This document shows, one piece after another, positions 1-64,000 of a stretch of 64,000 bases of DNA (the stretch's first letter is position 1; each line of letters opens with the position of its first letter). Below the pieces are notes generated by a model, which saw only the letters and a list, made by a program, of their open reading frames with translations, searched no databases and was not told the DNA's origin. The position numbers were made by a program, and so were the translations under genes. Source of the stretch: Verrucomicrobiales bacterium (GTDB lineage: Bacteria; Verrucomicrobiota; Verrucomicrobiia; Verrucomicrobiales; DEV007); NCBI GenBank assembly GCA_029213065.1, contig JARGPH010000008.1, forward strand, positions 62,001 to 126,000, read 5' to 3'.

Positions 1-3000
1 CGACCGAGGTTGAAGGTAAGGTCACTGGTCACAGCGCTGAAATCAGCAATGTTTCCGACGCCGGATGCGAAGAGGCGATCTCTTCCGTAGTTCTCAAGGA
101 ACTGGTAGGTATCGCCACCGCCCCCGCCGACGAGAAGATCTGAGCGTGCTCCGGAAACGATGAGGTCGGCTGCGGTGCCTCCGTAAATGGTGGTGTTGCC
201 CTGGCCGCCGTAGAGACTCGTCGTCGCATTGGCTGCACCTGTCAGGGTCGAGGTGCCGGTGCCTCCGCGGAGAATACTCCCGGCCGCGGCGCCTGCTCTG
301 AGATTCGAGTTGCCGGAGCCGCCGGTGAAATCCACGGTGGCGTAGAGAAGATCGGAGGCATCGATGACAGACTGTCCTCCACCTGCAAATCCGATCACTC
401 TGGTTATATTATCGAAGATGTCTGAGAAAAAGGTCTGACCCTGGAGAACGGCTCGAATTTGAACTTTCTCACCGCCGGAAGAGCCGGCGCCATGACTGAT
501 CAAGGTGAAGACTTCGTTGCGCGCCGTCGTATCACCGAAGAGACGGAGGTTCGCGAACTGTTCACCCATGTGGAGTGTCAGGGTGCCTCCATTGGCTGCC
601 CCGAGCTGGATCCCCGGTTTCTCCGCATAGAAGGTGACTTTGAACAGTTCGATGGAAAAGGTTTTCGCGAGAATCCTTTTCACGATTGGACCCACGAAAG
701 GAATCGGGATCGTGAGATCCACGTAAAAGGTGAGACCCACTGTTCCTGTCAGAGTGACATCGAAGAGGTTGCCCATCTTGCCGTCGGCACCGGGGAGGCT
801 CTTCAAAAAGTCGATTTGAGAACCTCGCAGTTTGCCGTAGCCGATCGCTGATGAATCTGAGCCGCTGATCTCCGCGCCGAGGAAACTGTTGCCGATGGTG
901 GTCCCTTTCGGAATCGTGACGTCATTCCAGTTGAAATCGAGGTCCAGATTGAAAAAGGCCTGAACACCGGCTTCGATGAGACCGAAGTTCAATGCCACAC
1001 CGACACTGAAGCCCACTGAAATTCCGAACGCCGGACTTGGGTTCCCTTTGAGATCGAGGGTGCTCCAGTAGAATCCCTGGGTGTCCCAACCGAACTTGAG
1101 GTGGGTGCGGATACTGAAGCTCGCTCCCACGGTGAGCTGAAGTGGAGGAAAGGCCGGCAGTGGAAAGCTTCTGCTGTAGGCGACGCCCAGTTCGATTTTG
1201 GGTAGCTCGAGGTAACTGAGGTTGGCTTCTTTACCGAGAAGAATTTTCTCAATATTTTCAATCTTCAGGTAATCGAGGCGAAAGCCGCCGCCTGAGATGT
1301 TGGCAATGGGGGTTCTACGGCCGCCGCGATCGTCGGAGCCGGCGATTCCCTGATTGGCCGAATCTTTGACCTTGTTGACAAACTTGGTTTTGAGACCGGT
1401 TCCTTCTGATTGCGCGAATCCTTTGTCGCGGAAGGTTTCAAACTTTTTGCTGAACTTGTTCGGGGTCGATACTTTGTCCGTGAATGCTTCGCGGAGACTT
1501 TTCGATGCCTTGCGGTCCTCGGTGGGTTCCTGAAGCGACAGGAAAGCCCGTTCGGCGCGATCGAGCTTTTTCTGGTAGGCATCGACGCGGCGGTTGATCA
1601 CATACTTCTGGATTCTCTCGCGCTCGAGTGTCAGCGGGCTCTTGGCACCATACTGAGTTTTGATTCCCACGGTTCGGGCGACGCCGCCAATGACTCGTGG
1701 TGTATTGATTCCGAGGAAACCATCATGGATGAGGTCGACGCGGGGTTTCGCCCAGTCCGGGGTGCCTTCAGACAATCCGACCCCTTCTCCGAGGGCACGA
1801 ATCGTGTCGTCAATGTTGGTCAGGGTTCTGACAAAAATGAGGAACTTGGGGCCTAAGAATTCACCGACGACAAAAGGCTCCGCCATCCACTCGGTTCCGG
1901 GAACCGGAGTGAGAAGAAAGTCGAGAACCGGGCGAATCGGGGCGATCCCTTCCGAGAACTTGATCAACATCTCGAAAATCGTTCCGCGGAGAAATTCCTC
2001 GGCGTCGACCGTGATATTGAGGAAATCGAAGACAGCGCCGTCAATCAGATCACGAAGAACGCGGAAATCCGGTTGGTCGGCGATTCTCTGCTGAGCTTCG
2101 TCTGCATTACCATTGGCGACCGCTTCTCTCGCGGCGTCATAGACAGCTTGTGTTACATAGGAAAGGCGGTCGGAGCCTCTGCCATAGCGGGCCTGAAAAT
2201 AGAACTCTGTCTGAATGTCAGGGATGCCGCCGTCTCCTCCAAACGAGTCTCCCGATTTGCCGCCTTCAATGAGCAGGGCGATATCGGTGTCACCATGGGT
2301 GTCGAAACTGATGATGCCGTATTTGAGATTGTTCGAGGCATCGATTGGAATATTGAATGTCGGATCAAGTCCGAGCGTATTCCGAATCTGCATGTCCGGA
2401 ATCGTCGTGCGCGTGTTGTCGTTGCCGCCGGATCCCGTATTGAGATAGAAGTCGTAGGTACTGTAGATGCCTGAGGCACCCTGATCGTCTGCAGAGGCAT
2501 CCGTGGGCCTTACCCCGCCGGGAACCGTCAGTGCGTCGGCAATCTGGACGTTGAGGAGGTGGAGGGTGCTCGTTCTTTCCCCCTGAGTAAAGGCCTGAAC
2601 TCCGGCAGTGTTGATATCACCGTCAAGAACCGCCTGGACTTCGATCGACATGACAGACTCATCAGCGCCCACTCCGTCATCGATCGGGTTGTAGAGGTAG
2701 AAGCCGTCGGTAAGGTCGACCCCGAAACCGAGGTGCAGCGTGAATGCGGTTCGGAGATTGACACCTCCGGTGGTGTCGACTGCGTCATAATTGGCATCCA
2801 GAGATTGAGTCTGAGTGTCGACTTCGAGACCCAACTCGTCCGGCAGGTAGATGCGGTTGATGTTCACCTCGGTCGCATCGGTGTCGAGCTCTTTGACGAG
2901 ATCGAGAGCGAATTGAAGGCTCACCGCGCTGGACGGGGTGACTTCAAATTCTTCGTTCGCAGGGGTCAGATCGTAATTGTTCGAGTCATTGGGATCCCAG

Positions 3001-6000
3001 ACCGTAGCCGACTCCGATGAGTCGAGTGTCTCGACACGGATTTGACTCCGCGAGGTCAGGTAACCTGCTCCCCCGGGGCCGAGCGCTTCATAGAGGGCAT
3101 CGAGAGTTGCATTGATTGGTTTGAGCTTATTGTTCCTCAGTTTGTCACGAAGACTGTTAGTGAAGTCGCTTCGCCAGCTTTCGATAAAGACGGTGTAGCT
3201 GGGGAGGTCGAGACCGAGAAGAGGGAGTTCGTTGCCGAGTGCCTGATCAATCGCGAACTGCAGATTGAAAAGAGAGAGGTCGAGTGCTTCTCCCATCAAA
3301 AATGGATCGCGGAGAACCTGAAGGACATCCACCGGCGGGATGTTCAGATAGAAGGGGTTCAGCTCGTCCTGTGGCAGATCGGGATTCGAGAAAAAGACAA
3401 CCGGAGCCGGAACGCCGGGCACGTTTGAAGGAACGTTGAGATCAAAAAATCGATCGAGGCCGGATCGACCGCCTTCGCTCACCACCCGTATATTGATGGG
3501 ATCAAAGGTCGGCTGGGTCGCCATGAAGTCGGGATCATTTGCCTGCTCGGGACTGAGCTGGGAGGTGTCTTTTGAGATGATCCTTTCGACGCCGTCTTCC
3601 CCCTGGACGACGATGACAACGGGGAGGAGAGCCTGTGCCTGACCGTTTGGTGTCACCGTGGCGACTTCGTCGGTCGCGAGGGTAGTGGTATTAAACTCGG
3701 AGTAGACTCGATTGAGCTGCGAGGTGAAAGAGATGATGCTGCCCGCCGAGATCGAGGACAGATTCGGGTTGTTCTGGATGAACGCGGTGCGGCCGTTGTC
3801 CCGTCCCAGTTGAGCGGTCACTCTCAGCTCGTTGAAATCGCTCACTTCATCAGCAAAGTCGACCCGCTCGAGAACCCACGAGTTGCCATTGGTGCCGACA
3901 GATCCCAGATCAATGACACGGTAGACGCCGTTTTGAAATTCGATGTTGGTGCCGAGAACTGAATCGAGGAGTTGATCCTTCACGAGGATGAGATCCCCGA
4001 CTGCGAGATCGGTGACGCCGTCGATACCGGCAACGGTGCGACCGTTCGCGAGGGTGCTCGTGACGTTGTTGAGGGACTCGTTTCCACGGGAGGTGAGGGT
4101 GGCCTGAAAGGCGGGGTTTCCGGCCTCTCCGCCCGGTGCGTATACCGCGTCGAGTGCACTCGTGGTTGCGACATCGACCGCATACGGCAGCACGAGATCG
4201 TGATTTAAATCGATCGACATCGTCGCCGGGTCGATCAGTTTGGCGAAGCTCTTCGTGTCGGATCCGGCGTTGCCGATCTGGACGGTTTGGAAGAAGTCCC
4301 GGTTCGCGTAATTTTCCCCTCCGGTGACTCTAACATAGAGACCATTGAGTTCGCTCGTGGAGTCGGCGGCGGTATCCCGCACGAGAGACCAGGCACTGCT
4401 CGCGTCGCCGGCGCTCACGACGCGATAGACGCCGTTTTGGGATTTTTCCGTTTCGTTTACGGTCCAGCTCCTATCCGCCGCATTGTAGGCATTGTCCTCC
4501 TGGTTGTTTACGAGGATGCGGTCTCCGGCACTCACCGCAACGCCGTCAATCGTAAGGGCTCCGTTACCCGATCCTACCAGCGTGCCGGTCGAGGCGGTGT
4601 AGGTTCCTCCGAGGTCGGCCGTTGTTGACGCTGCCACAGTAAGCATGACGGGCGGGACGTAACCGATCGTCAGCGCATTTTCATTGTAGAGCTTTGCGGT
4701 GTTGAATTCATCATTCACCTCCGCCTCGCCGGTTGCGTTGATCGCGACTTTCCCATCTGTGAGTCTGAAGCGGGCGTTCCCGACGGGAAGGTCCCCGGAG
4801 AGCTCGGCTCCTGCGAGGTTGAAGCTCGTGTCGACGGTGGTGGTGTCGTGAAGGATCGCGGTGGGCGCGATTTGACCGGTGTCGTCGACGATCTTGATTC
4901 CGAGGTCGAGATTCAGATCGGAGAGCACGTTGAGATCCACGCTCATCGGATTCGAGAGCGTGCCTGCCAGAGCGTCGAGACCGGCGAGGTAAGTCTTCAC
5001 GATAGCCGGATCACTGGAGCGGTTCCGGAGTTGCGCGAGGTCAATGAAAAGGGGGAGCGCCGTGGCGAATTTTGCAATGTAAGGCAAACTGATTTCGATG
5101 CTGGCCTCCGTGAGATTTGAGGTGAGGTCGTAGTCTGTGTCGAGACGGATTTCAACGTCAGCGAGATCCAGTTGGAGTGAGTCTGCGATGACCTGCTGAA
5201 GGCCCTGCAGGGTTGCCGGCGGGGCGTCGGCAAGCTGAGCGATCGCGGTTTCGAATTCGTATCCGAAATCGAACTCACCGACGAGGCTCTCTTTGATAAA
5301 AAGAAGGCTCGTCTCGTAGGGGTTGACGGCCGCGCCCGAGCCATCGGGATCAATCCGCATTTGATCGGAAATATATTCGGCGGAGCGCAGGAGACCCTGG
5401 AAAATATCGTCAAAGTTAAGCCGGGAAAGGTTCTCCATTCCCGCCGTGTTCGTATAAGTGATCTCAGCGACGGGGAGTGATGAAAAATCATTGATCGAGC
5501 TCGTTTCCGAGTCCCCTGTGAGCGCGTGTTCGATTGTGATCGTGGCTCCCGTGCCGAAGGCGAGCCCGTCAACGGTGCTTCCAGTGAAAGAGAGATCCTG
5601 CAGCTCAAGAGTAACGAAGGTTGCCGGATCAACGATGGTGGCGGAGACGGTCTCCATCGTATCTGATGAGACAAGCTCGTTCAGCTCGAAGAGGGAGAAG
5701 CGGGTGCGGGTATTGTCTCTGAGCAGGGTCGTGGAAGAGGCCTGCAGATTGAGGTCGCCGTCTGCGGCTGCAAATTCGGCAAAACCGAACATGCCGGTCG
5801 CAGTAACTGTTTCGTTAGTCACTGTAGCGGTGCCTTCGAGTCTGATATTGTCGAGATAGGCTTCGCCACCTCTCCAGCCCGCCCGCTGCTCTTCAACCTG
5901 GAAACCCAGTTGATCGACTGCGGCATTGTTGGCACCGGGGGCGGCCATGACCCGCATTGTGATGACTTCCGGGGTGCTTGTGCCAGCGAGGTCCAGTGAG

Positions 6001-9000
6001 CGAATCGCAAAGCCGTCGCCCTGTTCGTTCATAGCAGCTTTCACAAAGCTGGATAGTGAATAGGTGATCCCGTTGACGACGACGTCGGAGGCTGCGAGGG
6101 CGTTGTTCACATCGGCAATGAGGTGCCCGAGTGTGGCGCCGAGGGAGCCTGTGGGGATCGTCACCGCAGTGTAATCACTGCCATTGATGGAGAGGCGAAG
6201 GACAGCAGGGTTGAGGAGACGAAATGGATCGCTTCCTGTGAGTGAGCCTGACAGAGCCGTCACCGGAACGAAGCGCCCCGCCACATCGGTGCTTTTTTCG
6301 GGAATGCCCAGTTCGAGAGAGGCGGCGTTCGGGCTCGGGAGTCGATAGTCTGCGAAGACTTCCACCGACCAGTTCTCGCTGGCGTAGCTGCTGTCGTCGG
6401 GAAAAAGAGTCGAGTTGAGCCGGAAGCCGATTTTTCCCCCGGTGGCGTCGAAGGCTTCGACCTTGGTTCCGTCGTAGAGGGTGCTCAGTGCGGCACTCTG
6501 GTCGATTGCAAAATTGATGTCCTCAATGAGGTCCGCGAGAGAGGTGTTGTCCGCCGTCTCCGATGCGGCGAGATAGACCTGACCGACGTTTCCGTCGAAA
6601 AGGGTTACTTCGAAAATGGCATCCCGGCTCAGGGTGAAGTTGGTGGCGGCGTTGTCGGCGATGAACTCCGCGGCGACACTGGTGAAGTTCGCTTTGCCGG
6701 AGGGAAACCCGAGAATATCGACGGCGGCATTGACCGTCGTGACGGGGCTGGCCACTTCGGGGCGCACGAGCACCTGAAGGATTCTCGAGTCGGTTTCTGT
6801 CGTCACCGTCGTAAACGTAATTACCGGTGTGCCGGTATCGGCCTCGGTGGTCAGCTCGATCGTGATTTTATCTCTCAACGATGCATTGGCTCCGAGCGCA
6901 TCGACGAGTTGACTTACGAAATCAGCGGCCTCGATGTTTGTGGAGGCTTCGTCGACGGTGACGGTTAGGTCGTGTTCCACGCCGTCGTCGAGCAGGATTG
7001 TGAAAACCGCGTCGTTCTCGATTTTTCCATCCCAGTCATAAACGACAACAGGAATCCCCACTGAAAGCTCTTCAACTGAGCGGGTCAGCGGTTTGAGACT
7101 GAACTGAAAGTCAAAGGAGGAAGTCGTTTCTCTCTCGACCGTGACCCGGCTTTCGGTGACGAGGTTGCTGATGTGTCCGTAATCAGAGTCGAGGTCGACA
7201 GCAACGCGCTCGTCCACATCGGTGGTCGCGGCATCATCTTCGAGCGGCGGAGCAGTGTGGTCGAAGCCGACTGGAAAAGTGAATGTCAGGGCGTTGGTAT
7301 CCCATGAGGGGCTCACACCCGTATTGGCAAGATTGACCGGGGAATCTGCGATGCGCGCTGCGAATTCCTGCACCGAATCAAAATTGGGTGTGATCGCAAT
7401 GTCGCCACTGATAAAGCCGCGCGCCGCCGTTTCGGTAAATCCGAGGAGATCTCTGATCAAACCGGTGTTGGCGATCTCAAAAGCGTTGATCCGGCCGGCC
7501 TGACTTCCGGGGTTCCGGGCGAAAAATTGAATCGAAGCTTCGCCTGTGGAATCGCTGACCGCACCGCGAACATCGATCCCGGTTGCTTCGGAATCATTGA
7601 GGAGGCTCTTCTTCGTCAGGGTTGTTCCGGCGACGAGGTAGGCGGTATTTTCCATCGCATAGCGAAGATCATCCACATAGTCGTTGATCGTGGAGTTGGC
7701 AGCGTCCCCGAGGAGGTTGCCCGTCAAATTCCCCGGAAGGAACACGCGGTAAACCTCCGTGGTGTCCCCGGTGACAGTGACGTCGAATGAGGGGGAGGTC
7801 TGCTCTGTGGGCGAAAGGTTGAGCGCAGCGGCGGCGTTTCCGCCGAACTGGAGTGAATGGACATCCGCGCCCCCGTAGAACTGAAGGCCGACCGTTCCGT
7901 TTTGAGCGGTGAATGTGTCCACGTAGACACCGCTCGATTCTCCCGCATTGTAGATTCCCGCGGCCGAGAAAAGGTCGCGAAGCTTCGTTGCGAGCGTGTC
8001 GAGGTCCGAGTAGGCGAACGCGGGAATGGTGATCGAGACGGGAGTTTCCCCGTTAATAGTCACTGTAAGGGTTTTCGGAGTCGTCGAGAGATCGGTGAGA
8101 TTGACCGATGCGGTCGGTTCGAAAAGGATTCCGGTAGATTGGAGCTGAGCACTGTCAGTGATGCCCCCGCCAAACGCGGCAGACTGATCGTTGGCGAGAA
8201 CGAGTTGCTGCAGAACGTCGAACCCGAGATCGAGAATCCCGTCTCCTTTGGCCTGGAAGGCGGTGAGAACGAACTGGGTTTCGTCATTGTCTGCGAAAAT
8301 TTCAAGTCGCGGTGAGTTAGTGTCGCGGACTCTCGCCTCGACTCCGTTCGGGAGGGCGGCGGAAAGTTCGGCCGCGAGTTCTTCGAGAGTGGTTCGTGTC
8401 GGATCGGCCCCGACGGTGACCTGAACCCAGGCGGCGCCATTGATTGAGATGAGAAATTCAGTGGAACCGGAGAAGTCGATCGGATTCTGGACAAGAGAAC
8501 CGGCAGGGCCGCGCCAGGTGGAAGGGGCGTTGCGGGCGGAGAGGACCTGCTCAACATTCTGGAGCTGGGCGAGAAAGACTTCCTGAAAGGCCCGGCCAAA
8601 GGCATACGCGTCACCGGAGGCGATATCGAGGAAGGGGATATTGTCCCCGTAGATGCCGGAAGCCTGAAGCGCGGAAGCCCAACCCGAGACTCCACCGGCC
8701 ATGTTGAGAATATCCTGCGAGGTGAGACGGGAGAAGGCGGCGAGGGTGCCGTCAGTTGTCGCCATCGGCGCGCTCTCGTCAAAAAGATTCTGATCGGTGA
8801 AAGTCACGGTGCCGGTGACTCCGTCAATTCCTCCGATATGCGTTGTCGCTGCGGCATTGTTCGCGACCCCGACCTGCATGATCACACTGGCGCTGTTTTG
8901 ATCGCCGATCGTGGGGGTGCTGAAGTCGTGAGCGCTCGACCAGGTGTTGGAGGCTTGAAAGCCCTTGAGCTCAGCGAGGTCAAGGCGTTCGTCGCTGTTG

Positions 9001-9890
9001 ACATCGTTGAAAGAAAACTCTCCCGTGACATCGAGGATGAACTGACTCCCCGCGAGGGCATAGGCCCCGGCGTCACCGCCGGTTTCGCGCATCCCGAGCA
9101 GCCCGACCTGAACACCGAATTCAGTGAGTTGGTCTGTCGTTGAGGTGTGCAGAGCGTTGGCACTGATACTGAGACCTTCGTCCCCGAACAGATCAATCCA
9201 GAATTTGTTATCTGTCAGGCCGTCTCTCTTTGCGTCCGTGTCCGCTCCGGTCTGAATCGAGGTGAGATCCGCCAGAATCCGGAAGCTGAGATCACGACTC
9301 GAATCGACGTTCACGGTGGTGCCGTCTTCAATGCGCAAATTGAGTTCCTCTTCGGCAGAGCCGAGATGAATATCGGTCGCCTCATCGATCTCCCCGTCGG
9401 CGATGTTGATTTTCAGGTTGAGCCCATAGTCGGACGATTCATCAACCACGGTTCCGGAGAGGCCGAAATCGCTCAGGGCGGTTTCGATACTTAGCGCGAG
9501 TTTCTGGGAGTCGGGCGTATCTCCGTTCAGGGTGTCCTGAATGCCCTGATGGCCTGCCGCAAATTTGAAGAAATCGCCGATATCCGTTCCGATGTAGTCA
9601 TCGAGTGTCTTGTCGAGGAGGGGGACCACTGTATCGGCAAACTTCCCGTTGAACTCGGTGTTCAGTGAGTCGCCCAGCAACCCCATCTGATTAAAGGTTT
9701 CCGAAAGTTGAGCGCTGAGTTTTTGCTGGACCGAGTTCGTTCCCGTCGGGGGAGTCGGATCGGCAGGATCGTAAAGATTCGCAGTGAGAAGGAGTCGCTG
9801 CTCCATCTGCTCCACCTCGAAGTTCGGTTTATCGGGGCGCTTTTTAGAGAGCCGGGTCGTAGACTTCTTCGAGGATTGGTTCCGGCTCAT
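1..9890 (-). CDS. Giant exported repeat protein with LEPR-XLL-like N-terminal tag (C-terminus beyond window)
   Basis: The minus-strand frame is open from an ATG at 9890 to the left edge, about 3,296 codons; I checked frame continuity at several anchor points. There is no ordinary signal peptide. The basic N-terminus is followed at residues 29-37 by MEQRLLLTA, close to the LEPR-XLL tag of giant planctomycete and verrucomicrobial proteins. Residues about 470-1300 hold repeated modules (a TVTING- or SING-like strand, a TLxxL helix, then LGF) that resemble flagellar hook IN motifs. Residues about 1751-1874 and 1905-2039 are two copies of a phage tail-fibre-like domain (TIDGV, AGDRILV, NGVYRV). 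Near the left edge, residues about 3182-3277 are glycine/asparagine-rich RTX-like repeats ending in GGGGGDTYQF. It is probably a surface adhesin or matrix protein. It lies 303 bases downstream of the accessory secA, which suggests that the upstream genes export it (inference). Confidence 0.88.
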   Translation of the reverse strand, partial: MSRNQSSKKSTTRLSKKRPDKPNFEVEQMEQRLLLTANLYDPADPTPPTGTNSVQQKLSAQLSETFNQMGLLGDSLNTEFNGKFADTVVPLLDKTLDDYIGTDIGDFFKFAAGHQGIQDTLNGDTPDSQKLALSIETALSDFGLSGTVVDESSDYGLNLKINIADGEIDEATDIHLGSAEEELNLRIEDGTTVNVDSSRDLSFRILADLTSIQTGADTDAKRDGLTDNKFWIDLFGDEGLSISANALHTSTTDQLTEFGVQVGLLGMRETGGDAGAYALAGSQFILDVTGEFSFNDVNSDERLDLAELKGFQASNTWSSAHDFSTPTIGDQNSASVIMQVGVANNAAATTHIGGIDGVTGTVTFTDQNLFDESAPMATTDGTLAAFSRLTSQDILNMAGGVSGWASALQASGIYGDNIPFLDIASGDAYAFGRAFQEVFLAQLQNVEQVLSARNAPSTWRGPAGSLVQNPIDFSGSTEFLISINGAAWVQVTVGADPTRTTLEELAAELSAALPNGVEARVRDTNSPRLEIFADNDETQFVLTAFQAKGDGILDLGFDVLQQLVLANDQSAAFGGGITDSAQLQSTGILFEPTASVNLTDLSTTPKTLTVTINGETPVSITIPAFAYSDLDTLATKLRDLFSAAGIYNAGESSGVYVDTFTAQNGTVGLQFYGGADVHSLQFGGNAAAALNLSPTEQTSPSFDVTVTGDTTEVYRVFLPGNLTGNLLGDAANSTINDYVDDLRYAMENTAYLVAGTTLTKKSLLNDSEATGIDVRGAVSDSTGEASIQFFARNPGSQAGRINAFEIANTGLIRDLLGFTETAARGFISGDIAITPNFDSVQEFAARIADSPVNLANTGVSPSWDTNALTFTFPVGFDHTAPPLEDDAATTDVDERVAVDLDSDYGHISNLVTESRVTVERETTSSFDFQFSLKPLTRSVEELSVGIPVVVYDWDGKIENDAVFTILLDDGVEHDLTVTVDEASTNIEAADFVSQLVDALGANASLRDKITIELTTEADTGTPVITFTTVTTETDSRILQVLVRPEVASPVTTVNAAVDILGFPSGKANFTSVAAEFIADNAATNFTLSRDAIFEVTLFDGNVGQVYLAASETADNTSLADLIEDINFAIDQSAALSTLYDGTKVEAFDATGGKIGFRLNSTLFPDDSSYASENWSVEVFADYRLPSPNAASLELGIPEKSTDVAGRFVPVTALSGSLTGSDPFRLLNPAVLRLSINGSDYTAVTIPTGSLGATLGHLIADVNNALAASDVVVNGITYSLSSFVKAAMNEQGDGFAIRSLDLAGTSTPEVITMRVMAAPGANNAAVDQLGFQVEEQRAGWRGGEAYLDNIRLEGTATVTNETVTATGMFGFAEFAAADGDLNLQASSTTLLRDNTRTRFSLFELNELVSSDTMETVSATIVDPATFVTLELQDLSFTGSTVDGLAFGTGATITIEHALTGDSETSSINDFSSLPVAEITYTNTAGMENLSRLNFDDIFQGLLRSAEYISDQMRIDPDGSGAAVNPYETSLLFIKESLVGEFDFGYEFETAIAQLADAPPATLQGLQQVIADSLQLDLADVEIRLDTDYDLTSNLTEASIEISLPYIAKFATALPLFIDLAQLRNRSSDPAIVKTYLAGLDALAGTLSNPMSVDLNVLSDLNLDLGIKIVDDTGQIAPTAILHDTTTVDTSFNLAGAELSGDLPVGNARFRLTDGKVAINATGEAEVNDEFNTAKLYNENALTIGYVPPVMLTVAASTTADLGGTYTASTGTLVGSGNGALTIDGVAVSAGDRILVNNQEDNAYNAADRSWTVNETEKSQNGVYRVVSAGDASSAWSLVRDTAADSTSELNGLYVRVTGGENYANRDFFQTVQIGNAGSDTKSFAKLIDPATMSIDLNHDLVLPYAVDVATTSALDAVYAPGGEAGNPAFQATLTSRGNESLNNVTSTLANGRTVAGIDGVTDLAVGDLILVKDQLLDSVLGTNIEFQNGVYRVIDLGSVGTNGNSWVLERVDFADEVSDFNELRVTAQLGRDNGRTAFIQNNPNLSSISAGSIISFTSQLNRVYSEFNTTTLATDEVATVTPNGQAQALLPVVIVVQGEDGVERIISKDTSQLSPEQANDPDFMATQPTFDPINIRVVSEGGRSGLDRFFDLNVPSNVPGVPAPVVFFSNPDLPQDELNPFYLNIPPVDVLQVLRDPFLMGEALDLSLFNLQFAIDQALGNELPLLGLDLPSYTVFIESWRSDFTNSLRDKLRNNKLKPINATLDALYEALGPGGAGYLTSRSQIRVETLDSSESATVWDPNDSNNYDLTPANEEFEVTPSSAVSLQFALDLVKELDTDATEVNINRIYLPDELGLEVDTQTQSLDANYDAVDTTGGVNLRTAFTLHLGFGVDLTDGFYLYNPIDDGVGADESVMSIEVQAVLDGDINTAGVQAFTQGERTSTLHLLNVQIADALTVPGGVRPTDASADDQGASGIYSTYDFYLNTGSGGNDNTRTTIPDMQIRNTLGLDPTFNIPIDASNNLKYGIISFDTHGDTDIALLIEGGKSGDSFGGDGGIPDIQTEFYFQARYGRGSDRLSYVTQAVYDAAREAVANGNADEAQQRIADQPDFRVLRDLIDGAVFDFLNITVDAEEFLRGTIFEMLIKFSEGIAPIRPVLDFLLTPVPGTEWMAEPFVVGEFLGPKFLIFVRTLTNIDDTIRALGEGVGLSEGTPDWAKPRVDLIHDGFLGINTPRVIGGVARTVGIKTQYGAKSPLTLERERIQKYVINRRVDAYQKKLDRAERAFLSLQEPTEDRKASKSLREAFTDKVSTPNKFSKKFETFRDKGFAQSEGTGLKTKFVNKVKDSANQGIAGSDDRGGRRTPIANISGGGFRLDYLKIENIEKILLGKEANLSYLELPKIELGVAYSRSFPLPAFPPLQLTVGASFSIRTHLKFGWDTQGFYWSTLDLKGNPSPAFGISVGFSVGVALNFGLIEAGVQAFFNLDLDFNWNDVTIPKGTTIGNSFLGAEISGSDSSAIGYGKLRGSQIDFLKSLPGADGKMGNLFDVTLTGTVGLTFYVDLTIPIPFVGPIVKRILAKTFSIELFKVTFYAEKPGIQLGAANGGTLTLHMGEQFANLRLFGDTTARNEVFTLISHGAGSSGGEKVQIRAVLQGQTFFSDIFDNITRVIGFAGGGQSVIDASDLLYATVDFTGGSGNSNLRAGAAAGSILRGGTGTSTLTGAANATTSLYGGQGNTTIYGGTAADLIVSGARSDLLVGGGGGDTYQFLENYGRDRLFASGVGNIADFSAVTSDLTFNLG
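1751..1752. other. Placeholder within the giant CDS: no separate gene in 1-9890
   Basis: Many open frames on both strands between 1 and 9890 are shadows of the single long minus-strand reading frame. I see no independent gene inside it; this entry records that for the reader. Confidence 0.6.
3775..4640 (-). repeat. Two tail-fibre-like domains in tandem within the giant protein
   Basis: Two stretches of the giant protein (4640-4270 and 4176-3775) share the same pattern: a TIDGV or GIDGV strand, then AGDRILVNNQ or VGDLILVKDQ, then NGVYRV, then a serine-tryptophan-x-leucine segment and a D/E-x-N-x-L segment. This pattern is common in phage and prophage tail-fibre proteins. The two copies are divergent, so this is an old duplication rather than a recent DNA repeat. 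Confidence 0.6.
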
Positions 9891-10193
9891 TTTTTCAAGG
9901 ATATAGAAATCGTCGCCAGATTACCATAAATATCATAGGTGATAAAGGGTAATTACCGGACGGTTAAGAAAAGTAAAAGGCTGATTCAAACTGGCGCCAG
10001 ATGCTGAAATGGCAAACCGGAAGATCTGTTTTTTGTAATTTTGCGTCATCGGAGGGTTTCCGCGGACTATCCGGGCGGGTACCGTGTCAGATCTGCAAAA
10101 TGAGGCAGGAGTTGCTATCAGGATTGAGTCAGATAGCGACGGGGAAGCCTCGCGGACACGATTTCGGTCGCAGTGTTTCCTGAAAAACGGCGT
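9891..10193 (-). promoter_or_regulatory. Intergenic region upstream of the giant gene, with a palindrome
   Basis: This 303-base gap separates the accessory secA stop from the giant gene start. It is AT-rich near the giant gene and holds a perfect 10-base palindrome, GGTAATTACC (9948-9957), about 58 bases before the start codon. Next to it is a looser inverted pair, TTACC with GGTGA (9921-9943). These could be an operator, and the AT-rich stretch could hold a separate promoter. I see no clear terminator and no convincing small gene here. Confidence 0.35.
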
Positions 10194-12185
10194 TCAGCGC
10201 GCCGATGCCCGGGTGAAAGCGAGGTGCTCCTCCATCCAGGTGTCCATTTTTAACACGGCTTCACGCTGCTTTTCCCCCATTTTCTCAGCTGTCTTCTGCG
10301 CTTTTCGGCAGGCGTTCAGAGCCAGCCCGGTCGACCCGGGAAGCTTCGAGGCGATTCGTTGCTGGAGCTGTTTCCGTTCGCGGGGACGGAGAAAGCGGAT
10401 CAGTAATTCGTCGTCAGGGGCGATGTAGTAGCGGGCGCTACCCGGTTCGCCCTGCCTCGCTGATCTTCCAATGAGCTGCCGGTCGATACGGGGGGAGAGG
10501 TTGTGCTCGACGACGATGACGTGGAGTCCCCCGAGTGATAGAACCTCTTCAGAAAGTTTAATGTCCGTTCCGCGGCCGGCCATATTGGTGGCGATACAGA
10601 TGCTGCCCCGTTTTCCCGCTTCGGAAACGATTGCGGCTTCCTCTTTATGACGCACAGCGTTGAGAACGGTGTGAGGCAGTTGCAGTTCGGTAAGTTGTCT
10701 GGAGAGGGCTTCGCTCGCTTCAACGGTGCGGGTGCCGACGAGGACGGGGCGGCCGGTTTGATGCATCGCATCGATCTCCCCGACGACGGCTTCATATTTA
10801 GCTGCCTCGTTGGGATAAACTTTTACCTTTTCGATCTTACGGAGAACGGGCCGGTGGGTGGGGATGCAAACAACCGCGAGTCGATACATTCTCCAGAGTT
10901 CCGCTGAAGATTCACTCGCCGTTCCCGAGACACCTGCAATCGAATGAAACATCCGGAAGAATCGCTGGAAGCTCATGCTGGCGAGGGTTTCGGTCGGATC
11001 TGTCACGGGGATGTTTTCCTTGGTCTCGATCGTTTGATGGAGGCCCTGTTTCCAGGTTCGACCGGGGAGAATCCGGCCGGTGAACTCATCGACGATTTCG
11101 ACTTTCGATTCATCGGTGATCACGTAGTGCTTGTCTTTGATGAAAAAATGCTCTGCGACGAGGGATTGGCGGACCAGTTCGTTGCGACGGTCGTAGGATC
11201 TCCAGATCGCGGGAAAGCGATGGGAATGACGTCCTATTGCGGCAATCCCCTGGTGGGTGAGCGTGATTTCGCTGTGTTTGTAATCAATCGTGTAGTCGAT
11301 TCCCGTTTCAAGTGCCGCTCCGAGATCCCGCGCGATCGAGCAGCATTGAGCGAAGGAATTCCCGGGCATCGTCTGGCTGATGATGAGGGGCGTGACCGCT
11401 TCGTCGATGAGAATGTTATCCGCTTCATCGATGATCACGGTGTGGATGCCCCGCATCACGAGCGCCTCACCACTTGATTTTCCGCCGCTGGAGAGATGTT
11501 GAATGAGCCGGCCTTGCGGGGTTTGCTCGCTGCCAAGTTTCAGTTTGTCACGGAGAAAGTCGGCGAGGATTTCCTGACTCGTTGTGTAGACGACCGCGCT
11601 CTGATGTTGCGAGATTCGCTCCGGCGGTTTCATACTTCCGGTGACGAAGCCGGCGCGGATGCCGCACTGCGCAAAGTATTCGGAAAGTGTCTCGGCATCG
11701 CGTTGCGCGAGGTAGTCGTTGGCGGTGATGACATGACACGGATTTCCAGTCCACCCGCTGAGGGTCGCCGCGAGCCCGATCGTGAGCGTTTTTCCCTCCC
11801 CGGTCGCCATCTCCGCGAAGAGGCTTTCGTGAATTGCCATCGCTCCCGCAATCTGTTCGCGGTAGGGGGTCAGGCCCATCGACTCCTGCGCGACCCGGCT
11901 GACCGCGGCAAAGGCCTCTCTCGTCAGCAGTGATGAGGTTTCGCCTCTGCGGAAGCGGCGGTGAAGATCGTCGAGTTTTTCCTGAAAGGCATCTTCGCTC
12001 AGAGGGGCGATCTTCTGTTCAAGCCATTGGAGCGACGCCTCCGCTTCCCTGAGAAGACGCCGTAGCGTTGACGACCTTCGCCTGAACGCTCCCGAGACCC
12101 AGTCGGCCCCGCGATCAATTCCCTTTGCCACCTTGCGCGGGGGACGGGGAGCGGCGGTGTAAAAGCGCTGGGTGGGGGTGATCAT
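10194..12185 (-). CDS. Short accessory SecA-like preprotein translocase ATPase
   Basis: A SecA-type motor ATPase of 663 residues. Visible motifs are the Q-like LTPYREQ (105-111), Walker A ATGEGKT (127-133), Walker B/DEAD IIDEADNILIDEA (251-263), SGTAS, ATNMAGRGTDIKL and the arginine-finger region QLIGRSARQGEPGS. Housekeeping SecA is 800-900 residues or more. This protein stops soon after the second nucleotide-binding fold, so it lacks much of the helical scaffold and wing and has no C-terminal zinc (SecB-binding) tail. I chose the ATG at 12185 because it overlaps the upstream stop as ATGA; a GTG at 12230 would add 15 residues. It is likely to be a second, substrate-specific SecA that works with the two HlyD-like genes and the giant protein beside it. 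SecA homology is certain; the dedicated role is inferred. Confidence 0.9.
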   Translation of the reverse strand: MITPTQRFYTAAPRPPRKVAKGIDRGADWVSGAFRRRSSTLRRLLREAEASLQWLEQKIAPLSEDAFQEKLDDLHRRFRRGETSSLLTREAFAAVSRVAQESMGLTPYREQIAGAMAIHESLFAEMATGEGKTLTIGLAATLSGWTGNPCHVITANDYLAQRDAETLSEYFAQCGIRAGFVTGSMKPPERISQHQSAVVYTTSQEILADFLRDKLKLGSEQTPQGRLIQHLSSGGKSSGEALVMRGIHTVIIDEADNILIDEAVTPLIISQTMPGNSFAQCCSIARDLGAALETGIDYTIDYKHSEITLTHQGIAAIGRHSHRFPAIWRSYDRRNELVRQSLVAEHFFIKDKHYVITDESKVEIVDEFTGRILPGRTWKQGLHQTIETKENIPVTDPTETLASMSFQRFFRMFHSIAGVSGTASESSAELWRMYRLAVVCIPTHRPVLRKIEKVKVYPNEAAKYEAVVGEIDAMHQTGRPVLVGTRTVEASEALSRQLTELQLPHTVLNAVRHKEEAAIVSEAGKRGSICIATNMAGRGTDIKLSEEVLSLGGLHVIVVEHNLSPRIDRQLIGRSARQGEPGSARYYIAPDDELLIRFLRPRERKQLQQRIASKLPGSTGLALNACRKAQKTAEKMGEKQREAVLKMDTWMEEHLAFTRASAR

Positions 12186-14344
12186 GAATCTTCGTTTTGC
12201 TGGAAGAGTTGTCTGATGGTTCGACTCCACTGTGACTTGAGCGGTTCCGGGGGCAGTGTGAAACGGATTTGCCCGGTCAACGCTCCCGGAGGAGATACTT
12301 CCGATGGGAAGGGGGCGGTTTCAGAGCGAACGAGGTAAAATTCCTCCACCGCTGTGAGTCCGGAGCTGTCGCCCTGTTTGGTTTTGATTTCACCGCCAGC
12401 GAGCCAGCCGAGCGCAGCGGTGGGCAGTTTCTGCTGACCGCCGGGGACGATCGTCTGGTTGGTGACGGCGAGAGCGATGGCGGGACTCTGAAGGAGGCGC
12501 ACTTCCGAGGATTGAATCGTTTCATCGAAGAGGCTGCCGGCCTGCTTCTGGGGCACCGCGGAGACGAAAACCATTTCGGAAAAATCGACGATTCTTCCCA
12601 GTTCGGTTCCGCGCGGCGCCCAGGTGCCTCTCAGTTCTCTCGAACGGGGGGATGTCCAGATTCCGTCGATCCCGGCGCGCACTAACAAATCCATCTTTTG
12701 GCGGTTCAACTCTTCGAGAACGAGCCGGCCTGCTTTGGCCTGTTCGACGAGAGGTCCGATAATGGACACAAACTGATTCTGGCGGGCCTCCTCGATCTGA
12801 GTAGCGATTTGTTCCAGTCGCGAGGTGGCGCTTTTGATGTCGAGATCGAGTTCGGGGTTTGAGAGTCGCAGGATCGGATCTCCCGCTTTCACCGGGGTGG
12901 TGGTCTCGACGAAAATCTCATCGACGACGCCGGCGCTCTTTGAGTAGACCACCGATTCAATTGAGGGTTTGAAAACGCCGGAGGCGCGGAAGCTGCGGGG
13001 AAGGGGCACGAAGCCGATCCCCCCGACGAGCAGCAGTATGATCAGGCCGGTGACCGCGAAAGCCCGGGTTCGGTGGCGCTCGAGCCGATCGCTCGTAAAA
13101 AGGTATTTCACGAGTTTGCCGATCGGCATGAGAAAGTAGAGGAAGACGCAGAAGGCGGCGATGGCGACGCCAAGCCCGAGAAAACCCTGGGCCACATTGT
13201 AGGTGATGAATGCGAGCAGTAAGACCCGGTAGATAAAGGCGGCAATGCCGTAGGTCGTGAGCCAGAAGGCTTCATTCCTGTCGCTGGCAGGAGAGAACGA
13301 TTTTTTGACTCCGAAGAGAAGCTTTTCTGAAAGGTGTTTCAGTTGGCGGGTCGACCGTTGATAGAGATTGGGGAGGTCAAAGAGATCGCTGAAGATGTAG
13401 TAGCCGTCGAAGCGGAGGAGCGGGTTCGCATTGAAAAGCACTGTCGAAACCGAGGCGATGAAGATCACGTTGTAGGTGAGTCGTTTCACAAACGGGTCCG
13501 GCGTTTGTATCCAGACAAAGAGTGCGATGGATGCGACGAGGAATTCCGCCCCCATGCCCGCCGAACTGACTGCAATGCGCTGCCAGCGATGACGAAATCC
13601 CCAGCTCGATGTCGCGTCAACGTAGGGCAGGGGTGTCAGGAGCATGAGCATGACGCCGGTTTTCCGTACTTCGCCACCGAAGTGTTTGCACATGATGCCG
13701 TGGCCGAACTCATGAATCAGCTTGATGAAGACCGTGCAGAGATAGAGGTAGAAGAGGTTCTTCGGCGCGAGTACGCCGGAGCTCTGGTCGGCAAGTTCAT
13801 CGAGGTGACCGATTGAAAACCAGATCGCTGTCGCCACCAGTCCGAGCCAGAGGATAAACCCGACGGGACTGAGGATCGGCCGGAAGATGGGGCGAAGAAG
13901 AGTTAGGAGTCGGTCAGGATCGAAAAGAGGGATGTTGAGAAAGAGAAAGTTGACGGCCTGCCCCCGTGCTTTTCGTCCTTTGATCTTTCTCTCGCGTTCA
14001 AACAGTTGCCTGCTGTCAGGGGCGAGGTTTGACTGGAGCAGGTTGGAGCGATGAAGTTGTGAGAGCACCTGGATGACTTCGTCCTGGCCGGGGGCGTCGT
14101 CCGGCATCAGGGCGAGGCATTCTTTCCAGACTTCGTCGACCGTCAGGTCGCCTTTCAGCCTGCCGACGAAGGCGTAAGCGGCCGGCGAGATTCGAAAGAA
14201 TTCGTTGTTGAGAGGATCTCGAAGAAGGTACCAGAGCTGCCCGCGAAACATTTGCCTGACCACTTCCACGGTGGGATTGAGGCGCACGCGTTCAGGCGCG
14301 ACACGATGCCACGAATCACTGAACATTTGCTGCCGTTCCGCCAT
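12182..14344 (-). CDS. M50-metalloprotease-like membrane protein fused to a HlyD-type adaptor, PqqD-like N-terminus
   Basis: A 720-residue protein with three parts. Residues about 25-110 look like a PqqD-type winged-helix domain, as found in peptide-modification and peptide-export systems. The central part is polytopic and carries the zinc-protease motif HEFGH (211-215) and the third-ligand segment NPLLRFDGYY (307-316), so the active site looks complete. The C-terminal third after a membrane span near 440 has HlyD lipoyl/beta-barrel features (SAGVVDEIFV, VKAGDPILRL, a coiled coil). The family is annotated as putative peptide zinc metalloprotease or periplasmic adaptor. It starts 4 bases after the upstream gene and overlaps secA by 4 bases, so the three are one operon. 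It may process or guide the giant protein during export (inference). Confidence 0.85.
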   Translation of the reverse strand: MAERQQMFSDSWHRVAPERVRLNPTVEVVRQMFRGQLWYLLRDPLNNEFFRISPAAYAFVGRLKGDLTVDEVWKECLALMPDDAPGQDEVIQVLSQLHRSNLLQSNLAPDSRQLFERERKIKGRKARGQAVNFLFLNIPLFDPDRLLTLLRPIFRPILSPVGFILWLGLVATAIWFSIGHLDELADQSSGVLAPKNLFYLYLCTVFIKLIHEFGHGIMCKHFGGEVRKTGVMLMLLTPLPYVDATSSWGFRHRWQRIAVSSAGMGAEFLVASIALFVWIQTPDPFVKRLTYNVIFIASVSTVLFNANPLLRFDGYYIFSDLFDLPNLYQRSTRQLKHLSEKLLFGVKKSFSPASDRNEAFWLTTYGIAAFIYRVLLLAFITYNVAQGFLGLGVAIAAFCVFLYFLMPIGKLVKYLFTSDRLERHRTRAFAVTGLIILLLVGGIGFVPLPRSFRASGVFKPSIESVVYSKSAGVVDEIFVETTTPVKAGDPILRLSNPELDLDIKSATSRLEQIATQIEEARQNQFVSIIGPLVEQAKAGRLVLEELNRQKMDLLVRAGIDGIWTSPRSRELRGTWAPRGTELGRIVDFSEMVFVSAVPQKQAGSLFDETIQSSEVRLLQSPAIALAVTNQTIVPGGQQKLPTAALGWLAGGEIKTKQGDSSGLTAVEEFYLVRSETAPFPSEVSPPGALTGQIRFTLPPEPLKSQWSRTIRQLFQQNEDS

Positions 14345-14348
14345 AGTC

Positions 14349-16202
14349 CTAAAGCCAAAATCTCATCCGCAGATAATCGATCGCGCGGTGGGTGATAATC
14401 CAGAGAGGTGAGCGCGTTCCGCAGTGAATCCGCGCGGAACCGGTCATGCCGGGACGCCACCAATCCGGCGCCTCACCGCTGAAGCGGGTCCGGGCGATGA
14501 GGAGGGTTCCTTTTTCCTCCGGGATCGCGAGTGGTTCAATTTCCGTCACCTCGATGGGAAAGTGTTCTTCGGGACGGCTTTCAAAAGCGACTTCACCCTC
14601 CGAGCCGATCGCGACACGAGTGGCATCAGCTTCAGGGACACGGAGTTCTGCAAACATCCCTTTCAGCTGACTCAATTTCAGCAATGCCTCACCGCGGGTG
14701 ACAGGGGAGCCGATCCTGTCTTCCATCTCACCTTCGAGAACAACGCCGTCCTCGGGGGCCTTCACTGAAGCCATTTCGAGATTATACTGCACTTTCTGCA
14801 GTGCTGATTTTGTCTCTTCCGCCTGAGCTATCGCAATGTGCATTTCCGCAGGGGTTGCCTCGGCCCGGGCGAGCTGCGCTTCCGAGACGTAACGCTGGAT
14901 CGTCGCAGACAACTCCGCCCGGTTCAGATCAAGCTCCGCCGTATCCATTGTCACGAGAACCTGATCCTTCTTTACGGCATCACCGGCCCTGACAGAGACA
15001 CTTTCAATGTACCCGTCAAAGGGAGCGGGGAGGTGAAACACCTGTGCGGGCTGCAGAATGAAGGAGGCCTTCACCTTGTAGGGCCAGGGATAAAGAACGA
15101 GGAAAGCGAGGAGAGCGGTCGTGGCGAGCGCTCCCACTTTAATCCAGGTGTGTTCAAATCCGATCACTTTCCCAAGGCCCTTTCGCAGAGCGCCTGCCCA
15201 GCGCGCGCCAAACCACCGGTCACGCTCGTAAAGATCCACGAGGCGGCGAACACAGAGATCCGAGGTCAGGCGCATCGCTTCAATGTCGGCCTGTCCGAAT
15301 GGCTGGACCCGCTCCACCGTTACCGCCGCAAGTGGCGATGAATCGAGTCGCAGGGGGACGGAGGCAACATGAGCGACCCCGGCCTTGCGGGCGTACCGTT
15401 CGTGATCCCGTTCGATCGCGGCTCCGGTCGCCGTCCCCGGCCAGACAATTTCATCGTCCTGCTCGATGCTTTCCTCCATCGCGGCCTCAAGCAGGCGGGA
15501 GAGTTCCATCTTGCGATTGATTTTCCCGGTATGATTGGTCGCTTTCAGCTTGATGTAGTTTCCACAAAGCCATCCCAATGAAACGCGGTCCGCTCCGTAG
15601 CGGGAGGCCAGCTCATTGCAGAGCACCATTGCCGCAGCGAGGAAGCGGGTTTCCTCGTTGACGAGAATGCCCACTGTCAATGCGGTTACGAGGGGTGGCT
15701 CCGGCTCGTCGTTGGTGCCTGTGTCAGGTGCACTTCCCGAGAGTGGATTGGCCCCGTAGATCAGAGGGGTATCCATCATCAGCTTCTCGATCCGTTGAGA
15801 GGGCTGAAAGAAATCCTCTGATCCGTAACGGATGAAAGTGGCGACACAGGTCGTTTTTTCGTCCTCGATCCGCAGCGGCAGTGCCGCACTTCGGATGCCC
15901 TCATTGCCGGCGGTGCATTGCAGCCGGGGTTCGGATTCAGAGGTAGTCGCCGCCAGTTCGGTGAGTTCTTTCCTCAAGGCGGAAAGGCGTTGCTTCGTTT
16001 CCTCTGAATCGGGCCAGACTGCCACCGGTGACCACTGGGCTTCGCCGGTCTCTGACTCGAGTTTCACGAGGATCATTCCGCTGGCGGCCTCCAGCTGGAG
16101 AGAAAAGACGCGGAGCATTTCCACCCAGAAAGCTGCGTCGCGACCTTCGAACGACCAGAGCTTTTCAATGGCAAGTTGCGATTTAGTTTTCGGAAGCGGC
16201 AT
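14349..16202 (-). CDS. HlyD-family periplasmic adaptor with N-terminal GAF-like domains
   Basis: A 617-residue protein. The N-terminal half (about 15-330) reads as two GAF-like alpha/beta domains and is probably cytoplasmic. A single membrane span lies at about 355-375 (VGALATTALLAFLVLYPWPY). After it come a lipoyl half-motif (FDGYIESVSVRAGDAVKKDQ, near 395), an alpha-helical hairpin, the second lipoyl half (VKAPEDGVVLEG) and an RND/HlyD beta-barrel. I chose the ATG at 16202. An in-frame ATG at 16280 would add 26 residues that look like translated leader and would come within 12 bases of the divergent gene. It is the first gene of the export operon. A GAF sensor on an adaptor is unusual and could tie export to a cytoplasmic signal (inference). 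Confidence 0.82.
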   Translation of the reverse strand: MPLPKTKSQLAIEKLWSFEGRDAAFWVEMLRVFSLQLEAASGMILVKLESETGEAQWSPVAVWPDSEETKQRLSALRKELTELAATTSESEPRLQCTAGNEGIRSAALPLRIEDEKTTCVATFIRYGSEDFFQPSQRIEKLMMDTPLIYGANPLSGSAPDTGTNDEPEPPLVTALTVGILVNEETRFLAAAMVLCNELASRYGADRVSLGWLCGNYIKLKATNHTGKINRKMELSRLLEAAMEESIEQDDEIVWPGTATGAAIERDHERYARKAGVAHVASVPLRLDSSPLAAVTVERVQPFGQADIEAMRLTSDLCVRRLVDLYERDRWFGARWAGALRKGLGKVIGFEHTWIKVGALATTALLAFLVLYPWPYKVKASFILQPAQVFHLPAPFDGYIESVSVRAGDAVKKDQVLVTMDTAELDLNRAELSATIQRYVSEAQLARAEATPAEMHIAIAQAEETKSALQKVQYNLEMASVKAPEDGVVLEGEMEDRIGSPVTRGEALLKLSQLKGMFAELRVPEADATRVAIGSEGEVAFESRPEEHFPIEVTEIEPLAIPEEKGTLLIARTRFSGEAPDWWRPGMTGSARIHCGTRSPLWIITHRAIDYLRMRFWL

Positions 16203-16291
16203 GAACGTGTTAAACGTTTGATTCGGATTAAGGTTACTAGCTCTTGATATCAGAAAAGTCTTAATTAAATCGCATTTCATCTGAGAATTGA
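16203..16291. promoter_or_regulatory. Divergent promoter region
   Basis: About 89 AT-rich bases lie between the start of the export operon (minus strand) and the FGE-fold gene (plus strand), including TTAATTAAAT near 16260. They must hold promoters for both directions. I cannot assign clear -35 and -10 boxes. Confidence 0.4.
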
Positions 16292-17116
16292 ATGAGAATC
16301 AAGTACCCATTGCGCGCCCACATAAAGACGGTCCTTATTTTGCTGCTTATTTCAGGTCTCTCCGGCGGTGGCGGTTTCGCGCAGACGCCAACGGAAGAGA
16401 CTGAGCCGGTTTTCGAGAATTCGCTGAAAATGGCCTTTGTTGAAGTGCCGGAAACGAAGGTTCTTTTTTCCATTTGGGAAACGCGCGTGCAGGATTTTCG
16501 TCGGTTCGTGAACGATACGGGGAGCCGCTGGAAACCTGCCGGATTTGCTCAAGGGCAGACTCATCCTGCGACGATGGTGTCATGGGAGGATGCGACCCGA
16601 TTCTGTCGTTGGCTCACAAAGCGGGAGGCGGCGGCGGGCACGCTTCCGGAGGGGTGCCGCTACCGGCTTCCAACCTCTGCCGAATGGAGTCTCGCGGTGG
16701 GGCTTAAAAAGCCGGATGCCAATGATACCATGGCAATGGTGAACGGTCCTTCTCAGACGGAGTTTCCGTGGGAGGACACTTGGCCCCCGCTCGAGGATGC
16801 AGGAAACTATCATCCGGAGCTCAATTGTGATTCTTTTTCCTACACCTCACCGGTGGGCTCCTTCAAGCCGAACCGCCTGGGAATCTACGACCTCGGGGGG
16901 AATGTCTGGGAATGGTGTTCTGATTCGTTCAAAAACTCGATCGACTTCCGCGTTCTCCGCGGTGCCTCCTGGAGGATGCGCTCACCGGGGGATCTTCTCA
17001 GTTCTCTTGAGATCGGAAATGTCGGGCACATTCAGCTGAACACTTACGGGTTTCGGGTTGTGCTTGAATTGGCAGAGGGAACCGTGGTCAAGGATCTCGC
17101 TGTGGTCGATCATTGA
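16292..17116 (+). CDS. Secreted FGE-sulfatase-fold protein lacking the catalytic cysteines
   Basis: A 274-residue protein with a signal peptide (1-30) and a formylglycine-generating-enzyme fold. Visible hallmarks are YRLPTSAEW (124-132), LGIYDLGGNVWEW (196-208) and RVLRGASW (220-227) followed by GFRVV (253-257). Genuine FGE has a cysteine pair shortly after the RGGSW motif; here that stretch (RMRSPGDLLSSLE) has none. It is therefore probably a structural or binding member of the family rather than a sulfatase activator. It is also short at the N-terminal side of the fold. It is divergent from the export operon and close to a sulfatase-rich region, but no operon link to the sulfatases is visible. 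Confidence 0.85.
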   Translation: MRIKYPLRAHIKTVLILLLISGLSGGGGFAQTPTEETEPVFENSLKMAFVEVPETKVLFSIWETRVQDFRRFVNDTGSRWKPAGFAQGQTHPATMVSWEDATRFCRWLTKREAAAGTLPEGCRYRLPTSAEWSLAVGLKKPDANDTMAMVNGPSQTEFPWEDTWPPLEDAGNYHPELNCDSFSYTSPVGSFKPNRLGIYDLGGNVWEWCSDSFKNSIDFRVLRGASWRMRSPGDLLSSLEIGNVGHIQLNTYGFRVVLELAEGTVVKDLAVVDH

Positions 17117-17350
17117 GGGGCGTCTTTCAGGCGGTTGGGGACATTGATTTCCGCGAAAGTGGATGAATGTCAGTTGTGTGCGGAACCTGATCGCCCGGAT
17201 TAAAAGAGTGCGCATCGCCCTGCTCATGGTGCTTCTTTTTAGAGCAATCCACCCCGCGTTGGCCCGGTCGATGGCCCGCTGTGCAGGTAACTAAATTTGA
17301 TTGTGGATTTTGGATATGGTCTGGAAGTTATCTTTCGCTATTCTTAACAC
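17117..17350 (+). promoter_or_regulatory. Intergenic region with leader of the Tm-1-like operon
   Basis: This 234-base gap has no convincing gene. Its end carries one copy of the GTGGATTT-N5-ATGG element (listed separately). I see no clear terminator for the upstream FGE-fold gene. Confidence 0.4.
17303..17320 (+). promoter_or_regulatory. Promoter-like element GTGGATTT-N5-ATGGT, copy 1
   Basis: GTGGATTT, then TGGAT, then ATGGT, ending 30 bases before the ATG of the TIM-barrel gene. It matches five other copies in the window in sequence, spacing, strand and position before a first gene. Confidence 0.6.
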
Positions 17351-18217
17351 ATGCCAAATCCATGGACCGGGGTGGGAAACCCTTATACTCGACTGGAAGT
17401 TCTCGAACGCCTTCGCGATACCCTTGCAAAAGGGGAGCCGATCATTGCTGCCGGCGCGGGAACCGGTATCAGTGCCAAGTTTATCGAAAAGGGCGGAGCC
17501 GATCTGATCATTATCTACAATTCAGGCCGCTACCGCATGATGGGCCACGGATCGATTGCCGGCATGATGGGCTACGGCGATGCGAATGCCGTTGCGATGG
17601 AAATCGGCGAGTATGAAGTGCTCCCCGTTGTGAAAGAAATTCCTGTGATCTGCGGAGTGCACTGCACCGATCCCCGCCGCCGGATGTGGCATTGGCTCCA
17701 GCAGGTGAAGGCGATGGGCTTTTCCGGAATGAACAATTTCCCGACCCACTCCATCATCGATGGTGATTTCCGCAAGCAGTTGGAAGAGACCGGAATGGGC
17801 ACTGATAAAGAGGTCGAGACCGTCGCGCTTTCCCGCAAGATGGATATTTTCTCTATCGTTTATGTGGCTTCCCCTGAAGAGGCCAAAGCGATGGCCGAGG
17901 CGGGGGCGGACGTCATCATTGCGCATGTCGGTTGCACCGTGGGCGGTTCCATCGGCGTGACCAATGCTGCGATGTCGCTCGACGATGCCGCGGTGGCCAC
18001 TCAGGCGATTATTGATGCGGGTAATACGGTGAGGAAAGATGTCATTTATCTTTCCCATGGCGGACCGATTGCAACCCCGGCGGATGCGGCATTCATCAAT
18101 GAGAAAACGGATGCGGTTGGTTTCGTTGGTGCCTCCAGTCTTGAGCGTATGGCGGTGGAGGAATCGCTCACGAATCTGACCCGTGAGTTCAAATCGATTC
18201 CCCTGAACCGTTCTTAA
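17351..18217 (+). CDS. TIM-barrel signal-transduction / PEP-hydrolase-family protein (Tm-1 C-terminal-like)
   Basis: A 288-residue cytoplasmic protein of the PEP-hydrolase-like TIM-barrel family (PF09370). Recognisable segments are GEPIIAAGAGTGISAKFIEKGGADLIIIYNSGRYRM near the N-terminus, GYGDANAVAMEIG, PVICGVHCTDPRR, and ADVIIAHVGCTVGGSIG. This family forms the C-terminal half of the tomato virus-resistance protein Tm-1 and also occurs as a separate bacterial protein. The next gene, 12 bases downstream, encodes the other half, so the two probably act as a complex. The bacterial reaction is not established. Confidence 0.9.
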   Translation: MPNPWTGVGNPYTRLEVLERLRDTLAKGEPIIAAGAGTGISAKFIEKGGADLIIIYNSGRYRMMGHGSIAGMMGYGDANAVAMEIGEYEVLPVVKEIPVICGVHCTDPRRRMWHWLQQVKAMGFSGMNNFPTHSIIDGDFRKQLEETGMGTDKEVETVALSRKMDIFSIVYVASPEEAKAMAEAGADVIIAHVGCTVGGSIGVTNAAMSLDDAAVATQAIIDAGNTVRKDVIYLSHGGPIATPADAAFINEKTDAVGFVGASSLERMAVEESLTNLTREFKSIPLNRS

Positions 18218-18229
18218 TATTGATTTGTT

Positions 18230-19426
18230 ATGGCAATAATCGCAGTCATCGGGACGCTCGATTCAAAAGGGCATGAGCACCGGTTCGTGGCCGATCAGAT
18301 CAATTCGGCGGGGCACAGCGCTCTGCTGATTGATGTGGGCACCCTCGGCGAAACTCAGGTGAAGCCGGATGTGACTAGAGATGAAATTCTTGAAGTGGCA
18401 GGATTAAAATTCGGTAAAGCGGAAGACCGCGGTGAGCGCGTCGGAGTGATGGCGAAGGCCCTGCCGGTTTACCTGAGTCAGCTGGTCGCGGATGGGAAAA
18501 TCGACGGCGTCATTTCTCTGGGAGGTGGCGGCGGTACCGCGATAGCGACGGCGGGAATGCGGGCGCTTCCGATTGGTTTTCCCAAGCTGATGGTGAGCAC
18601 CCTTGCGAGTGGGAACACGGCGCACTACGTCGGGACAAAGGACATCGTGATGTACCCGAGTATCGTCGATGTGGCAGGGCTTAATCAGATTTCCAAAATG
18701 ATTTTTGCACGGGCAGCCGGTGCGATTTGCGGAATGGCTGAAGCGAAGACATCGACGGCGGAGGAAAAGCCGATCATTGTGGCGAGCATGTTCGGGAACA
18801 CGACGGTGTGCGTTGATCACGCGCGGGAGCTTCTCGAAGCGAAGGGCTACGAAGTGCTCGTTTTTCATTCCACGGGAACAGGCGGTAAGACGATGGAAAC
18901 TCTCATCGAGAGCGGCATGGTCTCAGGCGTGCTCGATATCACCACGACCGAGTGGGCCGATGAGCTGACCGGTGCAACCCTGAGCGCCGGACCCACCCGT
19001 CTCGAAGCGACGGGGAAGGCGGGCATTCCCGCCATCGTCACTCCGGGGTGTCTCGATATGGCCAATTTCGGTGAACCCGATACGGTTCCCGGGAAATACG
19101 CAGAACGAAATTTTTATCACCACAACCCTCAGGTGACTTTGATGCGGACGAACCCTGAGGAGTGTGCGCAACTCGGCAGGATTCTCGCTGAGAAGGTGAA
19201 TGCCTACACCGCTCCGGTCACGGTGCTTTTGCCAACGAAGGCGATCAGCATTATCAGCGCGGAAGGGCAGCCGTTTTACGACAGGGATGCCGATGAAGCT
19301 CTCTTCAGCGCCATTAAAGCGAATCTTTCGGACGAGATCGAACTGATCGAGGTCGATGCCGAAATCAACGCGCCTGAATTTTCAGAGGCTTGCGCTGAAG
19401 CGCTATTGAAAAACCTGGCCGGCTGA
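18230..19426 (+). CDS. Tm-1-like ATP-binding domain protein (UPF0261 family)
   Basis: A 398-residue protein of the UPF0261/Tm-1-like ATP-binding family. Motifs seen are AVIGTLDSKGHEHRFVADQI at the N-terminus (residues 4-23), a glycine-rich loop ISLGGGGGTAIATAGMRALP, the STLASGNTAHYVG segment, and ASMFGNTTVCVDHARELLEA. The N-terminal half of tomato Tm-1 has this fold and binds ATP. It follows the TIM-barrel gene with a 12-base gap, the reverse of the plant fusion order, and is surely cotranscribed. The substrate is unknown; a role in small-molecule carbon metabolism is likely. Confidence 0.92.
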   Translation: MAIIAVIGTLDSKGHEHRFVADQINSAGHSALLIDVGTLGETQVKPDVTRDEILEVAGLKFGKAEDRGERVGVMAKALPVYLSQLVADGKIDGVISLGGGGGTAIATAGMRALPIGFPKLMVSTLASGNTAHYVGTKDIVMYPSIVDVAGLNQISKMIFARAAGAICGMAEAKTSTAEEKPIIVASMFGNTTVCVDHARELLEAKGYEVLVFHSTGTGGKTMETLIESGMVSGVLDITTTEWADELTGATLSAGPTRLEATGKAGIPAIVTPGCLDMANFGEPDTVPGKYAERNFYHHNPQVTLMRTNPEECAQLGRILAEKVNAYTAPVTVLLPTKAISIISAEGQPFYDRDADEALFSAIKANLSDEIELIEVDAEINAPEFSEACAEALLKNLAG

Positions 19427-19620
19427 CAATTTTCCTCCCCGATAATCTCCTCCTTCTCCTCCTGACAACCCCTCCTTAAAAAAACCTCCCTGAAAAAAAC
19501 TCCCATCCCTCCTCCTAGAGGATTTTCTCCCCCGAGGGCCAACAGGGTGCGTTCGTCGAACAAACCCTGTTGGTTCATTCCTCCAACCCTGTTAGATCAC
19601 CATTTTAAATCTCTATACCT
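19427..19620 (+). other. Intergenic region with repeat A and pyrimidine-rich tract
   Basis: About 194 bases between the UPF0261 and Dabb genes. The first 100 are strongly pyrimidine-rich with AAAAAAA runs. The rest holds the ACCCTGTT repeat cluster (separate entry), which could also fold as a hairpin in RNA. Confidence 0.45.
19541..19593. repeat. ACCCTGTT dispersed repeat, locus A (three copies)
   Basis: AACAGGGT (19541-19548), 15 bases, ACCCTGTT (19564-19571), 14 bases, ACCCTGTT (19586-19593). The first two form an inverted repeat whose loop holds a smaller TTCG/CGAA stem. The last two are direct with a 22-base period. The same spacing rules recur at three other loci in the window. Confidence 0.7.
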
Positions 19621-19929
19621 ATGCCACAAGTCAAACACTACGGATGTTTTCAATTCAAAGAGGGAACCTCTCAATCTACGATCGATGAATGTTTTTCAGC
19701 GATGGCGGCAATGGTTGGGAAAATTCCGGGGCTGCTCGATTTTAACTGCGGTCCCTACGATTCTGCCGAGGGATTGAATGAAGGATACACGCACGGGTTT
19801 ATTATGACTTTCGAGAGCCCTCAGGCGCGCGATGAGTATTTGCCTCATCCCCACCATGAAGACGTCAAAGACATCGTGGTTCCCCATTTGGAGCGGATCG
19901 TTGTTTTTGACTTCAATATGCCCGCATAG
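19621..19929 (+). CDS. Dabb-family stress-responsive alpha/beta-barrel protein
   Basis: A 102-residue protein with the Dabb (dimeric alpha-beta barrel) pattern: a first strand VKHYGCFQFKEGT, a helix with IDECFSAMAAMVGKIPG, a strand DFNCGPYD, then THGFIMTFESPQARDEYLPHPHHEDV and a C-terminal IVVFDF strand. The histidine-rich HPHHEDVK segment is typical. Length fits the family. It lies behind the Tm-1-like pair but 194 bases away, so it may have its own promoter. Bacterial Dabb proteins have varied or unknown small-molecule roles. Confidence 0.88.
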   Translation: MPQVKHYGCFQFKEGTSQSTIDECFSAMAAMVGKIPGLLDFNCGPYDSAEGLNEGYTHGFIMTFESPQARDEYLPHPHHEDVKDIVVPHLERIVVFDFNMPA

Positions 19930-19941
19930 GACTCTACTATC

Positions 19942-19956
19942 GGAGGGGCCTCCTTT
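19942..19956 (+). terminator. Possible weak terminator hairpin
   Basis: GGAGG-GG-CCTCC followed by TTT, 12 bases after the Dabb stop. The stem is GC-rich but the T tract is short. Confidence 0.3.
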
Positions 19957-20045
19957 GAGTAACGAGGGGGAGCGGCGACTGCAAGAGGGCCTGCAGTTGA
20001 TTGCTTTTCGACCGGTTTCAGTTTTTCGGGCCTGATTAGAAGGAT

Positions 20046-21425
20046 ATGAATTTTTGTCATTTGTTAGTAGTACTGGGAGTCTCTCAAATTGCGATTTGTG
20101 GATTTGCAAAACCTTCTCCCGAAACCCGACCGAATATTGTTGTCGTGTTAGCCGATGATATGGGTTGGGGGGACTCCGGAACCTACGGGCATGAGATTAT
20201 TCAAACACCGAACATGGATAAGCTGGCCTCGCAGGGGGTGAAGTTTACCCAGGGCTACTCGGCCTGCGGTGTCTGTTCTCCTTCGCGGGCGGCGATCCTG
20301 ACAGGGCGAACCCCGTATCGTAACGGGGTGTGGCGTCATCTCTCCGGTGTTCATGACGCGCACCTGCGGGAGAGCGAGATCACCTATCCCGAGCTGCTTC
20401 GCGAAACCGGCTACGAGACCTGCCACGTCGGGAAATGGCATCTGCTTTCGAGGCAGCAATTTGAGAATCCGGATTTTCCTCAGGTCGGGGAGCAGGGAGG
20501 TTATGATTACTGGATGGCGACTCATAACAATGCGGAGCCGAGTCATAAGAACCCGGAGAATTTTATCCGGAATGGAGAACCAGTCGGTGAGGTCGAGGCA
20601 TACTCAGCTCCGTTCGTTGCTGATGAAGCGATTCACTGGCTGACCGAGGTGCGCGATGATAAAAAACCGTTCGTCCTGTCGGTTTGGTTTCACGAGCCGC
20701 ACAAACCGATTGCGACGGATATCAAATTTTCAGATCTCTACCAGGGGCAGAAGAAGAAGGATGCGACCTATTTCGGAAATATCACGCAGTTGGATTATGC
20801 GTTGGGCAAAGTGATGGAGGCTCTCGACAGCGAAGGGGTGAGTGAGAATACGCTCGTCATTTTCAGTTCAGACAATGGTCCTGTTATATCAAGCGGGGGA
20901 AGCAGTGGCGGATTGCGAGGTCTTAAGCGCAATGATTTCGAAGGCGGGATTCGTGTGCCGTTTCTTGTGAAATGGCCGGGACATATCAGCCCGGGAACGG
21001 TCAGTGATACTCCGGTGATTGGAACTGACATTTTCTCGACCGTGTTGGACATTCTGGATATTCCGCAGCCTCCTGACCGCACCATCGACGGAGTGAGTAT
21101 GCTTCCTGTTTTCGAAGGAAAATCGGTGGAACGGTCTGTGCCGCTTTTCTGGCGAACCCACGTTTCCCCGGCGGAGGACCGCGTCGCGATGCGGATCGGT
21201 GATTGGAAAATTGTGGGGAACGATACGATGAAGAAATTTCAACTTTTCAACGTGCAGAAAGACTGGCAGGAGAAAAACAATCTCGCGGAGGTGGAGCCGG
21301 AAAAGACCGCGGAGATGAAGCAGATTCTGTTTCGGACCTGGGAGGATATTGTCGAGGAAGGCCCCAATGATTGGTGGGAGTCTGAGAAAAATAAGCCCAT
21401 GAAAGGGGCAAAAATAAGTTATTAG
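20046..21425 (+). CDS. Secreted sulfatase (arylsulfatase type, CSPSR)
   Basis: A 459-residue sulfatase with a signal peptide (1-21). The metal-binding start is IVVVLADDMGWGD (31-43), and the active-site signature CSPSRAAILTG (77-87) has the cysteine that is converted to formylglycine. The second signature is HVGKWHL, and the SSDNG metal site follows near residue 277. It hydrolyses sulfate esters, probably on a polysaccharide, in the periplasm or outside the cell. AAGGAT lies just before the start. The beta-helix gene follows after 22 bases and another sulfatase overlaps that, so the three form an operon for one sulfated glycan. The specific sulfate position cannot be told. Confidence 0.95.
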   Translation: MNFCHLLVVLGVSQIAICGFAKPSPETRPNIVVVLADDMGWGDSGTYGHEIIQTPNMDKLASQGVKFTQGYSACGVCSPSRAAILTGRTPYRNGVWRHLSGVHDAHLRESEITYPELLRETGYETCHVGKWHLLSRQQFENPDFPQVGEQGGYDYWMATHNNAEPSHKNPENFIRNGEPVGEVEAYSAPFVADEAIHWLTEVRDDKKPFVLSVWFHEPHKPIATDIKFSDLYQGQKKKDATYFGNITQLDYALGKVMEALDSEGVSENTLVIFSSDNGPVISSGGSSGGLRGLKRNDFEGGIRVPFLVKWPGHISPGTVSDTPVIGTDIFSTVLDILDIPQPPDRTIDGVSMLPVFEGKSVERSVPLFWRTHVSPAEDRVAMRIGDWKIVGNDTMKKFQLFNVQKDWQEKNNLAEVEPEKTAEMKQILFRTWEDIVEEGPNDWWESEKNKPMKGAKISY

Positions 21426-21447
21426 TGAGGCGTTACCTGCACGAATA

Positions 21448-23712
21448 ATGAACAAGTTACGGGGAATCATACACCGGATCGAGCGAGTCGCTCCGGTCCT
21501 TCTTTCAATGGCCGTTCTCTCTGCCTGCGAGGTGGAAAACGAGGTGCCACTGCAAGCGGATTTCTACGTATCGCCTCACGGGTCCGATGATTGGAGCGGA
21601 ACTCTGGCGGAGCCGGATTCAGAAAAAGGGGATGGTCCCTTTGCGACTTTGAGTCGTGCCCGCGACGCGGTTCGTGCCATGAAAAAGTCCGTCGACGGCG
21701 ATATTCAGGTCTCGATTCGCGGGGGGCGTTACCGACTCGATGAGACCGTGGTTTTCGGTCTCGCCGATTCCGGTGAGGGCGAGTCGACGATCACCTACTC
21801 CGCCTATCCTGACGAGACACCGGTCTTCAGTTCGGGGCGGGAGATCACCGATTGGAAACCGGCTCCTGATGATTATCCGGGTTTGCCTGAGGCCGCTGTG
21901 GGAAAGGTCCTGATGGCGGATGTGTCAGGACACTTTCGCACGCTCTATGATAAGAAAGGCAATTTGCCGCGTGCGCGGTCGGCGGGCTTTTTTCCGCTCG
22001 AGGGGAGCGGTCGTGACCGACTTCATTTCCCGAAGGGGCGACTGCGGAACTGGCCGAACGTCGGGGATGTGGAAATCGTGGTGCGGCCTCATCATGCCTG
22101 GATCATGAACATTCTTCCGGTGGTGTCGGTGGATGAAGAGGCGCAGATCGCGCGAACCTCGATTGAATCCACCTATCTCATGAATCGTCTCCATTTCCTC
22201 AAAGACACCGAATCGTGCTGGGTGGAGAATGTGATCGACGAACTCGACGAGCCCGGAGAGTGGGCCCTGAATACAAAAGAGGGAAAAGTCTATCTCTGGC
22301 CGCGCGACGAGTCGCCGGTTTTTGCCCCGCTGTTGAACGAGCTGATTCGAGTGGAAGGCGCGATCGACAGGGAGGGGCCCATGGACGAGCCAGTGCGTAG
22401 TTTGCGTTTCCACGGGCTCACCTTCATGCATGGCGAGCGCTATGAGTTGGCGGCCGACGATGATGGTCTGCAGCATGACTGGGACATGATCGATAAGGAC
22501 AATGCGCTGGTGCGATTTCGCGGAGCGGAGCAATGCTCGATTGAAGAGTGCCATTTTCTGCACAGCGGAAGCGGTGCGATTCGAGTCGATCTCTACGGGC
22601 AGGAAAATACGATCTCAGGCAACCATATTGAGCACATGGGTGGGGGCGGCATTTTACTCTGCGGCTACGGCCCCGGCACTAAGGATGTGAACCGGAAGAA
22701 TCTCGTCTCGAACAATCACATCCATGACGTGGGTGAGATCTACTGGCATTCCCCCGGCATTTTTCTCTGGCAGAGCGGGGAGAACCGGGTCGCGAATAAC
22801 CTGATTCATCACACCCCATACACATCACTGATCGTTTCCGGATGCATGACTGATTTTTTCGGGAAAGGCGGGCGAGAGCTGACGGGAACAATTCGCTGGC
22901 ATGAAATCGGCGGCAAGCCCACCGGTAAAAAGAAAAAGAAGACGTTGGATGAGGTTCGTTCTTTTCTCCATTCGCATGACAATTTGATCGAGCTCAATGA
23001 AATCCATCATGCCATGGAAAAGATGGGGGACGGGAACGCGATTTACATTCGCGGAGCGGGCCCGAACAACGTGATTCGGCGCAACTTCGTGCATCACCTC
23101 GTTTCGCCGATGCACATGCAATGCGCGATCCGGACTGACGGCGGGCAGATGGATACCGTCATTGCTGAAAACCTGATCTACAAATGCACCTCACAGGGGA
23201 TCATGCTGAAGCTGAACAACCGCTGTGAGAACAATATTATCGCAGACGTGATCGCTCCCCCGCGTGGAAATTATCTGGCATTGCGTGAGGGGCCCATGAC
23301 CGGAGCAGTGATCCGGAAAAACATTTTTTATGCGTCCAGCGACGAGGTGACTTTTATTGATGAAGTCGCGGCGGGAAATCCGAGTAAAACCGAGGACTGG
23401 AGGGGAACCGTGATTGCACGGGCCAGTGATGCGGAGATGGATTTGAATATCTACTTTTGCAGAGAGGATCCCTCCCTGGCTAGTGCAACACTCGAGCGAC
23501 AGCAGGAGCAGGGGGTAGACGCGAACAGCAAAGCGGTCGATCCGATGTTTGTGGATCCCGGGAACGGCGACTTCCGGTTTCAGCCGGATTCTCCTGCGCT
23601 GAAGATGGGCATTGTCCCCATTGATCTCAGCAAGATCGGACTTCTAACTCCCGGCGAAGATGCCCTGCCTTCACAACCTGACAATTCCTCAAAAAATGAC
23701 AATGATAATTAA
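21448..23712 (+). CDS. Right-handed parallel beta-helix lipoprotein, GH141-like
   Basis: A 754-residue protein with a lipobox (VLSAC, cysteine near residue 27), so probably anchored in the outer membrane. The N-terminal part, FYVSPHGSDDWSGTL, then GPFATLSRARDAVRAMK, then SIRGGRYRLDETVVF and ITYSAYPDETPVFSSG, follows the pattern of GH141-type beta-helix glycosidases (fucosidase or xylanase). The middle and C-terminal parts have repeated NxIxxN turns (ENTISGNHIEHMG, NRVANNLIHH, NVIRRNFVHH) typical of the beta-helix. It lies between two sulfatases and overlaps the second by 17 bases. The GH141 assignment rests on pattern only; a polysaccharide lyase is the alternative. Confidence 0.82.
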   Translation: MNKLRGIIHRIERVAPVLLSMAVLSACEVENEVPLQADFYVSPHGSDDWSGTLAEPDSEKGDGPFATLSRARDAVRAMKKSVDGDIQVSIRGGRYRLDETVVFGLADSGEGESTITYSAYPDETPVFSSGREITDWKPAPDDYPGLPEAAVGKVLMADVSGHFRTLYDKKGNLPRARSAGFFPLEGSGRDRLHFPKGRLRNWPNVGDVEIVVRPHHAWIMNILPVVSVDEEAQIARTSIESTYLMNRLHFLKDTESCWVENVIDELDEPGEWALNTKEGKVYLWPRDESPVFAPLLNELIRVEGAIDREGPMDEPVRSLRFHGLTFMHGERYELAADDDGLQHDWDMIDKDNALVRFRGAEQCSIEECHFLHSGSGAIRVDLYGQENTISGNHIEHMGGGGILLCGYGPGTKDVNRKNLVSNNHIHDVGEIYWHSPGIFLWQSGENRVANNLIHHTPYTSLIVSGCMTDFFGKGGRELTGTIRWHEIGGKPTGKKKKKTLDEVRSFLHSHDNLIELNEIHHAMEKMGDGNAIYIRGAGPNNVIRRNFVHHLVSPMHMQCAIRTDGGQMDTVIAENLIYKCTSQGIMLKLNNRCENNIIADVIAPPRGNYLALREGPMTGAVIRKNIFYASSDEVTFIDEVAAGNPSKTEDWRGTVIARASDAEMDLNIYFCREDPSLASATLERQQEQGVDANSKAVDPMFVDPGNGDFRFQPDSPALKMGIVPIDLSKIGLLTPGEDALPSQPDNSSKNDNDN

Positions 23713-25183
23713 TCATCCGCGCTTCTTCGTTGCCGCACTGCTTCTCTTGATCGGAGTGGCGCAGGCTGAGCCACTGTCCGGCAGTCGGCCTAACATCATT
23801 GTTGTGATCACAGATGATCAGGGAATGGGGGATCTCTCCTGCATGGGGAACGAGGTGGTGCGAACTCCTAACATTGATGCGTTTTATGCGAAGTCGGTTC
23901 GCTTCACCGATTTTCACGTCAGTCCGACCTGCGCTCCGACACGGGCCTCGATCATGAGTGGTCGACCTCCATTCAAGGTGGGGGTGACCCACACGATCAT
24001 GCAGCGCGAGCGCATGGCCCCGGATGTTTTCACGATGCCGCAGGCCTTGCAAAGCGCGGGATACAAAACCGGACTTTTCGGGAAATGGCACCTCGGGGAT
24101 GAGGAGGAATATCTGCCTCAGAATCGTGGCTTTGATGAAGTGCTCATGCACGGTTCCGGCGGAATCGGTCAGGTCAAGCTGGGGGATTTTCCGCCGAACG
24201 GTGACAATCCCTATTTTGACAACGTCCTCCTCCACAATGACACCATCGTTCAGACGAAGGGCTACTGCACCGACCTCTTCTTTGATGCCGCCACTGCGTG
24301 GATTGCGGAGGAGAAGGAAAGCGACGCCCCGTATTTTTCCTACATTTCGCTCAATGCTCCGCACGCCCCCTTGATTGTTCAGGAGTCTTATCAGAAGCGG
24401 TTTCTGGAGCTGGGTTACGATAAGGGAACCGCGGGTCGTTACGGTATGATTGAGAACATCGATGACAATTTCGGGAAGTTGCTCAGTCAGCTGGAGAAGT
24501 GGGGGGAGCGTGAAAAGACCCTCGTTATTTTCATGACCGATAATGGAGCGACGCACCTCAGCGGGAAGTTGAAAGGCGAGAAGGTTCGCCATTTCAACGC
24601 CAACCTTCGAGGCGGTAAGAACAGCCCCTACGAAGGCGGAACGCACGTGCCGATGTTTTGGCAATGGCAGGGGGTGCTTGGAGAGGGGACGGACATCACC
24701 GCTCTGACGGCACATCTCGACTTATATCCGACCTTTGCGGCTCTCGCCGGTGTCGATCTGCCGGATACGATGCAGGAACTCGAAGGCCGTTCCCTTTTGC
24801 CACTCCTGGAGGATCCCGGGACTGAGTGGGAGCACCGGGAGCTCTTCATTCATTGCGGGAGATGGAATCCCGGGAAGCGCGATGATTTCAAATACAAAAA
24901 ATGCGCTGTGCGAACGCCGAACTGGCGGTTGGTAAATAACAGCGAGCTTTACCATATTGGAAACGATCCCTCGGAGACGATCGATGTCGCCGCGGATCAT
25001 CCCAAAGTCGTTGAGCGGCTGCGGAAAGCCTACGACGCGTGGTGGCTTTCCACTCTACCGCTCATGGTGAACGAGGGCCTTCCGGCAGTCAGGGCTGAAG
25101 AGCAGCCTCTCGCTTTGCGGTATGCGAAGCAGCTGGAGGAGAAAGGGATTCCTGATTGGGCTCCTTCAGAAATTTCCGAGTGA
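23696..25183 (+). CDS. Secreted sulfatase (CAPTR active site)
   Basis: A 495-residue sulfatase starting at an ATG (23696) that overlaps the beta-helix gene by 17 bases; an ATG two codons later is also possible, and the frame is open further upstream. A signal peptide spans 1-24. Motifs are IIVVITDDQGMGD (34-46), the formylglycine site CAPTRASIMSG (79-89) and LFGKWHLGD, with FMTDNGATH for the metal and GGKNSPYEGGTHVPMFW after it. The tyrosine-rich C-terminal tail with a DAWW motif fits a common planctomycete/verrucomicrobial sulfatase subgroup. Overlap with the beta-helix gene implies translational coupling, so the two enzymes probably act on the same glycan. Confidence 0.94.
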   Translation: MTMIINHPRFFVAALLLLIGVAQAEPLSGSRPNIIVVITDDQGMGDLSCMGNEVVRTPNIDAFYAKSVRFTDFHVSPTCAPTRASIMSGRPPFKVGVTHTIMQRERMAPDVFTMPQALQSAGYKTGLFGKWHLGDEEEYLPQNRGFDEVLMHGSGGIGQVKLGDFPPNGDNPYFDNVLLHNDTIVQTKGYCTDLFFDAATAWIAEEKESDAPYFSYISLNAPHAPLIVQESYQKRFLELGYDKGTAGRYGMIENIDDNFGKLLSQLEKWGEREKTLVIFMTDNGATHLSGKLKGEKVRHFNANLRGGKNSPYEGGTHVPMFWQWQGVLGEGTDITALTAHLDLYPTFAALAGVDLPDTMQELEGRSLLPLLEDPGTEWEHRELFIHCGRWNPGKRDDFKYKKCAVRTPNWRLVNNSELYHIGNDPSETIDVAADHPKVVERLRKAYDAWWLSTLPLMVNEGLPAVRAEEQPLALRYAKQLEEKGIPDWAPSEISE

Positions 25184-25258
25184 GGCGGGGGGAGGAGGAG
25201 AGTCCTCATGAAGAAGAGACGGTGAGACGCGATTGCGCAAGCCGTAGTGCATTTCCAT

Positions 25259-25276
25259 GTGGATTTTGCTCATGGT
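25259..25276 (+). promoter_or_regulatory. Promoter-like element GTGGATTT-N5-ATGGT, copy 2
   Basis: GTGGATTT, TGCTC, ATGGT, ending 34 bases before the chosen ATG of the giant fusion gene. The ATG at 25257 lies in this element and is therefore unlikely to be a start. Confidence 0.6.
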
Positions 25277-25310
25277 TTCCGAAGCACTCTTGCGGCAGTA
25301 TGGAGGTAAT

Positions 25311-28300
25311 ATGAGATACACCCTCTCCTCTCTCGCCCTTCTGGCGACTTTTTGTTTTTCCCTTTCGCTGGCTGCCCGGGAAGTAGCGGCGCCTGTTTCC
25401 CTCTTTGACGGCAAGACGCTGGAAGGGTGGACATTCGATCCGAAGATCTGGCGGGTTGAAGACGGTCTGATCACAGGTGGGTCGAGAACGGAGAAGATTA
25501 AAAAGAATTACTTTATCGCGACGGAAAAGAGTTATCAGAATTTTGAACTGAAGCTCTCAATCAAATGCAGTGGCGATCCGGAGACGGGCTTGATCAACAG
25601 TGGGATTCAAATTCGCAGCGTTCGCGTTCCCGGTGGAAATCACATGGCCGGTTATCAGGTCGATTGCGGAGATGGATGGTTCGGTAAAATTTACGATGAG
25701 TTTCGCAGGCGGGCAGTGATTGCGGAGCAGGTCGACGCGGCGGCACTGGGCAAGGTTGTCGACGTATCGGGGTGGAATCACTATCGGATTCGTGCCGAGG
25801 GACCGCGCATCCGCGTCTGGATCAATGAGGTGTTGGCGACGGACTACACTGAGACAAATCCTAAGGTTGCCTTAAATGGACAAATCGCTCCGCAGGTACA
25901 CAGCGGTGGCGTTGCTCTGGTGCAGGTCAAAGATATCACTGTGGAGGAGCTGCCGGCGACTCCGGATGCTCCGACCTGGAAATCTCTGGGTGGCGTCGCG
26001 GCTGCTCTCAAAGCAGTTCCACCCGCGCCACGGAAAAAGAAAAAACAGGCCGCAGCGGGGCCTCAACGAGGAGCTGAGAAAGTGCCGTCTCCTCCGAAGG
26101 GAGATGGGTATCTCAGTTTTGATTTCGAGTCCGGTGAGATGGACGGATGGTTTATTGCCGAAGGGTGGTTCGGGCATCCTCTCGCTGACAATGAACAGAT
26201 CCGGGCCGGCGGATTCAAGTCGAACAAAGAGGGGGACTTCTTTCTGGGGACGCTGGAGCTTGATGGCAATTTCACTGCTTCGGACAAGCAGACCGGGATT
26301 ATCGAATCGCCTGTCTTCCAGTTGTCGGGGCCGGAGATTACCTTCGCCGTCTCAGGTGGAAAGCACCCTGACACATACGTCGCACTCTGCACTCTCGACG
26401 GGAAGGAAGTCCTGAAGGCGTCGGCTGAGAACAGCGAGACGTTTTTCAAGAGGCGTTGGGATGCCTCGGAGTGGGTAGGGGAACCGGTTTTCGTTCGCCT
26501 TGTCGATAAGAATGAAAAGGGGTGGGGACACATCACTCTGGATGCTTTCTCAGCTAAGGGGCGCATTCTCGCGGAGGAATCGAAAGCGAGGAGGTCACTG
26601 GCGAAACCGGCGCAGGTCAAAGTGGCGACGCCGAAGGCGGGAAAAGCGAAGCGGGGAAAGAAGACGGGATCTTCACGGGATGCTGTTTTGAGTCCGGAAG
26701 AGGAATTGGCCAGCTTTACGGTGCCGCCCGGTTTTGTGATTGAGTTAGTCGCCTCAGAGAGGAATGGTGTCATCAATCCGATCGACATCAGTTTTGATGA
26801 CGCGGGGCGTCTCTGGACGCAAACGGCGCAGATGTATCCGCTCGATCCGATCAGCGGAATGAAGTGGCAGGACTTTCTCAACCTGATGGAAGACAAGGAA
26901 ACTCAGGAAACGAACCCTGAGTTCAAGCGAATCAAGGACCTCTATCAGCTCAAGGAAAAAGGAGAGGATAAGATTTTGATTCTCGATGATCCGACGAAAG
27001 CGGCCGAGGGCAACCTGCACGTGTGGGCCGATGGCCTTTCGATTCCGCAAAGCATTCTGCCCTACAAAGACGGTGCCTATGTCTGTCATGGTTCGGAGTT
27101 GTTTCTCCTGCGGGATACCGACGGTGACGACAGGGCTGACAAGATGGAGCCGGTCCTGAGCGGGTTTGGATTCACCGATACGCATACGATGTCCCATCTC
27201 CTTGTGCGTGGTCCGGGCAGTTATATTCACTTTTCGCAAGGTGCCCTCAACAAGGCGCTGGTCACGGCGGTGGCCTCAGGAAAACAGCATCGCGTGGATG
27301 CTTCATGTCAGGTGCGCTTCCAGCTCGATCATCAGGATTTCGAAGTGGTATCGTCAGGGCCGAGCAATATGTGGGGGCTTCAGCTTCGGGCGAATGGCCA
27401 GTGGTATGGAACGGAAGCGAATGACCGCTCTTATTCGGTGATTCCCTGGGAGCACGGAACCGCAGCGACGGGGGCAGCGTTTCATCCCCTCCGTCCCTAT
27501 CAGCCTCTCCTCCCCGAGTTGCACACGTTCCGGGTCGGTGGAACCGGTATTTCGGGGTTGGAGTTCTCTGAGGATACCGCGGGGAGCTTTCCGGTTGAAG
27601 CGTATAAGGACGTAGCCCTCCTCGCAAACCCGATTACTTCGACCATCAACGCCGTTCGTATCCACCGGAATCCCGATGGAACGGTGGAAGCTGAGCACTT
27701 ACCGGATTTTCTCAGCTCCACAGATGATTGGTTTCGCCCTGTGAACCTCGAGTTCGGACCTGATGGCTGCCTTTACGTCGCTGACTTTTACAACAAGATC
27801 ATTTCGCACAACGAAGTGACAACCGATCACCCGGACCGTGACCACGGGCATGGTCGAATCTGGAGGATTCGTCATGAGAGTCAGGAGAGGCGCGAGATTC
27901 CCGATGTGACTAAAGCGGACCCTGATCAGTTGCTGGCGCATTTGAAATCGCCGACACTCTGGGAGAAGCGTGCCGCCTGGCATCAGATCGGAGATCGAGG
28001 GCTTACGGAGTTGGCTCCCGCCCTCGTGTCACTTGCCTCCGATGAAAACTCCGATGCGACCACGCGAATTCACGCGCTCTGGTCGCTTGAGGAATTGAAG
28101 CACTTTGATTCGGATCTGATCGATGGATTGCTGGACTCGAAGAACGATGAGATCCGCCGCGAGGCCGTTCGATCTCTGGCCTCTTTTGAGATCGCTCCCG
28201 GAGACGTTGCGGCCCGCCTCACAAATTTAATCGAGGATGAAAATGTGATGGTCCGTTCGCAAGTGATTCGGACACTGGGTGATCTCGGGAAAAGCGATCC

Positions 28301-31300
28301 TGCGGTGATTGGCCTGCTCATCGATGCGAGCAAGCCGGCCATCCCCGGAAATGAGTTGGGCGGATCTTACGAGAGAAGTTTTGAGCGGTTTCTCGCGCGC
28401 ATGGCCTTGGAGAAGTTTCCGGATGAGCTCAAAGTCTATCTTGAAAAATCCCCGGGAGCGCATCCTCCTGAAAATGTGCTCTGGGCGATTCAGGCGCTCG
28501 ATGACGAGTCGAAGCAGGAAGCCTTCCTCGGGCTCTGGAGCCAGGTTTCCGGCGAGTCGCTCGATGGGGAAACCTTTGTCGCGATCACGGGAATGCTGGG
28601 TAATCAACAGGTCTACGACGCGGTGAAGCCGACGTTCCAGGATCCGGAGAATGCGGAAAATCTCGTACTCCTCGCGATCGCGAATCAGTCCCGCGTGCAA
28701 TCAAAGGCGCTCATCAAAATGTTGACCCCCGGCGTGAGTGGGCTTTTGAAATCTCCTCAAACCGTGCCCTTGGGGCTGAAGGCGGTTGGGAAACTCCGCA
28801 TCACAACACTGGCTGATGAGGTTTCCGCGATTCAGCCGGATGAGAGCGACACGGAATTGGAGCGTTTGCTCTTCACCGCAAAGACGATGAATCCGCAGGA
28901 GAATGCGGAGAGCTTTAAAGCCATTGCAGGCGATGCATCGAAGGCTTTTGATTTTCGTGTAGAAGCGGCCCATGCGCTGGCTCCGATTGATGAGAAGGAA
29001 TCGTTTCAGTTTGTCGAAGCGCTGATTGAATCGGGCAGCGATGCTCAGAAATCTCAGGTCGCGAGCGTGTTCTCGCAATCAAATGCCGGTTCCGCGATCC
29101 TATGCGGGCTCTACAAAGAGGAAGTGATTACCGCGGAGGTGTTTGATTTGTCAGCCGCAGAGCGGGTTGTTGCGGCGACGCCTCGCAATCCTCAGGCAAA
29201 AGAGATTTTCGCGACAGTGCAAAAGCGCATCGAGCAACAGCGTAAGGAGGCACAGAAACGCATTCATGCCCTCATGGCCTATATCAGCAGGAACCCAGGT
29301 GATCCCGCGAAAGGGAAACTGGTGTTCGGCGCATGCCTTGCCTGTCATAAAGTGGGCGGGGAGGGGCAGGAAATCGCGCCGCCGCTTGATGGTTCCGGTC
29401 ACCGTGAAATTGAGCATGTTCTCACTGCGATCATTGATCCTGACGCAGCTGTCGAAGGCGGTTACGGACTCTATCGAATCACCAAAACCGATGGTTCCGT
29501 CGTCGAGGGATTGCTGGAGAAAACGGAGGCGCTGGGCACGACCGTGGCAATGATGGGCGGGCTTCGTATCTTTGTGCCGCAGGCGGAAATCAAAGATGCC
29601 GGCTTCGTTGGAGGGCGTTCTTTCATGCCCGCTGCTTTCGGTGCGTTCCCCGACGAAACCATGGCGGACCTTGTTGCCTACATCGGAACACTCAAGGAGG
29701 GCGGAGAAGCAGGGCCCGGGGAGACCGCCGCGTCCGACCAGACAGGGTCGGGTCATCGACCCAACCCTGTTGAATCGAATCCGGACCCGGCTGAAAAGAT
29801 CAATGAGAAGCCTAACATTATTTTAATCTTCACTGACGATCAGGGATATGAGGATCTCGGTTGCTTTGGCTCGACGAAAATCAAGACGCCGAACATCGAT
29901 GCGATGGCAGCGGAGGGCCTGAAGCTCACGAATTTCTACGCGCAGCCGGTTTGCGGCGTTTCCCGTGCAGCCCTCATGACAGGATCGTATCCGATTCGTG
30001 TCGCCGAGCCGGACAATGTGAAGCAACTCCATACCGTTCCTCATCCGCAGGAGATTACGATGGCGGAGGTCTTGAAGTCGGCGGGCTATTCGACTGCGAT
30101 CCTCGGGAAGTGGCATCTCACGAGTAAAGGGAGGGGACCCGGAGGATTTGATCCGGAAACAATGCCGAACGCGCAGGGCTTCGACTATTTCTACGGGACG
30201 CCTGTCTACAACGGGTACACTGTCTTTGTCGGGGATGTCGATATGCGTGTCCCGCTCTATCGCAACGATAAAATAGTGAATCCGGGAGTGGAGAGCTGGG
30301 ACAACATCACTGCCGATTATACGAAAGAGGCACTCGATTACATTGAGCAAAATCGGGGGGGACCGTTCTTTCTCTATCTCGCTCACAACATGCCGCATAT
30401 TCCGGTGGGAGCTTCGGAGAGCTTCAAAGGAAAATCTGATTACGGTCCTTACGGTGACACTATCGAAGAGATTGACTGGTCGACCGGGAAGATTCTTGCA
30501 AAGCTGAAGGAGCTGGATATCGATGACAACACGCTCGTGGTTTTCACCTCGGATAACGGGCCCTGGGTTGAGACGACCAGAGGAATGAAGCCGGGCAGAA
30601 AGGCGTTTATTCCGCGGGATCATTCCGGTTCAGCCGGTCCGCTCAAGGGATGGAAAATGTCGGCGTGGGACGGCGGGTCGAAAGTTCCTTTCGTTGCCCG
30701 GTGGCCGAAGCGGATTCCGGCAAATCGAGAGAGTGCCGAATTGCTCACTACGATGGACCTGCTGCCGACGTTTGCAAAGTTCGCTGGAGCGAGTTTGCCG
30801 GAGGATAGAGAACTGGATGGCTACGATGCGGGTGACTTTCTCTCGGGGGGCTCGGAAGAGAGCCCCCGCGAAGACTATTTCTACTACACGGGCGCGCTTC
30901 TCACCGGGGTGAGGGTGGGTCAGTGGAAGCTCGTTCTGCCGCGTCCCGCGAATCCGAAGGGAACCGGATGGTGGGGGCGAATGATTGAAGAAGTGAAAGA
31001 CGTTCAACTCTTTGACCTCGCTTCCGATCCCGGAGAGACGACCAATTTAGCGGATGAAAATCCTGACATTGTCGAAAAGCTGCAAAAACGAATCAGGGAG
31101 GCGCGGGTTGAACTGGGTGATATCGATGTGGTCGGCAAAGGGGTCCGTCATTTTGACAAAGGACCGCGGACGATTCCGCAAATGGAGCCCCTTCCTTTCC
31201 CCTATGCGTCCGCTCAAGCCGCGCCGAACGAGGTTAAAACGGTTGGTGCGGGTAAGCCGAATTTTGTGATCATTTTTACTGACGATCAGGGTTACGGCGA

Positions 31301-32588
31301 TCTCAGTTGTTACGGAGGTGAGCATGTCGCGACGCCGCGAATCGATGAGATGGCGCGCGAGGGAATGAGGCTCACGAGCTTTTACGTCGCTGCTCCGGTC
31401 TGCACGCCTTCGCGCGCCGCGCTGATGACGGGTTGTTATCCCGGGCGGATTGATATGGCGACGGGGTCCAAATTCGGCGTGCTTCTCGCCGGTGACAGGA
31501 AGGGGCTGAATCCTGACGAAATCACCATCGCCGAGGTATTGAAAGGCGCGGGATACAAGACGGGCATGTTTGGAAAATGGCACCTCGGAGATCAGCCTGA
31601 GTTCCTGCCGACAAGGCAGGGGTTCGACGAGTTTTTTGGAATTCCCTACAGCCACGATATTCATCCGTTTCATCCACGACAGAGTCATTATAAGTTTCCC
31701 CCATTGCCGCTCCTCGAAGGCGAGTCGGTCGTGGAAATGGATCCGGATGCGGATTTTCTGACAAAGCGGTTTACGGAGCGTGCCGTCAATTTTATTGAGG
31801 AAAACAAAGACAATCCTTTCTTTCTCTATCTTCCGCATCCCATTCCCCATGCGCCGCTTCACGCGTCGCCTCCGTTCATGGAGAGTGCTTCCGCAGAGAC
31901 GATGACGAAGCTGAAAGAAGAGGACGGGAATATCGATTACGAGGCACGGGACGAGCTCTACTACGAGGCTATCTCCGAGATCGACTGGTCGGTGGGCCGG
32001 ATCCTCGACACACTCAAGGCCAATGGGATCGACGGGAATACGCTCGTGATTTTCACCTCGGATAACGGGCCTCCGAAAAATTCCCGGCACGCCAGTCCCG
32101 GAATCCTTCGTGGCAACAAGGGCACCACTCTCGAAGGCGGGATGCGTGAACCGACCGTGGTTCGCTGGCCCGGGGGAATCCCCGCGGGGAAAGACAACGA
32201 CGAACTGATGACGACGATGGATCTGTTGCCAACCTTTGCGAAACTGGCCGGGGCTGAGGTTCCCGCTGACCGGGTTATTGATGGCAAAGACGTTTCCCGA
32301 GTGCTCAGCGGAGAGGCAGGGTCTCCGCACGAAGCGTTTTTCTACCAATCCGGAAAAGCGCTGAGAGCAGTGCGGTCCGGAAAGTGGAAACTTCACCGCG
32401 GAAAGAAGAACAAGCCAACGCATTTATACAATCTCGACCTCGATCCAGCCGAAAAGACCAACCTCCTCAAGGCCGAACCCGAAGTGGCGAAAAGGCTCGC
32501 CGGCTTACTGAGCAAGTTTGAGGAGGAAATGGCCGGTAACACGAGACCCGCCGCTTATGTTGACAACCCGACTCCTCTTTCGCGGTAG
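25311..32588 (+). CDS. Giant fusion: DUF1080 + jelly-roll-like domain + membrane-bound-dehydrogenase/HEAT/cytochrome c + two sulfatases
   Basis: A 2,425-residue secreted protein. GGAGG six bases before the ATG at 25311 fixes the start; the signal peptide is 1-22. Domains in order are a DUF1080 concanavalin-like domain (about 30-215), an accessory beta-sandwich (267-418) that recurs in the sulfatase at 38957, and a Pirellula/Verrucomicrobium-type dehydrogenase propeller (460-857). HEAT-like repeats (865-1300) and a haem c site CLACH (1342-1346) follow. Sulfatase 1 starts near 1500 with active site CGVSR (1548-1552), and sulfatase 2 near 1982 with CTPSR (2031-2035). The dehydrogenase part ends in DLVAYIGTLKEGG, matching the natural C-terminus of the paralogue at 34242. 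The linker that follows is encoded by an ACCCTGTT repeat. Neither sulfatase part has its own signal peptide. Three normally separate genes thus appear joined, with no stop visible. Confidence 0.9.
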   Translation: MRYTLSSLALLATFCFSLSLAAREVAAPVSLFDGKTLEGWTFDPKIWRVEDGLITGGSRTEKIKKNYFIATEKSYQNFELKLSIKCSGDPETGLINSGIQIRSVRVPGGNHMAGYQVDCGDGWFGKIYDEFRRRAVIAEQVDAAALGKVVDVSGWNHYRIRAEGPRIRVWINEVLATDYTETNPKVALNGQIAPQVHSGGVALVQVKDITVEELPATPDAPTWKSLGGVAAALKAVPPAPRKKKKQAAAGPQRGAEKVPSPPKGDGYLSFDFESGEMDGWFIAEGWFGHPLADNEQIRAGGFKSNKEGDFFLGTLELDGNFTASDKQTGIIESPVFQLSGPEITFAVSGGKHPDTYVALCTLDGKEVLKASAENSETFFKRRWDASEWVGEPVFVRLVDKNEKGWGHITLDAFSAKGRILAEESKARRSLAKPAQVKVATPKAGKAKRGKKTGSSRDAVLSPEEELASFTVPPGFVIELVASERNGVINPIDISFDDAGRLWTQTAQMYPLDPISGMKWQDFLNLMEDKETQETNPEFKRIKDLYQLKEKGEDKILILDDPTKAAEGNLHVWADGLSIPQSILPYKDGAYVCHGSELFLLRDTDGDDRADKMEPVLSGFGFTDTHTMSHLLVRGPGSYIHFSQGALNKALVTAVASGKQHRVDASCQVRFQLDHQDFEVVSSGPSNMWGLQLRANGQWYGTEANDRSYSVIPWEHGTAATGAAFHPLRPYQPLLPELHTFRVGGTGISGLEFSEDTAGSFPVEAYKDVALLANPITSTINAVRIHRNPDGTVEAEHLPDFLSSTDDWFRPVNLEFGPDGCLYVADFYNKIISHNEVTTDHPDRDHGHGRIWRIRHESQERREIPDVTKADPDQLLAHLKSPTLWEKRAAWHQIGDRGLTELAPALVSLASDENSDATTRIHALWSLEELKHFDSDLIDGLLDSKNDEIRREAVRSLASFEIAPGDVAARLTNLIEDENVMVRSQVIRTLGDLGKSDPAVIGLLIDASKPAIPGNELGGSYERSFERFLARMALEKFPDELKVYLEKSPGAHPPENVLWAIQALDDESKQEAFLGLWSQVSGESLDGETFVAITGMLGNQQVYDAVKPTFQDPENAENLVLLAIANQSRVQSKALIKMLTPGVSGLLKSPQTVPLGLKAVGKLRITTLADEVSAIQPDESDTELERLLFTAKTMNPQENAESFKAIAGDASKAFDFRVEAAHALAPIDEKESFQFVEALIESGSDAQKSQVASVFSQSNAGSAILCGLYKEEVITAEVFDLSAAERVVAATPRNPQAKEIFATVQKRIEQQRKEAQKRIHALMAYISRNPGDPAKGKLVFGACLACHKVGGEGQEIAPPLDGSGHREIEHVLTAIIDPDAAVEGGYGLYRITKTDGSVVEGLLEKTEALGTTVAMMGGLRIFVPQAEIKDAGFVGGRSFMPAAFGAFPDETMADLVAYIGTLKEGGEAGPGETAASDQTGSGHRPNPVESNPDPAEKINEKPNIILIFTDDQGYEDLGCFGSTKIKTPNIDAMAAEGLKLTNFYAQPVCGVSRAALMTGSYPIRVAEPDNVKQLHTVPHPQEITMAEVLKSAGYSTAILGKWHLTSKGRGPGGFDPETMPNAQGFDYFYGTPVYNGYTVFVGDVDMRVPLYRNDKIVNPGVESWDNITADYTKEALDYIEQNRGGPFFLYLAHNMPHIPVGASESFKGKSDYGPYGDTIEEIDWSTGKILAKLKELDIDDNTLVVFTSDNGPWVETTRGMKPGRKAFIPRDHSGSAGPLKGWKMSAWDGGSKVPFVARWPKRIPANRESAELLTTMDLLPTFAKFAGASLPEDRELDGYDAGDFLSGGSEESPREDYFYYTGALLTGVRVGQWKLVLPRPANPKGTGWWGRMIEEVKDVQLFDLASDPGETTNLADENPDIVEKLQKRIREARVELGDIDVVGKGVRHFDKGPRTIPQMEPLPFPYASAQAAPNEVKTVGAGKPNFVIIFTDDQGYGDLSCYGGEHVATPRIDEMAREGMRLTSFYVAAPVCTPSRAALMTGCYPGRIDMATGSKFGVLLAGDRKGLNPDEITIAEVLKGAGYKTGMFGKWHLGDQPEFLPTRQGFDEFFGIPYSHDIHPFHPRQSHYKFPPLPLLEGESVVEMDPDADFLTKRFTERAVNFIEENKDNPFFLYLPHPIPHAPLHASPPFMESASAETMTKLKEEDGNIDYEARDELYYEAISEIDWSVGRILDTLKANGIDGNTLVIFTSDNGPPKNSRHASPGILRGNKGTTLEGGMREPTVVRWPGGIPAGKDNDELMTTMDLLPTFAKLAGAEVPADRVIDGKDVSRVLSGEAGSPHEAFFYQSGKALRAVRSGKWKLHRGKKNKPTHLYNLDLDPAEKTNLLKAEPEVAKRLAGLLSKFEEEMAGNTRPAAYVDNPTPLSR
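29742..29771. repeat. ACCCTGTT dispersed repeat, locus B, inside the fusion gene
   Basis: ACAGGGT (29742-29748), 15 bases containing a GGGT/ACCC stem, then ACCCTGTT (29764-29771). It encodes the linker TGSGHRPNPV between the haem c domain and sulfatase 1, exactly where the unfused paralogue ends. The geometry equals the inverted pair of locus A. Confidence 0.65.
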
Positions 32589-32617
32589 CATTTTCCGTTT
32601 CGTGGACCTCGCCGGAT

Positions 32618-33016
32618 ATGAGCAAATTTGTGATCAAAGACGAGACCACGCGAGAGAGTTTTGAATGGGGCAGTTTGGGGTGGCTGAGCCATCCTCCCGC
32701 AACTGGGAATGAAAATCTCACCGTGATCGATGCGGTTTTGAATCCGGGGAGAGGACATAATTTTCATCGCCATCCCGATCAGGAGGAGATGATTTACTGC
32801 ATCAGTGGGAGGATCGAACAATGGGCCGAGGAGGAGAAGCGTATCCCCGGTCCGGGGGATTCGGTATTCATCGATGCGGATGTCGTGCACGCCTCTTTCA
32901 ATATCGGATCAGAACCCGCTCACTTCATCGCGATTCCCGGTCCATGCGTCGGCGAAATGGGATACGAAGTTGTCGAGATGGCGGATGAGGCACCCTGGAA
33001 TTCGTTGCGGGGTTGA
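32618..33016 (+). CDS. Cupin-domain protein
   Basis: A 132-residue single-domain cupin. The first cupin motif is GRGHNFHRHPDQEEMIYCISG (near 43-63) with two histidines and a glutamate for metal. The second is PGDSVFIDADVVHASFN with its histidine. No signal peptide. It lies 29 bases after the fusion gene, so it may be cotranscribed, and is convergent with the esterase that follows. A sugar isomerase, dioxygenase or binding role is possible; sequence does not decide. Confidence 0.85.
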   Translation: MSKFVIKDETTRESFEWGSLGWLSHPPATGNENLTVIDAVLNPGRGHNFHRHPDQEEMIYCISGRIEQWAEEEKRIPGPGDSVFIDADVVHASFNIGSEPAHFIAIPGPCVGEMGYEVVEMADEAPWNSLRG

Positions 33017-33039
33017 CTGACCTGAGTTTTCCCGATTGC

Positions 33040-34029
33040 TCACTCTCGCTTCTTTGTCTCGAAGAACTTCCAGGTCGCTTCGATGCCGTTGATGTCGTGA
33101 CAAACGCGACCGATGATTCGTTCGGGAAGGTATTGAGCCCCTCCCGGAATGGTGTGGCCTCCTCCCACGATTTCATAAAGTTCAACCGAGGTCGAGCTGC
33201 CTTCACTCTTCCAATGGTGGTGAATGACGTGACAGTCGTCATGGGGATCTTTATCGGGGAGTTTCGTTATGTGGGGGGCGCTCGAATCGAGACGGTTGTG
33301 TTTCACCCAGAGGTCGACGGCATCGACAACCGGGATGGCGCTGTCCTGCCCGAAATCGAAAGTTTTGCTGCTGACGAGTTTCGGTGTGAAATTCGGCGTC
33401 AGCTTACCGCCCTCGTAAGGCATGAAGAGGTCTTCGGTGCCGCACATGAAAAGGACTGAAAGGGGACTCTGCGGTGAAAACTTCAGGGCGCCGGTGAGGT
33501 AGGCGGTAGGAAGGGACGCGATTTGCACGGCGACGGCGCCGAACTTTCCGGTGTGCTCATTGGCAAGCCGCTGCGTCATGAACCCGCCGTTGGAGAGGCC
33601 CAGCAGGTAGACTCTGGAGGGATCGACCGGGTAGTCGACGATGAGTTGCTCGAGCAATTGAATGATGAAGTCGACGTCATCGGTTACCGCATCCTGTTGG
33701 ATATACTTTTGAACCGTGCGGCCGTCATTCCAGCGGCCGTTCAAACCTTCGGGGTAAACCGCGATGAATGACTCCCTGTCTGCCAGCGGTGTCCAACCGG
33801 ATTTAGAAATCGCCGCCGCGTCCGATCCTCCACCGTGGAGACAGATCACAAGCGGCACCTTCCTGTCTGATTCAGCGACGGCGGATGGAACGTGAATGCG
33901 AAAGGAGCGTCTTACTTTTCCGTGCTCGATGCGGCTCTCGATTCCGGTGGGAGCCGCGCTCTGACCGAGACCGGTGGAGATCAGCAGCATCATTGGAAGG
34001 AAAAGACAGCGGGAGGGAATTCTTATCAT
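33040..34029 (-). CDS. Secreted CE1/LpqC-type esterase (PHB-depolymerase-like fold)
   Basis: A 329-residue alpha/beta-hydrolase with a signal peptide (1-25). Visible features are the oxyanion segment CLHGGGSDA (63-71), the nucleophile elbow GLSNGG (serine 146), a GTEDLFMPYEGG segment with the likely acid, and the GGGHTIPGG histidine near 292. This is the family of poly(3-hydroxybutyrate) depolymerase-like, feruloyl and acetyl-xylan esterases. In this setting it probably removes acyl groups from a polysaccharide. It is the only minus-strand gene between 16203 and 63627 and is convergent with the cupin. Confidence 0.9.
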   Translation of the reverse strand: MIRIPSRCLFLPMMLLISTGLGQSAAPTGIESRIEHGKVRRSFRIHVPSAVAESDRKVPLVICLHGGGSDAAAISKSGWTPLADRESFIAVYPEGLNGRWNDGRTVQKYIQQDAVTDDVDFIIQLLEQLIVDYPVDPSRVYLLGLSNGGFMTQRLANEHTGKFGAVAVQIASLPTAYLTGALKFSPQSPLSVLFMCGTEDLFMPYEGGKLTPNFTPKLVSSKTFDFGQDSAIPVVDAVDLWVKHNRLDSSAPHITKLPDKDPHDDCHVIHHHWKSEGSSTSVELYEIVGGGHTIPGGAQYLPERIIGRVCHDINGIEATWKFFETKKRE

Positions 34030-34176
34030 CGTTTCCCGTGGTAGACGGTATGGGGGTGCCGTTGGTTACATCCCGAGCATTGATCTGTAGTCCGGGTGAT
34101 TGCCGGGGCATGCGAAATGCCCGAGGGCAGGTCTATCCCCGGGGGGCGTGATTTTCTTTTCCCAATGAATCTCCAA

Positions 34177-34194
34177 GTGGATTTCAAGTATGGA
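34177..34194 (+). promoter_or_regulatory. Promoter-like element GTGGATTT-N5-ATGGA, copy 3
   Basis: GTGGATTT, CAAGT, ATGGA, ending 47 bases before the ATG at 34242. It lies in the divergent region between the esterase and the dehydrogenase operon, oriented towards the latter. Confidence 0.6.
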
Positions 34195-34241
34195 GTTTCC
34201 CGCTGTATTTGGGACACTGTATTTTAATCCAGTTTCGAATC

Positions 34242-37200
34242 ATGAATCCCCGGTCTTTTTTTATCATCGCGATGACGCTGTCCCTGTCGTCACCTGGTCA
34301 TGCCTATGATCAGGACAAGAATCCGATCAAGATTACGAAATCGAGTCGTACCACTGCTCTTTCTCATGAAGAGGAACTCGCGAAGTTTACTCTCGCTGAG
34401 GGGTTCGTTATTGAACTGGTCGCGTCGGAGGAAAACGGGATCATCAACCCGATTGATCTGACTTTTGATGATGCGGGTCGGCTTTGGACACAGACGGCTG
34501 AAATGTATCCGCTCGATCCGATGGGGGATAAAGCAAATCGTTCGATTCGCGGGCAGCTTCTCGATCCGGATTCAAAGATTCATGAACACCCCGAGATGGT
34601 GCGTCTCAAGCGCCTCTACGAATTGAAAGACAGGGGGACGGACCGAATCGTGGTGATCGATGATCCGACGAAGTCGGTTGAGGGGCAGGTTCGCCGTGTG
34701 GCCGGGGGCCTGACAATGCCGCAAAGTATTTTGCCATACAAAAACGGAGTCTTTGTCGCTCATGGATCTGAGATGCTTTATCTCGAAGATGCCGACGGGG
34801 ATGGTGTTTTTGAGAAGCCGACTACGATTCTCACGGGGTTCAGTTTTATCGATTCGCACACGATGTCTCACCTCCTCACGCGCGCGCCGGGCGGGTGGGT
34901 TAATTTTTCCCACGGTGCTATGAATCTGGGAGAGGTTACCGCGGTGGCGTCGGGTGAAAAGCAGCAGATCAACTACAGCAAGATCGCCCGTTTTTCTCTC
35001 GATGGCAGGAAGATTGAATTGGTTGCCAGTGGCTTGAACAATATCTGGGGATACGATTTGCGCGCCGACGGGCAGTGGTATGGATCTGAAGCGAATGACA
35101 AGGGAATGTCGATCGTGCCAATGGAGGCGGGAACGGGATACGAGGGGATCGGAAATGACAAGCTCCGTCCCTACCAGCCGATGATGCCGCAACTTCATTC
35201 GTTTCGAGTAGGCGGGACCGGACTCTCGGGGTTGGCCTTCAGTGAAGACGAGGCCGGCGGTTTTCCGGAGGAGTGGCAGGATGTTGCGCTCCTTGCCAAT
35301 CCCATCACCAACACAATCAATGCGGTGAAGATCGACCGCGATGCTTCCGGTGCGGTCGCGGCGACTCATCTCGAGGATTTGTTGAAATGTGAGGACGACT
35401 GGTTTCGCCCTGTTAACCTGACCTTCGGCCCCGATGGCTGCCTTTATATCGCCGATTGGTATAACAAAGTGGTCTCTCATAACGAGATCCCGCGCTCCGA
35501 TCCTTCCCGCGATAAAACGCACGGCCGTATCTGGAGAGTTCGTCATATCAGTCAAAAACCTGTCGAGATTCCCAATCTTCAGATTGCCGGAGATGAAGCG
35601 CTGATCGGTCACCTGACCGGGCCGAGTCGCTGGGAAAAGCGCGCCGCCTGGCATCAAATTGCCGACCGGGAGGCGAAGGGCCTACTTCCGCAGATTAAAG
35701 AAATTGCAGGCAACGGGGAGCAATCAACGGGAGCTCGCGTCCACGCGATCTGGTCCTATGAAAGCCTCGGCGCATTCGATGAAGGCTTCACCCGGTCATT
35801 GCTCAACGATGAGGATCACAACATTCGCCGTGAGATCATTCGTTCACTTGCGAGCTTTGAGCTGTCAGCCGGTGAGGTTGCCGCTCTCGTCGCGCCGCAC
35901 ATCGAAGACGCGCATTGCATGGTCCGGTCGCAGGTTCTCCGCACTCTGGGGGAACTGGGAAAAGCGGATCATTCAACGATCGAGTTGTTGGTCAAAGCCT
36001 CGAAACCACTCCTGCCCGGGAAAGATGCCATGGGTGGAACCTATGAGAGGAAGTTCGAACGGTATCTCGCGCGCAAGGCAATGGAGAGCTACCGCGGGGA
36101 ACTCAAATCGTTTCTGAGTTCCTCAGAGTCGGAGGGACTTCCCGGTGCGAATATTTTGTGGGCCTATCAGTCACTCGACGAAAGTGCCTTTACGGAACTG
36201 TTTCCGAAGTTCTGGACTTTTGACAGCGCTGAAGAGATCGATGAGGAACTGTTCATCTCTCTTGCCCCGGTGATCGGAAACCCCAAGGTCAGGGAGCTGG
36301 TCAGTCCGATTTTTTCCGATCCGGGAAATTTTTCTCAACTCTCGGATTTATTGATTCAAACTCGCGGCAGGGTCGACAGTAGCAAGTTCAAAGATCTTTT
36401 CGGTCCTGTCATTGCGAGTCTGGCTGCCGATCCTGACACAGACCGAAACAAGCTGTATGAGCTCGGGCTGATTTTGAAGACTCCGGAACTGGGATCCCAT
36501 GCCCTCGCGGTTTTGGAAAAGGAGAAGAATGCGACGACGATCAAAGCGGCCCTTCCCGTTCTGATGCTCAACCCGAAAGGGAATATGAGCCATCTCGCTG
36601 CCCTGGCCCGCGATGAGAGTTTGCCTGCCTCGACGCGGCTGGAGACTGTCATTGCCTACAACCGGGCAAATCCTAAAGGAGGATACCCGCTTCTCTCATC
36701 CCTCCTCCGTGGCATGGAAGTGAGTGAGCGGGGGGCTGCGGTCGATTCCATTTCTCTCACCACTCAGGGAGCTGGCGCACTCGCAAGGCTCCTCTCAGAT
36801 AAAGTGATCAGTGTGAATGACTTCAATTATCTGGCGGCAACGAGAGTGGCAGCAGCGGCACGAAAAAATCCGACCGCCCGCAAACTGATGAAAACCTGGT
36901 CGGAGCGAAAGAGAGCCGAAGACTTGAAGCTTGAAGACAAGGTCGAGCACTTTGCTGAAGCCGTCACCACATTGCAAGGCAATCCGGCGGCAGGGCAGGG
37001 AATGTTTCAAATGTGTTTGGCTTGTCATGCTGTGGGGACGCAGGGTCTTTCCATCGCTCCCGCTCTCGATGGCTCGGCAAGCCGTGAAACTCACGCGCTT
37101 TTGACTGCGATGATGCGGCCGGATGTCGCTGTCGAAGGCGGGTATGAGCTCTACAGGGTGATTCGAAAAGACGGCACTATGGTTGAGGGCTATCTCTTCT

Positions 37201-37379
37201 CGAACAATGAGATTGGTGTGACCGTTGCGATGATGGGTGGTCATCAAATTTTTACTCCGCGGAGCGACGTGAGAGGACAGGCCAGTGTCCCCGGCAAATC
37301 CTTTATGCCTCCGTTAGTCAATGGCCTGCCCGAGCAGAACATCGTCGACCTCCTGAGCTACATCAAAACGTTGAAATAG
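34242..37379 (+). CDS. Pirellula/Verrucomicrobium-type membrane-bound dehydrogenase with HEAT repeats and haem c
   Basis: A 1,045-residue secreted protein; the ATG at 34242 precedes a signal peptide (1-22), while the frame upstream only has a TTG. The order is a dehydrogenase-like beta-propeller from EELAKFTLAEGFVIELVAS near 45 to IWRVRHIS near 440, HEAT-like repeats, and a cytochrome c domain with CLACH (925-929) and C-terminal DLLSYIKTLK. It is a close paralogue of residues 460-1470 of the fusion protein, without that protein's DUF1080 and accessory domains. It heads a run of three sulfatases and is probably cotranscribed with at least the first two. The family may oxidise sugars, passing electrons to the haem; the substrate is unknown. 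Confidence 0.9.
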   Translation: MNPRSFFIIAMTLSLSSPGHAYDQDKNPIKITKSSRTTALSHEEELAKFTLAEGFVIELVASEENGIINPIDLTFDDAGRLWTQTAEMYPLDPMGDKANRSIRGQLLDPDSKIHEHPEMVRLKRLYELKDRGTDRIVVIDDPTKSVEGQVRRVAGGLTMPQSILPYKNGVFVAHGSEMLYLEDADGDGVFEKPTTILTGFSFIDSHTMSHLLTRAPGGWVNFSHGAMNLGEVTAVASGEKQQINYSKIARFSLDGRKIELVASGLNNIWGYDLRADGQWYGSEANDKGMSIVPMEAGTGYEGIGNDKLRPYQPMMPQLHSFRVGGTGLSGLAFSEDEAGGFPEEWQDVALLANPITNTINAVKIDRDASGAVAATHLEDLLKCEDDWFRPVNLTFGPDGCLYIADWYNKVVSHNEIPRSDPSRDKTHGRIWRVRHISQKPVEIPNLQIAGDEALIGHLTGPSRWEKRAAWHQIADREAKGLLPQIKEIAGNGEQSTGARVHAIWSYESLGAFDEGFTRSLLNDEDHNIRREIIRSLASFELSAGEVAALVAPHIEDAHCMVRSQVLRTLGELGKADHSTIELLVKASKPLLPGKDAMGGTYERKFERYLARKAMESYRGELKSFLSSSESEGLPGANILWAYQSLDESAFTELFPKFWTFDSAEEIDEELFISLAPVIGNPKVRELVSPIFSDPGNFSQLSDLLIQTRGRVDSSKFKDLFGPVIASLAADPDTDRNKLYELGLILKTPELGSHALAVLEKEKNATTIKAALPVLMLNPKGNMSHLAALARDESLPASTRLETVIAYNRANPKGGYPLLSSLLRGMEVSERGAAVDSISLTTQGAGALARLLSDKVISVNDFNYLAATRVAAAARKNPTARKLMKTWSERKRAEDLKLEDKVEHFAEAVTTLQGNPAAGQGMFQMCLACHAVGTQGLSIAPALDGSASRETHALLTAMMRPDVAVEGGYELYRVIRKDGTMVEGYLFSNNEIGVTVAMMGGHQIFTPRSDVRGQASVPGKSFMPPLVNGLPEQNIVDLLSYIKTLK

Positions 37380-37421
37380 TGGATAGGAATTCGCCTTCCT
37401 CGCCGGCCCTGAGTGTACTTC

Positions 37422-38960
37422 ATGAATTTTCGATATCCATTTTTAACCTCCTGCCTCTGTTCCGTCAGAGCTGCCGGTCTTCTCTTCGCCTTGTCGATCT
37501 TCTCACTGAATGCCGCAGGGGATGAAGCGACACGAGACGACCCGCCCCGGCCTCCGAATGTGATCTTTATCCTCATGGACGATATGGGGTTCAGCGATGT
37601 GAGTTGCTATGGCGCGGAGAAAGTGAAGACACCGAATATCGATCGGATCGCGGCGGAAGGGTTGCGGTTCACCGACTTTCATACCGCCGCTTCGATCTGT
37701 TCGCCGTCGAGGGCCGCCTTTCTGACGGGGGCTTATCCTCAGCGTAACGGACTCTATCTGGGGATCAATCCGAAGCGGGAAGCCCACTGGTTTCTGGGAT
37801 TGAACCCGGAGGAAATTACCATTGCGGAGCAGTTCAAGGCGAAGGGTTACACCACTTCGATGATAGGGAAATGGCACCTCGGGATGCAGGAAAAATTCCT
37901 CTACTTTCATCAGGGCTTTGACCGCTATTACGGAGCGCCTGAGAACATGGGACACAGCGCATTGTTTTACGATGGCAGGGAGGTGATTTACAAGCGCACT
38001 CCACTGGACCGTCTGACAACGCTCTACACCGGGCGTATCGTCGAGCAGATTGGTGAGTTCAAAGACGATCCCTTTTTCATCTACTACGCGCACAACTATC
38101 CGCACACCCCTTATGAGGCGGGAAAGAAATTTAAAGGCTCCTCCGATGACGGGGTTCGAGGTGACGTGATCCAGGAAGTGGACCGGGGCATTGGTGAAAT
38201 TCTGAAGGCGCTTGAGGAGAACGGCATTCTTGAGAACACCATGGTGATCTTCAGTTCGGACAATGGCGCGACCTCAGCAACGTATTCCAGGCCATACCGC
38301 GGGACGAAGTATGTGTCGCTGGAAGGCGGTCACCGTGTCCCTTTTATCATCTACTGGAAGGGGAGGATCGAGAAGCCCGCTGTGGTGAATGTTCCTGTGA
38401 ATGCGATGGATCTGTTTCCGACACTGAGCGAACTCATCGGCGCCCCGATGCCTGACGACCGGATCTACGATGGCGTCAGTTTGATGCCCTTGCTTTCGGG
38501 TGGGGAGATTGCCCGGTCCGACGAGAAGCCATTCTACTATTACAATTGTGAGAACCTGCAAGCCGTCCGTGTCGGTGACTGGAAGCTCCATTTGCCTCGC
38601 ACAGTGAGACAGATTCCGTGGTGGGGCAGGAAGCTGCAACCCCCGATCGCGTCACCGCAGTTGTACAACATCGAAGCGGAAGCCGGAGAGAGAACGGATC
38701 TCGCTGCGGAGTATCCCGATCGCGTTTCCGAAATGATGGCGTTGGCGGAGGAGACCCGCCTGAAGTTGGGCGAGTTCGGCGAGCGAGGTTCGGAGCAGCG
38801 TCCGACCGGAACCCTTTTTCCCGAAGTGCCGATTTTGAGCAACCAGGCTCAGGATTGGGACCCCCTGCCCGATGCGGAGAAAGGAAGAGGTAGAACAGAA
38901 TTCAAGGGTGCTCACACCGTGAAGAATAAACGCAAAGGGAAGAAGTCCAAAAAACAATGA
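37422..38960 (+). CDS. Secreted sulfatase (CSPSR active site)
   Basis: A 512-residue sulfatase. The ATG at 37422 is preferred over a GTG three codons earlier. The signal peptide is 1-32. Motifs are VIFILMDDMGFSD (47-59), the formylglycine site CSPSRAAFLTG (93-103), MIGKWHLGM and IFSSDNGATS. The C-terminal LYNIEAEAGERTDL segment fits the family. Its C-terminal third (LPRTVRQIPWWGRK) closely resembles that of sulfatase 1 in the fusion, so it may be the unfused counterpart. The last residues are lysine-rich. It overlaps the next sulfatase by 4 bases (ATGA). Confidence 0.94.
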   Translation: MNFRYPFLTSCLCSVRAAGLLFALSIFSLNAAGDEATRDDPPRPPNVIFILMDDMGFSDVSCYGAEKVKTPNIDRIAAEGLRFTDFHTAASICSPSRAAFLTGAYPQRNGLYLGINPKREAHWFLGLNPEEITIAEQFKAKGYTTSMIGKWHLGMQEKFLYFHQGFDRYYGAPENMGHSALFYDGREVIYKRTPLDRLTTLYTGRIVEQIGEFKDDPFFIYYAHNYPHTPYEAGKKFKGSSDDGVRGDVIQEVDRGIGEILKALEENGILENTMVIFSSDNGATSATYSRPYRGTKYVSLEGGHRVPFIIYWKGRIEKPAVVNVPVNAMDLFPTLSELIGAPMPDDRIYDGVSLMPLLSGGEIARSDEKPFYYYNCENLQAVRVGDWKLHLPRTVRQIPWWGRKLQPPIASPQLYNIEAEAGERTDLAAEYPDRVSEMMALAEETRLKLGEFGERGSEQRPTGTLFPEVPILSNQAQDWDPLPDAEKGRGRTEFKGAHTVKNKRKGKKSKKQ

Positions 38961-41077
38961 AATTGTATCAAGCATTCAAGGTGGGTCTTTTCGCTATTTT
39001 GTCTCTGTCAGGGGTAAGCGCCCGGGCCGATTCAGAATCAACGCCGAACGTGGTGCTTATTTTCGCCGACGATCTTGGATACGGCGATTTAGGCTGTTAC
39101 GGTGCCACGAAGGTGAAGACGCCGAATATCGACAAGTTGGCGGCGGAGGGGCGACGCTTCACAGACGCGCATTCGGCGTCGGCGGTCTGCACGCCCTCCC
39201 GCTACGGCCTCATGACAGGAGAGTATCCTTTCCGGGCGGCCGGAGGGAGGGGGCTCTGGGGGCCCGCTCCGATCACTTCTCCGCTATTGATCGATACCGG
39301 GACGGAGACGATCGCCGATGTTTTCAAATCAAGCGGCTACGAGACGGCGGCATTCGGGAAATGGCATTTAGGATTCGGTGAGGGCAGCAATGATTGGCAG
39401 GAGCCTCTGCGTCCCGGGCCGCAGGATCTTGGATTTGACTACTACTTCGGAATGCCGGTGGTGAACAGTGCGCCGCCCTACGTCTATGTTGAGAATGACC
39501 GTATTGTCGGCAGTGACCCTGAGGATCCCCTCGTCTATCTCGGTAGAAATGCAAAGGGGACTACGCCGATCACACCGATTCCGCCCGAGGCAGCGCAGCG
39601 CAGTGCGAATCAGTTCAGCGGTGGAGTCAAGGCTCACAAGTTGTTCAATGATTTTGAAGTCGGAACGACTCTGGCGGGAAAGGCAACTGACTGGATCAAA
39701 GCGCGCGGAGAGGCCCCCTTCTTCCTCTATTTTGCAACGACTAACGTGCATCATCCCTTCACTCCGGCGGAGCGATTTCAGGGCTCCAGTGAAGCAGGGC
39801 CTTACGGCGACTTTGTCCACGAGCTGGACTGGATTGTCGGGGAGGTCATGAAGAGCCTCGAGGAAAAGGGTGTCGCTGATAATACCCTCGTGATTATCAC
39901 AAGTGACAACGGCGGTATGTTTAACCATGGTGGTCGTCGTGCCGCTGAGCTGGGTCACAAGATCAACGGCGATCTCCTCGGCTCCAAGTTCGGTATTTGG
40001 GAGGGTGGACATCGCGTTCCATTCATTGCCTGGTGGCCGGAGAAAATCGAGGCCGGAACGGTTTCCGATCAGTTGATCAACAGCGTTGATTTGAAGGCCT
40101 CCTTTGCCGCGCTCACTGATCAGGTGCTGAGCCCCGACGAGCAAAAGGACAGCATCAACATGTTGCCGGCGTTGACGGGCGATCCAGAGAAACCGCTGCG
40201 GACCGGGATGTTCATGACTCCCCACAAACCCTCACACATGTCCCTGAGACAGGGCAAGTGGATGTTTATCCCCGCGCAAAGTGATGGCGGCTTTACCGGT
40301 TCCAAACCGAATCAGCATGCCTGGGGCGGAGCCGCTGTTGCGAAGTTGGTGGGCACGCCCAACAGCGATATTGAGAATGGAAAGATCAAAAGCGGTGCGG
40401 CACCCGCGCAACTCTACGACCTCGAGGCGGATGTGAATCAGACGACCAACCTTTATTATGAGCACCCCGAGGTGACTCAGAAAATGTCCGCTGCGATCAG
40501 GAAAGCAAAAGGGAAGGCCACCGCTGCGCCGGGGAGGAGGAAAAATCGCGGCCTTGAGAAATACGACGGGTTCGAGCCGCTCGGGGAGATTCACTACAGT
40601 TTTGAGTCAGGTGCGCTCGATGATTGGACGGTCATATCGGGCGACATTGGAGAACCGGTCACGGCGGTTCCGTCGCTGGCGCAACGAAAAAACGCCCCGT
40701 TTGCCCGCCATGGGGAGCACCATCTTTCCACTTTGGTTATGGCGGATGGAGAATCGCTCTCCGACGGGCAAATCGGTGTGATGAGTTCTCCTTCCTTCGA
40801 ACTGGTCGGCGGAAAAGTATCGTTTCTCGTTGCCGGAGGATTTGATGAGAAAGATCTTTTTGTGGCCCTCGTGGACGCGAACTCGGGAGAAATTCTGATT
40901 CAGGGAGGGGGGGCGAGAGATCACCTCATGCGCCGGATCGTATGGGACGTTTCCGAATGGAAAGGTCGCAGGGTCAGGTTTGAAGTGGTTGATCGCCTCA
41001 AAGGCGGTTGGGGGCATCTCAATGTCGACGACATTTCCGCGCAGGGTGTGCCTGCCGCGGTGATTGATAAAAAGTGA
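38957..41077 (+). CDS. Secreted sulfatase with C-terminal accessory beta-sandwich domain
   Basis: A 706-residue protein, longer than usual for the family. The signal peptide is 1-24, then VVLIFADDLGYGD (32-44), the formylglycine site CTPSRYGLMTG (78-88), AFGKWHLGFG and IITSDNGGMFNHGG. After the sulfatase fold there is a basic linker (GKATAAPGRRKNRG) and an extra domain at about 548-700, starting FESGALDDW and ending GGWGHLNVDDISAQG. This domain is homologous to residues 267-418 of the fusion protein and resembles carbohydrate-binding beta-sandwiches, so it may bind the glycan. The start overlaps the previous stop (ATGA), so the genes are translationally coupled. Confidence 0.93.
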   Translation: MKLYQAFKVGLFAILSLSGVSARADSESTPNVVLIFADDLGYGDLGCYGATKVKTPNIDKLAAEGRRFTDAHSASAVCTPSRYGLMTGEYPFRAAGGRGLWGPAPITSPLLIDTGTETIADVFKSSGYETAAFGKWHLGFGEGSNDWQEPLRPGPQDLGFDYYFGMPVVNSAPPYVYVENDRIVGSDPEDPLVYLGRNAKGTTPITPIPPEAAQRSANQFSGGVKAHKLFNDFEVGTTLAGKATDWIKARGEAPFFLYFATTNVHHPFTPAERFQGSSEAGPYGDFVHELDWIVGEVMKSLEEKGVADNTLVIITSDNGGMFNHGGRRAAELGHKINGDLLGSKFGIWEGGHRVPFIAWWPEKIEAGTVSDQLINSVDLKASFAALTDQVLSPDEQKDSINMLPALTGDPEKPLRTGMFMTPHKPSHMSLRQGKWMFIPAQSDGGFTGSKPNQHAWGGAAVAKLVGTPNSDIENGKIKSGAAPAQLYDLEADVNQTTNLYYEHPEVTQKMSAAIRKAKGKATAAPGRRKNRGLEKYDGFEPLGEIHYSFESGALDDWTVISGDIGEPVTAVPSLAQRKNAPFARHGEHHLSTLVMADGESLSDGQIGVMSSPSFELVGGKVSFLVAGGFDEKDLFVALVDANSGEILIQGGGARDHLMRRIVWDVSEWKGRRVRFEVVDRLKGGWGHLNVDDISAQGVPAAVIDKK

Positions 41078-41143
41078 TTTTCGCACCGGGCCTTTCCCGA
41101 TCTCATTGATAGACACGGCTCACTCGAATCCGTGATCCGGAGT

Positions 41144-41165
41144 ATAGCGCAATCGTTTGCGCTAT
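41144..41165. other. Perfect hairpin between two sulfatase genes
   Basis: ATAGCGCAA (41144-41152), loop TCGT, TTGCGCTAT (41157-41165): a 9-base perfect stem, 29 bases before the next start codon. It lacks a T tract, so it may be a weak terminator, an operator, or an mRNA-processing stem. Confidence 0.45.
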
Positions 41166-41193
41166 TGCTTCCGGCGGGTAGAATGGCGGAGTC

Positions 41194-42729
41194 ATGTGGC
41201 GAATCGTAATTCTGGTTTCTATCTCTCTTGTTGCTGCGGCGTCGTCTGCAGAGAGGCCGCATGTGCTCTTTATACTCGCTGATGATCTCGGGTATGGGGA
41301 CCTCAGCTGTTACGGGGCAACGGAGGTCAGCACTCCGAATATCGATCAGCTCGCGAAAGCGGGCCGCAAGTTCACTCAGGCGTATTCCCCGAGCTCGGTG
41401 TGCACCCCGAGTCGCTACAACCTGCTCACGGGGCGCTATGCCTGGCGGACGTGGCTGGGGGGATCGACGGTCTGGGCGAATGATCCACTCCTGATTGATC
41501 CTGACCGATACACCCTCGCTGATCTTTTCATGAAACAGGGGTACACCACGGCCTGCATCGGTAAGTGGCATCTCGGCTTCGGGAAGCCGGGAATGGAAGG
41601 TTGGGATAAGGTTCTCGGGCCCGATTACAATCGTGATCTCAAACCGGGACCGCTGGAGTTGGGGTTCGATTATTTCTGGGGCTTTCCGCATGTCAGTCAG
41701 CTGCCGCACTACATTGCGGAGAATCATCGCGTCATCGGGCTGGACCCGGGTGATCCGCTCTGGATCACTCCTGACAAACGCCCCGGCTTCGAACTCGACT
41801 ATCTTCGTCGTCCCCGCTCGGGGCTTGCCGCCGCGCTCGGACAGGAGGGGGGAGCGGCTGCCCGCTACGCGCACGGGGAACTTTCCGATCGACTGACCGG
41901 GCGCGCTGTCGACTGGCTCGATGATTATGAAAGCGAGGAACCTTTTTTCCTTTATCTGGCTCATCGCAATGTGCATGGCCCGCTCATACCGGCCCCGCGT
42001 TTTGACGGGACCAGCGAGATCGGAGCCTACGGCGACTTTCTCAATGAGTTCGATTGGTCCATTGGTGAGGTCCTTAAAGCGCTCGACCGAAACGGGTTCG
42101 CGGAGAACACGCTCGTTATCTTTACGAGCGACAATGGAGGGGTCTTGAAATACCGCCCTGTCGACTACCCTGAGGTTGAGGGACATCGTATCAATGGTCC
42201 GCTTCGGGGGCAAAAGACGACCGTTTATGAAGGCGGGGTGCGTGTTCCATTTCTCGCCCGGTGGCCCGGAAGGATTCCGGAGGGCACCACGGACACCGGC
42301 ATGATTGCCCTGACAGATACCTTTGCGACCTTCGCTGAATATTTTGAAGAGGAACTCCCGCCGAACGCCGCGGAGGACAGTTTCAGTTTTCTGGGTGCGC
42401 TTCTCGATCAGGAGCAAACCACCCCGAAACGCGAGTCTCTCATCATGGATTCCTATCGCGAGATGATGGCGATTCGCCGGGGACCGTGGAAGCTCATCAT
42501 GGGGCAGCACGGCGGGGGAGCAAATTACCGCAAAACCTTCGATCCTGAGCGCCCTGCCGGTCAACTTTTCCATCTTGAAAATGAAGTTCGCGAATGGGCG
42601 AGTCACTATCGCAAAAAGCCCGAACTGGTTGCTGATCTCACGGCGGAGTTTGAGAAGATTCTTCGAGACGGACACAGCCGCCCGGGCGCAACCGGCGAAC
42701 CCACCGTGATTCGGTCCAATCGCCCCTGA
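41194..42729 (+). CDS. Secreted sulfatase (CTPSR active site)
   Basis: A 511-residue sulfatase with a short signal peptide (1-19), VLFILADDLGYGD (24-36), the formylglycine site CTPSRYNLLTG (70-80), CIGKWHLGFGK and IFTSDNGGV. Its insertion LKPGPLELGFDYFWGFP and the pattern around it resemble the preceding sulfatase, so both may be of one subfamily. It lacks the extra C-terminal domain. The 116-base gap before it holds a perfect hairpin, so its expression may be uncoupled from the upstream genes. Confidence 0.94.
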   Translation: MWRIVILVSISLVAAASSAERPHVLFILADDLGYGDLSCYGATEVSTPNIDQLAKAGRKFTQAYSPSSVCTPSRYNLLTGRYAWRTWLGGSTVWANDPLLIDPDRYTLADLFMKQGYTTACIGKWHLGFGKPGMEGWDKVLGPDYNRDLKPGPLELGFDYFWGFPHVSQLPHYIAENHRVIGLDPGDPLWITPDKRPGFELDYLRRPRSGLAAALGQEGGAAARYAHGELSDRLTGRAVDWLDDYESEEPFFLYLAHRNVHGPLIPAPRFDGTSEIGAYGDFLNEFDWSIGEVLKALDRNGFAENTLVIFTSDNGGVLKYRPVDYPEVEGHRINGPLRGQKTTVYEGGVRVPFLARWPGRIPEGTTDTGMIALTDTFATFAEYFEEELPPNAAEDSFSFLGALLDQEQTTPKRESLIMDSYREMMAIRRGPWKLIMGQHGGGANYRKTFDPERPAGQLFHLENEVREWASHYRKKPELVADLTAEFEKILRDGHSRPGATGEPTVIRSNRP

Positions 42730-42743
42730 CATTTACCTTTGAT

Positions 42744-42773
42744 ACCCTGTTCAATCCCTGACCAAACCCTGTT
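42744..42773. repeat. ACCCTGTT dispersed repeat, locus C
   Basis: Two direct copies of ACCCTGTT (42744-42751 and 42766-42773) with a 14-base spacer, ending 9 bases before the ATG of the nucleoside hydrolase gene. The spacing equals loci A and D. Confidence 0.65.
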
Positions 42774-42782
42774 AAGTTACTC

Positions 42783-44783
42783 ATGAAACCCTCATTAATT
42801 GCCCTCGCATTGCTCTTTTTCGGGCTCACGGCTCATGCCAAGCCGGTCCCTGTGATCTTTGACACCGACATCACCGGCGACGTCGATGATGTTCTCGCGC
42901 TCGCGATGCTGCACACGCTGGCGGACCGGGGGCAGTGCGAGATTCTCGCGGTGACGATTTCGAAAGAGAATGAACTCGCCGCGCCTTTCGTTGATGCGGT
43001 GAACACCTTCTACGGCCGTCCTGACATCCCCATCGGAATTGGAGAGAACGTGCCGTACCGGGAGAGCAAATTTTTACAGCTCGTAAAAGAGAAGGACGGG
43101 GAGGCGTTTCGCTACCCGCACGACATCGGTGTTACGAAGGAACCTGAACTCGCGGTCCCGCTCATTCAAAAGGTTCTCGCAGCGGCCGGGGATAATTCGG
43201 TCGCGATCATCCAGGTGGGACTCGCCACGAACATTGCGCAACTCCTCGAAAGCGAGGGTGGCAAGGCGCTCATTGAGCAGAAAGTCGATCACCTTTCGCT
43301 GATGGCGGGCGGTTTTGAAACGATCAACGGCAACAACCGTTTTCTTGAAGCGAATGTCAGGAATCACATTCCTTCAATGCAGGTCCTCGCTGACCAGTGG
43401 CCGGATTCGGTTCCGGCAATTTGGAGCGGTTTTAAAATCGGCATCAGCGCTCCCTATCCACGCGAATCGATCGCGAAGGATTTTGACTATGTCGATCATC
43501 ATATCGTGAAGGAGGCCTACCTGCTGCACTGTGGTCCCAATCATGACCGCCCGACCTGGGATCTCACGAGTGTTCTCTATTCGGTCTTTCCGGACCGCGG
43601 CTACTTCGACTATTCGCCACGGGGCAGGGTCACGGTGGAAGATGACAGTTTTACCAGTTTCGTTCCCGTTCCCGGGACTCCGTGGGGCAGTGCGAAGAAG
43701 AGTGATCGTCCCGAGGCGCAGAAGCGCGACCGTTACCTGAAAATGAATGAGGCGCAGGCCGCCCGCGTTCAGGAGGCGATTGTTCATCTTGTGGTGCAGC
43801 CGCCCCGACACCTCAAGCCGGATATGTCGAAGGCGCTCAATGTCATCTTTGACACGGACATGGGAAATGACACCGATGATGCCATGGCTCTCGCGATGCT
43901 GCACACCCTCCAGAGTCGCGGTTTGGTGAACCTGTTGGGAATTACCTCGACGAAGGACGATCCCCGGTCTGCCGCTTATCTCGATGCTTTTAACACTTTC
44001 TACGGGCGTCCTCAGATTCCGATCGGCACGGTTCGGAACGGAGTGAATCCGGAGATGAAAGACTTTCTCAAGTTTGCCGCCGAATACCCGCATGATCTCA
44101 AAAGCGGTCAGGATGCGGAGCGTGCCATGCCGTTTCTGCGGAAGCTCCTCGTCGCTCAGCCCGATCAGTCTGTCACCCTCATTCAGGTGGGCTTCTTTAC
44201 GAACTTTGCGCGGCTGCTCGAAACCGAGGGCGATGACATTTCTCCGCTCACGGGGATGGAACTGGTGAAGCAGAAGGTGATTGGTCTCCACATGATGGCG
44301 GGGGCGTTTCAAACGGTTCACTACAACAATCGTTACCGGGAATACAACGTGACGAAACACCTCGAGCCCGCGAAGCAGCTCACTGCGAACTGGCCCACGC
44401 CGATCTTCTGGAGCGGTTTTGAAATCGGGTATGCGGCGCCTTATCCATGGCAAAGTATCGACGAGGATTTCGAGTCATTCGATCGTCATATTCTCAAGGA
44501 TTCGTATATCGCCTACGCACCTGAGATTCCCCATGACCGTCCGAGCTGGGATCTCACCTCGGTCCTCTATGCGGTCTATCCGGATCGCGGTTATTTCGAT
44601 CTTTCCTCAAAAGGAACCGTGAATATGCATGAGGACGGGATGACCTTTTTCCGCCCCGATCCGCGGAGGAAGCCGGTCGCGGAGCACAAGGGGCGCGACC
44701 GCTACCTGATCATGAATGAAATTCAAACGGCACGGGTTCGCGAGGCGCTCACGATGCTGGTTTCCGAGCCTCCGATGAAGTAA
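42783..44783 (+). CDS. Secreted double-domain nucleoside hydrolase
   Basis: A 666-residue protein with a signal peptide (1-19) and two inosine-uridine nucleoside hydrolase-like domains in tandem. The first (about 22-335) starts VIFDTDITGDVDDVLALAML and the second (about 350-660) VIFDTDMGNDTDDAMALAML, each with the calcium-binding DTD...D.DD cluster. Both repeat IQVG, NIAQLLE or NFARLLE, MMAGAF-like and RPSWDLTSVLY-like segments, so both halves look complete. The usual family member is about 320 residues with one domain. The exported location suggests scavenging of extracellular nucleosides or action on a sugar conjugate (inference). Confidence 0.92.
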   Translation: MKPSLIALALLFFGLTAHAKPVPVIFDTDITGDVDDVLALAMLHTLADRGQCEILAVTISKENELAAPFVDAVNTFYGRPDIPIGIGENVPYRESKFLQLVKEKDGEAFRYPHDIGVTKEPELAVPLIQKVLAAAGDNSVAIIQVGLATNIAQLLESEGGKALIEQKVDHLSLMAGGFETINGNNRFLEANVRNHIPSMQVLADQWPDSVPAIWSGFKIGISAPYPRESIAKDFDYVDHHIVKEAYLLHCGPNHDRPTWDLTSVLYSVFPDRGYFDYSPRGRVTVEDDSFTSFVPVPGTPWGSAKKSDRPEAQKRDRYLKMNEAQAARVQEAIVHLVVQPPRHLKPDMSKALNVIFDTDMGNDTDDAMALAMLHTLQSRGLVNLLGITSTKDDPRSAAYLDAFNTFYGRPQIPIGTVRNGVNPEMKDFLKFAAEYPHDLKSGQDAERAMPFLRKLLVAQPDQSVTLIQVGFFTNFARLLETEGDDISPLTGMELVKQKVIGLHMMAGAFQTVHYNNRYREYNVTKHLEPAKQLTANWPTPIFWSGFEIGYAAPYPWQSIDEDFESFDRHILKDSYIAYAPEIPHDRPSWDLTSVLYAVYPDRGYFDLSSKGTVNMHEDGMTFFRPDPRRKPVAEHKGRDRYLIMNEIQTARVREALTMLVSEPPMK

Positions 44784-44883
44784 GAGGATTCGGACAGGGC
44801 TGGCTCCGTGAGGCGGGAAAGGCGGAATCAGGAAGTGGATTTGGAGCATGGTTTCCCGGTTCATTCCGGTGCACGCTTCCCCG
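44784..44883 (+). promoter_or_regulatory. Intergenic leader before the PL6-like gene
   Basis: A 100-base gap that carries copy 4 of the GTGGATTT element at 44835-44852. The ATG at 44848 lies inside that element. Confidence 0.45.
44835..44852 (+). promoter_or_regulatory. Promoter-like element GTGGATTT-N5-ATGGT, copy 4
   Basis: GTGGATTT, GGAGC, ATGGT, ending 31 bases before the ATG at 44884. Same strand and spacing as the other copies. Confidence 0.6.
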
Positions 44884-47733
44884 ATGAAATTTCGTGCCTT
44901 GCTTGCATCCATCGTTGTCCCGCCGGCTCTCTTCGCGGGAGGGCTGACCGGCTCTGTTGCGGCGGCGGACTACTTTGTTGCGAAAACGGGTGACGATCAG
45001 AATGCGGGCACTTCGCTGGAACAGCCTTTCGCCTCGGTGCAGAGGGCTGTCACCCGGATGGGTCCCGGTGATACCTGCTACATTCGCGGGGGCGTTTATC
45101 GCGAAGAGATCAACCTGACTGGTAAGGGCGGTGCTCCCGGGAAACCGATTACCTTGACCGGTTACGAGGGCGAAAAGGTGACCCTGGACGGCACCGTCAA
45201 ACTTGAGGGGAGCTGGGCTCTCGATGAAGGCAATGTCTACAAGGCAACCGTGAGCGAGAAGGTGGCTCAGCTTTTCGTCGATGGGAAGGTCATGACCCTG
45301 GCGCGGTTTCCCAACGCTCCCGCTTTTTCGAACGAGGCGTTTCATGAAAAGAATCGGCGTGAGAAGTTGAGTGCTTCGAAGCGACGAACGGTGATTGATA
45401 ATCCGACATCAGGAAGGGTTGAACCTCTCGCGGACACGGGTATCGATTTTACCAATTGCATCGCGATCCTCAATTTCGGAGATCACGTCACAGGTGCTCG
45501 CGTCGTGAAGAATCATAGCGCAGGCTCTGACACGTTTAATTATTCTCCTAACATTATCCCGTTCAAGAACACGAGGGGATATTTTTTTGAAGGCGGTGTT
45601 GGCAATGCTGAACGGGTCATGCTCGACAGCGCGGAAGAGTGGGCCTTCGATGAGTCGACGATGACGCTGTATCTGTGGGCCGACGACGGGAAGAGTCCGG
45701 CGGGGCGGGAGGTGCGAAGCAAGAACCGTATCTATTCGGTGACCGGTGATTCAACGACGCATGATATTGTGATCGATGGGGTGGACTTCTTTGCGACCGC
45801 TTTCTATTTCGAATCCTCCGACCGCATCGCGATTCGGAATTGTGATTTCGACTATCCCATTGCGTCGACGCGGGCGCTGGGGGACACCGGAGCACCGCGA
45901 GGGCCACAATTCAAAGGGCTTCCTGCGGATCTTTGCGAAAACATCACCGTGTTTAACTGCGCGTTTCGAAATGCCGACGGATGTGCTCTGAGAGGGGAGG
46001 GCACCGTCGATGCGCTCGTGGAAAACTGCCTGTTCTATCGGGTCGACTACGCACCGATCGGGATCGCCGGAGCGGTGAACTTCCGAATGTCCCCGGGCTT
46101 TGTTTACCGGCGAAATACGCTCGATACATCGGGTGATTCGATGGGAATGATCAGCACTCCCACTTCCCGAGCGCTCACGAAACCCTGGACCTGTGAATAC
46201 AATTTTCACACCAGATGCGGACTGATGGAGGCGGATGGTTCTTCCGTTTATTCCGCTCACGAAGCGATTGTCGAATCGGTCGGACGATACAACTGGTTCA
46301 TCGGAAACGATGCCAGAGACTATCGTTGGGATGGTCATAACCGCCCCAAGGTGCTCGGGTTGAATGCGAACTTTTATCGCAATGTCATGATGGCCGATCG
46401 CATCAAAGGAATCGCAACCGGCGGTGACGGAGCCCGCCTCAAGGGGGATTTTCACGAGGTGTATAATAACGTGGGGATCTACAAATGGTCGGATATAGAT
46501 GTCGCTCTCGATAAGGGCGGGAACGCTCACTCCTTGACTCGAAATAATGCTTCAGACAAATTGACCGGTAATGTCAAAGACCCTGCGGTGGCCTCTAACA
46601 ATCATTTCGGGAATCCGCCGATGGGGATTCTTTTGCGCGATCCGGACAACTGGGATTTCCGTCCAAGAGCGGGGAGAACCCAGCTGATTGATCAGGGGGT
46701 CCCGACGACTTGCCGCATCAATGGAAAGACTGTCGATGTGACGGCCGGCTTCAATGGACGTGCACCGGATATCGGAGCATACGAAGCGGGTGACGGTTTC
46801 TACTGGATTCCCGGTCGTCAGGAAGCCGCCGCGGCCATGCCGGTTCCCCGGGCCGATGGCGAGTATGTTCAGCTCGACACGGACCTCATGTATCTTATCG
46901 GCCTGGGAGGCGTCAGTGCGAAGATCTATTTTGGCTCAGCACCGGATGAACTTTCTCTTCTCGCGAGTAAAACCCATCCCGAAAATATTGTAAAACTCTC
47001 CGACTTCACTGCTCTGAAAGGCGATTCGACCTACTACTGGCGGGTCGACACGGTGCTAGCTGACTCAACCGTGATTCCGGGAGAGGTTTGGTCGTTTACG
47101 ACGATGCTCGAGCGGACTTTTATCTCCCTGACAAAGCGCTCCCTGAACGGGGGCGCAACCTGGCTTCAGCGGGCCTCAGGTGGCGCCCTTCACTATGAGA
47201 ATAAAGGCAAGGCTCCCAAAAACCGCGCGCTGATTTACTCGTCGGAAGCATTTCAGTCAGACGGAGGCTTCCGGTTGAAGGTGGGATATACGACCGGCCT
47301 TATCGGGTCTGCCGGAGCGCATCAACTTTCTTTCGGATTGATCAGCACCGATACCGATTTGTCCAGCTATGCCGGTTTCAATCCTTTCAAATCTGAGCCC
47401 GGCGTCTACAGCCTCGGGGTCAATCTGACGGGCGATCCGGCTGCCCGGGGATTGAACTTCACTGACGGGAAGGTCTGCACGACGCTGGATGAGTCGGGAA
47501 CCCATGTCCAGTTCGGGACCCATAAGAAGTTCCAATTCAATGAGTCCAATCTCGTTGTCATTGATATCGATGGCGACGGCAACTGGAGCTATTCCATCAA
47601 CGGGATCACGGAGGCCACCGGGAAGATTTCAGGCGGCTTTGATCTGACGAAAAGCTACCGCGTGGCAGTCTATGGTCAGGACGACAACAAGGACGGAAAA
47701 GCGATTCAGCATATTTCGCTGTATCGAAAGTAG
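44884..47733 (+). CDS. Secreted parallel beta-helix polysaccharide lyase-like protein (PL6-like) with C-terminal lectin-like domain
   Basis: A 949-residue protein. The ATG at 44884 begins a good signal peptide (1-27); an upstream ATG at 44848 lies in the promoter-like element. The N-terminal part, DYFVAKTGDDQNAGTSLEQPFASVQRAV followed by GDTCYIRGGVYREEINL and PITLTGYEGEKVTLDG, is the start typical of PL6/chondroitinase-B-like and DUF1565 beta-helix proteins. Repeated strand-turn segments run to about residue 620. A fibronectin-like segment (VSAKIYFGSAPDEL ... YYWRVDT) and a C-terminal concanavalin-like domain follow. It may cut uronate-containing polysaccharide. It has its own promoter-like element and is not overlapped by neighbours. 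Confidence 0.85.
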   Translation: MKFRALLASIVVPPALFAGGLTGSVAAADYFVAKTGDDQNAGTSLEQPFASVQRAVTRMGPGDTCYIRGGVYREEINLTGKGGAPGKPITLTGYEGEKVTLDGTVKLEGSWALDEGNVYKATVSEKVAQLFVDGKVMTLARFPNAPAFSNEAFHEKNRREKLSASKRRTVIDNPTSGRVEPLADTGIDFTNCIAILNFGDHVTGARVVKNHSAGSDTFNYSPNIIPFKNTRGYFFEGGVGNAERVMLDSAEEWAFDESTMTLYLWADDGKSPAGREVRSKNRIYSVTGDSTTHDIVIDGVDFFATAFYFESSDRIAIRNCDFDYPIASTRALGDTGAPRGPQFKGLPADLCENITVFNCAFRNADGCALRGEGTVDALVENCLFYRVDYAPIGIAGAVNFRMSPGFVYRRNTLDTSGDSMGMISTPTSRALTKPWTCEYNFHTRCGLMEADGSSVYSAHEAIVESVGRYNWFIGNDARDYRWDGHNRPKVLGLNANFYRNVMMADRIKGIATGGDGARLKGDFHEVYNNVGIYKWSDIDVALDKGGNAHSLTRNNASDKLTGNVKDPAVASNNHFGNPPMGILLRDPDNWDFRPRAGRTQLIDQGVPTTCRINGKTVDVTAGFNGRAPDIGAYEAGDGFYWIPGRQEAAAAMPVPRADGEYVQLDTDLMYLIGLGGVSAKIYFGSAPDELSLLASKTHPENIVKLSDFTALKGDSTYYWRVDTVLADSTVIPGEVWSFTTMLERTFISLTKRSLNGGATWLQRASGGALHYENKGKAPKNRALIYSSEAFQSDGGFRLKVGYTTGLIGSAGAHQLSFGLISTDTDLSSYAGFNPFKSEPGVYSLGVNLTGDPAARGLNFTDGKVCTTLDESGTHVQFGTHKKFQFNESNLVVIDIDGDGNWSYSINGITEATGKISGGFDLTKSYRVAVYGQDDNKDGKAIQHISLYRK

Positions 47734-47783
47734 GGCGGCTCTTCCGCTGGAAGCAATCGCGGTAGCGCAAGATTATCTGAATA

Positions 47784-47810
47784 AATATTCACTTGAGGGA
47801 ATATTCACTT
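47784..47810 (+). promoter_or_regulatory. Candidate ArsR operator: direct AATATTCACTT repeat
   Basis: Two direct copies of AATATTCACTT (47784-47794 and 47800-47810), 16 bases apart. Each contains the palindrome-like AATATT core, similar to known ArsR/SmtB-family operators. They lie 94 bases before the ACR3 start in the gap 47734-47903, the expected promoter of the arsenic pair. Confidence 0.5.
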
Positions 47811-47903
47811 TGGGGTATGTGGTTTTATGTCGTGTTGAAGAGCACATGGCATCGATGCATTCACGACTTATAAATCTGCCTTTCCACCTGACCAAAATTC
47901 GAC

Positions 47904-49010
47904 ATGAGTCTCGACAAATCCTCCATGGGCTTCTTTGAGCGTCACCTCACGATCTGGGTAACGCTTTGTATTCTTGCGGGGATCGGTCTGGGCAAACTGG
48001 CTCCCGGTCTCGCTAAGGCACTCGACGGAATGGCGATTTATGTGAATGACGCGCCGGTTGTTTCCATCCCCATCGCAATCTGTCTCTTTTTCATGATGTA
48101 TCCCATCATGGTGAAAATTGATTTCGGGGAAGTGGTGAAAGCGACTCGCAGTCCCCGTCCGGTGTTTCTGACCCTCTTCGTCAACTGGGCGGTGAAGCCG
48201 TTTACGATGCTCGGAATCGCGACTCTTTTTCTGGGAGTGTTATTTAAAGAGAAGCTTCCCGGAACTGAAGTGGTCAAGGATGGCTCGGAGGTGGAGCTCT
48301 ACCGCTCCTACATCTCCGGAGCGATTCTGCTGGGGATTGCCCCCTGCACGGCGATGGTGTTGGTTTGGAGTCACCTTGCCCGTGGCAATCAGGGGCTCAC
48401 ACTCGTCATGGTCGCGATCAACTCGCTTACGATGCTGGTGCTCTACGGCGTTCTCGGTGGATGGCTTCTCGGAGTCAATCACATGCCGGTTCCGTGGGAG
48501 GCGCTCTTGCTTTCCGTGGGCATTTATGTCGCCTTTCCACTGGTGAGCGGTTACTACTCGCGGCGGTGGATTCTGCGGGCGAAAGGGGCCGACTGGTTTA
48601 ACGGTCGATTTCTCCGCTATTTAACGCCGGTTTCCATCGGTGCGCTGCTGGTCACTCTGGTCCTTTTGTTCAGTTTTAAAGGGGAGACGATCCTCGCCAA
48701 TCCGCTTACGATTCTCTGGATCGCGATTCCGCTGGCCCTGCAGACGCTCTTGATTTTCGGGATCACTTACCTCGCGGCGAAGGTGTTGAAATTTCGATTC
48801 GAAGATGCCGCTCCCGCAGCGATGATTGGTGCGTCGAATCACTTTGAAGTGGCGATCGCCACTGCGGTGATGCTCTTCGGTCTCTCCTCGGGCGCGGCGC
48901 TGGCCACGGTTGTCGGTGTGCTCATTGAGGTTCCCCTGATGCTCTTCCTGGTTCGCATTTGCCAGCGGACGAGAGGATGGTTCGGTGCAACCCGTTCAGA
49001 GGGGAAATGA
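47904..49010 (+). CDS. acr3: ACR3-family arsenite efflux transporter
   Basis: A 368-residue inner-membrane protein with about ten hydrophobic spans. Family hallmarks are [16 protein letters not shown], the conserved cysteine in [18 protein letters not shown] (near 152), the [14 protein letters not shown] span, and [14 protein letters not shown]. It exports arsenite using the proton gradient. It overlaps the ArsR gene by 4 bases, and the promoter region has a candidate ArsR operator. The pair is set between carbohydrate genes and has no obvious arsenate reductase here. Confidence 0.94.
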
Positions 49011-49387
49011 GTCATCAGAAAATCAAGATCCCTCTCGTGGAAGACTATCTCTCAGTTTACAAATGCCTTGGCGAGCTCACCCGGTTGCGCATTCTCAACC
49101 TGTTGAAACACGGTCCGCTTTGCGTTTGTCATGTTCAGGATGTGCTCGGTGAGCCACAGCCGAAGGTTTCGAAACAGCTTGCCTACCTCAAGCGACACGG
49201 CGTGATCGAATCGCTGCGCCACGCCAATTGGACGATCTACCGCTTGTCCGGTGAGCCCGGTTCTATTCTGGCGCAGAACCTGAAATGCCTCGAAGACGGA
49301 GCCTTTCAGGAATCTGTTTTTCTGGAGGACTTGGAGCGACTCAGACAAGTCGATACCTCTGCAGCCTGTCTTCCCGGCGAGGGCTGA
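49007..49387 (+). CDS. arsR: ArsR-family arsenic-responsive repressor
   Basis: A 126-residue winged-helix repressor. The ATG at 49007 overlaps the transporter stop as ATGA; a longer frame from 48959 lies inside acr3. Helix-turn-helix features are [41 protein letters not shown]. The CVC pair (cysteines 39 and 41) matches the arsenite-sensing motif. Arsenite binding should release it from the promoter. The usual gene order is arsR first, but here it follows the pump. Confidence 0.93.
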
Positions 49388-49445
49388 TTTGCGGCAATGC
49401 TCATCACCCATGGTACGTGGTTCTTCCCTGTGTTTGAATGCAGTG

Positions 49446-49463
49446 GTGGATTTAGAGTATGGT
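49446..49463 (+). promoter_or_regulatory. Promoter-like element GTGGATTT-N5-ATGGT, copy 5
   Basis: GTGGATTT, AGAGT, ATGGT, ending 67 bases before the ATG at 49531 and 59 bases after the arsR stop. The ATG at 49459 falls inside it and is not taken as a start. Confidence 0.6.
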
Positions 49464-49530
49464 TGTTTTTCCGCAATCCCGGATACTGGAAGCCAACTTC
49501 TTGCCGAGAGTATCGGAATTGAATTTGAGT

Positions 49531-50901
49531 ATGAGAAAAATCCTGTCAGGCCGTTTCACGGTTCTCTTTGCCTTGAGCGCTTTGCTTTCCCCGATTGCGA
49601 TCGCTGAAGGGGAGCAACCCAACATCGTTTTTATCATGGCCGATGACCTCGGTCCGGGATGGGTCGATTACGACGACAGCAATCCTGAGGTCAACACGCC
49701 CAACCTGCAGCGAATCGCCGAGAGCGGAATGGTCTTTACCAGAGCTTATGCGGCCTGCCCGGTCTGTTCACCGACGCGGGCGGCCTGCATTACCGGAATG
49801 TCTCCGGCACAAATCGGGATGACCACGCATATTCCGGGGAAGGCGGGCAACGAACGTCCCGGGCCAAAGGGCGGTCCGACTGACGCGGAATCGCTCAAGC
49901 ACCTGCCCCTCGAGCTGCCCAGTTATGCGCGTGAGTTGAAAAAGCTGGGATACGCGACCGGCTTCATCGGGAAATGGCATTTGGCAGGGGAAGGCTCTAT
50001 GGGAACCCGGGATGGAATCGTGAACAGTGAGTGGCACCCCGAGCACTACGGCTTTGACAGCAACATCGGAGGTTGTGCCTACGGACAACCCAAATCCTGG
50101 TTTGATCCTTATCGCAATGGAACGATTACGAATCGCAGGAAGGGTGAGTATTTGACTGACCGTTTAGGCGATGAGGCGGCATCTTTTATAGAGACGAACA
50201 AAGGCAGACCCTTTCATCTGACCTTTTGGCCCTACTCGGTTCACACTCCGATCAAGGCCCCGCAGGACCTCGTGAAAAAGAATGGTGGCAACAACTACCG
50301 CGCGATGCTCGAAAGCCTCGATGGTGCAGTGGGCAAAGTGATCGATGCAGTCGAGGCGACCGGAACCCTTGAGAACACCATGCTTGTTTTTTATTCTGAT
50401 AACGGTGGTCATATCCCCACCGAATGGCTCGCTGATAAAAAAGCATCTCTGCTCGAAGGAGGGGTGCGGGTTCCCATGGTCGTGAGTTGGCCGGGAGTGA
50501 TTGGAGGCGGAACGAGTTGTGATGTTCCCGTCAATACGATGGACTTTTTCCCGACCTTTGTGCATGCGGCAGGGGGAACTACTGCGGATATAGAATCGTT
50601 GGAAGGGCTCGATCTTAAGCCGCTCTTTGACGGGAGCGGCAAACTGGATCGCGATGCGCTCTACTGGCACTATCCTCATAACCGCATGGAGGTTTCCCAC
50701 TACATGGGCGGCACGATTCTCGAAGGTGACTGGAAATTTTACAGGGGATACGGATTGATTCCTGACAAACTGTTTCATCTCAAAGACGATCCGATGGAAA
50801 AGAAAAATGTTCTGAAGGCGCACGCGGATTTGGGCGCGCGACTCCGGGGGAAACTTGAGGCCTACCTGGAAAAAGTTTCGGCTCAGATGCCGAAAAGCTA
50901 G
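49531..50901 (+). CDS. Secreted sulfatase (CSPTR active site)
   Basis: A 456-residue sulfatase. The ATG at 49531 begins a clean signal peptide (1-25); the open frame further upstream starts at an ATG inside the promoter-like element. Motifs are IVFIMADDLGPGWVD (32-46), the formylglycine site CSPTRAACITG (79-89), FIGKWHLAGEG and VFYSDNGGH. The GPGW instead of GYGD is a variant of the first metal motif. It opens an operon with DUF1552, DUF1592-type, sulfatase and DUF1080 genes, 21 bases before the next. Confidence 0.94.
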   Translation: MRKILSGRFTVLFALSALLSPIAIAEGEQPNIVFIMADDLGPGWVDYDDSNPEVNTPNLQRIAESGMVFTRAYAACPVCSPTRAACITGMSPAQIGMTTHIPGKAGNERPGPKGGPTDAESLKHLPLELPSYARELKKLGYATGFIGKWHLAGEGSMGTRDGIVNSEWHPEHYGFDSNIGGCAYGQPKSWFDPYRNGTITNRRKGEYLTDRLGDEAASFIETNKGRPFHLTFWPYSVHTPIKAPQDLVKKNGGNNYRAMLESLDGAVGKVIDAVEATGTLENTMLVFYSDNGGHIPTEWLADKKASLLEGGVRVPMVVSWPGVIGGGTSCDVPVNTMDFFPTFVHAAGGTTADIESLEGLDLKPLFDGSGKLDRDALYWHYPHNRMEVSHYMGGTILEGDWKFYRGYGLIPDKLFHLKDDPMEKKNVLKAHADLGARLRGKLEAYLEKVSAQMPKS

Positions 50902-50922
50902 GTCCACCATCCTGAAGAATCA

Positions 50923-52206
50923 ATGAAGCCCTTTCCAATTGCCCCGACAAGACGCCACTTTCTCAAAGGTGCAGGTGTCTCCCTGACATTGCCATTTCTC
51001 GAATCTCTGGACGCGGAGGAGGAGGTGGCCTCTGCCAGGCGAATGGTCTTCGTCAGTACCGGGTTGGGGATGAATCCAGCTACTTTCTTTCCGAACGAGT
51101 TCGGGGCTGACTTCACGGCTTCGCCGGTCCTGCCTGCAATGATGGAGCATCGTGGTGATTTCACCTTGTTCTCCCACATGGATCACCCGAACATCTTCAA
51201 CAAACACGGGGGAATTAAATCACTCCTCAACGGGGTTCAGAATGATAACTCCAAACCCGGGGAGAACGTTTCCATCGACCAGGTGGCGGCAACCCATCTG
51301 GGATACACGACTCGCTTCCCGTCACTGCATATCTCGCTGGGTGGCGCTGAAAATGCATCCTACACGCCATCCGGAATCCGGCTTCGGCAGGAGACCTCGC
51401 CTCATGCTCTGTTTCAGAAACTGTTTGTTGCCGACTCTGCCGCGGCCAGCAAAGCCCGTGCGCTGGAGTTGAAGGAACAGGGAAGTGTCCTTGATTTGAT
51501 ACGAACTCAGGCCCGCCGACTCGAGAGTGGTGTGAGTCGTGCTGATCGAAACAAGCTGGAGGAATATCTGACCGCGATTCGCGAAGCCGAGGAGCGCCTT
51601 CAGGGGATTCGCCGCTGGCAGAATATCGATAAGCCGGAAGTGGGCGACGACGAATACGATCCCCGCGCGCACGGGGATGGAAGTATGGATTACGGATTTC
51701 TCGGGCCGATCATGTTTGATCTGCTTGCTCTGGCGCTGCAGTCGGACTCCAGTCGGATCATTACCGCGAACTTCGGGATGCATAACCATGTCATCGAGCT
51801 CGACGGCGTTTCCACAGGTTACCATTCGCTGTCTCATCACGGGAAGCGGGAAAGTCAGCTTCGTCAGCTTCAGATTATCGAAACGTTTTACATTACGCAG
51901 CTGTCCCGCTTCATAGCAAAACTCAAGGCTTCGAATACCGTGGGGGGATCTCTCTTCGATGATACCATGGTGTTCTTTGGCAGCGGGATCAGCGATGCCT
52001 CGCGCCACTCCAATCGCAACCTTCCCATCATCCTCGCGGGCGGCGGATTGAAACATCAGGGGCACTACGACGCCGTGCAGCACAACGGAAGACAAACCCC
52101 GTTGAACAATCTTTTCACCACCATGCTGCAAAATTTCGGGATCGAGACCGAAGCCTTCAACGGGGCTACTGGAGATCTTAACCACGTTTTGGGGGGCAGG
52201 GCATGA
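50923..52206 (+). CDS. DUF1552-family protein with twin-arginine signal
   Basis: A 427-residue DUF1552 protein. The N-terminus RRHFLKGAGVSL (10-21) is a Tat signal. Typical segments are RRMVFVSTGLGMNPATFFP, LFSHMDHPNIFNKHGG, and FFGSGISDASRHSNRNLPIILAGGG. It belongs to the alkaline-phosphatase-like group often next to a DUF1592/haem protein in planctomycetes and verrucomicrobia. It overlaps the next gene by 4 bases (ATGA), and the pair is a standard family partnership. Its reaction is not known. Confidence 0.92.
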   Translation: MKPFPIAPTRRHFLKGAGVSLTLPFLESLDAEEEVASARRMVFVSTGLGMNPATFFPNEFGADFTASPVLPAMMEHRGDFTLFSHMDHPNIFNKHGGIKSLLNGVQNDNSKPGENVSIDQVAATHLGYTTRFPSLHISLGGAENASYTPSGIRLRQETSPHALFQKLFVADSAAASKARALELKEQGSVLDLIRTQARRLESGVSRADRNKLEEYLTAIREAEERLQGIRRWQNIDKPEVGDDEYDPRAHGDGSMDYGFLGPIMFDLLALALQSDSSRIITANFGMHNHVIELDGVSTGYHSLSHHGKRESQLRQLQIIETFYITQLSRFIAKLKASNTVGGSLFDDTMVFFGSGISDASRHSNRNLPIILAGGGLKHQGHYDAVQHNGRQTPLNNLFTTMLQNFGIETEAFNGATGDLNHVLGGRA

Positions 52207-54602
52207 TGTTCAGGAAACCTGCGCGACGGTTCCGTGCCAGTGGCGATTCAATCGGTGCGTCGCGGTCATTACACCCTGTTGGATCATTGATCCTACCCTG
52301 TTTTGCCGCCTCTCTTCTAGCCGCTCACGCTGCCGATTCGTATGCTCCGATTAAGCCTTTTCTCGAGCGCTACTGCATCGACTGTCATGGCGAAACGAAG
52401 CAGAAGGGGGAAGTCCGGTTGGATGATTTTGACGCGATCGACGGGGCGCTCTGGTCAACTATTTACGACCAGATCCACTACAGGGATATGCCGCCTGAGG
52501 ACGAATTGCAGCCTTCCGAAGCGGAGCTCGCATCGGTTGCAACGCTTGTTGAGAAAATTTCCCGGGACGACGAGTTTTCCATCGCGACCGGCTATCGCCG
52601 TCTCAACCGGCGCGAGTATGCGAATACGGTTCGAGATCTCCTTGGTCTGAAGAAGGGACTCTACGATCCTGCGGCACGAGTTTTTGAAGAGGAGATCGAA
52701 CACGGCTTCGATACGAATGCGGAGAAGTTGGTGATCTCGAATGAGTTGCTTCTCGAATACCTCGACTCGGCTGAGCGCAGTTTGCGGACCGCGCTTTTTC
52801 TCGATGATCTTGAGAAGCCTCTCACAGAAGTCAGGAGTTACAGTGCCGGAAAACTGTCAGGAGGGGATCGCCGCTACACCACGAATAAGAAAAAATCGAC
52901 CGTCCTGAGGGGCGGAGGTGATTATTACGCGAACAGGAAAGCGGGGCGGGTCGCTGTGGCCGGAAACTACCGGGTTACCATTTCCGCTGCGGGGGTGGAT
53001 CGCGATAACTACGGCAGCCTGAAATTGGCTCCGGCAGAGGGACCTGTCAAAATGGGCATTGGTGCCGTGCTCGATGGGGCCGGCCGCGAAGTGGTTGAAA
53101 CGTTTGATTTGAAAGATGACGAGTTTGAAAGCTACGAGGCCGTGATCTGGATCGAGAAAGGAGGGTATCCTTCGGTGAGTTTTTTGAATGGAGCCGGGAA
53201 GCCCGCTGCCTCAATTCGGCAGGCGATTCGTCGACGCAAACTCAAACCTGAAAACAATCCGAAGAACTACCGGGGACCGGGGGTGGAGGTTGCCGGATTT
53301 AAAGTCGAGGGTCCGCTCGATCCGGAGTGGCCGCCGTCGACTTACCGCACGATTTTCCGTCTCGAAGAGATGCCTGATTTCGAAGATCCCACTGTTCGCG
53401 AAAAACTGCTTGGGAACTTCTTGTCCCGCTCGTTTCGTCGTGTTGCGGTGGAGGATGACCTGAAGGATTACCGCGACTATCTCGGTCGGCAATATCAGAG
53501 AACAGGGGATTGGCACGAAGCATTCATCAAGACTTACGCAGCGGTGATGGCATCACACGATTTTCTCTACCTCAAAGAAGAGGTAGGCGAGTTGCCTCCC
53601 TTTGATTTGGTGAGTCGACTCTCATACTTCCTCTGGAGCACAATGCCGGATCTGAAATTGCTGTCACTTGCTCACACAGGTGAGATTCGGAGACCTGATG
53701 TCTTTGCGGCGCAAGTGGAGCGGATGCTCAAGGATCGACGAAGCGAGCAATTTGTCCTCGGGTTCGCGACGCAATGGTTGTCACTCGATCTTCTCGGCGA
53801 GATGGCTCCGGGCACGAAGGGACCCTATTCCGCTTACTACAAATATCGATACGAGGACTCCTTTCGAAAGGAGACTTTACACTACTTCCGGCATGTCCTT
53901 TTTGAAAATCAACCCGTCGGTGACTTTCTCGATTCGAATTATGCTTTCATCAATGAATCTCTCGCCCGGGCCTACGATCTGCCTTTTGAAGGTGGTTCGG
54001 AGTTCCAACGCGTCGCGCTCCCGGCGGGCTCCGTGCGAGGTGGTCTCCTCGGTCATGGGAGCATACTTTCGCTCACTTCAAACGGAGTCGAGACACTGCC
54101 GGTAACGCGTGGACACTGGGTCCTCGCTGACCTCCTCGGGACTCCGCCGCCTCCGGCTCCGGCTGCGGTTCCCGCATTGGTTCCCGATTTGACGGGGGCG
54201 GACACCCCGCGGGCGCAGCTGATTCGTCACCGCGAGGATGCAGCCTGCTTTGAATGCCACAAGCAGATGGATCCGATCGGGCTTGCTCTCGAAAACTTTG
54301 ACGTGATCGGTCGTTACCGTGAGAAATATGAGAAGTCCGGCCCTGACATTGACCCTGCGGGAGAGATGTATGAGCTTCAGTTCGAAAACGTTGCTGACCT
54401 GCGTAAGATTCTCCGAACACGCGAAGCGGATTTTGCGAAAAGTCTTACCGCTAAGCTCGCCGAATATGCCAAAGGGCGAACGTTGAACCGGCGCGATCTT
54501 GAAATCGTGAATGAGGTCGTGGAGTCTGTCGGGGATGACGAGTACCGGTTCAAATCCCTCCTGCAGCGTTTTCTCATCAGTGAACTGATGCTCAGTCGGT
54601 AG
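52203..54602 (+). CDS. DUF1592-type multidomain protein with haem c (DUF1587/1592/1588/1585)
   Basis: A 799-residue secreted protein. The N-terminal haem c site is CIDCH (58-62) in a PSCyt1-like domain. After it comes YRRLNRREYANTVRDLLGL (DUF1587) and a long insertion with a beta-rich region (about 200-370). Then come the DUF1592 segment (FVLGFATQWL, DFLDSNYAFINESLA), DUF1588 (NGVETLPVTRGHWVLADLLGTPPPP, CFECHKQMDPIGLALENFD) and DUF1585 at the C-terminus (KGRTLNRRDLEIVNEV). It pairs with the DUF1552 gene, overlapping by ATGA. A redox role on the cell surface is likely. The hydrophobic core of its signal peptide is encoded by an ACCCTGTT repeat. Confidence 0.92.
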   Translation: MMFRKPARRFRASGDSIGASRSLHPVGSLILPCFAASLLAAHAADSYAPIKPFLERYCIDCHGETKQKGEVRLDDFDAIDGALWSTIYDQIHYRDMPPEDELQPSEAELASVATLVEKISRDDEFSIATGYRRLNRREYANTVRDLLGLKKGLYDPAARVFEEEIEHGFDTNAEKLVISNELLLEYLDSAERSLRTALFLDDLEKPLTEVRSYSAGKLSGGDRRYTTNKKKSTVLRGGGDYYANRKAGRVAVAGNYRVTISAAGVDRDNYGSLKLAPAEGPVKMGIGAVLDGAGREVVETFDLKDDEFESYEAVIWIEKGGYPSVSFLNGAGKPAASIRQAIRRRKLKPENNPKNYRGPGVEVAGFKVEGPLDPEWPPSTYRTIFRLEEMPDFEDPTVREKLLGNFLSRSFRRVAVEDDLKDYRDYLGRQYQRTGDWHEAFIKTYAAVMASHDFLYLKEEVGELPPFDLVSRLSYFLWSTMPDLKLLSLAHTGEIRRPDVFAAQVERMLKDRRSEQFVLGFATQWLSLDLLGEMAPGTKGPYSAYYKYRYEDSFRKETLHYFRHVLFENQPVGDFLDSNYAFINESLARAYDLPFEGGSEFQRVALPAGSVRGGLLGHGSILSLTSNGVETLPVTRGHWVLADLLGTPPPPAPAAVPALVPDLTGADTPRAQLIRHREDAACFECHKQMDPIGLALENFDVIGRYREKYEKSGPDIDPAGEMYELQFENVADLRKILRTREADFAKSLTAKLAEYAKGRTLNRRDLEIVNEVVESVGDDEYRFKSLLQRFLISELMLSR
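52273..52302. repeat. ACCCTGTT dispersed repeat, locus D, in a signal-peptide coding region
   Basis: Direct ACCCTGTT copies (52273-52280, 52295-52302) with a 14-base spacer that is itself a palindrome (GGATCA-T-TGATCC). It encodes residues 24-34 of the DUF1592-type protein, within its signal peptide. Confidence 0.65.
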
Positions 54603-54641
54603 CCTTTCAATGTATCAATCAATTCTATTTCCCAATCTCTT

Positions 54642-56057
54642 ATGAAGCGAAAAAGACAAGACCTCCTCATAGCCGTCGCGCTCCTCTTCGCTCCGGTTTG
54701 TCTGTCTGTAGATGCGTCCGGTGCCGACCGTCCGAACGTGATCCTCGCAATGGCCGATGATATGGGGTGGATGGATCTGTCCGCTTTTGGAAATGATCGA
54801 GTCGCGACTCCCCATATCGATCGTCTCGCGAAAGAGGGGATCAAGCTGACTCAATACTACGCGGCCTCGGCAGTTTGCACGCCAACCCGGGTATCCGTTC
54901 TCAGCGGGAAATATCCGCTTCGTTTTAATGTCACGAGGCACTTCAATGACCGGGGGCAGTTTCTTCCGACCTGTAACACCTTGCCGAAGCTTTTGAAAAC
55001 GGCGGGCTACCAAACTGCTCACGTTGGTAAATGGCACCTCGGTGGACTGCGAACCTCCGATGCGGCGCGTCGCGATGAGATCCCCGGTCCGCGGGAGCAT
55101 GGATTCGATCATTTTCTGACTCAGCGGGAGGAGCAACCGATACGCGGAAAAATGGGGCGCGAACGAACTCTCTTCCGGGAGGGCGGAACCTGTTTGTTGC
55201 GGAACGATGAAGTGGTGGGCGAAGACGATCCTTATTACTCGATGTATCTGACCGATATCTTCGGTGATGAAAGCGTTCGCCTGATCGAGGAGTTCAACGA
55301 AAACGAGGAGCCGTTTTTTCTGAATCTCTGGTGGTTGACGCCTCACAAACCCTATGAGCCGGCGCCTGAGCCTCATTGGAGCGAAACCGCTGCGTCCGGG
55401 ATTTCAGACGATCAGCATCGCTTTCGTTCGATGATGGCGCGAATGGATTACAATTTTGGAAAAGTCCTCGATACGCTGGACCGTTTGAAAATTGCCGATA
55501 ACACCATCGTGATTTTTGTGAGTGATAACGGAGGTGCCTGGGAGGCTAACAACGGGAATCTCAAAGCCGGGAAAACGGATTTGCATGAGGGCGGGATTCG
55601 CGTTGCCGGGCTGGCACGATGGCCGGGGCATATTCAAGCGGGAAGCGAATCAGGTGCGTTGACTCACTCCACCGACCTCCTGCCGACGCTTTGTGCTGCC
55701 GCCGGCGTGGTGCCTCCGGAAGACGACACTTTTGATGGAAAGAACATTCTTCCAATCCTGACAGGGAAAGAAAATGAGCTCGACCGGGGGACTGTCTTTT
55801 GGCAGCTCAATCTTTACAAAAGTCTGCAGCGTCATGAGCCGAAACCGAAACCCTATGCGACCGAGGTTGCCCGCAGGGGAAAGTGGAAAATGCTCGCGAT
55901 GAACGGGGAGCCTGTTGAGCTTTTTGATCTCGAAGCGGATATCTATGAGACGAAAGATGTCCTCGAGGCGAATCCTGAAATCGTGAAGGATTTGAAGGAG
56001 GAGCTTCAGGGGTGGCTTGCCGAACCCCGGATTCAATTCGGGAATATTCCGGATTAG
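54642..56057 (+). CDS. Secreted sulfatase (CTPTR active site)
   Basis: A 471-residue sulfatase with signal peptide 1-28, VILAMADDMGWMD (33-45), the formylglycine site CTPTRVSVLSG (79-89), HVGKWHLGG and IFVSDNGGAW. The first metal motif reads WMD where most have Y/WGD. It follows the DUF1592-type gene by 39 bases and precedes a DUF1080 gene by 78 bases, so it is likely to be part of the same operon. Confidence 0.94.
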   Translation: MKRKRQDLLIAVALLFAPVCLSVDASGADRPNVILAMADDMGWMDLSAFGNDRVATPHIDRLAKEGIKLTQYYAASAVCTPTRVSVLSGKYPLRFNVTRHFNDRGQFLPTCNTLPKLLKTAGYQTAHVGKWHLGGLRTSDAARRDEIPGPREHGFDHFLTQREEQPIRGKMGRERTLFREGGTCLLRNDEVVGEDDPYYSMYLTDIFGDESVRLIEEFNENEEPFFLNLWWLTPHKPYEPAPEPHWSETAASGISDDQHRFRSMMARMDYNFGKVLDTLDRLKIADNTIVIFVSDNGGAWEANNGNLKAGKTDLHEGGIRVAGLARWPGHIQAGSESGALTHSTDLLPTLCAAAGVVPPEDDTFDGKNILPILTGKENELDRGTVFWQLNLYKSLQRHEPKPKPYATEVARRGKWKMLAMNGEPVELFDLEADIYETKDVLEANPEIVKDLKEELQGWLAEPRIQFGNIPD

Positions 56058-56135
56058 GCCGCGAGCAGGATCCCCTGCATTTGAAGAAGAAGAATCTCAT
56101 CTTCCGGCTGGTTTTCCGGGTAAGGAAACGCTTCA

Positions 56136-56897
56136 ATGAATGGACTCATGAATAGATTTTATTTCACCCTTTCCCTGGTCTGCGCAATTCATCTGTGGGT
56201 GCCCGGCCGGGTGGAGGTGGACGCAGGGGAGAAAGAGGAAGGCTGGGTGAATCTTTTCGAGGATGACAGCCTCGCGCTTTGGGAGCCCGGGCCGGGAAAA
56301 GGAGATAAGCCAGCCAAAGAGATCGGGGAGCGCTGGTCTCTTAAAGACGGCGTCTTCAGTTTGGATCGCGACGCTGAAAGTGGGCGGGGAGGAGAAGTTT
56401 GGACCGGGAAACACTACTATGATTTCGAGCTGAAGTTTGAGTTCAATATTGCGCACGATGGTAACAGCGGCATCAAATACCGGGTCGCCAATGCCGACGG
56501 GAGAGCTCTTGGCTGTGAGTATCAGATCATTGATGACGAGCATTACCGGGATAACAAAAACCCGACTCATCGCACCGCGTGCCTCTATGAGTTGGTCGCG
56601 GTGCCGGCGGATCGTAAATGGAATCCTGCGGGACAGTGGAACAGCGGCCGGATCGTGGTTTCCAAAAACCGGTTCGAACATTGGCTTAACGGTGAAAAGG
56701 TCGTATCGATTGAATTCGGTTCGGATGATTGGAAAGAGCGCTTTGCGAAAAGCAAATACAAGGTGCACCCCGATTTTGCGAAAGAGGCCGGGCCGATCGT
56801 GCTAACAGACCACGGCGACAGCGTTTCTTACCGCAATGTGTTTGTTCGAGAATTGAGTTCACCTGAAGAATCTTCCGAAGCCGGGGCGACAGAGTGA
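56136..56897 (+). CDS. DUF1080 family protein (3-keto-disaccharide hydrolase-like)
   Basis: A 253-residue secreted protein with a concanavalin-like DUF1080 domain. Typical segments are WVNLFEDDSLALWEPGPG, WSLKDGVFSLDRD, YYDFELKFEFNIAHDGNSGIKYRV, EYQIIDDEHY, and WNSGRIVVSKNRFEHWLNGEKV. A start at 56148 (four codons later) is also possible; AAGGAA before 56136 favours the longer form. The family is annotated as 3-keto-glycoside hydrolases. It is a stand-alone relative of the first domain of the fusion at 25311 but is not closely similar to it. Confidence 0.9.
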   Translation: MNGLMNRFYFTLSLVCAIHLWVPGRVEVDAGEKEEGWVNLFEDDSLALWEPGPGKGDKPAKEIGERWSLKDGVFSLDRDAESGRGGEVWTGKHYYDFELKFEFNIAHDGNSGIKYRVANADGRALGCEYQIIDDEHYRDNKNPTHRTACLYELVAVPADRKWNPAGQWNSGRIVVSKNRFEHWLNGEKVVSIEFGSDDWKERFAKSKYKVHPDFAKEAGPIVLTDHGDSVSYRNVFVRELSSPEESSEAGATE

Positions 56898-57187
56898 TTC
56901 TCTGTCGAATTGCCGGGGAAGTCATTTCAGGGGTTCCCGACAGTCATAGGCATCGTAGGGGCGCGTCGTTTTCCGAGGCCGCTCCCGGTCTCAAAGCGAT
57001 ACGTTGTCACCGGTGCGCCACTTTGCCGGTCATCGTGATAAACGACCTGACTCTTAAATCAGGAGGTGGATTTGGGATATGGTAATATGGACCTCTCTCC
57101 TCAATGATGGAAGGTGGCTGAGTTCTTTTGAATGAAAGAACTGACGGCTATCTGATTTCAGATTGGCTCATCTTCGGATGAAGAATA
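56898..57187 (+). promoter_or_regulatory. Intergenic region before the prepilin cassette
   Basis: A 290-base gap with no convincing gene. It has copy 6 of the GTGGATTT element at 57066-57083. An ATG-rich leader follows before the cassette. I see no clear terminator for the upstream operon. Confidence 0.4.
57066..57083 (+). promoter_or_regulatory. Promoter-like element GTGGATTT-N5-ATGGT, copy 6
   Basis: GTGGATTT, GGGAT, ATGGT, ending 104 bases before the start of the first cassette gene. It is farther from the gene than the other copies. Confidence 0.55.
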
Positions 57188-57886
57188 ATGACTGCTCCAA
57201 GAAGACGCATATTTCATACCAGCTCACCCGCACTATGCGGCGGGTGTCTGCGGGTGCGTCGTGAGGCTTTCTCCCTGATGGAATTGTTAGTTGTTTTGAC
57301 GGTTGTGGGACTTCTTTCTGCGCTTGCGACACCGAGCTTGCTGACGCTTAAGTCTTCGAGTCTGTCCGCCGCGGGTATGGAGTTCAGTGGTTTTCTCAAC
57401 CTATGTCGAAGCAAGGCGATTGCGGAGCGCACTTCCATACGGGTGGCGATTGTCACTCGAACAGCAGATGCGGATGACGCCTATCGAAAGTACGCGGGAT
57501 GGGAGTGGGATAAAACCACGGACAGCTATATCCAGTATTCGGAGTGGCGGTTTCTCCCTGTTAGTGCGGTGTTTGAAAATCAAGTGCCAGGGTACGTCGC
57601 CCGGTCCGGTTATGCCCAGTCCGAAAAGTCTGTGATCGAAGGTGATTATGTCATGGCCGATGGATTTCAAAACGAGGCTGAAGTTATTTCAAGCGATGGT
57701 CAAACTCTGCGGATTCAGTATCTTACTTTCTCCCCATCCGGCAGAGCGTATATCGAAGGGGGAGAGAAACGAAATTTGATTTTCGTGATCCGGGAATCTC
57801 TTGCCGGCGAGGCGCAATCTGTGGATAATTGGATTCAATTCACCGTCGACACTTTGACAGGGAGGGCTCGAATTTTCAGGCCATGA
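57188..57886 (+). CDS. Prepilin-like protein, Verru_Chthon cassette protein D-like
   Basis: A 232-residue pseudopilin. The N-terminal processing site is REA/FSLMELLVVLTVVGLLSAL (cleavage after residue 27), with alanine in place of the common glycine at -1. The rest is a GspH/FimT-like globular domain. The gene order and lengths (this gene, then about 181, 339 and 1,144 residues) match the Verru_Chthon D-B-C-A cassette, a set known mainly from Verrucomicrobium and Chthoniobacter. It overlaps the next gene by ATGA. Role in a pseudopilus or secretion apparatus is assumed, not shown. Confidence 0.85.
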   Translation: MTAPRRRIFHTSSPALCGGCLRVRREAFSLMELLVVLTVVGLLSALATPSLLTLKSSSLSAAGMEFSGFLNLCRSKAIAERTSIRVAIVTRTADADDAYRKYAGWEWDKTTDSYIQYSEWRFLPVSAVFENQVPGYVARSGYAQSEKSVIEGDYVMADGFQNEAEVISSDGQTLRIQYLTFSPSGRAYIEGGEKRNLIFVIRESLAGEAQSVDNWIQFTVDTLTGRARIFRP

Positions 57887-58428
57887 AAAGCAGATTCCCC
57901 TATACTCGCTGTTCCGGATTTTCGCTGGTGGAAGTGACCATCGCGATGGCGATCGCCTCGGTTGCTGTAATATCCATCATAGGGCTTATTCCGGCGGCCA
58001 CAAAAGGTTCCGCCGAGAGCGCTGAACAGACAGCGATTGGAACGATGTTCGAAGATCTCGAGAATCGCATTGGGAATCAAATTCTCGAGCCCGGGCCGGT
58101 GAGAGATGAAAATGGCGACCCGTTTTACTACGACCTGCGCGGCAATTACATCAGTCCGGGGAACGGGCGCGTACCATCTTCGATCGTCACGGATCGCTTC
58201 TTTCGCGCTGAGGTCGAGCTGGTCGAGCCAGGTCCGGGTTACGCCAAATCGAGTAATCTCGGAGGAGCGCTAGCGGTACGGGTAGAGATTTTTTGGCCGC
58301 TTGATGATCAGGGAGAGGCGATTCATCCTCTCAAACCGGGTGGTGAAATTACCTTCTTCGCGGGAGCCCGGACGGGTCCGGGATGGACCGATGTAGACGC
58401 AAACTTTCAACCGAAAATTGAATACTGA
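57883..58428 (+). CDS. Prepilin-like protein, Verru_Chthon cassette protein B-like
   Basis: A 181-residue pseudopilin. The ATG at 57883 overlaps the previous stop (ATGA); a longer frame from 57829 lies inside that gene. The processing motif is SG/FSLVEVTIAMAIASVAVISII at the N-terminus, with the usual glutamate at +5. The globular part is small. It is translationally coupled to its neighbours, as expected if the pseudopilins are needed in fixed amounts. Confidence 0.85.
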   Translation: MKSRFPYTRCSGFSLVEVTIAMAIASVAVISIIGLIPAATKGSAESAEQTAIGTMFEDLENRIGNQILEPGPVRDENGDPFYYDLRGNYISPGNGRVPSSIVTDRFFRAEVELVEPGPGYAKSSNLGGALAVRVEIFWPLDDQGEAIHPLKPGGEITFFAGARTGPGWTDVDANFQPKIEY

Positions 58429-59437
58429 GATTGCAGTCGAAACGGGCGGTGCAAGACACCGGCATTTTTCCGGGTTTTCTCTGATCGAGTTACTCGTGGC
58501 GATGGCTATTTTGTCGGTACTGCTGATGTTTCTCGTGGATGCCGTATCAGCAGTGTCCTCCTATTTTGTCACCGGCCACGACAGGACTCGTTCCGGGGAG
58601 AAGGGGCGTGCCGTGATTGAGTTGATCTCCAGAGAAGTCACTCCGGCGGTGATCGATACGAGGATGCAGTTTGTTATTTTGCCGGGAGAGGAACTCTCTG
58701 ATGTCGGCGCGCTCGACGTTGCCGTTAACTCGCCCGGTATGATCTGGATGGCTCCGCTGGGCCCCGGAGGTGAGTTGAGATGCGTGGGCTATTATCTCAC
58801 CGGCAACAAAGACAGGAAGCAATACCGGCTCAAGAGGATCTATGTGAAACATGATAATCCACACGGCTACTTTCCCAATTTGGTGGATTTCAATAATGCG
58901 AGAAGTATCGAAAACCGAACCAGTCCGGTGGACGCCGGTTGGCTCACGGATAACTGGGACGCCGATGCCTTTGATGATGTGAGCGATTCAAATGATCGGG
59001 TTATGATCTCGACGGTGTCCGATGGCGTGGTGGCATTCTGGATACGGGCGCTGGATTCGTTGGGCAATCCTGTTCCGCTACTTTCATCTTCAACGGCCCA
59101 TCCCGCCAGCGATCTAATCTATAATTCGGCTGCTTATTTTTACATGGCGAACGGCGAAGCGTTCGATGATGGGTCGAGCTTTGTCTACCTGAGGAAGAAC
59201 CGCCTCACGATGAAGGCGAATCGTCTCCCCGAATCCGTCGAGTTGGCAATCGTGATGGTGAGCGAAGACAGTATCGGGCGAGGTGGTGCCATACCTGTTC
59301 AGGAAAATGTGCTCGCTGGCTCCGGCGCATTGGATTTGGATGCTTCGATCCGGCAGTACACTGAAAAATTGAAGGACGCCGGTTTTATTCGGCCGGAGGT
59401 TTTTCGAACGAGGGTAAAACTAACGAAGGGAGGATAA
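58418..59437 (+). CDS. Prepilin-like protein, Verru_Chthon cassette protein C-like
   Basis: A 339-residue pseudopilin with processing motif SG/FSLIELLVAMAILSVLLMFLV. The frame begins at a TTG (58418) that overlaps the previous gene by 11 bases; no ATG exists before the hydrophobic segment, so this start is uncertain. The C-terminal domain is of GspJ/PilW type and size. It ends 3 bases before the large cassette protein. Confidence 0.8.
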   Translation: MNTEIAVETGGARHRHFSGFSLIELLVAMAILSVLLMFLVDAVSAVSSYFVTGHDRTRSGEKGRAVIELISREVTPAVIDTRMQFVILPGEELSDVGALDVAVNSPGMIWMAPLGPGGELRCVGYYLTGNKDRKQYRLKRIYVKHDNPHGYFPNLVDFNNARSIENRTSPVDAGWLTDNWDADAFDDVSDSNDRVMISTVSDGVVAFWIRALDSLGNPVPLLSSSTAHPASDLIYNSAAYFYMANGEAFDDGSSFVYLRKNRLTMKANRLPESVELAIVMVSEDSIGRGGAIPVQENVLAGSGALDLDASIRQYTEKLKDAGFIRPEVFRTRVKLTKGG

Positions 59438-59440
59438 GGC

Positions 59441-62400
59441 ATGAATATTTTCAAAGGAAAAAGAGGGCGGAAAAGGAACGGTGTCGCGTTGCTGACGGTT
59501 CTCGTTGTCATCTCTCTCCTCACCATCCTCGTCGTCTCATTTATCTCGACGACGCAAATCGACTATCAATCATCGACCGCTTTTGCGGACACGCAGCGGG
59601 CCAAGCTTGTCGCCAAAGGTGCCGTTGCGCATGCCACGGAGATTCTGCGAAGTCATATTCCCGAGCCCGCCGGCATTGATGAAAGTGCGGCTACCGCTAC
59701 CGCGATGAACTGGATGGTCAACCCGGGACGGCTGACCTTGATCGACAGTCAAAACAACGAGGAGATCGTCGATCTCCATACTGGCGAAGTGAATGTGAAT
59801 CCCGACAGCACTGACGATCCGGATGTGCATTCAGTTGACTTGAATGAGCCGGTTCCGGGGAAAGTTGATTCCAACGGGAAGGCGATTCCCTCGATCACCT
59901 ATGCATTGAAAAATGACGGGAGTCCCGATCTGTCAGGTGATCGGCCCGAAATGCGCGTCAGTTGGGTCAATATTCTCAAAGATCCTTCAAAAGCGGCCGG
60001 TGAGGATAATCCGATTATCGCACGTCATGCCTTCTGGATGGATGATGAAAGCGGAAAGATCAATTTCAATTCGGCAATGGGTAAATCAGACCCCGCTGTT
60101 GACCTTTATTTTAAAGAGGAATTGGAATTGGAAATGATGCCGGCGCTCTTCAATGGGGGCAAGGATTCGGGGATGTCGCAGGCGAACACGGGCAGTGTCC
60201 GCCGATTCGGCCTCGGGAATTCAAGATCAGTAAATCTGGATGTGTTACTGGATGACCCCTCGAACTTAGACAAGGACCAGTTGTTGACTCAGACCATGCT
60301 GCGCGGATTCAGCCGTTATCCTGAAGCGGTGATGGATTTCATCAAGCTGACTAATCCAACGGAACGATCGGAGTGGTGGAATGGAAATCGATACAACCTG
60401 ACTTCGTACAGTCGATCGCCCGAATTCAATGTGTTCGGCCTGCCCCGGTTCATGACCACATACACCCCGTTATCGTTGGAGGGCGGGCCGACCTATCAAA
60501 ACCCCTTTCTCTTTCCCGATTCAAGCTCGGGAGGAAGACTCAACGGGATCTTGCATCTCAACAGTATCTTCGGGGTTTTGAACAGGAAGACCGTGACCGG
60601 GGCGAGGCCCAACAGAGGAAAGCGCGGCGACGGGGGAAACAATGAAGAGCTCGTCAACGGGGTTTCGCCGAGAGGGGTCCTGACCCTCTATCAAATCTCC
60701 GAAATGTTGAACTATATGGGTCGGGAGTTCCCCGGTTATCAGGGATCATTTGTCGACAAGTACGGTGAAATTGAGTGCGCTCAGATCGCTCTCAATATTC
60801 TTGCAATGTCTCAGTTGGCTACCGAGTCGGTGAGGGCAACTTCCAATCAATATAAGATGCAACTTGCCTTCATGTATGAGCAGTTGAGTTTTAATCCCCC
60901 TGACGAAAAGGCGAAAAACATTAAGCCGGAAATGCATTATTTCTGGTACCGGCCGGGTGAAGGTTTTCTCACTGAACTGCCCGATGATTTGGAGGCTAAT
61001 CCCAATGATGTGGGAGACATCCCTATGTTGCCTGTTTTTCCGGGGCCATACATTACAGAGGTGAGATTGCAGTTCAAACCTCAGGTCAAGGGAGGAAGGC
61101 GTTCGAAGAAAAGATATCTAAGATACCGGTTCGCCATCGAATATTATCTCCCCGGTATTTCCGGAACCACGAATATCGCCACCCTGCCCTTCAAGATGGA
61201 TTTCATCCACATTTACAAAGGCACTCCCGGTTCACCGGGGCAAACATACTTGAAACTCGGTTCAGAGGGTGCAAGCCGGGATTGGGATAGCGCCAATCTC
61301 AAAGCGATGCGTCTGCAGGGTAACGGGAATATTTCGACGGAAAGGAGACGCCTGACTGTTGAAGCGAGCGCATGGAATTATGTGAAGGCGGCAAGTGGAG
61401 CGAGAGCTGAGTTTAATGTGCTGGAAACTTTACCAATCGTTGTTGCCTTTAGAGGAGGGATGAGCCCGGATCCCGAGAAGGGGCAGCCTCAGGGGTTCCG
61501 GCAGGCGGCAGTGAATTCAAAACCCGTGCAGATGATTCCGCTGGGCGTCACCGAGGAGGATGTGCTGGAAGCGGCCATTGAAGTCGAACTGTCGAACACC
61601 AGTGGCTATTCCGCCTCGTGGCAGATCGAGGATCCGCGACTCAGTGCGAGGAAAGAGCAGTGGGAGCTCGAGGTTCAGGAAGACATTAGTGGAGGCACTA
61701 TTGGCTCAAGAAACGTCAATGAGCCGGCTGAGAATTCGACTGAGAAGAGTAAATTTAAGTACCCGCAGTTAAGTTACGGTCAGCACCAGATAAAAAGACC
61801 GTATCACCAGTTTCGCCACTCGGTAGTGAGAGGCGATGAGATGGAGTCCAGCAGTAAGGTTTCGTCAAAGGCGTTTTGGTCATTCATCCATACCGGTATT
61901 CAGGGAAATCCCGCCGATGGAATCGATCCACAGCCTTGGCGGACTCTGGCTCTTGAGAAAACGGCTTCAGATAGTCTCCCCGGTCCACCCGATTGGATTC
62001 TGATGGATTTGATCGGTGCCACCCAGCCCATCCAGCACGATCAGAGGAAGATTAACGCGACACTTCCGGATGAGTTCTCCAGCGTGTCCTACATGCACAG
62101 CACGACCGGAGCGGTTAACCTGAATACGAGGACTTTTCCTGAAAATCCGTACTTTCAAGCGCCCGCGAGAAAGAAGCCGTTGGAGGCCGTTTTCAAGCAC
62201 TTAAGGAGTGATGCGGAAATCGATATGCTACTCAGTGGGATTGAATCGTTTCAAACCAACAGCAGGTTCCGCTACGCCGGTGACCTTGCTCTGGTGGGCG
62301 GCTACAGCGGCAGTGATCCGGGTTCCACTCAATGGGATAAGGAAATTCTGCTACGCAATATGATCAATTGCCTGACGACGAGGTCGAACACCTTCGGGAT

Positions 62401-62875
62401 CTGGGGAGTGGGCCAGGTAGTTAAAAAGGCGAGAGGCAATCAAAGCTGGGGGGAATTTGAAGATGGCGATTCCGTTCGCGGTGAGAAGCGCTTCTTTGCG
62501 ATTGTGGAGCGCTATATTTGGCCGGGCGTTGATGGCGCTCCCGGCAATGCTCATGTCAATGCGTCCGGTGAACTGGATCGCCTTCCGCAGCAGAGTCGCA
62601 ATATTCCGTTGAACGATTCGAGTGTTAAAGCGCTTTTGTTTCAGCTCCCCGGTTCGGCCCCGAATTTCTATGACACCTGGAGGAATCGTTTAAGTGTCGA
62701 CATAGACGGAATCTACCCACCGTTTGACGGCCCTCAGCGTGTCGAAATGGGCCCGTTCGGCAGGGGCGCGCTGGGTGAAGTGGTGTGGAGTCATTCTCCC
62801 CTCGAGGAGGCTTATAACCCTCCTCAAGCGGTTACCAAATACAGGGTCGTTTACTTCAAGTATTTGGACGAGTGA
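59441..62875 (+). CDS. Large pseudopilin-like protein, Verru_Chthon cassette protein A-like
   Basis: A 1,144-residue protein. The N-terminus is basic, then GVALLTVLVVISLLTILVVSFIS, like the GspK/PilX-type minor pseudopilins in which a large domain follows the helix. Its length and place at the end of the cassette match Verru_Chthon protein A. GGAGGATAAGGC before the ATG at 59441 is a good ribosome site. No enzymatic motif was found. It may sit at the tip of a pseudopilus. Confidence 0.87.
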   Translation: MNIFKGKRGRKRNGVALLTVLVVISLLTILVVSFISTTQIDYQSSTAFADTQRAKLVAKGAVAHATEILRSHIPEPAGIDESAATATAMNWMVNPGRLTLIDSQNNEEIVDLHTGEVNVNPDSTDDPDVHSVDLNEPVPGKVDSNGKAIPSITYALKNDGSPDLSGDRPEMRVSWVNILKDPSKAAGEDNPIIARHAFWMDDESGKINFNSAMGKSDPAVDLYFKEELELEMMPALFNGGKDSGMSQANTGSVRRFGLGNSRSVNLDVLLDDPSNLDKDQLLTQTMLRGFSRYPEAVMDFIKLTNPTERSEWWNGNRYNLTSYSRSPEFNVFGLPRFMTTYTPLSLEGGPTYQNPFLFPDSSSGGRLNGILHLNSIFGVLNRKTVTGARPNRGKRGDGGNNEELVNGVSPRGVLTLYQISEMLNYMGREFPGYQGSFVDKYGEIECAQIALNILAMSQLATESVRATSNQYKMQLAFMYEQLSFNPPDEKAKNIKPEMHYFWYRPGEGFLTELPDDLEANPNDVGDIPMLPVFPGPYITEVRLQFKPQVKGGRRSKKRYLRYRFAIEYYLPGISGTTNIATLPFKMDFIHIYKGTPGSPGQTYLKLGSEGASRDWDSANLKAMRLQGNGNISTERRRLTVEASAWNYVKAASGARAEFNVLETLPIVVAFRGGMSPDPEKGQPQGFRQAAVNSKPVQMIPLGVTEEDVLEAAIEVELSNTSGYSASWQIEDPRLSARKEQWELEVQEDISGGTIGSRNVNEPAENSTEKSKFKYPQLSYGQHQIKRPYHQFRHSVVRGDEMESSSKVSSKAFWSFIHTGIQGNPADGIDPQPWRTLALEKTASDSLPGPPDWILMDLIGATQPIQHDQRKINATLPDEFSSVSYMHSTTGAVNLNTRTFPENPYFQAPARKKPLEAVFKHLRSDAEIDMLLSGIESFQTNSRFRYAGDLALVGGYSGSDPGSTQWDKEILLRNMINCLTTRSNTFGIWGVGQVVKKARGNQSWGEFEDGDSVRGEKRFFAIVERYIWPGVDGAPGNAHVNASGELDRLPQQSRNIPLNDSSVKALLFQLPGSAPNFYDTWRNRLSVDIDGIYPPFDGPQRVEMGPFGRGALGEVVWSHSPLEEAYNPPQAVTKYRVVYFKYLDE

Positions 62876-62894
62876 ATTTGAGAAAACGAATAAT

Positions 62895-63581
62895 ATGAGA
62901 AAAGCGAATTGGTTTTTTTGGGTCCGCGTGATGTTGCTCTGCTTCGTGTCAGTCACCGCCCGGATGCATGGCTATGCTCAGGAGATGCCGAAAGGGATTA
63001 TCCCGGTCGATGTCGAAGAGCTTTTCGCGGTCCTGCCGAAGCAGGTTGAAGGTTGGAAGCTGACAGGATCGAGGGGGTGGCAGGGGCAGGATGTCTGGTT
63101 GGAGGCGTCAGCGACTCGAACATTTGAGCGCGCAGCCATGAGTAATGACGATACGCCGGTGACTCGAAAGGTGAGGATCACGGTTCAGGATACCGGGAAA
63201 TTTGCCGGAAGCGATATTGCTTTGTTCGATGACTTTTCACCCGGTGAAGAGGAAGGAGTGAACCGTCTCTACATGAACTCAATTCCGGTTATCGTGATTG
63301 AAGAAGGCCCCAGGTTGTACGCTCAGTTCTTTTTGCAGGGTCGGTTTATCCTCTCTGTTTCATTCTCCGAACTTCCCAAAAGTGAACTGGGCGATTGGTT
63401 TAAAAAGTTAAATGTCAGATTACTGGCCGGGGTCAAAGACGGGCCGGTAGTTGGTTTGCCTAAAACCTATACGAGTCGCTCAATTGATGAGCTGAAAGGG
63501 AGAGACAAGAGCTCGGTAATTAAGCCCGTTTATGAAATCGAAGATGAGGAATCGGAAGAGGAGGGGAAGAGCGATGAGTAG
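62895..63581 (+). CDS. Secreted protein of unknown function following the cassette
   Basis: I do not recognise this 228-residue protein. A longer frame from 62724 overlaps cassette gene A; the ATG at 62895 begins a good signal peptide (1-29). The mature part starts EMPKGIIPVDVEELFAVLPKQVEGWKLTGS, then has alternating strands (RKVRITVQDTGKF, IVIEEGPRLYAQFFLQGRFILSVSF). An acidic tail ends the protein (EIEDEESEEEGKSDE). It begins 19 bases after the cassette, so it is probably cotranscribed and may be a soluble partner of the pseudopilin group. Confidence 0.75.
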   Translation: MRKANWFFWVRVMLLCFVSVTARMHGYAQEMPKGIIPVDVEELFAVLPKQVEGWKLTGSRGWQGQDVWLEASATRTFERAAMSNDDTPVTRKVRITVQDTGKFAGSDIALFDDFSPGEEEGVNRLYMNSIPVIVIEEGPRLYAQFFLQGRFILSVSFSELPKSELGDWFKKLNVRLLAGVKDGPVVGLPKTYTSRSIDELKGRDKSSVIKPVYEIEDEESEEEGKSDE

Positions 63582-63583
63582 CG

Positions 63584-63612
63584 CGGGGAGGCTTCCCGTT
63601 CTCTCTTTTATA
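63584..63612 (+). terminator. Candidate terminator of the prepilin operon
   Basis: A six-pair stem CGGGGA/TTCCCG (one G-U pair) with a 3-base loop, then TTCTCTCTTTTA. It lies between two convergent genes right after the last stop codon. Confidence 0.5.
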
Positions 63613-63627
63613 AAGCCCGACGGTCTC

Positions 63628-64000
63628 CTATTGCTTCTCAGGAAGTAAAACTCCTGCAGGTAGAAAAGTGACATTCCGATCGTTTGAAACCGCCTCGCCG
63701 GGGGTGCTGCGTCCCCGGGTGACTTCTTCGTTCAGCAGCCGCAGCAACTCGTTCACTTTCGCGGGATGTTCATGCAACAAATTGGATTGCTCGCTGCGAT
63801 CGTTTTTCAAATTGTACAACTGCATTGGTGGCAGGTTTTGCTTCCTTGCGACTGCTTCACGGGGGGCGCTCCAACCGCCGCTCCCGGCGGAAAGACACAA
63901 CTTCCAATCGCCTTTTCGAATTGAGAAAGTGCCTGTGATTGAGTGGCCGATTAAAGTGTCTCTCTCAGTCTTTGATTCACCGTTGAAAGCAGGCAACAAG
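63628..64000 (-). CDS. Sulfatase, C-terminal fragment (gene continues beyond the right edge)
   Basis: The minus-strand frame runs in from the right edge to a TAG at 63628. It has the C-terminal part of a sulfatase: SIRKGDWKLCLSAGSGGWS, MQLYNLKNDRSEQSNLLHEHPAKVNELLRLL and a short tail. The frame at the edge opens with TTG codons that are internal, so the true start is outside. It is convergent with the prepilin cassette. Confidence 0.9.
   Translation of the reverse strand, partial: LLPAFNGESKTERDTLIGHSITGTFSIRKGDWKLCLSAGSGGWSAPREAVARKQNLPPMQLYNLKNDRSEQSNLLHEHPAKVNELLRLLNEEVTRGRSTPGEAVSNDRNVTFLPAGVLLPEKQ

Follow-up and report, generated by a model that had tools for sequence, protein, structure and literature searches.

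A PqqD/RRE-like, M50-protease and HlyD fusion protein accompanies LEPR-tagged giant proteins and is probably a tag-recognising part of a secretion machine

The closest described relative of the locus analysed here is the secondary SecA_DEAD module, which Kamneva, Poudel and Ward described in 2015 as related to type I secretion systems (T1SS), without a substrate (PMC4452313). It comprises the same truncated SecA, the same combinations of Peptidase_M50 with HlyD and of GAF with HlyD, and sometimes an OEP gene, it occurs in the same phyla, and a secretion role was proposed for it. Among its carriers is Methylorubrum extorquens AM1, with the operon META1p2402-2399 (PMC4452313). As in our analysis, no ABC transporter was found in the module (PMC4452313). 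The text of that study contains no PqqD or RRE domain, no LEPR, leader or substrate, and does not treat a sister clade lacking the extra SecA. With type I secretion (HlyB-HlyD-TolC) the module shares the HlyD-type adaptor and TolC, but it differs in the lack of an ABC transporter and in the signal, which would be N-terminal instead of the usual C-terminal.

RREs such as PqqD and TbiB1 are winged helices, whose strict definition in a 2025 survey is a bbb-aaa topology, and the characterised recognition motif FxLD is bound in a cleft between helix 3 and strand 3 (PMC12710340). Neither a fusion to M50 and HlyD nor a use in secretion is mentioned in this survey, and our searches of the open-access literature for RREs with M50 or HlyD and for daptide proteases returned nothing useful. 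The LEPR-XLL domain (NCBIfam NF012209, LEPR-8K), the tag of giant proteins, is known as a sequence model only; the mentions that we found in the open-access literature are two genome or transcript lists, neither of which links it to any machinery.

Here, we pair two orphans, i.e. the LEPR-XLL tag of some of the largest bacterial proteins and the secondary-SecA/M50/HlyD module of 2015. As far as searched, the RRE-like N-terminus of the M50-HlyD protein, the LEPR giants that go with this protein, and the clade-specific tags found even within one genome are new. The search covered open-access papers and returned no link between LEPR and the module, no RRE-like domain in it and no dialects; it does not establish priority.

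Gene order and domain architecture of the locus

The window, i.e. the whole stretch of 64,000 nucleotides that was analysed, comes from a Verrucomicrobiales bacterium. The features needed here are the following:

14349..16280, minus strand: GAF + HlyD adaptor protein, 643 aa, 4 nt before the reader
12182..14344, minus strand: PqqD/RRE-like + M50 + HlyD protein, called the reader, 720 aa, ATG at 14344, stop at 12182
14030..14287, minus strand: RRE/PqqD-like winged-helix domain, reader residues 20-105 (profile, AlphaFold, Foldseek)
minus strand: predicted strands of this domain, reader residues 27-33, 36-43 and 48-52 (AlphaFold model)
minus strand: predicted helices of this domain, reader residues 54-60, 69-79 and 87-99 (AlphaFold model)
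13283..13738, minus strand: Peptidase_M50 core, reader residues 203-354 (Pfam PF02163)
13700..13714, minus strand: HEFGH zinc/catalytic motif, reader residues 211-215
13403..13432, minus strand: NANPLLRFDG with the zinc-binding Asp, reader residues 305-314
12245..13006, minus strand: HlyD/MacA-like periplasmic adaptor, about reader residues 447-700
10194..12230, minus strand: secondary SecA without full C-terminal part, 678 aa from GTG
3..9890, minus strand: giant protein, N-terminal 3296 of 5480 aa, extending past the left end of the window (L004)
9762..9821, minus strand: LEPR-like tag of the giant, NFEVEQMEQRLLLTANLYD, residues 24-43
L004:7391-9355: TolC-family gene, 3' of the giant, just beyond the window

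The order of transcription is GAF-HlyD, reader, truncated SecA and giant protein. The likelier ATG start of SecA overlaps the reader stop as ATGA (12182-12185), and 303 nt lie between SecA and the giant. A sequence-only reading had placed a protein with PqqD-like, M50-protease and HlyD parts at 12182-14344 and had called its HEFGH and DG motifs intact. We confirm the coordinates, as those of a 720-aa minus-strand ORF, as well as the three-part architecture and both motifs.

The central part of the reader matches PF02163 at 1.1e-6 (28.6 bits, cut-off 27.2), and the HExxH and NxxPxxxxDG motifs of M50 proteases lie in membrane helices. The C-terminal 270 residues are HlyD-type, weakly in Pfam (HlyD_3, 3.6e-4, just below cut-off) and clearly in NCBIfam (TIGR01730, 1.5e-8) and in structure. 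Indeed, a Foldseek search with the AlphaFold model of the reader (pLDDT 90.2) retrieved MacA/MexA adaptors at 1.8e-11, with the barrel-sandwich and alpha-hairpin of the HlyD/MFP adaptors recognisable by comparison with MacA; a profile search hit EmrA at 3e-9. The 678-aa SecA shows no Pfam match to SecA_SW. As a SecA without intact wing/scaffold that adjoins M50-HlyD and GAF-HlyD genes, it belongs to the secondary SecA_DEAD module. In the window neighbourhood and its flanks, the module contains a HlyD-type adaptor and TolC and no ABC transporter.

Is this arrangement specific to the window? Our comparison set of 80 reader loci from GTDB genomes spans Verrucomicrobiota, Planctomycetota, Nitrospirota, Desulfobacterota, Magnetococcales, beta- and gammaproteobacteria, Elusimicrobia, Fibrobacter and others. 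The reader is thus widespread, which rules out a locus-specific protein. Of 71 loci that could be tested, 63 have a GAF-HlyD gene immediately upstream of the reader; for a truncated SecA immediately downstream, the count is 62 of 68. Giant ORFs located after SecA carry the tag, and LEPR giants are found directly behind SecA in several phyla. One group of readers (clade C, see below) has a different cluster, consisting of OEP, HlyD, GAF-HlyD, reader and giant, in genomes with canonical SecA only. It follows that the extra SecA cannot be a general reader of the tag. Nor can the earlier idea of SecA as a substitute for the ABC ATPase apply to every clade.

Three further genes were looked at in this context. 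The genome of the window encodes a second truncated SecA far from any reader (G000:C2:271846-273657, 39% identity), which may serve a clade-B reader on contig C80 that has no SecA beside it. A 259-aa ORF after TolC (L004:6593-7372) was rejected as a component, since the ORFs called in the 80 loci contained no homologue. A third match in the same genome (contig C16, E 1e-4) was set aside as well, as it sits in an ordinary MacA/ABC operon.

The N-terminal domain of the reader

Taken alone, the window reader gives a weak signal in its N-terminus. Against Pfam PqqD (gathering score 23.4), the full-length protein scores 12.7 bits (E 0.17), and residues 1-115 reach 16.7 bits (PF05402, E 0.0096), still below gathering score. 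Its relatives give a clearer picture: PqqD is the dominant Pfam family for the N-terminus in 11 of 14 orthologues, and it is matched by 52 of 72 wider homologues from many phyla, at best with 2.1e-9 and without a competing family. The PqqD/RRE similarity on which the sequence-only reading had staked its proposal is therefore present. Searched as a profile against PDB sequences, the 14 orthologous N-termini retrieved no PqqD and one chance match only. With hhalign, the domain aligned at Prob 1.7 (P-value 0.03) to four stray PqqD-like proteins, an uninformative result, as these four align poorly among themselves.

In the AlphaFold model, the domain has a bbb-aaa topology, with pLDDT about 90 across most of its length. 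The fourth-ranked Foldseek match is the RRE TbiB1 with bound leader peptide (5v1u; E 0.049, prob 0.97, TM 0.60-0.64 on target), which suggests likeness of fold rather than close kinship. Other winged helices, e.g. NO66 and GdmN, match the fold too. Strand 3 and helix 3 are conserved above the rest of the domain (p 0.026). Overall, the N-terminus appears to be RRE-like, which is new as far as the open-access literature searched. Reader and RREs (PqqD, TbiB1; PMC12710340) share the bbb-aaa winged helix, the PqqD-type sequence and the fusion to a processing enzyme, and the FxLE of the tags described below is similar to the RRE motif FxLD. They differ in the presumed client, which is here a giant of thousands of residues and not a small peptide.

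The RRE-like fold is preceded by reader residues 8-16 (FSESWHRV, window 14297-14323), the part of the N-terminal region that is best conserved in clade A.

Co-occurrence and covariation of tag and reader

The N-terminus of the giant consists of a basic stretch followed by NFEVEQMEQRLLLTANLYD, a variant of the LEPR-XLL domain. Against the LEPR-8K model (cut-off 17), this tag scores 12.9 bits in one scan and, in another, 15 bits or 17.9 together with its neighbours, values that lie around the cut-off. LEPR-tagged proteins can be as long as about 20,000 aa. By hydropathy, a crude measure, tagged N-termini lack a typical Sec signal peptide: the median of their maximum 12-residue hydropathy is 1.4, compared to 2.35-2.5 for two exported yardsticks.

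We counted tag and reader in 241 genomes of the window's phylum, counting LEPR above cut-off in ORFs of 1000 aa or more, and in 299 genomes of Pseudomonadota, with LEPR accepted at E up to 0.002. In the window's phylum, 14 of 15 genomes with a reader orthologue have a LEPR giant, compared to 2 of 226 others (p 1e-19), and these two possess a reader paralogue. Thus, all 16 genomes with LEPR giants have a reader, and none of the 184 reader-less genomes has a LEPR giant. In Pseudomonadota, LEPR is found in 37 of 73 reader genomes and in 0 of 226 reader-less ones (p 3e-27); both p values are from Fisher tests, which take genomes as independent although they are phylogenetically correlated. In both samples together, none of 410 reader-less genomes has LEPR. 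Other samplings gave LEPR in 38 of 50 reader genomes, while the remaining 12 had no match above cut-off. The zero cells, together with the dialect pattern within single genomes, are stronger arguments than the Fisher p values. Since a reader was found in every sampled genome with LEPR-tagged giants, it is probably a tag-recognising, perhaps also a cutting, part of a secretion machine.

The converse does not hold. Many readers of a further clade, D, occur in genomes without a LEPR protein, so that LEPR cannot be the sole substrate. The role of the domain is a general one, with homologues in many phyla, some without any LEPR protein. The protein belongs to a multi-gene export module, a point absent from the sequence-only reading. 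Clade D (L023-L026, L028-L036) has the same PqqD-M50-HlyD architecture, and nearly all its genomes lack LEPR above cut-off; in the two that were checked (G187 and G190), the extra SecA is absent.

In a tree of 35 readers, clades A, B and C are each monophyletic with strong support. Clade A, which includes the window reader, spans two phyla. We found that the tags differ with the clade of the reader. Tags of clade A follow the pattern F-x-[LIV]-E-x-[LM]-E-x-R-x-LLS[AG]: in 19 of 20 a hydrophobic-x-hydrophobic-[ED] element occupies positions -5..-2 (with F in 13) and is followed by LExRxLLS[AG]. Clade B tags read LFAEA or similar, then LEPRVL[FY]SA, and clade C tags lack the acidic residue at -2 and read LEPR[IVL]LLDAA or similar. 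With three tag readings (G300, G393, G218) assigned by hand, the upstream element is present in 19 of 20 tags of clade A versus 1 of 21 of clades B and C (p 2e-9), and D at tag position 7 in 12 of 12 tags of clade C versus 0 of 29 elsewhere (p 1e-10). Like the co-occurrence, these dialect counts carry phylogenetic correlation.

The covariation is also seen within single genomes. The genome of the window has two readers, and, matching these, an A-dialect giant at this locus and the B dialect in seven other giants. Two genomes combine A and C readers, and there the tags that lie 4-7 kb from the C reader show the C dialect. Of the clade-A-linked tags in the same set, most fit the A pattern and a few do so loosely; one of them (G510) is mixed and carries the D of the C dialect.

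The sequence-only reading had suggested that the PqqD-like N-terminus could read the LEPR-like tag of the giant. Far from being confined to this locus, the link between protein and tag is borne out by co-occurrence, by gene order and by the dialects of the clades. We infer that it would be the PqqD-like domain itself that binds, and M50 that may cut, as the same reading had suggested.

Proposed role and alternative explanations

We consider it fairly likely, and the best explanation, that the reader sits in the inner membrane and recognises the substrate for a T1SS-like machine that exports LEPR giants. The RRE-like domain would lie on the cytosolic side and bind the tag of the nascent giant as an RRE binds its leader peptide, the F-x-[LIV]-E element probably forming an additional strand alongside strand 3 and helix 3. 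Once bound, the chain would reach the M50 core in the membrane, and cleavage would most likely occur within or just after the short R-x-LLSA stretch; we guess this site because the stretch is hydrophobic. The HlyD part of the reader, its GAF-HlyD partner and TolC could form a conduit through periplasm and outer membrane, in an orientation and transport direction that we assume by analogy with HlyD. The truncated SecA may supply ATP-driven pushing in clades A and B, and clades without it would have to use canonical SecA or another energy source. For the more specific picture we see an even chance: a RiPP-type leader reader built into a secretion machine, in which RRE-M50-HlyD acts as gatekeeper, tag protease and base of the conduit, and in which at least three dialects correspond to three reader clades that occur in several phyla and of which two employ truncated SecA as a dedicated motor. 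If this is true, leader recognition known from ribosomal peptide antibiotics would also serve protein secretion, and for many giant surface proteins of Verrucomicrobiota, Planctomycetota and Proteobacteria a short tag would predict how they are exported.

The tag could instead be read by the extra SecA or by canonical Sec, with the PqqD-like domain serving as a structural winged helix that docks SecA or GAF-HlyD. Clades A and B, both with extra SecA, share the acidic residue at tag position -2 that is missing in clade C. Clade and extra SecA are therefore confounded for A and B, which means that SecA could account for part of the dialect signal, and could read the upstream part of the tag in place of the RRE-like domain. 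The fold matches to NO66 and GdmN point in the same direction; however, RRE-like folds have been reported for some JmjC proteins, the NO66-type JmjC fusions, as well (PMC12710340). As clade C has LEPR giants and reader in one operon without an extra SecA, and as the RRE cleft (strand 3, helix 3) is conserved above the rest of the domain, we regard this explanation as unlikely. The M50 part might also act as pore or scaffold without proteolysis, in line with the suggestion of Kamneva et al. that it replaces the ABC transporter pore; the module has no ABC transporter, and the M50 part is predicted to cross the membrane (PMC4452313). In a pure scaffold, the catalytic residues would be expected to disappear in places, but HExxH is kept in 78 of 78 loci with the region covered and the zinc-binding Asp in 80 of 80 (DG being in places DA or DS). 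We thus think a role without proteolysis rather improbable; pore and protease roles are not mutually exclusive.

S2P enzymes typically act in signalling, and in regulated intramembrane proteolysis GAF-HlyD would sense a signal and M50 would cut a regulator, with the linkage to giants reflecting shared ecology or mobile clusters. Kamneva et al. indeed took the GAF domain as regulatory (PMC4452313). Against this, the fused HlyD and the adjacent TolC argue for export and the clade-specific dialects for direct contact, which makes regulated proteolysis very unlikely. The locus would be a RiPP system if the reader were an intramembrane protease of the daptide or epipeptide type, cleaving the leader from a small peptide. 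Its best NCBIfam match is indeed the daptide protease model (NF041824, 7e-53), aligned over reader residues 21 to 409 and thereby taking in N-terminal domain and M50, and YydH/LiaK matches at 1.7e-8. The 180 bits of the former, however, stay far under the equivalog cut-off of 300, and the reader is fused to HlyD and coupled to SecA and TolC genes. To our knowledge, daptide systems have no place for an extra HlyD, TolC, a truncated SecA or a giant tagged ORF, and we give a RiPP system hardly any credence. Our preferred reading thus stays with the reader as the tag-reading component of an export machine.

The plus strand of the window holds further genes of possible interest. A 2443-aa frame (25257-32588) combines a 3-keto-disaccharide hydrolase, DUF7133, HEAT repeats, cytochrome c and two sulfatase domains, and is either a highly unusual fusion or an artefact of assembly or frame. 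An FGE-sulfatase (sulfatase-modifying-factor-like) gene and two ORFs that look sulfatase-like by eye lie near this fused sulfatase ORF (16292-17116, 20046-21425 and 23660-25183), and the area is possibly a region for the degradation of sulfated polysaccharides. A PEP_hydrolase-like and a UPF0261 gene are neighbours at 17351-19426.
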